Of a stretch of DNA of 38,894 nucleotides, positions 1-38,894 are shown one piece after another. A program made the translations under genes and the position numbers. Source of the DNA: Pedobacter sp. (GTDB lineage Bacteria > Bacteroidota > Bacteroidia > Sphingobacteriales > Sphingobacteriaceae); the NCBI GenBank assembly GCA_014378705.1, contig JACMND010000043.1, positions 1 to 38,894 on the forward strand, given 5' to 3'. Position 1 is the first letter of the stretch; the number at the start of each line of letters is the position of its first letter. The notes beneath the pieces were generated by a model. The model worked only from the letters and a program-made list of their open reading frames with translations, was not told the DNA's origin and made no database searches.

Positions 1-77
1 GATGGTGCTTCACATCCTGGCATCAGGCAAATTTTCATGTCGTGATCTTGGCGTTAAGGATTAAACAAAAAAACCTC

Positions 78-113
78 TTTTGCCAGCCTGAGCATAGCCA
101 GCAAATGGCAAAA
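78..113 (-). terminator. Hairpin, possible terminator
   Basis: TTTTGCCA (78-85) pairs perfectly with TGGCAAAA (106-113) across a 20-nt loop. Read on the minus strand, the hairpin is followed within a few bases by a run of seven T (complement of 67-73), as in an intrinsic terminator. No minus-strand gene is visible to its right, so the function is unclear. Confidence 0.25.
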
Positions 114-371
114 AATACCTGGGGAAAAAGCCTGGATCTCTCAGGGCAACGCTTTAAATAAATTAGAATGAGTATTAGAGGTTTAATTCGGTTGCGTACT
201 AAATTGTTTTTAAGTGTGCCCCTGCGAGTCGTGCAATCCGGTGCAATCCTTTGTTTGATCCTCACACATGGATTTTCGGCACTGTCGCTAACGCAATAGC
301 AATAGTAGCTTTTACTGGATTATCATTAAGGAAACTAAAATTCAGCTGCTTTTTAATTAACTTCGCATCCT

Positions 372-379
372 TAATTTTG
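372..379 (+). promoter_or_regulatory. Bacteroidota -7 promoter element of ileS
   Basis: TAATTTTG matches the Bacteroidota -7 consensus TAnnTTTG and lies 16 nt upstream of the ileS ATG. This would give a leader of roughly 12 nt. No good -33 TTG is visible at the expected distance. Confidence 0.5.
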
Positions 380-395
380 GGAGATAATAACGCGA

Positions 396-3300
396 ATGTA
401 TAAAGAATATAAGCAACTAAATTTATCAGAAACCGGAAAAGAAATCCTCGAATACTGGAAAGCAAATAACATTTTTGAAAAAAGTATTTTAAACCGGCCG
501 GCTTCTAAATCCTATACTTTTTATGAAGGCCCGCCTTCGGCCAATGGCATGCCGGGTATCCATCATGTGATGGGCCGCGCCATAAAAGATATTTTTTGCC
601 GCTATAAAACTCTTAAAGGATTCCAGGTAAAACGCAGGGCCGGTTGGGATACACATGGTTTACCTATTGAACTGGCGGTAGAAAAAAAACTGGGAATAAC
701 CAAAGATGATATCGGTAAAAAAATCTCGGTAGAAGACTATAACTCGGCTTGCCGCACAGAAGTTATGAAATATACTGGTGTGTGGAATGACCTTACTGAA
801 AGGATGGGCTATTGGGTGGACCTGAAAAAACCGTACGTAACCTACGAAAATGAATACATTGAAACTTTGTGGTGGATATTAAAAGAGTTTTATAATAAAG
901 GATTACTTTATAAGGGATACACGGTACAACCTTACTCACCGGCGGCGGGCACCGGTTTAAGCTCGCATGAACTCAATCAGCCGGGCACTTACCGGATGCT
1001 AAAAGATACTTCTGTAACTGCTCAGTTTAAAGTTAAGCGAGATGAAAAGTCAGAGTTTTTATACCATGGAACAGATACAGATTTATTTATATTAGCCTGG
1101 ACCACTACCCCATGGACACTGCCTGCAAACTGTGCTTTAGCCGTAGGAGAAAAAATAGATTACGTAAAAGTCGAAACTTTTAATCAATACACGTATGCGC
1201 CTGTAAGTGTGATTTTGGCAAAAGAGCTGTTATCAAAATACTTTAAAAGCGAGGCTGCGGATCTTTCCTATTCTGATTATAAAGAAGGTGATAAATTAAT
1301 CCCGTGGAAAGCAACAGCAGAATTTAAAGGAACAGAACTTCTTAATCTGCACTATTACCAGCTGATGCCATACGTGACCAACAGAAACCTGGAAAAAAAT
1401 GCATTCCGGGTTATTCCTGCTGACTTTGTTACCACGGAAGACGGAACCGGAATTGTCCATACTGCTTCTGTTTTTGGTGCTGATGACTTCAGGGTTTGCC
1501 GGGAAAATAACATTCCGTCTGTAATGGTTACTGATGAAAAGGGAAATGAGTTTCCGCTGGTAGACCGCCAGGGTAAATTTGTGGATGAAGTAAGTGATTT
1601 CGCAGGCCGCTACGTAAGGGAAGAATATTACAGCGACGAAGAGCGCAAAGATCCTAATTTCAAACCAACAGATGTGCTTATAGCCATTAAATTGAAAGAA
1701 GATAACAAAGCCTTCGACGTAAAGAAATATGAACACAGTTACCCGCATTGCTGGCGCACAGATAAGCCGGTTTTGTACTACCCGTTAGATAGCTGGTTTA
1801 TTAAAACCACTGCTGTAAAGGATAAAATGGTTGCGTTAAACAAAACCATTAAATGGAAACCGGAATCAACCGGAACCGGGCGGTTTGGAAACTGGCTGGA
1901 AAATCTGGTTGACTGGAACTTGTCCCGTTCACGTTTTTGGGGAACACCGCTGCCTATATGGCGTAGCGAAGATGGATCGGAAGAATTGTGTATCGGATCA
2001 ATAAAAGAGCTGAATGACAGGATTGACGACTCGGTAAAAGCAGGTTTTATGGATGCTGGTTTTACGATCACAGATATGCACCGTCCGTATGTTGATGACG
2101 TGATCCTGGTATCGCCCGCAGGCAAAAAAATGTTTCGCGAAACGGATCTGATCGATGTTTGGTTTGATTCCGGTGCGATGCCTTATGCCCAATGGCATTT
2201 TCCTTTTGAGAATAAAGAAGAATTTGCAAACTCCTATCCAGCCGATTTTATTGCCGAAGGTGTAGATCAAACAAGGGGCTGGTTTTTCACGCTTCACGCG
2301 ATTGCCGTTATGCTAAATGAAAGCAGTGACGAGATAAAAGAAATTAATAAACAAATTGATAATAAAGGAATAGCATTTAAAAATGTGGTATCCAATGGTT
2401 TGGTTTTGGATAAGAACGGTAACAAAATGTCTAAGCGCCTGGGTAACGGTGTAGACCCTTTCGAGACCATTACTAAATACAGTGCCGATGCTACCCGATG
2501 GTATATGATCAGTAATGCATCGCCATGGGATAAATTAAAATTTAACGTTGATGGGCTTGATGAAGTTCGCCGAAAGTTTTTTGGTACGCTTTACAATACA
2601 TATGCGTTCTTTTCGCTTTATGCCAATATTGACAATTTCAGTTACAAAGAAGCCGATATCGATTTAGAAAAGCGACCCGAAATAGACCGATGGATTATTT
2701 CATTACTTAATTCATTAATTAAAGAAGTTGATGAGTTTTACGATGACTTTGAACCAACCAAAGCGGCCAGGGCCATCCAAAATTTTGTTGACGAAAACTT
2801 GAGTAACTGGTATGTACGCTTGTGCCGCCGCAGGTTTTGGAAAGGTGATTACTCGGATGATAAAATTTCTGCTTATCAAACGCTCTACACTTGTTTAATT
2901 ACAATTTCTAAATTAATGTCGCCTGTAGCACCGTTCTTTAGTGACCGATTGTATCTTGATTTAAACTCAGCTACTTTAAAAGAACAGTTTCAATCCGTGC
3001 ATCTTTCAGATTTTCCGCTTTATAATTCTAATCTGATAGATATTGCCCTTGAAGAACGAATGACTCTTGCTCAGGATATTTCATCAATGATACTTTCATT
3101 AAGGAAAAAGGCAGGAATTAACGTCAGGCAGCCTTTATCTAAAGCACTTCTACCAGTTTTGGACGACAGTTTTGGCATAAAAGTAGAGCGGGTAAAAGAC
3201 CTGATCTTATCTGAAACGAACATTAAGGAACTAGAGTTTATTACCGACACTACAGGTATTATCAGCAAAAAAATTAAACCAAATTTTAAAGCGCTTGGTG

Positions 3301-3779
3301 CTAAAGTAGGAAAAGATATGAAGGCTGTGAGCAACGCCATAAACGCATTTAGCCAGGACGATATTAACCAGCTGGAAGCTAAGGGTTTAATCTCAATACT
3401 TGATACACGATATTCAATACTGTTAGCGGACGTGGAAATCATAGCGGAAGATGTACCCGGTTGGCAGGTTACAAGGATGGGTAATTTGACGGTAGCTTTA
3501 GATATTTCTTTAACCGATAACCTAAAAGATGAAGGGATAGCAAGAGAGTTGGTAAACCGTATTCAGAATTTACGAAAAGAATTGAATTTTGATGTAACTG
3601 ATAAGATAAATGTAAGTATACAGGAACACCCGTACATTATACCTGCTGTGGGAAATAATTTATTATATATTTGCGCCGAAATTCTGGCTGAATCTCTAAT
3701 ACTTAATAATATAACGGGAGAGGGTCAAAAGATTACTATACATGATCAGGAAATAACTATAAACATAAGTAAAGTTTAA
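396..3779 (+). CDS. ileS: Isoleucyl-tRNA synthetase
   Basis: IleRS charges tRNA-Ile with isoleucine in the cytoplasm and edits misactivated valine. The 1127-residue protein has the class I signature region with an HHVMG variant of HIGH at residues 56-60, GWDTHGLPIE soon after, the editing-domain WTTTPWTLPAN segment, and KMSKR at residues 677-681 before an anticodon-binding domain. It is longer than the roughly 940-residue E. coli enzyme and lacks the C-terminal zinc-binding cysteine cluster. KMSKR rather than KMSKS and the length recall the eukaryote-like branch of IleRS. The ATG start lies 16 nt after a TAnnTTTG box. It leads an operon: the next gene starts 1 nt after the stop codon. Confidence 0.97.
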   Translation: MYKEYKQLNLSETGKEILEYWKANNIFEKSILNRPASKSYTFYEGPPSANGMPGIHHVMGRAIKDIFCRYKTLKGFQVKRRAGWDTHGLPIELAVEKKLGITKDDIGKKISVEDYNSACRTEVMKYTGVWNDLTERMGYWVDLKKPYVTYENEYIETLWWILKEFYNKGLLYKGYTVQPYSPAAGTGLSSHELNQPGTYRMLKDTSVTAQFKVKRDEKSEFLYHGTDTDLFILAWTTTPWTLPANCALAVGEKIDYVKVETFNQYTYAPVSVILAKELLSKYFKSEAADLSYSDYKEGDKLIPWKATAEFKGTELLNLHYYQLMPYVTNRNLEKNAFRVIPADFVTTEDGTGIVHTASVFGADDFRVCRENNIPSVMVTDEKGNEFPLVDRQGKFVDEVSDFAGRYVREEYYSDEERKDPNFKPTDVLIAIKLKEDNKAFDVKKYEHSYPHCWRTDKPVLYYPLDSWFIKTTAVKDKMVALNKTIKWKPESTGTGRFGNWLENLVDWNLSRSRFWGTPLPIWRSEDGSEELCIGSIKELNDRIDDSVKAGFMDAGFTITDMHRPYVDDVILVSPAGKKMFRETDLIDVWFDSGAMPYAQWHFPFENKEEFANSYPADFIAEGVDQTRGWFFTLHAIAVMLNESSDEIKEINKQIDNKGIAFKNVVSNGLVLDKNGNKMSKRLGNGVDPFETITKYSADATRWYMISNASPWDKLKFNVDGLDEVRRKFFGTLYNTYAFFSLYANIDNFSYKEADIDLEKRPEIDRWIISLLNSLIKEVDEFYDDFEPTKAARAIQNFVDENLSNWYVRLCRRRFWKGDYSDDKISAYQTLYTCLITISKLMSPVAPFFSDRLYLDLNSATLKEQFQSVHLSDFPLYNSNLIDIALEERMTLAQDISSMILSLRKKAGINVRQPLSKALLPVLDDSFGIKVERVKDLILSETNIKELEFITDTTGIISKKIKPNFKALGAKVGKDMKAVSNAINAFSQDDINQLEAKGLISILDTRYSILLADVEIIAEDVPGWQVTRMGNLTVALDISLTDNLKDEGIARELVNRIQNLRKELNFDVTDKINVSIQEHPYIIPAVGNNLLYICAEILAESLILNNITGEGQKITIHDQEITINISKV

Positions 3780-3780
3780 G

Positions 3781-4188
3781 ATGGAGAAAAAGACCGGAAT
3801 GCAGGAAAACAATTGGGAAAAAACAAGATATGCTGATTTAGAATTACAGGAATTTAAAGATTTAATTTTAGATAAACTTCGTGTTGCGAGAGAAGAACTG
3901 GGTATGTTAACCCAATCATTAAGTAACCCGAATACAAACGGAACTGATGATACTGCCGGAACTTATAAAACTTTAGAAGATGGATCGGCAACTTTAGAGA
4001 AAGAATCAATTAACCAATTGGCTTCACGCCAGAAAAAATTTATTGAAAACCTTGAAAGTGCTTTAGTCCGTATTGAAAATAAAACTTACGGTGTATGCAG
4101 GGAGACAGGAAAGTTAATTCCTAAGGAACGTTTACGGGCCGTGCCGCATGCTACATTAAGCATAGAAGCCAAATTGAAGCAGGCATAA
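3781..4188 (+). CDS. DksA/TraR-family protein with degenerate zinc finger
   Basis: This 135-residue protein has the DksA/TraR layout: an N-terminal coiled-coil region and a C-terminal finger-like segment with YGVCRETGKLIPKERLRAVP at 103-122. DksA-type proteins bind RNA polymerase through the secondary channel. Of the four zinc-binding cysteines only Cys106 remains; the others are replaced by Thr109, Ser127 and Ala130, so zinc binding as in E. coli DksA is not expected. The fold signature (G, RL, P) is kept. It lies between ileS (1-nt gap) and lspA (no gap), a placement I recall as common in Bacteroidota. The family call is firm. Whether it still regulates transcription is not shown by the sequence. 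Confidence 0.85.
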   Translation: MEKKTGMQENNWEKTRYADLELQEFKDLILDKLRVAREELGMLTQSLSNPNTNGTDDTAGTYKTLEDGSATLEKESINQLASRQKKFIENLESALVRIENKTYGVCRETGKLIPKERLRAVPHATLSIEAKLKQA

Positions 4189-4839
4189 ATGAAGGGTTAT
4201 ACTAAACCATTTTTAGCGGTTCTTATTATTTTACTTGCCGATCAGATACTCAAGTTTTGGGTTAAATTAAATATGTCTTTAGGTCAGGAGCACCAACTCC
4301 TGGGCAATCGGGCGTTAATCCATTTTACTGAAAATAACGGTATGGCATTCGGTCTTGAATTTGGCGGTGAAGCAGGTAAGCTTGCTTTAACTCTTTTCAG
4401 AATCATTGCTGTCTGCGCTATAGGTTACGGGGTTATTTATCTGATTAAAAAAAAATATCACCGGGGCCTAATTTTTAATGTTTCTCTGATATTTGCCGGT
4501 GCTCTTGGCAATATAATCGATTCAACATTTTACGGTTTAATTTTTAGTGAAAGTTCTTACTTTCAACTAGCTACTTTTTTCCCGCCTGAGGGTGGTTACT
4601 CAACCTTATTTCATGGTAAGGTGGTTGATATGTTTTACTTCCCGATATTACAGGGAATATATCCAGACTGGCTTCCGTTTTGGGCCGGTGAAGAATTTAT
4701 ATTTTTCCGGCCAGTTTTTAACATTGCCGATTCTGCCATTTCTATAGGCGTAATATTTATCCTGATTTATCAGAAAAGATACTTTAAGGAAGAAAAAAAG
4801 GAACAGCAATATCCGCATAGCGAAATTATTGAAGAGTAA
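4189..4839 (+). CDS. lspA: Lipoprotein signal peptidase (signal peptidase II)
   Basis: LspA is an inner-membrane aspartyl protease that removes the signal peptide of prolipoproteins after diacylglycerol is attached to the lipobox cysteine. The 216-residue protein has four hydrophobic segments and the family motifs ENNGMAFG (49-55 region), GNIID (107-111), VVDMF with the probable catalytic Asp147, and FNIADSAISIG with the second catalytic Asp181. It is longer than the E. coli protein because of an extra stretch between the GNIID and VVD motifs, a form I associate with Bacteroidota. Its ATG directly follows the TAA of the DksA-like gene, so translation is probably coupled. GldB and PorW/SprE in this window are among its expected substrates. 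Confidence 0.96.
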   Translation: MKGYTKPFLAVLIILLADQILKFWVKLNMSLGQEHQLLGNRALIHFTENNGMAFGLEFGGEAGKLALTLFRIIAVCAIGYGVIYLIKKKYHRGLIFNVSLIFAGALGNIIDSTFYGLIFSESSYFQLATFFPPEGGYSTLFHGKVVDMFYFPILQGIYPDWLPFWAGEEFIFFRPVFNIADSAISIGVIFILIYQKRYFKEEKKEQQYPHSEIIEE

Positions 4840-4949
4840 ATCAATAGTAGTAAACGATATACCATTGCTAAAAATTCTGTCAATCTAATTATGGATTAAG
4901 CAGAAAGTTTACATCTTACCTAAAATTACACACCTTAACATTTATTAAA

Positions 4950-5654
4950 ATGAGATTATTACTAACTATTTCTTTTATAAGCCTTTTTTGTTTTACAGCA
5001 TTTTCTCAAAACCTGGATTCACGCCGTAAAATTGAAGTGACCGGATCAGCGGAAGCTGAAGTTACCCCGGATATAATTTATATTGGTATATCTCTTAAAG
5101 AATATTTTAAGGATAATAGCAACCGCAAGAAAGTAGAAATTGAAGAACTCGAACGCCAGTTGCAAAAGGCGGTTCTCGACGCTGGTATTGCTAAAGAAAA
5201 TTTTACAATAAATAACATCTCCAGCTATACTGACTACTGGAACAAAAAAAAAGACCCCAATTTTTTTGCTTCAAAACAATATAAAATTAAGGTAGCAGAC
5301 TTAACAAAACTTAACCAGATTTTTTCTGGTGTGGATTCAAAAGGTATTTCCTATACCAATATAGAAGGTTACGATTATTCTAAAATGGAATCATTGAAAA
5401 AAGATCTAAAAATAAAAGCTTTATTGGCCGCTAAAGATAAAGCCACATATTTAACTGCTGCAATTGGTCAGAAGGTTGGCGCACCCATAGAAATTCAGGA
5501 GATTAACAACGAATATTATCCGCAGCCTATGTATAGAGCCAATACCATGGTTAAAGCCGATGGAATGACGGCTGATGCGGAAATAATGCCCGAAATAGAT
5601 TTTAAAAAGATTAAACTAAATTACCAGATGAGAACCGTTTTTGAGGTTAACTAA
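4950..5654 (+). CDS. Secreted SIMPL-domain (DUF541) protein
   Basis: The 234-residue protein starts with a clear Sec signal peptide, MRLLLTISFISLFCFTAFSQ, predicted to be cleaved near residue 19-20. The mature part fits the SIMPL/DUF541 family: it opens with RRKIEVTGSAEAEVTPDI, the typical first strand, and ends with YQMRTVFEVN. Members are periplasmic or outer-membrane-associated proteins of uncertain role (the name comes from a mouse signalling homologue; BP26 of Brucella forms channel-like oligomers). It lies 110 nt after lspA and may have its own promoter, though no TAnnTTTG box is evident. No specific function can be assigned. Confidence 0.85.
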   Translation: MRLLLTISFISLFCFTAFSQNLDSRRKIEVTGSAEAEVTPDIIYIGISLKEYFKDNSNRKKVEIEELERQLQKAVLDAGIAKENFTINNISSYTDYWNKKKDPNFFASKQYKIKVADLTKLNQIFSGVDSKGISYTNIEGYDYSKMESLKKDLKIKALLAAKDKATYLTAAIGQKVGAPIEIQEINNEYYPQPMYRANTMVKADGMTADAEIMPEIDFKKIKLNYQMRTVFEVN

Positions 5655-5749
5655 ATAATTTGCGTTCGATCTAGCTCTGTTATTTACCCATGATCTTTTT
5701 GATTTGGTGTAAATACCTACAGCGCATTTTTCTTAAAAAAAACTCCTGA

Positions 5750-6229
5750 GTGAACAAGATTAACGTAACACAGGCGCCCGTTAACTCCAAAATCAGGTGG
5801 GTAGAACGAATTTCGTATTTGATGGATGAGCAATTTCGCATCCCAGGTACTAATTTTAGATTTGGCTTAGATCCCATCATAAACCTCATACCTGTATTGG
5901 GTGATATTTCTGGCTTTGCCGTTTCCGCAACTTTGGTAGCAACCATGGCAAAGCATGGGGCAAGTGGAAAAATATTGGCTCTAATGATTTTAAATATAGT
6001 ACTCGATTCAACAATTGGTGCTATACCATTGATCGGTCAAATATTTGATTTTACATTTAAAGCCAATACCAGAAATATAAAGCTTTTAAAAGCTCATTAC
6101 ATAGAAGGAAAATATAAAGGCAGCGGCAAAGGACTAATTGCAACTATACTAATAGTTTTATTTTTCCTGATATTATTACTGCTATTCCTGCTATTTAAAC
6201 TTACTGAATGGCTGTTCAGCTATTTATAA
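5750..6229 (+). CDS. DUF4112 membrane protein
   Basis: This 159-residue protein matches the DUF4112 pattern: an N-terminal WVERISYLMDEQFRIPGTNF segment, then GLDPIINLIPVLGD and a later IPLIGQIFDFTFKANTRNIKLLK, each next to a hydrophobic stretch. The C-terminus carries a strong transmembrane helix (about residues 128-150). The function of the family is unknown. The start is a GTG at 5750, which keeps the conserved N-terminal block intact; the first in-frame ATG would remove about 24 residues. It is convergent with the minus-strand gene that ends at 6261. Confidence 0.85.
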   Translation: MNKINVTQAPVNSKIRWVERISYLMDEQFRIPGTNFRFGLDPIINLIPVLGDISGFAVSATLVATMAKHGASGKILALMILNIVLDSTIGAIPLIGQIFDFTFKANTRNIKLLKAHYIEGKYKGSGKGLIATILIVLFFLILLLLFLLFKLTEWLFSYL

Positions 6230-6260
6230 GCCACCTGTATAATTAGCGGTTACAAAACGC

Positions 6261-6575
6261 CTAGGATACGAAGTTATTTTTAATGCTTCCTGAAAAAATT
6301 ATTGGAGTAGATTTTTTAGCAGGCTTTATATCTAAATTAATATAAACTTCTGTATCATCTATACCGCATGCCATCTGCATGGGTTCTCGTGTGATTTTAA
6401 AGTAAGTATCATAACCTACAGGCATATTTTCCATCCTTGGCTTAACTTTAACGGGAGTTAAAGTAATACCAATAAAAGCATCAGCTTTTGAAAGGATTTG
6501 AGTTTGAGCGAGGCAATAAGTATAACCTCGTTCAATTAAAAAACCAAGTAAATGTGGAGTTAAAACTGTTTTCAT
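6261..6575 (-). CDS. Small hypothetical protein
   Basis: This is a 104-residue protein that I do not recognise. It has an ATG start, no signal peptide, no transmembrane segment and an ordinary soluble composition. Features include a KVKPRMENMPVGYDTYFKI stretch in the middle and a lysine-rich end. It is probably real because the frame fills the space between two genes with normal codon usage and no competing frame. It lies 184 nt downstream of the response regulator on the same strand, separated from it by an AT-rich hairpin at 6656-6682. Confidence 0.6.
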   Translation of the reverse strand: MKTVLTPHLLGFLIERGYTYCLAQTQILSKADAFIGITLTPVKVKPRMENMPVGYDTYFKITREPMQMACGIDDTEVYINLDIKPAKKSTPIIFSGSIKNNFVS

Positions 6576-6655
6576 AGCGGTTTGGATTATAGGGTGATTG
6601 ACAACTAAGATATATATATTATTTCTGTTACGCAGAGAGTATAAATACGGAAAAT

Positions 6656-6682
6656 GCTTAAAATTTAATAATTATTTTAAGC
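6656..6682 (-). terminator. AT-rich hairpin downstream of the response regulator
   Basis: GCTTAAAAT (6656-6664) and ATTTTAAGC (6674-6682) form a perfect 9-bp inverted repeat with a 9-nt loop, about 80 nt beyond the stop of the minus-strand regulator gene. On that strand it is followed by ATTTT. It is a weak terminator candidate because the stem is AT-rich. Confidence 0.35.
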
Positions 6683-6759
6683 TAACACTCTAAAGGTAAA
6701 TGTTTTAGTTGTTTAGATGTTCAGAGCCTTTAAATAGGCTTATATCCAATCAAAAGCAA

Positions 6760-7404
6760 TTAATTAATAATCCCAGTTCTAAATGCAAACATGATTAGTG
6801 CTGCAGAATTAGGAACTTTTGTTTTATCAATTAAACTTTGCCTGTGGCCTTCAACGGTACGACGACTTGTAAAAAGCTTCTCAGCGATTTCATTGTTTGT
6901 TAAGCCACTTGCTATAAGTTTTAAAACTTCTAATTCTCTTTTGGTAAAATCATTAATTCCATCGAGGTTTATTGCTGCATGATTGGATAATTTGTCGAAC
7001 ATTCTTAGGCTTAGTTCAGAACAAATATATTTCTCACCCGTCATAACATGCTTTATGGCAAATATCAGTTCGTCCTTGCTTACGTTTTTTAATAAATAAC
7101 CGTTTGCGCCACAACTGATAGATTCAAATACGTGTTTTTCCTGGTCAGACATTGACAGGATAATAATTTTCAAATCTTTAAAGTTTAATCTTAATTGTGT
7201 GATGAGTTCCCCTCCCGTCATCCCGGGCATGTTATAATCCGCAACAATTAAGTTTACTTCGTTTGTTTTTTGCAAAAATTGAACGGCCTGCGTTCCATTG
7301 GCAGCTTCGCCAATTACGTTTATGTTGGGTTCGGAATCCAACAAAGATTTTATTCCATTTCTAACTAAGTTATGGTCTTCTGCTAATAATACATTTATCA
7401 ACAT
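6760..7404 (-). CDS. NarL/FixJ-type response regulator
   Basis: This is a two-component transcription regulator of 214 residues. The N-terminal receiver domain (about 1-120) shows the acidic pocket Glu9/Asp10, the phosphoacceptor Asp56 in LIVADYNMPG, Ser84 and Lys106. The C-terminal LuxR-type helix-turn-helix (about 152-205) contains FTKRELEVLKLIASGLTNNE followed by EIAEKLFTSRRTVEGHR. No histidine kinase is encoded nearby, so it is an orphan in this window and its signal and targets are unknown. The 252-nt upstream region contains a palindrome at 7527-7545 that could be a control site. Confidence 0.93.
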   Translation of the reverse strand: MLINVLLAEDHNLVRNGIKSLLDSEPNINVIGEAANGTQAVQFLQKTNEVNLIVADYNMPGMTGGELITQLRLNFKDLKIIILSMSDQEKHVFESISCGANGYLLKNVSKDELIFAIKHVMTGEKYICSELSLRMFDKLSNHAAINLDGINDFTKRELEVLKLIASGLTNNEIAEKLFTSRRTVEGHRQSLIDKTKVPNSAALIMFAFRTGIIN

Positions 7405-7526
7405 TGATTATTTAGTAATTGTTAAGGCAGATAAGCTTTTAATGTAGCAGTATAATTAAACGATCAATATCTGCTAATTGAAAAGATAATGCATTTGTAT
7501 TTTTGCCTGATTAGTTAGGATTTGTA

Positions 7527-7545
7527 ATGCATTTATAAAATGCAT
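7527..7545. promoter_or_regulatory. Palindrome upstream of the response regulator
   Basis: ATGCATTT (7527-7534) and AAATGCAT (7538-7545) form a perfect inverted repeat with a 3-nt spacer. A second AATGCATTT half-site is near 7488. It lies between serS and the regulator gene and could be an operator or an AT-rich hairpin; nothing else supports a role. Confidence 0.3.
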
Positions 7546-7656
7546 GATCACATTAACGAAAAGTACATGAAAGGTAGGAAGAATACTTAAGGATGATTTA
7601 ATACATTTTAAATATACATTATTTACCAAAACCAAAAAGGAAATAATTTAACTACG

Positions 7657-8928
7657 TTAATTGATGTAATCAAAAATGGTATAAGGTACTAGTGCAGCAG
7701 GTATTTTTATACCATTTTCAGTCTGGTTATTTTCTAATAGAGATGCAACTATCCGGGGTAACGCCAGGGCGCTTCCATTCAACGTATGTGCAAGCCGCGG
7801 TTTTTCTCCTTCTCCCTTATAACGAAGCTTTAGCCTGTTACTTTGATAATTTTCAAAGTTAGATACAGATGATACTTCCAGCCATCGGGCCTGGGCCGCA
7901 CACCATACTTCCATATCGTATGTTTTTGCAGAAGTAAAACTCATATCACCACTGCATAAACTAAGAACCCGATACGGCAGCTCTAATAATTTCAACAAGG
8001 ATTGTACATAAGCACTCATTTCTTCAAGAACCTGATATGATCTTTCGGGATGAACGATCTGAACAACCTCAACTTTATCAAACTGATGCAATCTGTTTAA
8101 ACCTCTTACATGAGCTCCATAAGAGCCTGCTTCTCTGCGAAAGCATGGGGTGTATGCACAATTTTTAACTGGTAATTCGTCTTTCTTTAGAATTACATCC
8201 CTGTATAAGTTTGTAACAGGTACTTCAGCAGTGGGTATTAAATATAGGTTATCTATTCCAATATGATACATCTGTCCTTCTTTATCAGGCAACTGCCCCG
8301 TCCCAAACCCAGAAGCCTCATTAACAACAATTGGAGGTTGTATCTCCCGGTAGCCGGCAAGTTCTGCCTGATCTAAAAAAAAATTAATGAGCGCCCTTTG
8401 CAGTTTTGCTCCTTTACCTTTGTAAACAGGAAAGCCCGCACCGGCAATTTTATTTCCTAACTCAAAATCTATAATATCATACTTTACACCCAGTTCCCAA
8501 TGTGGAAGTGCGTTATCAGGTAGTGCAGGGATTTGTCCGTGTTCAAAAACCGTCACATTATTATCCGGGTTTATCCCAAAAGGTACAGATTGATGCGGGA
8601 GATTTGGAAGCTGAAGAAGTATGGTCTGAAGTTTTCCTTCTAAGTTTGCCAATTTATCCGCAAGAAGTTTTGTTTGTTCCTTAACGGCCGAAGTTTTTAC
8701 TTTTAAGGCCTCTGCTTGTTCTTTCAATCCCTGTCTCATTAATTCGCCGATTTGCCTTGCGCCCAAATTTGATTCCGAAACAATTTTTTCTAATTCTATT
8801 TGTGTTAATCTTCTATCCTCATCAAGGCCGATCAAACTATCCACTAATTCCGGTTGTTTAAACCCTTTAAATTTTAAACGTTCTAAAACCTTCTCCCTAT
8901 TTTCGCGGATATAACTAACTTGCAGCAT
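7657..8928 (-). CDS. serS: Seryl-tRNA synthetase
   Basis: SerRS charges tRNA-Ser (and tRNA-Sec where present) in the cytoplasm. The 423-residue protein has the expected N-terminal antiparallel coiled-coil arm (about 30-105) that contacts the long variable arm of the tRNA. The class II core follows, with TAEVP at 233-237, motif 2 containing Arg264-Arg265 in FRREAGSYGAHVRGLNRLHQ, and motif 3 in LNGSALALPRIVASLLENNQ. The length is normal. The ATG start is supported by a TAnnTTTG box 19 nt upstream. It is divergent from rsmI across a long non-coding stretch. Confidence 0.97.
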   Translation of the reverse strand: MLQVSYIRENREKVLERLKFKGFKQPELVDSLIGLDEDRRLTQIELEKIVSESNLGARQIGELMRQGLKEQAEALKVKTSAVKEQTKLLADKLANLEGKLQTILLQLPNLPHQSVPFGINPDNNVTVFEHGQIPALPDNALPHWELGVKYDIIDFELGNKIAGAGFPVYKGKGAKLQRALINFFLDQAELAGYREIQPPIVVNEASGFGTGQLPDKEGQMYHIGIDNLYLIPTAEVPVTNLYRDVILKKDELPVKNCAYTPCFRREAGSYGAHVRGLNRLHQFDKVEVVQIVHPERSYQVLEEMSAYVQSLLKLLELPYRVLSLCSGDMSFTSAKTYDMEVWCAAQARWLEVSSVSNFENYQSNRLKLRYKGEGEKPRLAHTLNGSALALPRIVASLLENNQTENGIKIPAALVPYTIFDYIN

Positions 8929-8947
8929 TTGATTTTTGATTTTTTGA

Positions 8948-8955
8948 CAAAGATA
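8948..8955 (-). promoter_or_regulatory. Bacteroidota -7 promoter element of serS
   Basis: On the minus strand the sequence is TATCTTTG, matching TAnnTTTG, 19 nt before the serS start codon. No convincing -33 TTG is visible. The predicted leader is about 15 nt. Confidence 0.5.
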
Positions 8956-9153
8956 TAAACAGTTGCAAGTTTTGAGTTGTAAGTTTTAAGCTGGAGGCCG
9001 GGATAGTTGATACGAAATTGATTTCGATGTAAAAATATTATCGATGTAATCTCCCAATGAAGCACTTAGATCAGTTGACTACCCAAGCATTCCGACCTTT
9101 TACCGGTAAACTTGAAACGAAAGCATGGCTGAAATAAGCAAAAAGTGCGAAAA

Positions 9154-9197
9154 CCTGCTTTTCAAATAAATTTGACAGATTATTTTAGAAAAGCAGG
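9154..9197. repeat. Long hairpin between serS and rsmI
   Basis: CCTGCTTTTC (9154-9163) pairs perfectly with GAAAAGCAGG (9188-9197). The helix can extend with AAATAA (9164-9169) against TTATTT (9180-9185) past a 2-nt bulge. It stands in the spacer of a divergent gene pair, so it is not an obvious terminator for either; it could be part of a mobile or repeated element. Confidence 0.4.
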
Positions 9198-9398
9198 GCT
9201 TCAGCTTTTAATTAACGGCAGCCCCGCTATTCACTTTAGCTCATTCGTACCTCATGGGGCTAACGTTCCTATCGGGTTTAATTGATTCCGGTCAGTCGCT
9301 CTTAACAAAGGATTCCTAGCCATAGCCATTAAATAGATAATTCAATTAATTATAACCTGAAACTAAAATCCATAACCCAAGCCAAAACTTCAACTTAA

Positions 9399-10118
9399 AT
9401 GAGCGGTAAACTTTACCTCGTACCAACTCCAATCGGTAATTTGGAGGATATAACATTGCGAGCTATCAGAATTTTGAAAGAAGTAGATCTGATCCTTGCT
9501 GAAGATACACGTACCAGCGCCCCACTTTTAAAACATTTTAACATTGATAAAAAAGTGTTTTCGCATCATCAGCATAATGAACATCAATCTGTAACCGAAA
9601 TAGTTCGTTTTTTAAATGAAGGCCAAAATGTTGCCCTAATTTCTGATGCCGGAACACCTGGTATTTCTGATCCGGGTTTTTTACTGGTCCGCGAAGCCAT
9701 AAAAAATAATGTGATGGTTGAATGCCTTCCCGGTGCCACTGCTTTTGTTCCTGCTTTGGTAAACTCAGGTCTTTCTGCCGATAGATTTACATTTGAAGGA
9801 TTTCTTCCTGTAAAAAAAGGACGGCAAACACGGCTTAAAAGTCTTATTACCGAACCCAGAACAATGATTTTTTACGAATCTCCCCATCGCTTGCTAAAAA
9901 CTCTTGAAGAATTTAGTGAATATTTTGGCCATGAGCGTGAAGCCTCTGTATCGCGGGAGCTAACAAAACTTTTTGAAGAAACAATAAGAGGAACTTTATT
10001 TTCAATTAAATTACATTTTGAAACACACACATTAAAAGGAGAATTTGTAATTTGTGTAGAAGGTAAGGTTAAGGAGCAAAAAACCAGTAGTAGTAAAAAG
10101 CAATCACTTAACAACTAA
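9399..10118 (+). CDS. rsmI: 16S rRNA (cytidine-1402-2'-O)-methyltransferase
   Basis: RsmI is a SAM-dependent tetrapyrrole-methylase-fold enzyme that 2'-O-methylates C1402 in the decoding centre of 16S rRNA. The 239-residue protein shows the family blocks LYLVPTPIGNLEDITLRAIR near the start, LILAEDTRTSAPLLKHF, the glycine-rich LISDAGTPGISDPGFLLVRE, and FYESPHRLLKTLEE. Length and domain order are normal apart from a short lysine/serine-rich tail. It begins a plus-strand group with the PH-domain gene (30-nt gap) and lnt (7-nt gap), probably one transcript. No -7 box was found just upstream. Confidence 0.95.
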   Translation: MSGKLYLVPTPIGNLEDITLRAIRILKEVDLILAEDTRTSAPLLKHFNIDKKVFSHHQHNEHQSVTEIVRFLNEGQNVALISDAGTPGISDPGFLLVREAIKNNVMVECLPGATAFVPALVNSGLSADRFTFEGFLPVKKGRQTRLKSLITEPRTMIFYESPHRLLKTLEEFSEYFGHEREASVSRELTKLFEETIRGTLFSIKLHFETHTLKGEFVICVEGKVKEQKTSSSKKQSLNN

Positions 10119-10148
10119 TTCGCTAACAAAAAACCAAAAAAACAACAA

Positions 10149-10781
10149 ATGGAACAATATATTTCTGATGATCAGGATCCGAGAACCGCGGAGAAAGTTA
10201 TGGGGAAACTTAGAGACCTGCTTACCTCGGGCGAAGCAATCGTTTATCTTGCCATCCAAAAAAAACCAGCGGTAACTCTTATCCCGGATTGTATTGCGGT
10301 TAGCACCAAACGTTTATTCTTTTGTTTGCCCGGCAACCTGGGACTTACAACCAACTACGTTACTTTTACATGGGAAGAGATAAAGGAAGTTTCATTTAAG
10401 GAGGAATTCTTTGGGAGTAAATTTATAGCAGTGCCTCAAAGAGGTGAAAACGTAACTGTAGATTATATTCCGAAAGTACAGGCACGTAAGTTATACCAAT
10501 TTTGTAATGAGCAGCTTGAAAAGCAGAAAGAGCTTTTCAAAAATCATACTTTTGATGATAGAAAACCTTTTCAGGTTGTTGATAGTCTTACAGAAGATAC
10601 TTCGTACACTGAAATTGAAGAAGAACTTATTCCTTTTATCTCACCTAAAAAAGAACATTTAGCAACGGATGATGACGAGTTAACTTTAAAGTTAGTAAGA
10701 TTAAAATTACTTTTTCAAAAACAATTGATTTCTCAACAGGAATATGAAGCTAAAAAGTCTGATATATTAACACAACTATAA
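10149..10781 (+). CDS. PH-domain protein with SHOCT-like tail
   Basis: A 210-residue cytoplasmic protein. Residues about 20-120 resemble bacterial PH-like (YokE-type) domains: a GEAIVYLAIQKKPAVTLIPD start, an AVSTKRLFFC strand, a TFTWEEIKEVSFKEEFFG strand and a FIAVPQ strand. The last 35 residues (LKLVRLKLLFQKQLISQQEY and onward) look like a SHOCT-type short C-terminal helix pair, which usually mediates oligomerisation. An acidic linker lies between. No enzyme motif is present and the partner is unknown. It sits between rsmI and lnt with short gaps. Confidence 0.75.
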   Translation: MEQYISDDQDPRTAEKVMGKLRDLLTSGEAIVYLAIQKKPAVTLIPDCIAVSTKRLFFCLPGNLGLTTNYVTFTWEEIKEVSFKEEFFGSKFIAVPQRGENVTVDYIPKVQARKLYQFCNEQLEKQKELFKNHTFDDRKPFQVVDSLTEDTSYTEIEEELIPFISPKKEHLATDDDELTLKLVRLKLLFQKQLISQQEYEAKKSDILTQL

Positions 10782-10788
10782 AATTTTA

Positions 10789-12471
10789 GTGAAAAATAAT
10801 TACCTTTTAGCACTTTCAAGTGCTTTTTTATTGTGGCTTGCCTGGCCACCAACCCCCTTTACTTCTTTTCTACTTTTAATAGCATTAGTTCCATTACTGA
10901 TAGCTGTTGAAAATATTATTTATAGCAACGCTTTTAAAAAAAAATCACTTAAGGTATTTAAAATTGCCTTTTTATGCTTTTTTATCTGGAACACAGCTTG
11001 TATCTACTGGATATTTAATTCACTGAACGCAGTGATGCCGGTTTGGACGGCAGCTATCATTTCAATTATTCCTTTTGGCCTTGGATCTTTGTTAATGACT
11101 ATCTCTTTTTGGCTTTATTACCAAATGCGTAAAGTTAGCAGACGCTGGTGGAGTTATGCCGCTTTGGTTTGTTTTTGGATAGGATACGAATATTTGCATC
11201 AATCCTGGGACCTTGCTTTTCCCTGGATGAACCTCGGCAACGGCTTTGCCCGCGATCATTATCTGGTACAATGGTATGAATATACGGGTGTATATGGTGG
11301 TACTTATTGGGTGCTAATGTCAAACATACTTTTATTTGAAACTTATCTTGCATACAAATCGGCGAAAGCAAAAAAAGATCTTGAAATTAAAAATTACAAG
11401 CTTGTGCAGCTTTTAGCAAGATTTGCTCTACATATAGCGGTTCCTGTTTTACTCTCTTTTTACATGTATTACAGCAACTCAGAAAAAATAAATCCGTCCA
11501 ATGTAGTTGTCGTTCAGCCAAATATTGATCCCTATGCCAAGTTTGGTACCATGCCCGTATTTAAACAAATTGAAGTGCTGATCAGGTTGTCTGATTCGTT
11601 AGGAAAAGCAAATACCGAATATTTTATATGGCCGGAAACGGCTATTTCAAAAGATACCGACGAAGAAAGTATACGGCAAGAATCGAATTACCTAGACGTT
11701 AAACGGTTTCTAAATAAGTACAAAAATGGAAATGTAATCACAGGAATAGAAAGTTATGCTATTTATAAATCAGCTAAAACTAGTACTGCCCGCTTAGATG
11801 AAAGAAGTGGTAACTATTTTGATGTTTTTAACGCAGCTATCCAAATAGAAAATTCCCCTAAAATTCAGTTTTACCATAAATCTAAACTCGTTCCGGGTGT
11901 AGAGCAAATTCCTTTTTCCGGTTCATTGTCCTTTATTAAACCATTTTTCCAGGATTTCGGCGGTTCAGCCGGAAGTTATGGCAAACAAGCTCATCCATCT
12001 GTTTTTTATTCTCAAAATGGAATTGGGGCTGCCCCGGTAATTTGTTATGAATCAATTTGGGGAGAATACGTATCAGATTATGTTCAGCAGGGCGCTCAGT
12101 TTATTACCATTATTACAAATGATGCCTGGTGGGGGAACACCTCCGGCAAGGACCAGCATCTTCAATACGCAAAGTTAAGAGCCATAGAGACCCGTAGATG
12201 GGTGGCTCGGTCTGCAAACACCGGCATTTCGGCTTTTATTAATCAACGGGGTGACATTGTGCAACAATCCGGATGGTGGCAAACTACGGCGCTTAGCGCA
12301 GATATTAATTTAAATGATGATCAGACCTTTTATGTGAAACACAAGGATTATATCGCCTTCGTGGGGTGTTTAGGAAGTTTTGGCTTCGGGCTATTTTTAT
12401 TATACGTTTTGTTCGTAGATAAAAAACAAAATGGGTTAAAACATCAGGATTCTAAAATTCCGGTAGTCTGA
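10789..12471 (+). CDS. lnt: Apolipoprotein N-acyltransferase
   Basis: Lnt adds the third acyl chain to the N-terminal cysteine of lipoproteins in the inner membrane. The 560-residue protein has N-terminal hydrophobic segments (about 5-40, 55-110, 125-180, 205-228), a periplasmic carbon-nitrogen hydrolase domain (about 235-515) and a final TM helix (about 523-545). The probable catalytic triad is Glu283 (WPETAIS), Lys364 (FYHKSKLVPG) and Cys419 (APVICYESIW). The start is a GTG at 10789, 7 nt after the previous stop, giving an N-terminus MKNNYLLALSSAFLLWLAWP typical of the family. It ends 12 nt from the convergent nadE. Confidence 0.95.
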   Translation: MKNNYLLALSSAFLLWLAWPPTPFTSFLLLIALVPLLIAVENIIYSNAFKKKSLKVFKIAFLCFFIWNTACIYWIFNSLNAVMPVWTAAIISIIPFGLGSLLMTISFWLYYQMRKVSRRWWSYAALVCFWIGYEYLHQSWDLAFPWMNLGNGFARDHYLVQWYEYTGVYGGTYWVLMSNILLFETYLAYKSAKAKKDLEIKNYKLVQLLARFALHIAVPVLLSFYMYYSNSEKINPSNVVVVQPNIDPYAKFGTMPVFKQIEVLIRLSDSLGKANTEYFIWPETAISKDTDEESIRQESNYLDVKRFLNKYKNGNVITGIESYAIYKSAKTSTARLDERSGNYFDVFNAAIQIENSPKIQFYHKSKLVPGVEQIPFSGSLSFIKPFFQDFGGSAGSYGKQAHPSVFYSQNGIGAAPVICYESIWGEYVSDYVQQGAQFITIITNDAWWGNTSGKDQHLQYAKLRAIETRRWVARSANTGISAFINQRGDIVQQSGWWQTTALSADINLNDDQTFYVKHKDYIAFVGCLGSFGFGLFLLYVLFVDKKQNGLKHQDSKIPVV

Positions 12472-12483
12472 AAATTCGGTTTC

Positions 12484-14124
12484 TTACCCTAAATATTTAC
12501 CGACAATGGGCATTCTTCGTCCGCTGCCAAAAGCTTTTGGTGATACGCGTAAAATTGGAGGGGTTTGCTTTCTTTTAAATTCAGCACTATTTACCATTTT
12601 TAAAATATTTCTTACCATTTCTTTATCAAAACCCTGAGCAATAATAGATTCTGAACTTTTTTTCAACTCAATGTATTGATAAAGGATTTTATCTAAAATA
12701 TCGTATTCCGGCAGAGAGTCTGAGTCTTTCTGGCCTGGTCTTAACTCGGCTGAGGGCGGTTTACTAATTGTATTTATGGGAATAATTTCATGATCCCTGT
12801 TAATATACTCAGCCAGCTTATAACATTGCGTTTTGTAAACATCCCCTAAAACACCTACCGCACCGGCCATGTCACCATAAAGGGTACCATAACCAACGGC
12901 GCATTCGCTTTTGTTGGATGTGTTTAGTAAAATGTAGCCAAATTTGTTTGACATGGCCATTACTACAATCGCCCGGCAACGTGCCTGTATGTTTTCTTCG
13001 GCAATATTAAACGGCAAATCTTTAAACACCGGTTTCATCATCCTTTCAAAAGTTATTGCTGCTTCTTTTATCGGAATAACTTCATGCTTACAGCCCAAAT
13101 TATTAACCAGATCTGAGGCATCTTTTAAAGAGTGATCTGTTGAGTATTCTGAAGGCATTAAAACAGCCATTACATTTTCGGCACCTAAAGCTTTAGCCGC
13201 CAAAGCGCAGACCAACGCAGAGTCAATTCCGCCGGATAAGCCCAATACAGCTTTACTGAACCCTGATTTAAAAAAATAATCTTTAATGCCCATCACAAGC
13301 GCATCGTGGATCTGCTTAATATCATTTTGCTGATCGTGTAAAACAGGAGCGTAATGTTGAATCTTCCCACCCGAAAACTCATACACTTTTATTTCTTCGG
13401 CAAAATAAGCCATTTCATCAAGAAGCTGACCTTCACGGTCGAAAACCAATGATCCGCCATCGAAAATAATTTCAGTTTGGGCACCTACCTGATTTACATA
13501 AAGCAGTGGAAGATCATATTTGCGGCAATTGTCACCCAGAATCAGTATTCGTTCTTCGTCATGATTGTAGTTAAAAGGCGAAGCAGCAATGTTGATCATC
13601 AATACCGGATTTTCATGAATGAGTATGTCCATGGGGCTTTCCAGATACATGGTATTGTCATTAATGTTCCAAAGATCTTCACAAATAGTTAAAGCTATTT
13701 TCTGGCCCTTAAAATCGATACATTTAAAATCAACTGCCGGTTCAAAATACCTGTACTCATCAAAAACATCATAATTGGGTAGTAATGCTTTATGAATTTT
13801 TTGTCTGATTTCTCCGTTTTCGATAAAATAAGCAGAATTATAAAGATCCTTTCCCTGTACTTTAGGATTAACGGTGGGCAAGCCGATAATACAGGCTATG
13901 CCAGTACAAGCTTTGGCAATTTTTTCTGCGGATTGCTTACAAAGTTCAATAAATTCAGTAAACTCTAGAAAGTCGGCAGCCGGATATCCACAAACAGATA
14001 GTTCGGCAAAAACAATTAAATCTACACCCTTCTGCCGGGCATCTTTAATGGCGCCGATGATTTTATCCGTGTTTGATTCAAAATTTCCAATGTGAAAGTT
14101 AAGCTGGGCAAGTGCAATTTTCAT
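12484..14124 (-). CDS. nadE: Glutamine-dependent NAD+ synthetase
   Basis: This enzyme makes NAD+ from deamido-NAD+, ATP and glutamine, the last step of NAD synthesis. The 546-residue protein has two domains. The N-terminal carbon-nitrogen hydrolase (glutaminase) domain has the triad Glu41, Lys112 (HKALLPNYDVFDE) and Cys148 (TICEDLW). The C-terminal synthetase domain has the P-loop-like SGGIDS at 297-302 and RCRAIVVMAMSNK. It lies downstream of the barrel gene on the same strand (59-nt gap) and close to gldB, a neighbourhood also known from gliding flavobacteria. Its end is only 12 nt from the convergent lnt end. Confidence 0.96.
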   Translation of the reverse strand: MKIALAQLNFHIGNFESNTDKIIGAIKDARQKGVDLIVFAELSVCGYPAADFLEFTEFIELCKQSAEKIAKACTGIACIIGLPTVNPKVQGKDLYNSAYFIENGEIRQKIHKALLPNYDVFDEYRYFEPAVDFKCIDFKGQKIALTICEDLWNINDNTMYLESPMDILIHENPVLMINIAASPFNYNHDEERILILGDNCRKYDLPLLYVNQVGAQTEIIFDGGSLVFDREGQLLDEMAYFAEEIKVYEFSGGKIQHYAPVLHDQQNDIKQIHDALVMGIKDYFFKSGFSKAVLGLSGGIDSALVCALAAKALGAENVMAVLMPSEYSTDHSLKDASDLVNNLGCKHEVIPIKEAAITFERMMKPVFKDLPFNIAEENIQARCRAIVVMAMSNKFGYILLNTSNKSECAVGYGTLYGDMAGAVGVLGDVYKTQCYKLAEYINRDHEIIPINTISKPPSAELRPGQKDSDSLPEYDILDKILYQYIELKKSSESIIAQGFDKEMVRNILKMVNSAEFKRKQTPPILRVSPKAFGSGRRMPIVGKYLG

Positions 14125-14183
14125 TTAGGTATAAGGTTGAGTTGTGAAGGATGAAGGTTGAGCAGATAGCTGATTACTGATAC

Positions 14184-14849
14184 CTAAAAAAATACCCCCA
14201 GATTTAATACGATACAGGAGTTCTTGGCTTTTCTTACACCGTTAAAAATATCAGAAAATCCGTTGCTATATGAAACACCTGTAAGTATATTCATATTTTG
14301 CCCTGCCATCCATTCTACCCCTCCGCCTATTAACAAACCAGCTCTAAAAGTATTTATGTTATTGCCTATGTCTACATTATTAACGTCAGCAGTTGTAGAG
14401 TTAGAATACATGATATTCTGTTTACTACTGATTTTTACACCTGTATTTAAGCCAAACTGCCCATAATACCGCTGGTTGTTAATTTCTTTGCTCTTCAGTT
14501 TAAGCGTTAACGGAACCTCAAGATATTGTAATTTATAAATAGAATTACCCGAACTTGTTGTTGCGCTGGTGGTAAACTGCTCTTTAGATTTAGCATTTAA
14601 GGTGCTTACCGTTAGTGCTGTAGAAAAGTAATAATTATCAGAGAATGGAAAATCACCCAAAATTCCGTAGGCAAAACCAGTTCGTAAACCGTCACCTTTA
14701 ATTACAGGCATCTGACCCGTTGGGGCACTAAGCCAGCCAAATGTTGGCGAAATTGTAAATCCAAGTTGGGTTTTTCTTTTTTCGTTATTTTGGGCAATTA
14801 ACAAAATTGGACTTAATGTTAAAAAAAAGATAATTATTTTAGTTTTCAT
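14184..14849 (-). CDS. Outer-membrane beta-barrel protein (PorT/OMP_b-brl type)
   Basis: The 221-residue protein begins with a Sec signal peptide, MKTKIIIFFLTLSPILLIAQ. The mature part has alternating amphipathic strands typical of Bacteroidota small barrels: GFTISPTFGW at the start, GFAYGILGDFPFSDNYYFST, the family-like YLEVPLTLKLKSKEI, an FGLNTGVKIS strand, and a final aromatic strand ending in VFF. These features fit the PF13568-type 'porin family/PorT-like' barrels. I cannot tell whether it is the true T9SS component PorT; the sequence is not close enough by eye. It is transcribed away from gldB and towards nadE. Confidence 0.7.
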   Translation of the reverse strand: MKTKIIIFFLTLSPILLIAQNNEKRKTQLGFTISPTFGWLSAPTGQMPVIKGDGLRTGFAYGILGDFPFSDNYYFSTALTVSTLNAKSKEQFTTSATTSSGNSIYKLQYLEVPLTLKLKSKEINNQRYYGQFGLNTGVKISSKQNIMYSNSTTADVNNVDIGNNINTFRAGLLIGGGVEWMAGQNMNILTGVSYSNGFSDIFNGVRKAKNSCIVLNLGVFF

Positions 14850-14882
14850 AAATTAACTAAATAGGAAGGTTATTTATTTATG

Positions 14883-14913
14883 TTGCGAACCATAGTGCAC
14901 CGTTTTACTTTTG
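14883..14913 (+). promoter_or_regulatory. gldB promoter (TTG-N20-TACTTTTG)
   Basis: A -33 TTG at 14883-14885 and a -7 TACTTTTG at 14906-14913 are separated by 20 nt, a match to the Bacteroidota consensus. The gldB ATG at 14923 follows 9 nt later, so the leader would be only a few nucleotides. The alternative TTG start at 14911 lies inside the -7 element. Confidence 0.6.
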
Positions 14914-14922
14914 AACACAATA

Positions 14923-15954
14923 ATGAATATTAAAAGATTACCCCAAATTTACTTGATTTTTTTTACATCCCTTTTTTGGCTGTCGTGCAAAAACGAAAAA
15001 AAAATGAATGTAGACCGTGTAAAGATGAATATTTCAATAGAACGTTTTGATAAGCAGCTTTCTTCTTTAAATCCAGACAAATTATCAACTGAACTTCCAA
15101 AACTAAAGCAAATTTACGGGCATTTTTTTACTGATTACATGGAAAATATTCTGGAGGTAGGCCCTGTAAATGACACATCCTATTACAAGCAGTTAAGAAC
15201 AGTTCTGAAAAATAAAGATTTTAAAGAGCTTACATTAGAAGTAAACCGAAAATTTCCGAACACTGAAGAACAAAAGTCAGAGCTTACCAATGCCTTTAAA
15301 CAGATTAAATATTATTATCCTAAATTAATTGTACCCCGTGTGATCACCTTTGTTTCAGGTTTCGCATTGCAAACGCCGGTTGGCAATGATTATATCGGTA
15401 TTGGTTTAGATATGTTTTTAGGCAAGGATTCTAAATTTTATCCGGCATTGGTTCAAAGTATACCGCAATATATTTCCCGGCGGTTTACCCCCGAAAACAT
15501 AACACCCCGAATTATTGAAGGCTTTACCAGGGAAGAACTTTTTTTGGACAAGGAAACTGACCGTTCATTACTTGCTAAAATGGTTTATAATGGAAAAATC
15601 ATGTATTTCATGAAAGTTTCTTTGCCGGAAGTTGCGGATAGTTTAATTGTAGGATACTCAACCGGTCAAATGGAATGGGCTGAAACAAACCAGCCTGGTG
15701 TTTGGGCGTATTTTCTTGAAAACAATTTATTGTATGAAACCGATTATAAAAGGATCCAAAAATATTTGACAGATGCGCCTTTTACCCCTGGTTTGGGAGA
15801 AGACTCTAAATCTGCACCAAAACTTGGTATTTTTATAGGATGGCAGATCGTTAAAAAATACATGGAACGCAATCCAGAAACCTCCTTACAGTTATTAATG
15901 AAAGAAACTGATGCGCAAAAAATTCTGACTGAATCGAAATACAAACCCCGGTAA
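14923..15954 (+). CDS. gldB: Gliding-motility lipoprotein GldB
   Basis: GldB is a lipoprotein required for gliding in Flavobacterium johnsoniae; its exact biochemical role is unknown. From the ATG at 14923 the protein has 343 residues. It has a lipoprotein signal, MNIKRLPQIYLIFFTSLFWL, followed by SC with the lipidated cysteine, and the family pattern IERFDKQLSSLNPD, IYGHFFTDYMENIL, YYYPKLIVPRVITFVSGFA, IGIGLDMFLG and MVYNGKIMYFM. A TTG 12 nt upstream would extend the frame, but it overlaps the promoter -7 box, so the ATG is preferred. The usual neighbour gldC is not immediately downstream; an esterase gene follows instead. nadE is nearby, as in other Bacteroidota. Confidence 0.93.
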   Translation: MNIKRLPQIYLIFFTSLFWLSCKNEKKMNVDRVKMNISIERFDKQLSSLNPDKLSTELPKLKQIYGHFFTDYMENILEVGPVNDTSYYKQLRTVLKNKDFKELTLEVNRKFPNTEEQKSELTNAFKQIKYYYPKLIVPRVITFVSGFALQTPVGNDYIGIGLDMFLGKDSKFYPALVQSIPQYISRRFTPENITPRIIEGFTREELFLDKETDRSLLAKMVYNGKIMYFMKVSLPEVADSLIVGYSTGQMEWAETNQPGVWAYFLENNLLYETDYKRIQKYLTDAPFTPGLGEDSKSAPKLGIFIGWQIVKKYMERNPETSLQLLMKETDAQKILTESKYKPR

Positions 15955-16093
15955 ATTTCAAATTTTGTTATCCGTTTTCCAACACCCAAACAAGTAACTA
16001 AAAGTACTGTTAGGCTTATGTCCGTGATCGGTCTTATTATATCTACCATGTTAAAGATTACGGTTTGTTTTACCCATAATCCTTCAACAAATC

Positions 16094-17269
16094 ATGAAAA
16101 CCTTAAACTTAACCGCTTATTGTGCGATCGTAAAAAAACAGATCATTTTCCCCGCTTTAGCAATTTTGGCTATATCGGCTTGTAACAATCCATCCCGTGA
16201 AACTACCATGTCAGACAGCATGAATAATGATCAAACGGCGATGAACGATATGGACACTTCTGCAAATACGGGAATGACATTAAAGCCTACCGGCACAAAA
16301 CCGGAATGGGCACCATCCATAACAGCCCCAATGCAAACTGTGTTAGAAAAATTAGGCAGTTACAAAGATCCGGATCTGACAACCTTGTCTGCTACAGATG
16401 CCAGAAAACAACATTCACCTGCTGATGCGGTGATGGATTTGATAAAAGAAAATAACATTACAATCCCTGCTGCTACAGTGGACACAACCGGTAAAAATAT
16501 CCCGGTAAACGGAGGAAATATTCATCTTAGAGTGTATACTCCCAAAACTGGTAACGGCCCATTTCCGATCATTGTTTATTATCACGGTGGCGGCTGGGTT
16601 ATAGCAAACCTGGACACATATAATTCATCTGCGCAAGCTCTGGCAGAGCAAGCCGGTGCGGTTCTGGTTTCGGTAGCATACCGCCAAGCACCTGAATACA
16701 AATTTCCTACAGCTCATAATGATTCTTACGCAGCTTATGAATGGGTATTAAAAAATGCGGCCTCTATAAAAGGTGATCCAAAAAAAGTTGCTTTGGTTGG
16801 TGAAAGTGCTGGTGGCAACTTAGCTGCCTCTGTAAGCATGATGGCACGGGAAAAAGGTGCTGCCTTGCCCTTACATCAGGTTTTAATTTATCCAATAGCC
16901 GGCTATGATCTGAATACCGAATCATATAAAAAATACGCGGAAGCTAAGCCTCTCAATAAGCCTTTAATGGGGTGGTTTTTTGAAAATTATTTAAAGAGCC
17001 CTGTAGATGGTAAATCCCCAATGATTTCATTGGTAACTGCAAACTTAAAAGGGATGCCCGCAACTACCATAATTAATGCGGAACTTGACCCTTTATTTAC
17101 TGAAGGCGGTATACTGTCAGATCAATTTAAAGCAGCAGGTGTTCCGGTAACCCGGAAAGTTTATGATGGTGTGACTCACGAATTTTTCGGGATGGCTGCG
17201 GTTTTGCCTCAGGCAAAAGAAGCTCAAGCACTAGCTGTTTCAGAACTTAAAAAAGCTTTTAATAAGTAA
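16094..17269 (+). CDS. Lipoprotein alpha/beta-hydrolase (HSL-family esterase)
   Basis: This is a 391-residue esterase/lipase of the hormone-sensitive-lipase (family IV) group. The signal region ends in a lipobox ISAC with Cys30, so the enzyme is probably anchored in the cell envelope. A Met/Asp/Asn/Thr-rich linker (about 31-65) precedes the catalytic domain. Key elements are the oxyanion-hole HGGGW at 164-168, the nucleophile Ser238 in GESAG, Asp332 in NAELDPLFTEGG and His362 in GVTHEFFGMA, a complete triad. The substrate cannot be read from the sequence; short acyl esters are typical of the family. It follows gldB by 139 nt and is ended by the hairpin at 17288-17334. Confidence 0.9.
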   Translation: MKTLNLTAYCAIVKKQIIFPALAILAISACNNPSRETTMSDSMNNDQTAMNDMDTSANTGMTLKPTGTKPEWAPSITAPMQTVLEKLGSYKDPDLTTLSATDARKQHSPADAVMDLIKENNITIPAATVDTTGKNIPVNGGNIHLRVYTPKTGNGPFPIIVYYHGGGWVIANLDTYNSSAQALAEQAGAVLVSVAYRQAPEYKFPTAHNDSYAAYEWVLKNAASIKGDPKKVALVGESAGGNLAASVSMMAREKGAALPLHQVLIYPIAGYDLNTESYKKYAEAKPLNKPLMGWFFENYLKSPVDGKSPMISLVTANLKGMPATTIINAELDPLFTEGGILSDQFKAAGVPVTRKVYDGVTHEFFGMAAVLPQAKEAQALAVSELKKAFNK

Positions 17270-17287
17270 TTATTCACTTTTCTTCAA

Positions 17288-17334
17288 AAATGCTGATGCC
17301 CCATTTCGATTTACGAAAGGACGTATCAGCATTT
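17288..17334. terminator. Bidirectional nested hairpin terminator
   Basis: AAATGCTGAT (17288-17297) and ATCAGCATTT (17325-17334) form a perfect 10-bp stem. The loop contains a second stem, TTTCG (17304-17308) with CGAAA (17314-17318), extended by CC/GG around a bulge. It lies between the ends of the convergent esterase and small membrane-protein genes. T-rich sequence on one side and A-rich on the other suit termination in both directions. Confidence 0.65.
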
Positions 17335-17342
17335 GTTAAAAT

Positions 17343-17561
17343 CTATTTTAAAATATTCAGGACTGCTTTAATACTTATTACAATTCCAATTACAAATATG
17401 ATATTGGATACAATGTCTATCAAAACCCAGTCGGTTACAAAGCGAAGCATAATACCGGCAAGTCCGACAATAATTCCTATGGTCATTAAACGATAGTGAC
17501 TGGTTAAATTTGAATTAATCGTTTGTTCGCTTTTAGTGTATGTTTCTTTTACGTTTTCCAT
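17343..17561 (-). CDS. Small two-TM membrane protein
   Basis: This is a 72-residue protein without a recognised family. It has a polar N-terminus (about 1-22) and two hydrophobic segments, about 25-42 (MTIGIIVGLAGIMLRF) and 46-70 (LIDIVSNIIFVIGIVISIKA), joined by a short loop, so it is likely an inner-membrane hairpin protein. It is probably real: ATG start, good hydrophobic pattern, and its own spacer with a candidate -7 box. It ends against the shared terminator hairpin. Confidence 0.65.
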   Translation of the reverse strand: MENVKETYTKSEQTINSNLTSHYRLMTIGIIVGLAGIMLRFVTDWVLIDIVSNIIFVIGIVISIKAVLNILK

Positions 17562-17644
17562 TGAAATGTTTATTTAAAAAAACGAATAGTCGCTTTTTGT
17601 TTTATGGTGAAGTTTGTTGTTAATTTTTTAAACCTGCTAAATTA

Positions 17645-17652
17645 CAAATCTA
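17645..17652 (-). promoter_or_regulatory. Possible -7 element of the small membrane protein
   Basis: On the minus strand this reads TAGATTTG, matching TAnnTTTG, about 80 nt before the start codon. No -33 TTG sits at a suitable distance, so the call is weak. Confidence 0.3.
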
Positions 17653-17691
17653 TTTTAATGCAATAAAGTTTATTTAGAATACAAAAATATC

Positions 17692-18501
17692 CTATACTGT
17701 TTCATACTCATTAATTTCAATTCTCCCGTCGGCAGCATCAAAAACCCACTTCCCGTTATGTAAAGAATCTGATATAGCCTTAACTTTTTTTACCAAAATT
17801 TTTCCCCCACCCATTTGAAATATTACACCGGGTCGCGGAGAAAAAGCCCTTACCCTACGATCCAATTCAAGTACGTTTTGAAGCAGGTCAAACTGGCATA
17901 ATTCCTCTGGTACCTGACCATTGTACCCCACTTTAACTTTAGGATCCTCTTCAATAAATTCTGAAAGCTCGGTTAGCTTTAAAAACAATGGCAGGCATCT
18001 GGAAATATTCAAACTTATTTTATTGAATAAAGATTCTGAGGTTTCTCCCTCAGACAAGATTATTTTTTCTTTATGATATATTTTTCCCTGGTCAACCTTA
18101 TCAGTCATCTGATGAATGGTTATACCTGAAAAGGATCTGTTATTGTAAACCGCCCATTTCCACGGGATCGGCCCCCGTTCTTCAGGTAATAATCCCCCAT
18201 GACAATTTAAAGCTCCCATGTTAGCAAGAATTAACAGTTTTGCAGGGAATATCTGGTGGTAGCCTGCTACAATGATCCTGTTAATGGCAAAGTTTTGTAA
18301 CCGCCTGATAAATTCTGGATCTTTAACTGATTCTGGTCTTAAAAAAGGTATGTTATTTCGTTCGCAAATATTCTCGCAAATTTTATGAAATTGTGATTTA
18401 AATGGGGGAAATATCACCACCCGGGGTAGAATTTGCTGTTCCTCCAACACGGCCAAACTATCACTAAGTAATTTATGGATACCGAAGAGTGCAACTTTCA
18501 T
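17692..18501 (-). CDS. Formyltransferase-family protein
   Basis: The protein of 269 residues (from the ATG at 18501; a TTG one codon upstream is also possible) has the folate-dependent formyltransferase fold of Fmt, PurN and sugar N-formyltransferases. The catalytic triad is present: Asn99 and His101 in LNCHGGLLPEERGPIPWKWA and Asp137 in TDKVDQGKIY. The substrate-facing loop HGGLLPEERG differs from the HSSLLPKYRG usual in methionyl-tRNA formyltransferase. A C-terminal domain resembling the Fmt C-terminal part is present but short (total about 270 against about 310-315). It lies 22 nt downstream of atpG, probably in the ATP synthase transcript. The substrate is unknown; a second, canonical fmt elsewhere is expected but cannot be seen. 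Confidence 0.8.
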   Translation of the reverse strand: MKVALFGIHKLLSDSLAVLEEQQILPRVVIFPPFKSQFHKICENICERNNIPFLRPESVKDPEFIRRLQNFAINRIIVAGYHQIFPAKLLILANMGALNCHGGLLPEERGPIPWKWAVYNNRSFSGITIHQMTDKVDQGKIYHKEKIILSEGETSESLFNKISLNISRCLPLFLKLTELSEFIEEDPKVKVGYNGQVPEELCQFDLLQNVLELDRRVRAFSPRPGVIFQMGGGKILVKKVKAISDSLHNGKWVFDAADGRIEINEYETV

Positions 18502-18526
18502 CAAGACCGGACTTACATTAATTTAC

Positions 18527-19408
18527 TTACCCATTACCCAAAGCTGCTGCACCGCTTACAATTTCAGTAAGTTCGGTTGTGATGGCAGCCTGACGAGCCT
18601 GGTTGTACGATAATTTTAAGGCTTTTAAAAGATCCCCGGCATTTTCAGTTGCCTTATCCATGGCCGTCATTCGGGCACCGTGTTCCGAAGCGTGGGAATC
18701 TAATATCGCTTTGTAAACTTGTAGTTTTATAGATTTTGGGATTAACTGTTCTACGATCTCTTCCTGATCCGGTTCAAAAATATAGTCGATCTGTTTTAAG
18801 GAATCAACCTCATTTACGATACGTGGTAAAGGTAAAAGTTGCTCAGTAGTCAGAATTTGTACCGCGGCATTTTTAAACTGGTTGTAAACCAAATCCACAC
18901 GATCGTAATCACCATCAGCAAATCCCTTCATCACGCCTTCAATAATTTTTGACGCATTGTTAAAGGTTAAGTTGCTATACAGCTCGTTATTGTTGCCAAT
19001 GACCTTGTAATTTCGCTTTTCGTAAAAGTCCTGAACTTTTTTGCCAATAGCTACAATCCTGATATTACCTTTTTGAAACTGACCAGAATACTTATCTGCA
19101 ATCAGGTTATTGGTGGTTTTAATTACATTCATGTTAAACGCCCCGGCCAAACCCCGGTTTGAAGAAACGGCGATGATTAAAACTTTAACCGGCTCACGTT
19201 CCTGAATATAAGGTGAATTAGAATCTTCCAGGTTTGCTGAAAGATTGCCGAGCAGCTCCTTCATCTTACTTGCATACGGGCGCAACTGAACAATGGCACT
19301 TGTAGCCCTCTTCAGCTTGGCAGCCGAAACCATTTTCATGGCTTTGGTAATCTGCTGAGTTGAGCTTACGGAGGCGATACGGTTTCTTACTTCTTTTAAA
19401 TTAGCCAT
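18527..19408 (-). CDS. atpG: F1Fo-ATP synthase gamma subunit
   Basis: The gamma subunit is the central rotor shaft of F1. The 293-residue protein begins MANLKEVRNRIASVSSTQQI followed by TKAMKMVSAAKLKRA, the conserved N-terminal helix, and ends in a long helix with MTAMDKATENAGDLLKALKL and NQARQAAITTELTEIVSGAA, the conserved C-terminal helix that turns inside the alpha-beta hexamer. Length and both termini are normal. It follows atpA after 136 nt that contain an imperfect inverted repeat. Confidence 0.97.
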   Translation of the reverse strand: MANLKEVRNRIASVSSTQQITKAMKMVSAAKLKRATSAIVQLRPYASKMKELLGNLSANLEDSNSPYIQEREPVKVLIIAVSSNRGLAGAFNMNVIKTTNNLIADKYSGQFQKGNIRIVAIGKKVQDFYEKRNYKVIGNNNELYSNLTFNNASKIIEGVMKGFADGDYDRVDLVYNQFKNAAVQILTTEQLLPLPRIVNEVDSLKQIDYIFEPDQEEIVEQLIPKSIKLQVYKAILDSHASEHGARMTAMDKATENAGDLLKALKLSYNQARQAAITTELTEIVSGAAALGNG

Positions 19409-19415
19409 TAGTCAG

Positions 19416-19545
19416 TGTGCAATTTTGATAATGTGCCGATGTGCAAATGTTTGTCCATCCCAACACAATTTGATTTCATTAAGTGCAACCTACATGTAAG
19501 AATGCTTAGAATTTACTCATTGGCATATCAGCACACTTGCACATT
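19416..19545. repeat. Imperfect inverted repeat between atpG and atpA (REP-like)
   Basis: The left arm around 19430-19449 (AATGTGCCGATGTGCAAATG) and the reverse complement of the right arm around 19518-19537 agree at 16 of 20 positions. TGTGCAA motifs flank the core on both sides (19416-19422 and, inverted, about 19536-19544). The outer arm runs up to the atpA stop codon. The TGTGCAAATG-type words suggest a dispersed palindromic intergenic repeat; only this copy is clear in the window. Confidence 0.5.
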
Positions 19546-21119
19546 TAATACTTTCCCGCCAGTTCTTTGGCAACAGTTTCCATTGCATTGGTAATGCTAT
19601 CATCCAGCTTCCCAGCTTTTAATCCAGTTAAGACCTCCGGATGACGTTGCTCCAAATGTTGTATATATTCTGCTTCAAATTCCTTAATCTTATTTACCGG
19701 AACGTTACGCATTAAATTTTTGGTACCTGCGTATAACACGGCCACTTGTTTTTCTACCGGAACCGGCGAAAATTGACCTTGTTTCAATAGTTCCACATTA
19801 CGGGCGCCTTTGTCTAAAACTGATTTTGTAGCCGCGTCGAGGTCTGATCCGAACTTAGAAAAGGCTTCCAACTCGCGGTATTGAGCCTGATCTAATTTGA
19901 GTGTGCCGGCCACTTTCTTCATGGATTTGATTTGGGCGTTACCACCAACACGTGAAACCGAAATACCTACGTTAATAGCCGGACGAACACCTGCATTAAA
20001 TAAATTTGATTCAAGAAAAATTTGTCCGTCGGTAATTGAAATAACGTTTGTTGGGATATATGCGGAAACGTCGCCAGCTTGTGTTTCAATAATTGGCAAT
20101 GCCGTTAAAGAGCCACCACCTTTTACAAGATGCCTGATAGATTCCGGCAAATCATTCATGGCTTGTGCGATCTCATCATTGGAGTTAATCTTAGCGGCAC
20201 GCTCTAACAAGCGACTATGCAAATAAAATACATCTCCCGGATAAGCCTCGCGACCCGGAGGACGCTTTAGCAATAAAGAAACTTCGCGATAAGCAACAGC
20301 TTGTTTTGAAAGATCATCGTAGATAATTAAAGCTGGTCTTCCTGTATCACGGAAAAACTCACCAATTGCCGCACCCGCAAAAGGAGCGTAAAATTGCATC
20401 GGGGCGGGATCAGCGGCCGAAGCGGCAACAATAACCGTGTAAGGCATTGCGCCTCTTTCTTCCAATGTTTTTACTATTTGAGCTACGGTCGAGTTTTTTT
20501 GCCCAATGGCCACGTAGATACAAAATACAGGCTGGCCTGCTTCGTAAAATTCTTTCTGGTTGATAATCGTGTCAATACACACTGCAGTTTTACCAGTCTG
20601 TCGGTCACCAATTACAAGTTCCCGCTGCCCACGGCCAATCGGTATCATGGCATCGATTGCTTTAATACCAGTTTGCAACGGCTCGGTTACCGGCTGACGG
20701 TAAATTACACCAGGAGCTTTACGCTCTAAAGGCATTTCATAAGTTTCACCTAAAATTGGACCTTTACCGTCCATCGGCTCACCTAAAGTATTTACAACGC
20801 GGCCCAGCATGCCATCACCTACCTTAATAGATCCTATTTTTTTGGTACGTTTTACAGTATCTCCTTCTTTAATCTCATCAAAGGCACCTAATAAAACCAC
20901 ACCTACGTTGTCTTCCTCAAGGTTTAAAACAATTCCCTGCAATCTGTTGCCAAATTCTACCAATTCGCCCGACTGCACTTTAGTTAAGCCGTAAACCCGT
21001 GCAATACCATCGCCTACCTGCAATACTGTACCAACTTCTTCAAGTTCTGCTTCAGATTTAAATCCAGATAATTGTTGTCTTAAAATCGCCGATACTTCAT
21101 CTGGTCTTATCTCTACCAT
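19545..21119 (-). CDS. atpA: F1Fo-ATP synthase alpha subunit
   Basis: Alpha is the non-catalytic nucleotide-binding subunit of the F1 hexamer. The 524-residue protein shows the N-terminal [17 protein letters not shown] barrel, the P-loop GDRQTGKT at 171-178, [20 protein letters not shown], the [20 protein letters not shown] Walker B region, and [14 protein letters not shown]. Start, length and motifs are standard. It lies between atpH (191-nt spacer) and atpG. The catalytic beta subunit gene is not in this operon. Confidence 0.98.
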
Positions 21120-21199
21120 CGTTTTTATTTATGAGTATTTATTGTTGTAAATCTTTGTAATTCGTTCATTTGTTTATAGGGTCAGGCTTTTGATTTGAA

Positions 21200-21222
21200 T
21201 TTACCGATGAAAAATCAGTAAA
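21200..21222 (-). other. Intercistronic hairpin between atpH and atpA
   Basis: On the minus strand, TTTACTGAT and ATCGGTAAA can form a 9-bp stem (one G-U pair) with a 5-nt loop inside the 191-nt atpH-atpA spacer. There is no U-tract after it, so it is more likely an mRNA-stability or spacer structure than a terminator. The rest of the spacer shows nothing recognisable. Confidence 0.35.
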
Positions 21223-21310
21223 GTTTTATTCTTGAAACAGGATTATTTAACCAGAACTTTTTGTCTGTAATATTATTTAAATCTGCTCCTGCCATTCCTT
21301 TTTCTATTAC

Positions 21311-21856
21311 CTAACCAACTTTCTGCATAAATTCTTTTCTCAATTTATTTAGCTGGCTTGAAATACTCGTATCAAATTGCTTATCACCAACTTTCAAAAT
21401 AAAACCACCAATTAACAAGGGATCAATTTTAGTCGTTAATATTATTTCCCCATGAGTGGCCTGTTTAATTACCATCTCTACTTCCTTTAAATTTTCCTTA
21501 CTAATAGGTGCAGCAGTAGTAACGGTTGCTTTAACTATATTTTTACGAACATTGTATTCGTTAATAAACTCTTTAGCTGTTTCAAATAATATTGCCGAAC
21601 GTCCCTTTCTCACAACGATAGTAAAAAAAGATATGATCATCGGGTGAAGCCTGGGCCCGAAAAGTTGATTTAAGATCCCGGATTTTTTATCTGGTCCAAG
21701 AATCGGATTTTTTAAAACAGCTTTCAGTGTCGGGTTCTCACGAAGCGTACGTAAAAAAAATTCAATATCTGCTTTCACAGCTTCTAAAGCGTTTTGCTCT
21801 ACAGCCAGATCTATTAAAGACTTTGCGTACCGTGATGCTACTTGTATTTCAGACAT
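21311..21856 (-). CDS. atpH: F1Fo-ATP synthase delta subunit
   Basis: Delta sits on top of F1 and ties it to the peripheral b stalk. The 181-residue protein has the OSCP/delta pattern: an N-terminal helical domain beginning VASRYAKSLIDLAVEQNALE, a middle LKNPILGPDKKSGILNQLFG, and the C-terminal signature region IDPLLIGGFILKVGDKQFDT followed by SISSQLNKLRKEF. Length is standard. It follows atpF after 37 nt. Confidence 0.96.
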   Translation of the reverse strand: MSEIQVASRYAKSLIDLAVEQNALEAVKADIEFFLRTLRENPTLKAVLKNPILGPDKKSGILNQLFGPRLHPMIISFFTIVVRKGRSAILFETAKEFINEYNVRKNIVKATVTTAAPISKENLKEVEMVIKQATHGEIILTTKIDPLLIGGFILKVGDKQFDTSISSQLNKLRKEFMQKVG

Positions 21857-21893
21857 GTTTGTAAATATGCAAGGGTGTGCAGCCTCTGCGCCT

Positions 21894-22403
21894 TTAGTTC
21901 AATTTCACTTCTTTAAGCAGGTCACTTACTAATGCATCCTGCTTGTTTTGATCTTCAAATTGCTTTCGCAAAATTTTCTCTGCTATTTGTACAGATAACG
22001 ACGCTACCTGGCTTTTAACTTCGGCCATGGCCGCAAGTTTTTGATTATCAATTTCTATTCTGGCCTTTTCTATCATCTTTGCCCCTTCGGTTTGAGCAGC
22101 AGATTTGGCATCGCTCACAATCTGATCTTTTAGCTCTTTTGCTTCTTTTAAAATCAGATCCCGCTCAATACGGGCTTGTTTTAAAAGCTGCTCGTTTTCA
22201 TTTGTAAGCTTGGCCATTTCATTTTTGGCCATTTCAGCTTTCGCCAAAGCATCTTCAATAGAGCGTTCACGCTCATCCAAAGCTTTTATAATAGGTTTCC
22301 ATGCATATTTACTCAGCAAAAAGAATAGAATGAGGAAAGCTACTGTAGACCAGATCAATAATCCTGGATCAGGACTTACTAACGGGTTTAATGCTAACAA
22401 CAT
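21894..22403 (-). CDS. atpF: F1Fo-ATP synthase b subunit
   Basis: Subunit b forms the peripheral stalk. The 169-residue protein has one N-terminal transmembrane helix (about 15-33, GLLIWSTVAFLILFFLLSKY), the conserved AWKPIIKALDERE junction and a long charged coiled coil to the end (rich in K, E, A). Length is standard. The gene starts 66 nt after the atpE stop, behind the hairpin at 22436-22468, so its expression is probably reduced relative to atpE. Confidence 0.96.
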   Translation of the reverse strand: MLLALNPLVSPDPGLLIWSTVAFLILFFLLSKYAWKPIIKALDERERSIEDALAKAEMAKNEMAKLTNENEQLLKQARIERDLILKEAKELKDQIVSDAKSAAQTEGAKMIEKARIEIDNQKLAAMAEVKSQVASLSVQIAEKILRKQFEDQNKQDALVSDLLKEVKLN

Positions 22404-22435
22404 ATATATATGTTTAAAATTTTTAGATAATGTAA

Positions 22436-22468
22436 AAATGCGCTGTTACCAATCGCAACAGCGCATTT
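22436..22468 (-). terminator. Strong hairpin with U-tract after atpE (attenuator)
   Basis: AAATGCGCTGTT (22436-22447) and AACAGCGCATTT (22457-22468) form a perfect 12-bp stem with a 9-nt loop. It begins 2 nt after the atpE stop codon. On the transcribed strand the 3' arm runs into five consecutive T (ATTTTTAC). This is an intrinsic-terminator shape inside an operon, consistent with partial termination or protection of an atpE-containing mRNA. The C subunit is needed in far larger amounts than b, delta, a or gamma. Confidence 0.75.
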
Positions 22469-22469
22469 A

Positions 22470-22691
22470 TTAACCTACGTTACCAGTTCCTAAGAACGCT
22501 ACAACCACACCAAACAGGGCTACCGCCTCAACAAATGCTGCCGCGATTAACATAGCTGTCTGAATTTTAGATGCCGCTTCTGGCTGACGGGCCATACCTT
22601 CCATGGCTTTTCCACCAATTTGTCCAATACCGATACCAGCTCCTATTGCAGCTAATCCGGCACCAATTCCAGCGATACTTCCAACGATCAT
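22470..22691 (-). CDS. atpE: F1Fo-ATP synthase c subunit
   Basis: Subunit c forms the membrane rotor ring. The true start is the ATG at 22691, giving 73 residues; an upstream ATG at 22766 would add a non-conserved tail overlapping the end of atpB. The protein is a two-helix hairpin: glycine-rich helix 1 (SIAGIGAGLAAIGAGIGIGQ), polar loop with RQP at 35-37, and helix 2 with the ion-binding Glu55 in AFVEAVALFG. The residue after the Glu is Ala, not Ser/Thr as in sodium-binding rings, so proton coupling is likely. It is followed directly by the strong hairpin described at 22436-22468. Confidence 0.96.
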   Translation of the reverse strand: MIVGSIAGIGAGLAAIGAGIGIGQIGGKAMEGMARQPEAASKIQTAMLIAAAFVEAVALFGVVVAFLGTGNVG

Positions 22692-22731
22692 AATTTTAAT
22701 TTTAATATATATGTAAACTAATTGAATTCTA

Positions 22732-23883
22732 TTAATGTTCGGCGTGTTCTTCAACCGCCATACCAATAAATAAAGCAGATAAGATTGTAAAAATAAACGC
22801 CTGTATAAATCCCACTACCAACTCAATCACACTTATAAATATTACGAATGGAATTGCGATACCAGCTACAAAGACGTTTTTAAGTATAAATATTAAAGAA
22901 ATTAAGCTTAGAATCAAAATGTGTCCGGCAGTAATATTGGCAAACAGTCGGATCATTAGTGCGATAGGTTTGGTAAACAATCCGATGATCTCGACAGGGA
23001 TCATCAGCGGGTATAACCACCATGGAACATGCGGGGTAAAAACGTGGCCCCAATAGTTTTTGTTGCCATTAATTGTGGTTAATACAAAGGTACATAGTGC
23101 CAGCATCATCGTAACGGCAATGTTTCCGGTTAGGTTTGCGCCACCAGGAAAAAATGGAATTAATCCCATCAGGTTGTTTAACCACACAAAGAAAAACACG
23201 GTCAGTAAATACGGCATAAACGCCGCATAACGATAACCCAATTGAGGTCGGGCGATGTCATCCCTAACAAAAAGAATAATTGGTTCTAACACAGATTGCA
23301 AACCTTTAGGAGCTTTACCAACCCGTATTCTATAAGCTTTAGCCACGCTAATAAATACTATCAGTAAAATGATAATGGAAATAAAAAGAGAAACAACATT
23401 TTTAGTGATAGAAATGTCAAATGGAAGAGCGTTAACCACTGAATTGCTTTGATCAAATTCAATATATTCACCGTGCTCATTTGGATTCTCTGAAGCATAA
23501 AGAAACTTTCCGTGATAATTTACAAACCTCAATCCATTTTCAATAAAAACAGTTTTGCCATGCTCATCCTTATCATGTTTGTTGTATAAAAATGTTACCA
23601 AACCATTATTTGTCACTAAAATTACCGGCAATGGGAGAGATACTTTATGATCATCGTGACCCCAGAAAAGCCACTCATGTGAATCAGCAATGTGGTGCAA
23701 AATTGTTTGGGAAATGCTCTCCTTTTCTTCTCCTCCCGCGGTGTGTTTTATTTCGGTAGACGGAATAGAATCAACCGGGATAGCTTGCTGAGAAAAAACT
23801 TTTGGAAAAGCAATTAAGATTAAAACGGCAGATATTAGGGCAACCGCTGATTTTTTTAAATTGAAAAGATGCCTTAAATCCAT
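22732..23883 (-). CDS. atpB: F1Fo-ATP synthase a subunit with long N-terminal extension
   Basis: Subunit a forms the proton half-channels next to the c ring. At 383 residues it is over 100 longer than the E. coli protein. The extra part is an N-terminal signal-like segment (about 11-32) and a hydrophilic, His/Asp-rich region (about 33-155, including HHIADSHEWLFWGHDDHK at 63-80), predicted to be periplasmic. The conserved core begins near 160 and contains WLNNLMGLIPFFPGG and the essential Arg312 in MIRLFANITAGH. Extended AtpB proteins occur in other Bacteroidota. It starts 14 nt after the AtpI-like gene. Confidence 0.95.
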   Translation of the reverse strand: MDLRHLFNLKKSAVALISAVLILIAFPKVFSQQAIPVDSIPSTEIKHTAGGEEKESISQTILHHIADSHEWLFWGHDDHKVSLPLPVILVTNNGLVTFLYNKHDKDEHGKTVFIENGLRFVNYHGKFLYASENPNEHGEYIEFDQSNSVVNALPFDISITKNVVSLFISIIILLIVFISVAKAYRIRVGKAPKGLQSVLEPIILFVRDDIARPQLGYRYAAFMPYLLTVFFFVWLNNLMGLIPFFPGGANLTGNIAVTMMLALCTFVLTTINGNKNYWGHVFTPHVPWWLYPLMIPVEIIGLFTKPIALMIRLFANITAGHILILSLISLIFILKNVFVAGIAIPFVIFISVIELVVGFIQAFIFTILSALFIGMAVEEHAEH

Positions 23884-23897
23884 TTATTTCGATGATA

Positions 23898-24287
23898 TTA
23901 CTTTGTATTTTGGTTGCGCAAGTTACGTAACAAACAATAAATTTCAAATACCGTATTGAAGAAATAGAGATAAAAAAAATTGGACATAAATTTAATCGGT
24001 TCAACCTTAAAATTTATGATATAAATAAGGGCGATAATCATACTCAACAGGAAGCGAAGCGTCATCCCTCCTAACAATGCATAACCTGATGCTTTATTGC
24101 TTATTCGCATCATGGCAAAAGCACTTAAAACAATTATAAGTGTTAAACCTGAAAAAAAACTAAATAATACCCAAAACTTAGGAACGAGTAACTCATTTTG
24201 CGGAACAAAATATTCAACTGCTAACGGAAATATGCCCAGGGCAATTAAAAAAATAATGAAAAATTTAAAAAACAGTTTTAGGCTCAA
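23898..24287 (-). CDS. Small AtpI-like membrane protein
   Basis: A membrane protein with about four hydrophobic helices and a basic N-terminus (LSLKLFFKFFIIFLIALGIF), in the position between atpZ and atpB where other bacteria carry atpI. The most plausible start is the TTG at 24287-24285, which overlaps the atpZ TGA stop (TTGA) and gives 129 residues; a longer frame from 24359 would add a cysteine-rich stretch inside atpZ and is unlikely. Sequence similarity to AtpI is not obvious by eye, so the family call rests mostly on position and topology. AtpI proteins help c-ring assembly and Mg handling in some bacteria. Confidence 0.65.
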   Translation of the reverse strand: MSLKLFFKFFIIFLIALGIFPLAVEYFVPQNELLVPKFWVLFSFFSGLTLIIVLSAFAMMRISNKASGYALLGGMTLRFLLSMIIALIYIINFKVEPIKFMSNFFYLYFFNTVFEIYCLLRNLRNQNTK

Positions 24288-24526
24288 TCTTTTAGTTGTC
24301 TGATGGTTTGGTAAATAGAGGCAACAACACCGATAACACAAGCTAAAGCGGTTACCCATTGAACCTGATGCTGGTAATATTTATCGATCTGAAACCCTAT
24401 AAAAGCAGAAAGTCCTATAATGGCCATCATTTGAAAAGCCACGCCCGTAAATTTTACATAACTTGTTAAAGCTTTTTTTTCATCTTTCAAATCGTTGTGC
24501 GGGTTCTCAGGTTTTTGATTTTCCAT
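24284..24526 (-). CDS. atpZ: AtpZ/AtpI-family protein
   Basis: The 80-residue protein has a charged N-terminus (about 1-25), then two transmembrane helices (about 29-47 and 54-72) with GLSAFIGFQIDKYYQHQ between them, matching the AtpZ/AtpI family that heads ATP synthase operons. The ATG at 24526 is chosen over a TTG at 24544 because the latter lies inside the -7 promoter box. It is the first gene of the ATP synthase operon, and its stop overlaps the start of the next gene. Confidence 0.85.
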   Translation of the reverse strand: MENQKPENPHNDLKDEKKALTSYVKFTGVAFQMMAIIGLSAFIGFQIDKYYQHQVQWVTALACVIGVVASIYQTIRQLKD

Positions 24527-24541
24527 ATTTGTTTGCCCCAG

Positions 24542-24549
24542 CAAAAATA
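24542..24549 (-). promoter_or_regulatory. -7 promoter element of the ATP synthase operon
   Basis: TATTTTTG on the minus strand matches TAnnTTTG, 15 nt upstream of the atpZ ATG. No clear -33 TTG is present. The predicted leader is about 11 nt. The 197-nt divergent spacer also contains the sprE promoter. Confidence 0.5.
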
Positions 24550-24686
24550 TTAATATTTAATAACCGGTTGACCCCGGTAAACAGCATTTTAATATAAATT
24601 ATAACCTCAAAACAATAGTTTTAGCCTTAAATTGTAACTAAGAACAGCAAAGCTAAACTTAAATTGAAATACTATATTTACGATGC

Positions 24687-24715
24687 TTGAATTTGCCCGG
24701 GATAAAATATTTTTG
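24687..24715 (+). promoter_or_regulatory. porW/sprE promoter (TTG-N18-TATTTTTG)
   Basis: A -33-like TTG at 24687-24689 and a -7 TATTTTTG at 24708-24715, separated by 18 nt, fit the Bacteroidota promoter pattern. The first usable start codon, a TTG at 24724, follows 8 nt after the box. Confidence 0.5.
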
Positions 24716-24723
24716 CACTTATA

Positions 24724-27486
24724 TTGTTTATACCATTCAAAAGACTTCAATTGAAATCTAATTATATAGTAATTTATCTTTGTTATTTACTAATTGCGAT
24801 TTTCCAGATTTCAGGCTGTATCACACCAAAAAATACAGTTACAAGTCGTGGAATGCAAAATTTGACTGCCCGTTATAACATTCTTTACAACGCCAGGGAA
24901 ATACTCAAAGAAAGCGAACAGAATATCAGTTTATCTCATCAGGATAATTATGATGTATTGCTGGATGTTTACGAAGAACCAAATGAACAAATTTCTCAAC
25001 CTGAATTAAAAAAGCTTGATGAAGCAATTTTAAAGGCAAATTCTATCATTAATGATAAGGTTCAAAGTAAGTATGTTGACGATGCTTATTTTATAATTGC
25101 CAAAGCAAACTTTTTAAAATCTAACTTTTACAATGCCACGGAATTTTTTACTTACATATATGGCTCCTATCCAAAACAAACCGAATTAAGGCAACTTTCT
25201 TTAGTTTTTAAAGCACGGTCGCTTATCAATTCGGAACGTTTTAATGATGCTAAATCTGTTTTAGATACCGCATTCAAATATGTAAATACCAAAAGTAAAT
25301 CAGTAGCCGGTTTGTATGCAACCAGCGCCCAACTGGCTCTGTATGGACACCAGGATGAACGAGCAGCGGAAATGCTTGAAAAGGCCGTCAGCTTCTCCGG
25401 TAAAGGCCAGCATAAAATACGCTGGATATTTCTTCTGGCCCAGCTTCAGGAATTAAATGGAAACTTAACTGCCGCACAAAAAAATTATGCACAGGTTATT
25501 AAAAGCAATGCACCATTTGAGATGGCTTTTAACGCGACCTTAAACAGGCTAAGTATAAAAGATAAGCAGGAAGGCCGTAGTTTAAACCGGGACGAGCAAC
25601 TGCTTTCTTTATTAAAGGACGATAATAATGTTAGTTTTTCTGATCAGGTATATTTTGAGATCGCAAAACTCCATGCCGATAAAGGTGAATTGGAGGTGGC
25701 CCTCAAAAATTATAAAACATCACTAAGGAAAAGTTCAGGTAACGATAACCAAAAAGGCCTTGCCTATCGTGCGATTGGGGATATCTATTTTAAACAAAAA
25801 AAGTATGAACAATCAAAAGCTTTTTATGACAGCAGCCTTGCTTCACTTTCACCGCAACATCGTGATTTTGATCTGATCAGAAAAAAAGCCGGCAGTATGT
25901 CGCTTTTATCCGACCGTTTGTTGATAATTGACCGTGAAGACACGTTGCAAATGCTGGCTAAACTACCTGAGGCAGAACGTAAAAAACGGATTGATCTACT
26001 GGCAATAAACCAGGCGCAAAATTTTTCAGGTCAAACAACCAATCCCTCAACTAGTTTGGTGCAACAAACGGCACTTCAAAATACGAGTTCAGACAAATTT
26101 TACTTCAATAATAGGGTAGCTTTAAGCCAGGGATTGGCTGAATTTAAACGTATTTGGGGTAACCGCAAACTTGAGGACAACTGGCGCCGCAGCCAACGGT
26201 CGGCAATTGATATAGCCAACAGTAATTTAAATGGTTTCGGGCTAAACGCTGCCGACAATCCTGATGTAGCTTCAATCGATAGCCTTAACACAAAAACATC
26301 CTTAAATACCGGCATCCTACCTGAAACACCAGAATTGATGGAAGCGTCTAATGGGCGAATTATAGCAGCTTATTATGATATAGGCAATTATTACCGGGAA
26401 GAGTTAAACGACGAAGAAGAAGCTATTAAAACTTATGAATTGATGTTAAACCGGTTTCCGGAGAATAATCTAAAACTTCCTGTGTATTATAATCTGTATC
26501 GGCTTTACGCGATGAAAGATCCAAAAAAATCTCTGGAGTATAAAAATATCCTCTTAAATCAATTTCCTGAATCTCCGTTCGCAAAAGTGATTAACAATCC
26601 TGAATATAATAGAATGAGTGATGATAAGGAGCTTGAATTAAATAATCGCTACAATGAATTATACGATCAATATGTCGCTAAAAATTATCCGGAAGTTTTA
26701 AAGCAGGCAGAAGAAATAAACCAAAAATACAATGACAATAAGCTTTCACCCCAATTGGCCTACCTGCGTGCCCTTGCCATAGGACATACTCAAAAATTAA
26801 ACGTATTAGATAGCGTGTTTAGAAATATAGTAAGAGATTATTCAGCTGATATTCTTATTGTACCCCTCATAAAACAACATTTAGCTTACATAGATTCAAA
26901 TAAATTAGCCATGCAAAGCCGTACATTCGCACTGGTTGATCAGGATCCAAATGAAGAGGTTTTTGTTGAAGAGCCAGCCATTGAACCAGTTTTAAAAAGC
27001 GCATTGGTTTCTACTACACCTGCGGATAATAAGCAGGTAGACAACAATATTATTACCGCTACAGAAAACAAAACCACAGTTCCGGCAGGTAGTTCACCTG
27101 TTGAAAACGGTTTATTCTCAATGACAGAATCCGCTGAATACTACTATATAATCAATGTAATGGACCCTTCTGTTAATCTAAGCTCATCAAGGTTTGGGGT
27201 AGGACAATTTAACCGTGCAAATTTTTCTGGAGAAGGAATTAAACATCAGTTAAAATCGGTTAACAACCAAAATCAGTTGATATTTGTAGGTGTGTTTAAA
27301 AGCAATCAGTCTGCTTTAGATTACTCTTTAAGTATCAATCAGGTTATGAAAGAAATAATGAAAATACCCGTTGATAAGTACAACACGTTTTACATCAGCA
27401 AACAAAACCTGGAGAAATTATCAGACCGGTTAATGATCAATAAGTATTTAGAATTTTACCGGTTAAATTTAAACCTGGGTCAATAA
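24724..27486 (+). CDS. sprE: T9SS periplasmic lipoprotein PorW/SprE
   Basis: PorW/SprE is a TPR lipoprotein needed for type IX secretion and gliding. The protein has about 920 residues with an N-terminal lipoprotein signal ending in ISGC (Cys32 from the TTG at 24724, Cys23 if the TTG at 24751 is used). The family-typical NLTARYNILYNAREILKESE follows. Next come several TPR-like helical pairs (about 110-390, e.g. VYFEIAKLHADKGELEVALK and AYRAIGDIYFKQKKYEQSKA), a low-complexity Gln/Asn/Thr middle, more TPR (about 545-650), and a C-terminal SPOR-like domain starting YYYIINVMDPSVNL. No ATG precedes the lipobox. The class A PBP gene starts 5 nt after its stop. Confidence 0.85.
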   Translation: MFIPFKRLQLKSNYIVIYLCYLLIAIFQISGCITPKNTVTSRGMQNLTARYNILYNAREILKESEQNISLSHQDNYDVLLDVYEEPNEQISQPELKKLDEAILKANSIINDKVQSKYVDDAYFIIAKANFLKSNFYNATEFFTYIYGSYPKQTELRQLSLVFKARSLINSERFNDAKSVLDTAFKYVNTKSKSVAGLYATSAQLALYGHQDERAAEMLEKAVSFSGKGQHKIRWIFLLAQLQELNGNLTAAQKNYAQVIKSNAPFEMAFNATLNRLSIKDKQEGRSLNRDEQLLSLLKDDNNVSFSDQVYFEIAKLHADKGELEVALKNYKTSLRKSSGNDNQKGLAYRAIGDIYFKQKKYEQSKAFYDSSLASLSPQHRDFDLIRKKAGSMSLLSDRLLIIDREDTLQMLAKLPEAERKKRIDLLAINQAQNFSGQTTNPSTSLVQQTALQNTSSDKFYFNNRVALSQGLAEFKRIWGNRKLEDNWRRSQRSAIDIANSNLNGFGLNAADNPDVASIDSLNTKTSLNTGILPETPELMEASNGRIIAAYYDIGNYYREELNDEEEAIKTYELMLNRFPENNLKLPVYYNLYRLYAMKDPKKSLEYKNILLNQFPESPFAKVINNPEYNRMSDDKELELNNRYNELYDQYVAKNYPEVLKQAEEINQKYNDNKLSPQLAYLRALAIGHTQKLNVLDSVFRNIVRDYSADILIVPLIKQHLAYIDSNKLAMQSRTFALVDQDPNEEVFVEEPAIEPVLKSALVSTTPADNKQVDNNIITATENKTTVPAGSSPVENGLFSMTESAEYYYIINVMDPSVNLSSSRFGVGQFNRANFSGEGIKHQLKSVNNQNQLIFVGVFKSNQSALDYSLSINQVMKEIMKIPVDKYNTFYISKQNLEKLSDRLMINKYLEFYRLNLNLGQ

Positions 27487-27491
27487 AAAAT

Positions 27492-29711
27492 ATGAACAAT
27501 AAGTTATCCAATCAAGACTTAAATCACTATACCATTGGCTTTTGGAAATGGATCTTAGGAATAATTTCTTTAGGTGCAATTATTATTTTTAGCATTGGAT
27601 TAGGCCTCTTTGGCACCTTGCCTTCTTTCCGCGACCTTGAAAACCCAAAAAGCAACCAGGCTTCAGAAGTTATATCAGATGACAATGTTGTTTTAGGGAC
27701 GTATTACATTCAAAACCGCACAAATGTACGTTATGATGAGCTTTCGCCTAACGTAATCAATGCGCTGATCGCTACTGAAGACAAGCGTTTTTATAATCAT
27801 TCCGGGATAGACTTTAAGAGAAGTTTTGCCATTCTGTTTAAAAACCTGATGGGTAAAAAAGAAGGTGCCAGCACGATCACTCAACAACTGGCCTTAAATC
27901 TATTTTCCAAAGAAGGCCGGGCTAAAAATATTGTTAAGCGGATCATTCAAAAATTGCAGGAACTTATCCTTGCTGTTAAGCTTGAAAGACAATATACCAA
28001 AGAAGAAATAATTACCATGTATCTTAATACAGTGGATTTTGGATCATACAATACATACGGTATAAAATCTGCTGCCAGAACTTATTTTAATACAACTCCT
28101 GATAAGCTTGAACCTCAACAGGCAGCTATTTTAATAGGAATGTTAAAAGGCCCTTCTTTTTACAATCCCCTCAGAAATCCAGAAAGGGCTCTTGGACGCC
28201 GAAATACGGTTCTTACCAATATGGAAAACGCAGATTATTTAAGTGAAGAAGAATCAGCACGTTTACAAGAGTTGCCACTAAAACTTTCATTTAGTGCCTC
28301 GGATCATAACGATGGATCGGCTGCCTATTTTCGTGCGGTCTTAAAAAAAGATATTCAAAAAACATTTCAACAAAACTCAATCAATAAAGCCGACGGATCG
28401 CCCTATGACCTTGACAGGGATGGATTAAAAATCTACACAACGATCAATTCCAGAATGCAGAACTATGCAGAAAAGGCGCAGCGTGTATATCTAAAAGATC
28501 TTCAGAGACAGTTTAATGTACAGTTTCGTGGCCGCGATCCTTTTAAAACGCCTGAAGCAAAAGGACTGATTGAGCAAGGAATGAAACGCTCAGACCGTTA
28601 TCATCAGCTTAAAACGGATGGAAAATCAGATGAAGAAATTAAAGCTGATTTTGCGAAACCAGTTAGGATGACCATTTTTAGTTGGCGTGGAGAAATTGAT
28701 ACGTTGATGAAACCTATTGATTCTATAAGGTATTATAAAATGATTTTACGAAACGCCGTTATGTCAATGGAACCGCAAACAGGTTATGTTAGGGCATGGG
28801 TTGGCGGAACAAATTTTGAATATTTTAAGTACGATCAGGTCAAGATCGGAACACGACAGGTGGGCTCAACAGCTAAACCATTTACATATGCTGCCGCCAT
28901 CAATGCTGGTTTTTCACCTTGCTACACCGTTCCCAATGAACCCATTACAATTGATGGCTGGACTCCTCGTGCACATAAACCGTTAATAGGATACCTGACC
29001 CTGAAAAAAGCTTTGGCAAATTCTCAAAATTATGTAACGGCCAGAATGATGTTTGAAGTTGGAGCGACGGCGGTTTCTACTTTAACAAAAAACATGGGCA
29101 TAACCACTAAAGTTCCTGCTTTACCGTCCATTTGCCTCGGTACTTTTGACGCCTCGGTTTATGACATGGTGGGCGCTTACTCCACGTTTGTAAATCAGGG
29201 CGTTTGGACCGAACCGCTTTACCTTCTTCGCATAGAAGATAAAAACGGAAACGTAATATATGAACGAAAGCCAAAGGTTAAAGTCGCCCTTAATCCGCAA
29301 ACTGCTTACGTTATGACCAATATGCTGAAAGCCGTGGTAACAGATGGAACCGGAAGACGCCTGCGTGGGAAGTATAATATGCAAAACCCAATAGGCGGTA
29401 AGACTGGAACAACGCAGGATAATTCTGATGGCTGGTTTATTGGCATAACCCCACAATTGGTTACCGGTGTTTGGACCGGGGCTGAAGACCGTGCCATCCA
29501 CTTTGCTTCTACGGATCAGGGTGAAGGCGCAAATTCGGCTTTGCCCATCTTTGCGCTGTACATGAAAAGTGTTTATGCAGACAAATCTTTAATTTATACC
29601 AAGGGTGATTTTGAGGTGCCAAAGGGTGGTGTAAATGTTATCCTTGATTGCGGCGCATACCAAAAGCAGGAATCCGGGCAAACAGAAGTGGACGAGAAAC
29701 TGGGGTTTTAG
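27492..29711 (+). CDS. Class A penicillin-binding protein (PBP1A-type)
   Basis: This is a bifunctional peptidoglycan glycosyltransferase/transpeptidase, 739 residues. It has one N-terminal TM helix (about 18-40), a GT51 domain with catalytic Glu96 in ATEDKRFYNHSGID and the STITQQLALNLF motif, then a transpeptidase domain with SxxK at Ser459-Lys462 (VGSTAKPFTY), SxN at Ser511-Asn513 and KTG at 637-639. All catalytic motifs are intact. It is 5 nt downstream of porW/sprE, so probably co-transcribed. The pairing suggests a link between cell-wall synthesis and secretion-machine assembly, but that is inference. Confidence 0.95.
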   Translation: MNNKLSNQDLNHYTIGFWKWILGIISLGAIIIFSIGLGLFGTLPSFRDLENPKSNQASEVISDDNVVLGTYYIQNRTNVRYDELSPNVINALIATEDKRFYNHSGIDFKRSFAILFKNLMGKKEGASTITQQLALNLFSKEGRAKNIVKRIIQKLQELILAVKLERQYTKEEIITMYLNTVDFGSYNTYGIKSAARTYFNTTPDKLEPQQAAILIGMLKGPSFYNPLRNPERALGRRNTVLTNMENADYLSEEESARLQELPLKLSFSASDHNDGSAAYFRAVLKKDIQKTFQQNSINKADGSPYDLDRDGLKIYTTINSRMQNYAEKAQRVYLKDLQRQFNVQFRGRDPFKTPEAKGLIEQGMKRSDRYHQLKTDGKSDEEIKADFAKPVRMTIFSWRGEIDTLMKPIDSIRYYKMILRNAVMSMEPQTGYVRAWVGGTNFEYFKYDQVKIGTRQVGSTAKPFTYAAAINAGFSPCYTVPNEPITIDGWTPRAHKPLIGYLTLKKALANSQNYVTARMMFEVGATAVSTLTKNMGITTKVPALPSICLGTFDASVYDMVGAYSTFVNQGVWTEPLYLLRIEDKNGNVIYERKPKVKVALNPQTAYVMTNMLKAVVTDGTGRRLRGKYNMQNPIGGKTGTTQDNSDGWFIGITPQLVTGVWTGAEDRAIHFASTDQGEGANSALPIFALYMKSVYADKSLIYTKGDFEVPKGGVNVILDCGAYQKQESGQTEVDEKLGF

Positions 29712-29830
29712 GAAGAGGGCGAATTTGAGGTAACAGATGTAAGCTATCAGTAAGGGAATTAATTTATTACCATCCGATCTCAAAATTCAGACATCAAACC
29801 CAGCACTTTACCTGACACCTCCTACTTATA

Positions 29831-31639
29831 ATGGAAAAATTTGATTATCGAGCTGCGCTGCAAAAAATTCCGGGCAAACCCGGTGTTTACCAATTTTATG
29901 ATGCATTAGGAGAATTAATTTATATCGGAAAGGCCAAGAACCTAAGAAATCGTGTTGGTTCCTATTTCAATAAAGACAATCAGCAGGTAAACGCCAAAAC
30001 AAGGGTCTTAGTAAGTAAAATTACAGACATTAATTTTACTATTGTGGATACAGAAATTGATGCCTGGCTGTTGGAAAATAGCCTTATTAAAAAGCATCAA
30101 CCTCGTTACAACGTTCTTTTAAAAGATGATAAAACTTACCCCTGGATACTGATTAAAAACGAACGATTTCCCAGAATTTACTGGACACGAAATTTGGTTA
30201 AAGACGGAACAATTTATTTTGGGCCTTATGCTTCGGTAAGCATGATGCACGTGATATTGGGAATGGTTAAAGAAATTTATCCTTTAAGAACTTGTAACTT
30301 GCCACTAACACCTGCGAATATAGAATCCGGAAAATTCAGGGTTTGCCTGGAATACCAGATCGGTAATTGCAAAGGCCCGTGTGAAGGATACCAAAACGAA
30401 ATAGACTATCATCACAATATTGAGGAGATAAAGGACATTTTGAACGGAAAAACCGGAGCTATCATCAGGAAGCTAAAAAACGAGATTCATCAATCTGTTT
30501 CTGACCTAAACTTTGAACTGGCACACCGTCTTAAAAGAAAGTATGATTTGCTTGAAAGATACCAAAGTAAATCAACCATAGTTAATTCTTCTATTTCTGA
30601 TGTAGACGTTTTTACAATCACCACAGATGAAAAGCATGCTTTCGTAAATTATCTCAAAGTAATTAACGGAACAGTGATAACCACTCAAACTATTGAACTT
30701 AAAAAACGGGTAGAAGAAAGCGATGCTGATTTATTAACCATCGCTATTTCTGAATTTAGAACAAGGTTTAACAGTACTTCAAGGGAAATAATCATTCCGT
30801 TTGAGCTTGACTGGGAAGAAACAGGCATTAAATTTACGGTTCCTAAATTAGGTGAAAAGAAAAAACTTCTGGAATTATCTCAGAAAAATGCAGCGTTTTT
30901 TAAAAGGGAAAAATTAGACCAGTACGAGAAACTAAACCCGGAAGTAAGAACAGAACGACTTCTAAACCTGATGATGAAAGATTTGCGCTTAACACAACTT
31001 CCTCGTCATATTGAGTGTTTTGATAATTCTAACTTTCAGGGAAAATTTCCGGTTTCTGCCGTAGTTGTTTTTAAGGACGGAAAACCATCTAAAAAAGATT
31101 ATCGCCACTTTAATGTGAAGACTGTTGAGGGCCCGGATGATTTTGCGACCATGGAAGAAGCTGTACACAGAAGATACAGGCGTATGCTTGAAGAAGGTGA
31201 AACTTTGCCCCAGCTTATCGTAATTGATGGCGGAAAAGGCCAGTTGTCTTCCGCTATAAAAAGCCTTACACTTTTGGGTATTGAAACACAGGTAGCCATC
31301 ATTGGAATTGCCAAGCGGCTTGAAGAGATTTATTATCCAAACGACCCATATCCGATGTACCTGGACAAAAAATCAGAAACATTAAAAATTATTCAGCAAT
31401 TACGGGATGAGGCACATCGTTTTGGAATAACTTTTCATCGCCTGAAGCGAAATAAAGCTACTTTATCTACAGAGTTAGAAAGCATTCCGGGAGTTGGGCG
31501 TACCTCTGCCGACAAATTGCTTAGAAAGTTTAAGTCAGTTAAAAATATTAAAATAGCTTCTCAACCTGAACTATTGGAAGTGCTTAACTTAAAGCAAACC
31601 CTTGCACTTATGGCTTACTTTAACAATAACCCTCAATAG
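29831..31639 (+). CDS. uvrC: Excinuclease ABC subunit C
   Basis: UvrC makes both incisions in nucleotide-excision repair after UvrAB damage recognition. The 602-residue protein has an N-terminal GIY-YIG nuclease (GKPGVYQFYDALGELIYIGK), the UVR domain for UvrB contact (about 205-245), the RNase H-like second nuclease (about 380-530, with IECFDNSNFQGKFPVSAVVV and VIDGGKGQLSSAI), and a C-terminal helix-hairpin-helix pair (LESIPGVGRTSADKLLRKFK). Start and length are standard. It is followed by an intrinsic terminator at 31666-31688. Confidence 0.97.
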   Translation: MEKFDYRAALQKIPGKPGVYQFYDALGELIYIGKAKNLRNRVGSYFNKDNQQVNAKTRVLVSKITDINFTIVDTEIDAWLLENSLIKKHQPRYNVLLKDDKTYPWILIKNERFPRIYWTRNLVKDGTIYFGPYASVSMMHVILGMVKEIYPLRTCNLPLTPANIESGKFRVCLEYQIGNCKGPCEGYQNEIDYHHNIEEIKDILNGKTGAIIRKLKNEIHQSVSDLNFELAHRLKRKYDLLERYQSKSTIVNSSISDVDVFTITTDEKHAFVNYLKVINGTVITTQTIELKKRVEESDADLLTIAISEFRTRFNSTSREIIIPFELDWEETGIKFTVPKLGEKKKLLELSQKNAAFFKREKLDQYEKLNPEVRTERLLNLMMKDLRLTQLPRHIECFDNSNFQGKFPVSAVVVFKDGKPSKKDYRHFNVKTVEGPDDFATMEEAVHRRYRRMLEEGETLPQLIVIDGGKGQLSSAIKSLTLLGIETQVAIIGIAKRLEEIYYPNDPYPMYLDKKSETLKIIQQLRDEAHRFGITFHRLKRNKATLSTELESIPGVGRTSADKLLRKFKSVKNIKIASQPELLEVLNLKQTLALMAYFNNNPQ

Positions 31640-31665
31640 AAACTTATAATACCTCATATTAAATT

Positions 31666-31688
31666 AGTTGCATATAAAGCAACTTTTT
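31666..31688 (+). terminator. Intrinsic terminator after uvrC
   Basis: AGTTGC (31666-31671) and GCAACT (31679-31684) form a 6-bp stem with a 7-nt loop, followed by TTTTT. It lies 27 nt after the uvrC stop and separates uvrC from the adhesin gene. Confidence 0.7.
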
Positions 31689-31729
31689 AATTCATCATTC
31701 GTATAAATCCTCAAACGCTGCAAGGATAG

Positions 31730-31751
31730 ATTACAAGTCATTACTTGTAAT
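31730..31751. promoter_or_regulatory. Perfect palindrome upstream of the adhesin gene
   Basis: ATTACAAGT (31730-31738) and ACTTGTAAT (31743-31751) are a perfect 9-bp inverted repeat with a 4-nt spacer. It stands about 85 nt before the preferred adhesin start and 19 nt before the alternative ATG at 31771. This is the size and symmetry of a dimeric-repressor operator, but a 5'-UTR hairpin is also possible. No TAnnTTTG box is visible in this spacer. Confidence 0.45.
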
Positions 31752-31836
31752 ACACGACTGAAAATACTACATGGGAATTTCTACCAGTTCATGTACTGCA
31801 TACACTACTATTTACAGGTTTCCCTGCGGGATAAGT

Positions 31837-34800
31837 ATGCGAAAAGTCTGGGCTGCTCTCCAATTTTTGTGCATTGCATTTTTCCTACTAACTGCCGGGC
31901 AACACGAGTTAAAAGCACAGTGTAATAACGCCATTACTTCAGGGAATTTTTCATCTATACCTCCTGGGCAGTATACCTCAATTGGTAGTTACACTTCTGC
32001 AATAGCTTCTGATTTCATAAGTATTGTTAACAATAACGGTAGTGTTGGCGCACATATCAAAAGAACGCTAAACTATTCCCTTAAACAAACGATATACAAC
32101 CTAAAATCGGCTACACCTTATACACTTTCATTTGATTATAGCTTATTGGATAATTGCCACGCATCTGCTCAAACCTCTTTTAGGGTTGAAGTTTTTAACG
32201 GAGCAACAAGTATAGGTATAACAGATATCAATGCCACAAACGGAGGCGGTGCTTCTACGGGTGTAGTCAACTTTACCACACCACCTGTAACCGGTGTGAT
32301 ATCCATTGTATTTACTGACCCTAATTCCAACAAACCATCCTGCGGAGCAGTAATCGATAATTTATTTATTCTTTCTCCTTTCGAAGTTACTTCTGCACAT
32401 ACAAACGTTTCGTGCTTTAACCAAAGCAATGGTAGTTTCACCATATCCGGAACCGGGGGTGCAGGCGCATATTCAGGTACCTATTCTTTTAACGGAAACC
32501 CGCTGGTTAGTTTTACGGTTAGCAACGGATCAGGAACTGTAAATAATTTAGCCGCCGGAAGTTACGAGGTTACACTTAGGGATGCCAATGGTTGTCCCCA
32601 AGTAAAAACAATTGTCATTACTCAGCCTACAGCTTTAACAATTACAGGTACAAAAACCGATGTTACCTGTGCTGGCTTTAACAATGGAACAATTAACTTA
32701 AATATTTCAGGCGGAACAGCTCCATTTAACTACATGTGGAACGATGGTGCCACTACTCAAAATGTTACTAATCTAAGTACAGGCCCGCATAGTGTAACTG
32801 TTACAGATGCCAAAGGCTGCTCTGCAAATTATTCTGTCAATATTTTCCAACCTACTGCCGTTACCGTTTTATCTTCGTTTTCTAACCCAACATGTTTTGG
32901 CAGTGCAGATGGCTCTATAAATTTATCTGTTTCTGGCGGTACGGCTCCTTATAGCTATAGCTGGTCCAACGGATCAACTTTAAAAAACCAAACAGGACTT
33001 GCAGCTGCGTCATACACCGTTACTGTTACAGATGCCAGAGGTTGTACAAATATCCAAAATATAACTTTGACATCTCCACCGGCCATGTTACTTTCTACAT
33101 CTGTAATTAATGTGCTTTGCAGTGGCAATAACTCTGGTAGTATTGACCTTATCGTTTCTGGAGGCACCGCACCTTATAGTTATAACTGGTCGAATGGAAG
33201 CACTGTACAGGATCTGACAAATTTAATAGCGGGAACTTATAGTGTTACTGTAACGGATAATAAAAATTGCACTTCAGTATTAACTGTGGCAATTTCACAA
33301 CCTTCACCGGTCACAATCAATTATGCGTTAACAAATGTAAGTTGCGCTGGCAATAACAATGGATCTATTTTATTGACGCCGACCGGAGGTACAGGAACTT
33401 ATTCATATTTGTGGAATACAGGAGCAACAACGAATAATCTTAGCGGTTTAGCTTCCGGATCTTACAGTGTTACAGTATCAGATCAAAACGGGTGTACTGC
33501 GGTAACAACAATTTCTATATCCCAACCAATTGCTATTTCTTTATCCGCAACGCAAACAAATATTAAATGTTTTGGAAGCAGTACAGGGGCCATTAATTTA
33601 ACCGTAAGCGGCGGAACTGCTCCTTTCTCTTATTTATGGAATAACATTTCAACCGGCTATTCTTCAACTACTGAAGATATATCATCCTTGCCGGCTGGCA
33701 CCTACGCAGTAACTGTTACAGATTTAAACGGATGTACTTCTTCCATAAGTGTAACGCTTACACAAATTCCTGCGATAACATTAAGCAGCACGGTAACCAA
33801 TGTTTCCTGTTTCGGCAACAATACCGGAGCAATCAATCTATCTGTTTCAGGCGGACAATCTCCTTATGCTTACGTGTGGACGAATACAAGTTCAACCAGT
33901 CAGGATCTGAGTAACCTTTTGGCTGGCAATTACACGGTTACGGTTACAGACGCTAACGGATGTATAGCTATTTTACCACATACAGTAACCCAGCCTGCGG
34001 CCGCGTTAAATATCTCCGGCACAAAAACCAATGTTTTATGTTTTGGCAGCAATACCGGTAGTGTCAACATCACACCGTCTGGTGGAACAGCACCATATAC
34101 TTACAGTTGGTCTAATGGTAGATATACTCAGGATATAACTAATCTTTTAGCCGGTAGTTACACCGTTACCGTTACCGATGCGAAAGGATGTGTTAAAACC
34201 AAAACCTATACAATAACCCAGCCCGCTCAAATATTACTGACTTTTAGTTCCACAAATCCAATTTGCGTTGGAAGCAATAATGGCTCTATCACTATAAATA
34301 CTCCAACCGGCGGCAGTGCGCCATACAGTTACAGCTGGGTAAAGGATGGTGTTGGTATATCTTCTCCAGATTTAAATGCTTTAACAGCAGGGGTTTACCA
34401 GCTTACAGTTACAGATCAAAACGGTTGTTCTGTTATTCATAGTATTGTTTTAAATGATCCGGTTCCCATATTAATAGATGTAAGACAAATAGATATTATT
34501 TGTGAAGGAAGTGATCCGGCGGCTAGTATCAGTATAGACATTAGTGGAGGTACGGCACCTTACACTAAAGTTTATACAAATATAGACGCTACTACATCTT
34601 TATTAACTGTTACAGACTTTTTTGGCTGTGAAAAAACTATCGTGGTGCCCTATTCCGTAATACCAGCCATTACAATTAACGCAGAACATGAGGACGTAAA
34701 ATGCTACGGGGATAATACAGGTTCAATAAGCATTTCTGTAAGTGGGGGTAACGCACCTTATACTTATGTATGGTCTGATGATCCTTCACTAAATGTTTCC

Positions 34801-37800
34801 AATAGAAATAACTTATTTTCCGGAACGTATACCATTAACATAGTAGATAATTCAGGTTGCGAATTAAGATCACTGATTGTAAATATTATACAGCCCCCGG
34901 CTCCTTTAATTATTACCCAAACTGCTTTCCAAAATATTACCTGCCCGGAAGGTTCTGATGGATCTATATCTGTTGATGTTACTGGAGGTACCTCTAATTA
35001 TACTTATTTATGGTCCAATGGTGCCAGCACAAAAAACATCTCGAACCTGTTAGCCGGTAGTTATACTTTAACCGTTACCGATGCATTTTTATGTCAGAAG
35101 AGTTTCACTTTTGAAATTACTGCACCGGAGCCAATTATAATAACATCTACTACAAATAATATTGATTGTTTTAACGGAAACGATGGCTCCATAAACCTTA
35201 GTGTTGTCGGCGGTAGCGGAATGTATACGTACACTTGGCAGGACCTCCCTTCAGGTCCCTACAACTTAAGCACCCGCAGTGGTTTAAAAGCAGGTATTTA
35301 CAACATAACCATAACAGATCAGTCAGGTTGTAAGGCTTACCAATCAATAACCTTAATTGAACCGCCTGCATTAACCCTTTCATCTTCCAAGCAGGATGTG
35401 GATTGTTTTGGAGATGCGAGCGGATCTGCAACCATTGAAATAGTTGGTGGGACAGCACCATATACGTATAATGGAAGTGCCGTCACCGGAGATATCATCC
35501 TGTCAAACCTTGCTGCTGGTACCTTTTCAATAACCGTCCGTGACGCTAATGGTTGCGAGGCAATCATAAATATAAATATTAGTCAGCCGGTTAAAGCAAT
35601 GGATTTTACCGCTGTGGTTACGAATGTAAAATGTTCAGGAGATAGTAACGGATCAATTAATGTTAATGGAAATGGAGGAACAGCACCATACACATATAGC
35701 TGGTCAAATGGTTCCACCACGCCAAACTTAAACAGTATGCCGGCCGGAACCTATTCAGTTGTAATAACTGATTTAAAAGGTTGCTTATTTTCAATCAACA
35801 ATATTATAATAACTCAACCTACACTGCCATTAACCGGTTCAACCATAATAACGGAGGTACTTTGTTACGGAGCGAACACTGGCAGTATTGATCTTTCAGT
35901 AACCGGAGGGACTACTCCTTACCGGTATATTTGGTCAAGCGGTCAGCAAACTCAGGATATTATAAATCTTCCTGCAGGAATTTATGAGGTAACTATCATA
36001 GATGCCAATAATTGCCGGGTTGTTCAATCCCTAAGTGTAGCTCAGCCTAACGCACCAATAAGTGTAAGCACATCCGTATCCAATGTTCTATGTTTTGGAG
36101 GTGCAACAGGTTCCGTTACTGTTTCTTCATCAGGAGGTACAGGCCCTTATATTGTCAGATGGTCCACAGGTGAAGAAACACCAACCCGAACTAACCTTTC
36201 AGCAGGCATTTACATGGGTCAGGTAATCGATGCGAATGGTTGCAGCTCCGCATTTACAGTAAGAATTAACGAGCCGGGGATTCTATCAGTTAACATCAAT
36301 TCTACAGAAAATTTATGTGCCGGTAACAATACTGCCTCGGCGGATGCTTTAGTTACCGGTGGAACAGCACCGTATAGTTACGCATGGTCTAACGGCGAAA
36401 CTACCTCAGGCATCAGTAACCTGTTAGCTGGAAGTTATTCAGTTACAGTTACAGATGCTAACAACTGTGTTTCTTCTTCAGCAACGTTAATTATTACTGA
36501 TCCGGCACCAATCGCAATATCGATTTCTCAAACAGATATCAATTGTTATGGCAACAATTCAGGTGCGATTTCAATTAGTGTAACCGGCGGATCAGGGTCT
36601 TATTTTTATGAATGGTCCAACGGTTCAACCGCACAAAATATAAGTAGCCTTGCTGCGGGAACTTATTCAGTAACCGTTTTTGATACCAACGGATGTACTA
36701 AATTAAGCGGGGTAATTACGTTAATTCAGCCCGCTGCCCCTTTATTGCTTACCGCGATTAAACAAAATGTAAATTGTTACAACGGATCAGACGGATCAAT
36801 TTCATTAACTGCTTCAGGAGGAACGGCAGCATACACTTTCCTTTGGGCCGATGGTAATACATCTCCAAACAGAACAGGTTTAGCTTACGGACTATATTCT
36901 GTGGTAGTTACTGATGCTTCCGGGTGTACGTATCCATTAAATGTTCAAATTTACCAACCGAACCCCCTTGTAGTAAGTTTTAACAAATCAGATGCTTCCT
37001 GTTTTGGAGAAAGTACAGGCTTTATTCAATTAAATGTTTCCGGCGGAAGCCCTTCGTATACTTACTCATGGAAGAAAGATGCCTCAGCAATCACCAATCC
37101 TGATCTTAATGCTTTATCGGCAGGAGTTTATGAAGTTACCGTTACAGATTCAAAAAATTGTAATTCTGTCATCACAACGATAACTATCGGCCAACCGGCT
37201 GCTGCTCTTTCAATAATTCTTACAAAAGTAAAAGACGTAAGTTGTAATGGTGCCTCAGATGGAGAATTAAGCATTAACACGCTCGGCGGAACGGCAGCAT
37301 ATTCTTATACCTGGACAAAAAACGGAATCGCAATCGTTGAGCCTGCTTCTAATTCTCTTTCCGCCGGAACATATACGGTTACTGTTACTGATATAAATGG
37401 TTGTTCAAATACATCAGCATCACTAATTATCAGTGAACCGGCTGTGTTAGTTGCTTCCGCATCATCCGGCCAAATAGTATGTAATGGAAATACGACTACA
37501 GTAACCGCTTCTGCTGTTGGAGGAACTGCATCTTACTTATATCGTATCGATGGTGGGGTTTATCAGTCCTCCGCCTTATTTTCGGGAATATCGGCAGGTG
37601 CGCATACCATTACTGCTAAAGACCAGAATGGCTGTACAGCCTCATATACTTTTGTTATCCAGGAACCAGAAATCCTTCAGCTTTCCATCACTACAATTCC
37701 CATCCTTTGCAATGGCGTAGAAGGAGCAACAAGTATTGTTGTTGGCATTTTGGGAGGAACTGCACCTTATAACGTAGATCGTACATTAATATCCGGTACC

Positions 37801-38894
37801 ACGTATCTCATTACCGTTACAGATGCCAATGGTTGCATTAAAAGTGAAAATGTAGATATTACTGAACCTTCACCGATGGTTGTAGAGGTTTCTCAAAAAA
37901 ATATTAGTTGTGTCGGTGTTTTTGATGGCGAAATTAGCTTAATTGTAACCGGAGGAAGCCCCGCTTATTCCTATAGTTTAGACGGCGTAGATTTTTCTAA
38001 TACAACCGGTTTATTTCAAAATCTGCCTTCCGGACATTACACAGTTACAGTTAAAGATATAAATGATTGCATTCTCCCAATAACGGTTACCATAACAAGT
38101 CCGCCAACAAATCTTGCCGTTACAATTAATCCGGTAGTTCCTATTACTTGTTTTGGTGGAACAACTTCTGCCACAGCTATTGCCTCAGGAGGAACAGAAG
38201 GAGCAGGATATTCCTATTCATGGGATACCTCTCCAGTTCAAACTTCCGCAACAATTACCGGGCTGACGGCTGGAAATTACAATGTTACAGTTACAGATGC
38301 CAATGGTTGTGTTGTTTCAAAACTCGTTACCATTAACCAACCAGATCAAATCATATTAATTAGTAAGGCAGTTACAGCACCAATCAATTGTTTTGGAGAA
38401 ACAGCTACAGTAACCTTAAACGCTACTGGCGGTTCGGCGCCTTTGTTCTACACGTTTAATGGAATTACTAACAATACTGGCATATTTAACAATGTTTTGG
38501 CAGGCACTGCAAAACCCTTTAGCATAACTGACATAAATAATTGCACACCATTAACCGGAACTATTGATGTTTCTGAACCTGCTTTATTATTAGCAATATT
38601 AATGGATCAGACCGCTGTTTCCTGTTTTGGAGACGGAGCCGGATCTGTATCGATAGCAGGAGCCAACGGTACTGCACCCTATTCTTACAGCATTGATGGA
38701 ACAACTTTCCAGGCAAGCGGGACTTTTACTGCACTGCCTGCCGGAAGCTATACCTTTACCGTGAAAGATGCCAACGGTTGTACCGTTACACAAAACGTAA
38801 GCATTGCCGGTCCGACGGCCGCTTTAGCTTCTTCCGTTGCAACTCAAACTCCGGTCGTGTGCTTTGGCGATGGTTCGGGTTCTGTAACCCTGGC
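31837..38894 (+). CDS. Giant SprB-repeat surface adhesin (3' end outside the window)
   Basis: One frame is open from 31837 to the right edge without a stop, giving at least 2352 residues. The N-terminus is a signal peptide, MRKVWAALQFLCIAFFLLTA, with a likely cleavage at KAQ|C near residue 28. Residues about 29-190 form a non-repeat domain with beta-rich sequence and a GAVIDNLFIL strand, resembling carbohydrate-binding jelly rolls (inference). From about 32404 onward come SprB repeats of 67-85 residues with the pattern CFGxxxGxI, SGGTAPYxYxWSNG, L.AGxYxVTVTDxxGC and Q/E-P. SprB of Flavobacterium johnsoniae is the cell-surface gliding adhesin exported by the T9SS. A C-terminal T9SS sorting domain is expected but lies beyond the window. 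An in-frame ATG at 31771 could add 22 residues; the 31837 start gives the better signal peptide. Confidence 0.9.
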   Translation, partial: MRKVWAALQFLCIAFFLLTAGQHELKAQCNNAITSGNFSSIPPGQYTSIGSYTSAIASDFISIVNNNGSVGAHIKRTLNYSLKQTIYNLKSATPYTLSFDYSLLDNCHASAQTSFRVEVFNGATSIGITDINATNGGGASTGVVNFTTPPVTGVISIVFTDPNSNKPSCGAVIDNLFILSPFEVTSAHTNVSCFNQSNGSFTISGTGGAGAYSGTYSFNGNPLVSFTVSNGSGTVNNLAAGSYEVTLRDANGCPQVKTIVITQPTALTITGTKTDVTCAGFNNGTINLNISGGTAPFNYMWNDGATTQNVTNLSTGPHSVTVTDAKGCSANYSVNIFQPTAVTVLSSFSNPTCFGSADGSINLSVSGGTAPYSYSWSNGSTLKNQTGLAAASYTVTVTDARGCTNIQNITLTSPPAMLLSTSVINVLCSGNNSGSIDLIVSGGTAPYSYNWSNGSTVQDLTNLIAGTYSVTVTDNKNCTSVLTVAISQPSPVTINYALTNVSCAGNNNGSILLTPTGGTGTYSYLWNTGATTNNLSGLASGSYSVTVSDQNGCTAVTTISISQPIAISLSATQTNIKCFGSSTGAINLTVSGGTAPFSYLWNNISTGYSSTTEDISSLPAGTYAVTVTDLNGCTSSISVTLTQIPAITLSSTVTNVSCFGNNTGAINLSVSGGQSPYAYVWTNTSSTSQDLSNLLAGNYTVTVTDANGCIAILPHTVTQPAAALNISGTKTNVLCFGSNTGSVNITPSGGTAPYTYSWSNGRYTQDITNLLAGSYTVTVTDAKGCVKTKTYTITQPAQILLTFSSTNPICVGSNNGSITINTPTGGSAPYSYSWVKDGVGISSPDLNALTAGVYQLTVTDQNGCSVIHSIVLNDPVPILIDVRQIDIICEGSDPAASISIDISGGTAPYTKVYTNIDATTSLLTVTDFFGCEKTIVVPYSVIPAITINAEHEDVKCYGDNTGSISISVSGGNAPYTYVWSDDPSLNVSNRNNLFSGTYTINIVDNSGCELRSLIVNIIQPPAPLIITQTAFQNITCPEGSDGSISVDVTGGTSNYTYLWSNGASTKNISNLLAGSYTLTVTDAFLCQKSFTFEITAPEPIIITSTTNNIDCFNGNDGSINLSVVGGSGMYTYTWQDLPSGPYNLSTRSGLKAGIYNITITDQSGCKAYQSITLIEPPALTLSSSKQDVDCFGDASGSATIEIVGGTAPYTYNGSAVTGDIILSNLAAGTFSITVRDANGCEAIININISQPVKAMDFTAVVTNVKCSGDSNGSINVNGNGGTAPYTYSWSNGSTTPNLNSMPAGTYSVVITDLKGCLFSINNIIITQPTLPLTGSTIITEVLCYGANTGSIDLSVTGGTTPYRYIWSSGQQTQDIINLPAGIYEVTIIDANNCRVVQSLSVAQPNAPISVSTSVSNVLCFGGATGSVTVSSSGGTGPYIVRWSTGEETPTRTNLSAGIYMGQVIDANGCSSAFTVRINEPGILSVNINSTENLCAGNNTASADALVTGGTAPYSYAWSNGETTSGISNLLAGSYSVTVTDANNCVSSSATLIITDPAPIAISISQTDINCYGNNSGAISISVTGGSGSYFYEWSNGSTAQNISSLAAGTYSVTVFDTNGCTKLSGVITLIQPAAPLLLTAIKQNVNCYNGSDGSISLTASGGTAAYTFLWADGNTSPNRTGLAYGLYSVVVTDASGCTYPLNVQIYQPNPLVVSFNKSDASCFGESTGFIQLNVSGGSPSYTYSWKKDASAITNPDLNALSAGVYEVTVTDSKNCNSVITTITIGQPAAALSIILTKVKDVSCNGASDGELSINTLGGTAAYSYTWTKNGIAIVEPASNSLSAGTYTVTVTDINGCSNTSASLIISEPAVLVASASSGQIVCNGNTTTVTASAVGGTASYLYRIDGGVYQSSALFSGISAGAHTITAKDQNGCTASYTFVIQEPEILQLSITTIPILCNGVEGATSIVVGILGGTAPYNVDRTLISGTTYLITVTDANGCIKSENVDITEPSPMVVEVSQKNISCVGVFDGEISLIVTGGSPAYSYSLDGVDFSNTTGLFQNLPSGHYTVTVKDINDCILPITVTITSPPTNLAVTINPVVPITCFGGTTSATAIASGGTEGAGYSYSWDTSPVQTSATITGLTAGNYNVTVTDANGCVVSKLVTINQPDQIILISKAVTAPINCFGETATVTLNATGGSAPLFYTFNGITNNTGIFNNVLAGTAKPFSITDINNCTPLTGTIDVSEPALLLAILMDQTAVSCFGDGAGSVSIAGANGTAPYSYSIDGTTFQASGTFTALPAGSYTFTVKDANGCTVTQNVSIAGPTAALASSVATQTPVVCFGDGSGSVTL
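32404..38894 (+). repeat. Array of 28 complete SprB repeats plus the start of a 29th
   Basis: Taking the first cysteine of each unit as the mark, units begin at 32413, 32668, 32893, 33118, 33343, 33568, 33808, 34039, 34264, 34501, 34702, 34942, 35167, 35404, 35632, 35863, 36091, 36316, 36544, 36775, 37000, 37243, 37480, 37708, 37909, 38149, 38389, 38623 and 38860. The mean period is about 230 nt (77 codons). Every complete unit also has a second cysteine in the closing TDxxGC-type strand, suggesting one disulfide per repeat. Units differ clearly from each other, so this is an old array and not a fresh tandem duplication. Units 10 and 24 are short (67 codons). Confidence 0.9.

Follow-up and report, generated by a model that had tools for sequence, protein, structure and literature searches.

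A covarying RNA hairpin with a conserved pentaloop behind atpE in the ATP synthase operon of Bacteroidota

The spacer between atpE and atpF of many Bacteroidota contains an RNA hairpin whose stem has been rewritten many times while its five-base loop has stayed constant. We describe it here from a stretch of Pedobacter sp. DNA of 38,894 nucleotides (hereafter, the window) and from the corresponding loci of its relatives. The hairpin may be a shared control element that helps to raise c subunit above the amounts of the enzyme's other subunits. ATP synthase holds about ten or more c subunits per complex, and a conserved RNA at the boundary behind atpE provides a testable answer to the question of how c is produced in excess from single-copy operon genes.

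RESULTS

A compact hairpin follows atpE in the window

The minus strand of the window encodes an F-type ATP synthase, with its operon ordered atpB, atpE, atpF, atpH, atpA, atpG (Table 1). The original prediction, made from the letters of the window, had placed a perfect 12-bp stem directly behind atpE, and its coordinates proved right (inverted repeat 22436-22447 / 22457-22468, arms 9 nt apart). Toward the loop, a G·U pair and a C-G pair lengthen this repeat to a 14-bp stem with one G·U pair and the 5-nt loop GATTG, and the whole reads AAATGCGCTGTTGC-GATTG-GTAACAGCGCATTT, then TTAC. The stem begins 1 nt after the atpE stop rather than the 2 nt first given (stop 22472-22470, first paired base 22468). 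The predicted U5 tail is present at 22438-22434, with three of its bases paired and only UU beyond the full stem.

Table 1. Features of the atp operon and of the hairpin behind atpE, in window coordinates
Feature	Position	Strand	Evidence
atpB, F0 subunit a, upstream gene	22732..23883	-	NCBIfam TIGR01131 above cut-off
atpE, F0 subunit c, 73 aa; stop directly before hairpin	22470..22691	-	TIGR01260 above cut-off
Hairpin 5' arm AAATGCGCTGTTGC	22455..22468	-	Inverted repeat, fold, covariation in 26 species
Apical pentaloop GATTG, member of conserved GRUUG class	22450..22454	-	Loop comparisons across relatives
Hairpin 3' arm GTAACAGCGCATTT	22436..22449	-	Inverted repeat, fold, covariation
Short U-tract U5, three of five within stem	22434..22438	-	Sequence; U excess class-wide
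Remaining spacer up to atpF, A+T-rich	22404..22433	-	Sequence
atpF, F0 subunit b, first gene 3' of hairpin	21894..22403	-	NF011041 above cut-off
atpH, further downstream	21311-21856	-	TIGR01145 above cut-off
atpA, further downstream	19545-21119	-	TIGR00962 above cut-off
atpG, further downstream	18527-19408	-	TIGR01146 above cut-off

The 66-nt atpE-atpF spacer folds at -21.7 kcal/mol (z -4.84), a value that none of 200 dinucleotide shuffles reached (mean -8.5), and so has the stable hairpin expected of a terminator. The hairpin is nevertheless not listed by a consensus terminator scan whose rule is 5 T in 8, because only UU is unpaired after the full stem. The terminator-like shape that had been proposed extends to the element class, with its U-tract and lack of promoter excess (see below). 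It had also been called the strongest hairpin in the operon, which holds among compact perfect hairpins only: the longer, imperfect whole-spacer folds of atpA-atpG (136 nt, -37.0) and atpH-atpA (191 nt, -23.5) are more stable, and the atpE hairpin therefore stands out for its compactness and not for overall stability.

Other atp spacers of the window (19409-19544) and of many relatives (A-G, F-H, and H-A of L009-L067) contain long imperfect low-complexity inverted repeats that share no loop, an example from the relatives being TATTGAGTATTGAGA / TCTCAATACTCAATA. Upstream of the operon, a divergent gene at 24724-27486 encodes a PorW/SprE-like type IX secretion lipoprotein.

The stem covaries on the operon strand

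Compensatory changes in the stem, proposed originally as a check, are found across the genus and far beyond it. In an ungapped alignment (A1) of 26 hand-picked, diverse hairpins holding CGRTTGG, a choice that biases the loop columns and not the stem, 91.7% of stem pair cells form standard pairs, compared with 59% after shuffling and at most 46% when the partner is slid by 1 to 3 columns (L071 was omitted for a bulge). Double changes account for 112 cells (34 in the shuffled rows) and are present in 12 of the 13 pairs. Covariation, on less variation, is likewise present in a second set of nine spacers, all from one family, whose hairpins have ACAGG-like loops and a 3x3 internal loop; alignment A4 comprises 9 of the 16 rows of A2, as the Chitinophagaceae rows and L146 are in a different register and were omitted.

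The wobble pairs indicate the strand. G·U pairs outnumber A·C mismatches on the operon strand by 46 to 8 (72 motif spacers, model-selected loci dropped) and by 62 to 8 with those loci included. Covarying stems together with wobbles that favor the operon strand therefore identify a transcribed RNA structure. A DNA palindrome bound by a transcription factor was rejected, since the arms vary with compensation, the center is conserved, and the wobbles are one-sided. With a covarying stem on the transcribed strand and a conserved unpaired sequence, the hairpin has the features of a structured cis-regulatory RNA. A search with Rfam 15 yielded no family above gathering scores in the window or in 14 other loci, and nothing up to E 5 within the atpE-atpF stretch; nor is the element described in the open-access literature searched.

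The pentaloop is constant while the stem is rewritten

The most telling feature of the hairpin is its conserved pentaloop, which the original prediction overlooked and for which a simple terminator or decay barrier would have no need. The loop is 5 nt long in 107 of 136 strong hairpins (model-selected loci dropped), and the final base is G in 118 of 125 pentaloops (model-selected loci included). GRUUG loops are closed by C-G (90), G-C (4), A-U (2), or U·G (1) in the full set, which includes loci found by the covariance model R1. A tetraloop with a bulged G is disfavored as an alternative, given that GRUUG is kept above G-C and A-U closing pairs as well.

Mapped onto a tree of 73 AtpB proteins, built by a quick method and with some long branches, the GRUUG label requires 6 changes, compared with 13.9 when shuffled, and the three stem bases under the loop require 19 among GRUUG rows. 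Such constancy on a stem rewritten again and again, in a loop needed by neither a terminator nor a decay barrier, is a strong sign of a specific reader and suggests that something recognizes the loop.

Pairing of the loop with a nearby complement was considered and rejected: a look around atpE for CCAACC, CCAATC, and words like them revealed no site that the loci share. In some GGTTG loci, CAATCG and AATCG (14 and 23 counts) do gather near -200, within atpE or its start, but these words are not Watson-Crick partners of the GGTTG loop.

The element is conserved in much of Bacteroidota

Within the genus, the best covariance-model match lies directly beside atpF in 19 of 20 genomes, the window's own included; in the twentieth, which is 82% complete, neither the element nor atpF was found. 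Beyond the genus, the 80 loci nearest in AtpB yielded 76 distinct atpE-atpF spacers, of which 55 contain CGRTTGG (RNA CGRUUGG) and 10 more a variant pentaloop (7 GC-RNAGG-GC, 2 GRTTG with another closing pair, and 1 other ending in G). The remaining spacers have another hairpin (6), a weak fold or none (3), or are too short (2). Since about twenty of the 76 come from close Daejeonella-like relatives, the motif fraction is not a phylum average. Strong folding is much commoner in this spacer than in the one before it: a fold of -12 kcal/mol or below is reached by 75 of 77 scorable atpE-atpF spacers (median -22.2), compared with 2 of 79 atpB-atpE spacers. One locus in our collection (L045) comes from a record titled Rhodobacteraceae bacterium; its AtpB is 51% identical to that of the window, and the record is probably mislabelled or a mixed bin.

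A second sample was chosen via atpE and comprised 30 loci and 56 stretches among 294 atpE-bearing genomes, mostly one per genus and picked among the matches listed. The spacer counts given for both samples leave out loci found by the covariance model R1. Each of the 41 spacers sampled from the window's class forms a hairpin, which in 37 has a pentaloop of the GRUUG or variant types. In the other classes of the phylum, a GRTTG pentaloop occurs in 1 of 39 sampled loci (L174) and is absent from the other 38. These include 22 loci with other hairpins, 12 whose spacers are too short for any hairpin, 3 with weak folds, and one (L193) in which the second pattern matched only inside a larger stem. Given that many Bacteroidota outside the class lack the element, it is dispensable for a working ATP synthase generally. 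In two families of these other classes, f13 (L170, L214, L220, L225) and f17 (L182, L183, L212, L213, L217, L218), strong hairpins without the pentaloop stand behind atpE and are alike within each family.

The hairpin is nearly unique to the atpE-atpF spacer

A scan of both strands of 1.34 Mb of the relatives' loci for GRTTG hairpins of at least 9 perfect pairs returned 28, all of them in the atpE-atpF spacer on the operon strand. In the window's own genome, the covariance model found the atpE site at E 1e-6 and the next match at E 6.6; with one convincing match in that genome, a repeat element of the REP or MITE kind was rejected.

Across 296 genomes of the phylum, strict filters left matches at E 0.01 or better in 38 genomes (41 places). 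Among the 30 places given as loci for model R1, 21 sit behind atpE and 9 elsewhere, the latter mostly with other loop lengths. Model R2, which represents the ACAGG class, recovered its own place in 9 of the 10 family f2 genomes, these being the rows used to build it; G144, in the same family, scored only 0.14. Away from atpE, the genus search gave 19 weaker places at E up to 1 (best 5.3e-6), and the nine inspected look like ordinary terminators, some with GATTG, GATTA, GATTT, or GATT loops.

Several single loci may be recorded here. At L129 / L237, one of the R1 places away from atpE, the loop of a terminator-like hairpin is a true CGATTGG, in a genome whose own atpE hairpin is capped by AATGG. 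In the genus, L227 and L229 have similar loops next to other genes, and L228, L232, and L233 (about 1500-1545) share the mid-operon hairpin GGGYATTGCCATTGGCARTGCCC, which separates an ORF of 165 aa from one of 306 or 321 aa, an arrangement that resembles that of atpE-atpF. A second GCGATTGGT lies at 36507-36515 of the window, minus strand, with no hairpin evident by eye.

A short U-tract follows the stem and promoter signals show no excess

Behind the hairpin, the mean number of U is 5.5 of 8 (n = 88, model-selected loci dropped; 5.3 with those loci included, n = 109); the corresponding means are 2.9 for 52 other co-directional hairpins and 2.8 for randomly placed spacer positions. Hairpins at convergent gene ends, which served as stand-ins for real terminators, average 3.6 U and are few (n = 14). 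With loci found by R1 included, the frequency of T is about 0.86 at the two positions next to the last G-C pair and declines to about 0.4 by position eight; positions past that pair hold few G or C by definition, with A equally allowed. In 66 of 106 motif hairpins (loci found by R1 included), the 12 nt that follow this pair contain no T run longer than 4. The U-tract of the element class is thus modest and short, and the U excess is weak in the window.

Between the hairpin and atpF, TAnnTTTG, which we take to be the Bacteroidota -7 promoter element, occurs in 2 of 90 spacers (loci found by R1 included), compared with 3.2% expected per spacer, and it was not seen by eye in the window spacer (22404..22433, minus strand). 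As there is no promoter excess before atpF, the downstream genes probably rely on read-through. Polymerase most likely has to pass the hairpin to reach them, and the hairpin therefore cannot act as a complete terminator.

DISCUSSION

We consider it fairly probable that the hairpin is a cis-acting, leaky mid-operon 3'-end element, acting as a partial terminator, a decay barrier, or both, that favors atpE mRNA and whose loop is kept by a reader. The hairpin and its short U-tract would fold in the atp mRNA once the c-subunit gene has been transcribed, and some of the transcripts would end there, through leaky intrinsic termination or because the hairpin blocks 3'-to-5' decay after processing. The atpB-atpE part of the mRNA would then exceed the downstream part, and excess c subunit could be produced. 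The pentaloop, which is GRUUG in most lineages and ACAGG-like elsewhere, may be read by a protein, by RNA polymerase, or by another RNA that sets or stabilizes this 3' end. Several findings count against such an element. The U-tract is short in the class, with only UU unpaired in the window, and the convergent-gene hairpins it was compared with are few. Most sampled lineages outside the window's class lack the loop, other atp spacers are often strongly structured (A-G in 39 of 55 species, H-A in 24 of 51, F-H in 19 of 44), with the window's A-G spacer the more stable one, and the genus search gave weaker matches away from atpE. The sequence data fit termination and decay protection alike, and the original proposal that partial termination or 3' protection yields more c subunit is partly supported.

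A plain leaky intrinsic terminator, with a loop conserved only by common descent or unusual stability and no reader, is unlikely. The U-tract and the A-rich foot of the stem in the class hairpins agree with it, as do the weaker genus matches that resemble ordinary terminators; however, the stems were rewritten many times under an unchanged loop, and the other strong hairpins of the scanned loci do not use that loop. We are similarly doubtful of a pure mRNA decay barrier, in which an endonuclease would cut downstream and the hairpin would shield atpB-atpE from 3' exonucleases, with no termination. The intercistronic position behind a gene whose product is needed in excess, as well as the strong hairpins without a conserved loop outside the class, speak for this explanation, whereas the protective hairpins mapped in E. 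coli have no U-tract, according to an excerpt of PMC5927463, and those behind atpE mostly have one. Taken with the lack of promoter excess, this difference favors the leaky 3'-end element. A translational element, in which a factor or the hairpin would govern how ribosomes re-initiate at atpF or gain access to it, or how they terminate at atpE, is very improbable: the hairpin does lie between the stop and the next start (median distances, loci found by R1 included, of 13 nt from the atpE stop and 46 nt from atpF), yet these distances vary widely (0-35 and 20-142 nt) and no conserved complement of the loop was evident near the genes.

As an extension of the leaky 3'-end element, we tentatively propose that the pentaloop could bind a dedicated putative protein or RNA factor, which by governing read-through or the stability of the 3' end would tune c supply, possibly by energy state, with a co-evolved version in the ACAGG-like lineages. 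To our knowledge, few RNA-binding factors are known in Bacteroidota, and a constant loop on a changing stem is a handle for finding one.

Several known systems can be compared with the element. The rplL-rpoB boundary of E. coli holds a mid-operon attenuator, a leaky terminator that lowers expression of the genes behind a subunit needed in excess; the proposed atpE element would likewise lower downstream genes, in another operon, and we know of no conserved pentaloop in the attenuator. E. coli has the same atp genes in the same order as the window, but its 61-nt atpE-atpF spacer (fold -14.0, z -2.0) lacks a compact pentaloop hairpin. The c-subunit excess in that species is attributed mainly to translation, and the start-site signals of Bacteroidota differ from those of E. 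coli. The element is also the kind of conserved RNA structure that Rfam curates, although it matched no family there. In the excerpt of PMC5927463, which describes decay-barrier hairpins at malE-malF of E. coli and pufBA-LMX of Rhodobacter, a loop conserved throughout a phylum is not described, and the E. coli hairpins differ further in the missing U-tract; like the atpE element, however, both are strong hairpins inside an operon, behind a gene whose product is needed in excess.

Follow-up and report, generated by a model that had tools for sequence, protein, structure and literature searches.

The window analysed here is the complete 38,894-base contig C154 of a genome of 3.31 Mb in 209 contigs (rated 99.7% complete), and at its right end a reading frame of more than 7 kb runs out without a stop codon. 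Which protein does this frame encode, where is its end, and is it, as proposed from the sequence alone, a T9SS-exported surface filament that serves in gliding or attachment? Because the window is a complete contig, the stop is absent through an assembly break and not through the way the window was cut.

The open frame, its repeat stalk and its tip

The frame described in the sequence-only reading was recovered as 2352 stop-free codons from the ATG at 31837 to position 38892. Another in-frame ATG lies upstream at 31771; since the putative signal peptide would be buried if translation began there, we place the start at 31837, from which a typical signal sequence (MRKVWAALQFLCIAFFLLTAG..AQ) runs directly, in agreement with the first reading. 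The terminator-like hairpin that follows uvrC, with its run of T, suggests that sprB has its own promoter. The Bacteroidetes-type TAnnTTTG box was absent from the 200 bases upstream of the adhesin gene, and Rfam gave no match across the window. The two genes on which the proposed function had partly been founded, gldB and porW/sprE, are both encoded in the window (Table 1).

Table 1. Features of the adhesin locus (positions in the window unless a contig is given)
Feature	Position	Strand	Basis or remark
gldB, gliding motility lipoprotein	14911..15954	+	TIGR03514 279 bits
porW/sprE, T9SS lipoprotein	24724..27486	+	NF052312 553 bits
uvrC, upstream neighbour of adhesin gene	29831..31639	+	same place before adhesin in Flavihumibacter soli R14
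Terminator-like hairpin 3' of uvrC, GTTGC-ATATAAA-GCAAC-TTTTT	31667..31688	+	read from sequence
N-terminal 2352 codons of giant SprB-type adhesin gene	31837..38894	+	open to contig end; very probably continues on C115:1-1620
Putative signal peptide	31837..31917	+	inferred from sequence, by eye
N-terminal domain, predicted beta-sandwich nearest CBM4/CBM16/CBM22	31912..32394	+	AF2 model, homology to Pedobacter adhesins
28 complete SprB units	32413..38856	+	own-unit HMM; two-unit AF2 model mean pLDDT 97.4
141 bases 96% identical to first 141 bases of C115	38665..38805	+	sequence comparison
Start of unit 29, 11 residues, cut by contig end	38860..38894	+	own-unit HMM
sprF, next gene after adhesin	C115:1721-2638		TIGR03519 247 bits

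The repeats matched the SprB repeat model (PF13573) far above its cut-off, with E=4e-269 for the gene and 23 stretches significant individually, and their assignment to this family therefore stands. A 75-position HMM built from the adhesin's own units counted exactly 28 complete units of ~67-85 residues each between residues 193 and 2340, the number given beforehand. At the DNA level the units have diverged (median pairwise identity 47%), and Tandem Repeats Finder detected nothing in the adhesin DNA.

The confident AF2 model of two units is Ig-like. Four of its five best Foldseek matches were fragments of GhpA (9flw, 9flp, 9flx and 9fls; E 6e-5 to 1e-3, 20-24% identity), the grappling hook protein of Aureispira, and would fit a prey-catching hook instead of a gliding adhesin. 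We give this explanation very little credence: the TM-scores are low (0.43-0.54) and phmmer found no GhpA chain at E<=0.01, which indicates that the two proteins share an Ig-like type of stalk only; many other Ig proteins appear further down the Foldseek list, and the CBM-like tip together with SprF (see below) point to the SprB scheme.

A separate N-terminal domain, also foreseen in the first reading, occupies residues ~27-185 in front of the stalk and is 30-36% identical to the domain found directly 5' of the SprB repeats in Pedobacter adhesins. Its AlphaFold2 model, computed from 8 sequences (pLDDT 78.9, pTM 0.78; three of the five models were much less sure), predicts a beta-sandwich fold of the CBM type, and the best structural match was 4bj0 (E=7e-7, TM 0.74, rmsd 3.2, 13% identity). 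Since the identity to the matched modules of CBM families 4, 16 and 22 is only ~8-19%, sugar binding by the tip is suggested by the fold only. In the Pedobacter adhesins the same domain lies behind a further Gly-rich region of ~700 residues that is absent here; an outer tip may have been lost in this adhesin, or else gained in Pedobacter. The Gly-rich region is conserved in six Pedobacter adhesins (L194, L195, L196, L198-L200) and starts ..VCGTSGLDGPQNAVPPVNTY.

The missing end of the adhesin gene

A genome-wide search with PF13573 matched no more than two places, C154 and the beginning of a second contig, C115, which opens in frame and without a start codon, partway through a unit whose subtype is that of the window's last unit. 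These are the only two contig ends in the genome that carry SprB repeats, one lacking a stop and the other a start, and they agree in frame and register: C154 breaks off after residue 11 of a unit, and C115 takes up the unit model at about residue 15. With unit 28 as guide, ~7 bases are the least that could be missing from the join, and any number of whole units may have been lost as well. After its opening partial unit, C115 encodes one more unit, two Big_9/tandem-95 domains and a type B sorting domain (PF13585 74 bits; TIGR04131 36-38 bits against a cut-off of 35), followed by the stop and by sprF. The extension recommended in the first reading thus supplied both the stop and a sorting domain of the TIGR04131/PF13585 type, and neither of the two outcomes named there as refuting it occurred.

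C154 and C115 share no sequence overlap, which leaves room for two different adhesin genes, that of C154 ending elsewhere. We regard this as highly improbable because SprB repeats occur on no other contig, because frame and register fit, and because the same gene orders are found in relatives. In F. soli R14, the closest relative, pbp1-uvrC-adhesin runs off contig C91, and the C-terminus of the adhesin followed by sprF opens contig C95; in genome G005 an intact, shorter adhesin gene (~1,322 residues) is likewise followed by sprF. Furthermore, Pedobacter arcticus and two relatives have single open reading frames of 3,112-3,746 residues (3188 in P. arcticus) that hold both ends, with a homologue of the N-terminal domain (31-34% identical) and of the C-terminal foot (41-52%). 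From these complementary ends and from the split and whole genes of relatives, we conclude that C154 and C115 very probably carry one gene. The joined protein would be a type B T9SS substrate of at least ~2,890 residues with at least 29-30 SprB units.

The break itself has a plausible origin. C115 and contig C178 overlap by exactly 141 bases within gldK, and 141 is probably the assembler's k; a k of this size and the near-identical terminal units suggest why the assembly broke within the adhesin gene. Giant adhesin genes also break at contig ends in relatives (L195, L197, L199, L200, L057/L051). As SprB-type genes are often cut in this way, they are probably under-counted and under-annotated in draft genomes.

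The foot, defined as the last 300 residues, is 44-57% identical to that of the G003-G012 adhesins and of the Paradesertivirga adhesin L075. The first 330 residues of this adhesin and of those of F. soli and G005 showed no mutual BLAST similarity. By these sequence comparisons the foot is kept, and the tips appear to have been exchanged or to have diverged beyond recognition. The F. soli R14 adhesin shares the pbp1-uvrC-adhesin locus, the sprF that follows, the foot (53-57% identical) and the split in the assembly, but differs in its N-terminal region, which has no BLAST similarity to ours, in its 22 units, and in a break that falls within the Big_9 repeats. The adhesins of P. arcticus and its relatives (L194, L196, L198) have the CBM-like domain, 22-30 SprB units and the related foot in common with this one, whereas they add the Gly-rich region and have no sprF in their fetched flanks. 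Synteny with uvrC was considered as a genus-wide rule and rejected: only F. soli has uvrC beside the adhesin, and in G005 it lies ~24 kb away. Downstream of sprF on C115, the gldK-HemD-DUF4271 block has the opposite orientation to that in F. soli R14 and G005.

The carrier SprF and its single tail cysteine

In Flavobacterium johnsoniae, the tail motif Cys324-X-Cys326 of SprF bonds Cys343 of GldK and ties SprB to the moving track, and this twin-cysteine motif was reported to be invariant among close homologs (PMC12635249). This disulfide link was published in 2025, together with the need of the second cysteine for efficient bonding: when only Cys326 is left, bonding is poor and gliding is lost (PMC12635249). 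The SprF encoded after the adhesin ends ..NQPRCYF, with one tail cysteine and not the Cys-X-Cys motif. A tail cysteine (..C-Y/F-F) is present in 28 of 28 distinct SprF orthologs, an order-level (sphingobacterial) sample that forms one clade with support 100, and stands exactly three residues from the end in 27 of them, while the sequence around it varies. In 23 of the 28, this SprF included, the mature part, as delimited by motif, has no other cysteine. The published mechanism with an intramolecular Cys-Cys donor consequently cannot operate in those 23, and, given that F. johnsoniae with the Cys326-only SprF does not glide, one would not expect a carrier with one cysteine to function in exactly that manner.

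The presumed acceptor cysteine is conserved. GldK of this genome, which is split over C115 and C178, has a cysteine aligned with PorK Cys356, in an alignment made with the F. soli GldK, which has the same motif. A precedent for a one-cysteine tail is PorG of Porphyromonas gingivalis, whose single tail cysteine is proposed to bond this same PorK/GldK cysteine (PMC12635249); PorG, however, is a component of the T9SS and not an adhesin carrier. With its single cysteine, the carrier may couple the filament to the gliding machinery in a manner that varies from that of F. johnsoniae. phmmer against the PDB found no relative of SprF, and the open-access literature held nothing on SprB repeats in Pedobacter or on SprF cysteines beyond PMC12635249.

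The moving type B adhesins of F. johnsoniae have no adjoining PorE gene, and the static ones do (PMC12618676, PMC9143113). No PorE gene was found by tblastn within 4 kb of this sprF. With this genome's own PorE as query, and counting only loci with enough flank, a PorE-like gene lay within 4 kb of 0 of 18 cysteine-tailed SprF loci and of 56 of 58 cysteine-less PorP loci. Most of the loci behind the cysteine and PorE counts belong to a single clade and cannot be treated as independent; since the 18 cysteine-tailed loci all fall in one clade, a nominal Fisher value should not be read as a true probability. The same genome holds an example of the other class on C146, where a carrier with the tail ..PTPRYF is flanked by a type B protein on one side and a PorE-like OmpA protein on the other. 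One tree locus, L130 (VQCPRLF), is a lone cysteine label within the PRYF-type clade.

The converse, that every carrier without PorE has a tail cysteine, was rejected. In a second carrier clade, with one member in this genome on C34 (tail ..TCPQRNW), the tail cysteine is present in 20 of 32 members and absent in 12, and no PorE was found in the ~1.5 kb available downstream of these carriers, with or without the cysteine. The contrast is a candidate sequence rule separating moving from static T9SS adhesins, and it holds one way only. The C34 locus (6441-11077; L202) is a second, PorE-free type B pair consisting of a 1209-residue CTD protein and its PorP carrier; the clade of this carrier is widespread in the family.

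Taken further, and with slightly less than even confidence, SprF in this lineage may be tied covalently to the gliding track by its single cysteine without an intramolecular Cys-Cys donor; in that case a periplasmic oxidant would have to form the bond, which might in effect be permanent, and the tail cysteine and the PorE neighbour would be alternative anchors for moving and static type B adhesins. A lineage that has kept a single tail cysteine, in most members the sole one, allows a direct test of what the second cysteine does.

A moving filament or a static adhesin

The adhesin is one more member of the SprB type, a T9SS-exported giant adhesin of a known kind; what is new is its single-cysteine carrier, a variant of a recently described mechanism. 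With the SprB-SprF pair of F. johnsoniae it has in common the signal peptide, the long SprB-repeat stalk, the type B CTD, the sprF gene directly downstream, the lack of an adjoining PorE gene, and T9SS and gliding genes in the genome. There is no sprC-sprD-sprB-sprF operon here, since uvrC lies directly upstream and leaves no room for sprC or sprD; the CBM-like tip and the Big_9 domains before the CTD also set this protein apart, and the part seen is under half the size of F. johnsoniae SprB (669 kDa, PMC9143113). The absence of a twin cysteine concerns the carrier: it makes the mechanisms less alike and leaves the adhesin's kind unaffected.

Besides gldB, the genome encodes SprA, GldK, GldL/GldM-like genes beside GldK, and PorW, as well as a GldJ-like lipoprotein that scores below the curated TIGR03524 cut-off. 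The CTD on C115, the sprF that follows and these T9SS genes support the earlier proposal of an exported surface filament used for gliding or attachment. We suspected that GldJ would be missing from genomes without this adhesin, and this proved wrong: a GldJ-like protein, always below the curated cut-off, is present in 20 of 20 genomes of the genus, including 9 without this SprF, so that the presence of the track is not tied to this adhesin and its SprF.

We favour, with fairly good confidence, a scheme in which the one split gene encodes a type B adhesin that is exported by the T9SS, held by SprF, bonded to GldK and dragged by the track with its tip gripping a surface. The gene structure, the domains, the genes present and the conservation of the cysteine were observed directly; the steps below follow the F. 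johnsoniae model. The protein, laid out as signal peptide, CBM-like tip, SprB stalk, two Big_9 domains and a conserved foot ending in the type B sorting domain, would be exported in two steps, first by the Sec system and next by the SprA translocon. SprF would take it from the translocon and hold its foot at the outer membrane, and the lone cysteine near the C-terminus of SprF would bond the conserved GldK cysteine. The moving GldJ/K/N track would then drag the filament, whose tip may grip a surface, probably a polysaccharide, to judge from its predicted fold.

By analogy with F. johnsoniae, movement on the gliding track is likely. The same protein could also be exported and held by SprF but remain static, serving attachment or biofilm formation, as most T9SS adhesins have not been shown to move and as several congeners encode the related adhesin away from this sprF. 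We consider a static filament unlikely: the static type B substrates of F. johnsoniae adjoin PorE (PMC12618676), which is missing here and at all 18 loci of the clade with enough flank; this SprF has the tail cysteine that the PorE-linked carriers lack; and gldB and a GldJ-like gene are present.

Pedobacter glucosidilyticus DD6b is described as gliding (PMC4642753). As a species, P. glucosidilyticus has an ortholog of this SprF (L068/L070), with which gliding of DD6b is compatible, though this is not a test of the moving filament.

Within the genus, this SprF and the foot occur in the same genomes, in a comparison that did not fully include G031. Six congeners (L169-L174) have this sprF without an adjoining adhesin gene; for five of the six, G031 being the exception, an adhesin with a related foot was fetched from another part of the genome (L052-L056). 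At six loci of Pedobacter and Paradesertivirga (L062, L068, L070, L072-L074), the same sprF is preceded by a giant open reading frame of more than 3,200 codons in which SprB motifs are few or absent; by comparison of these sequences, the type of stalk seems to have been exchanged while the carrier stayed.
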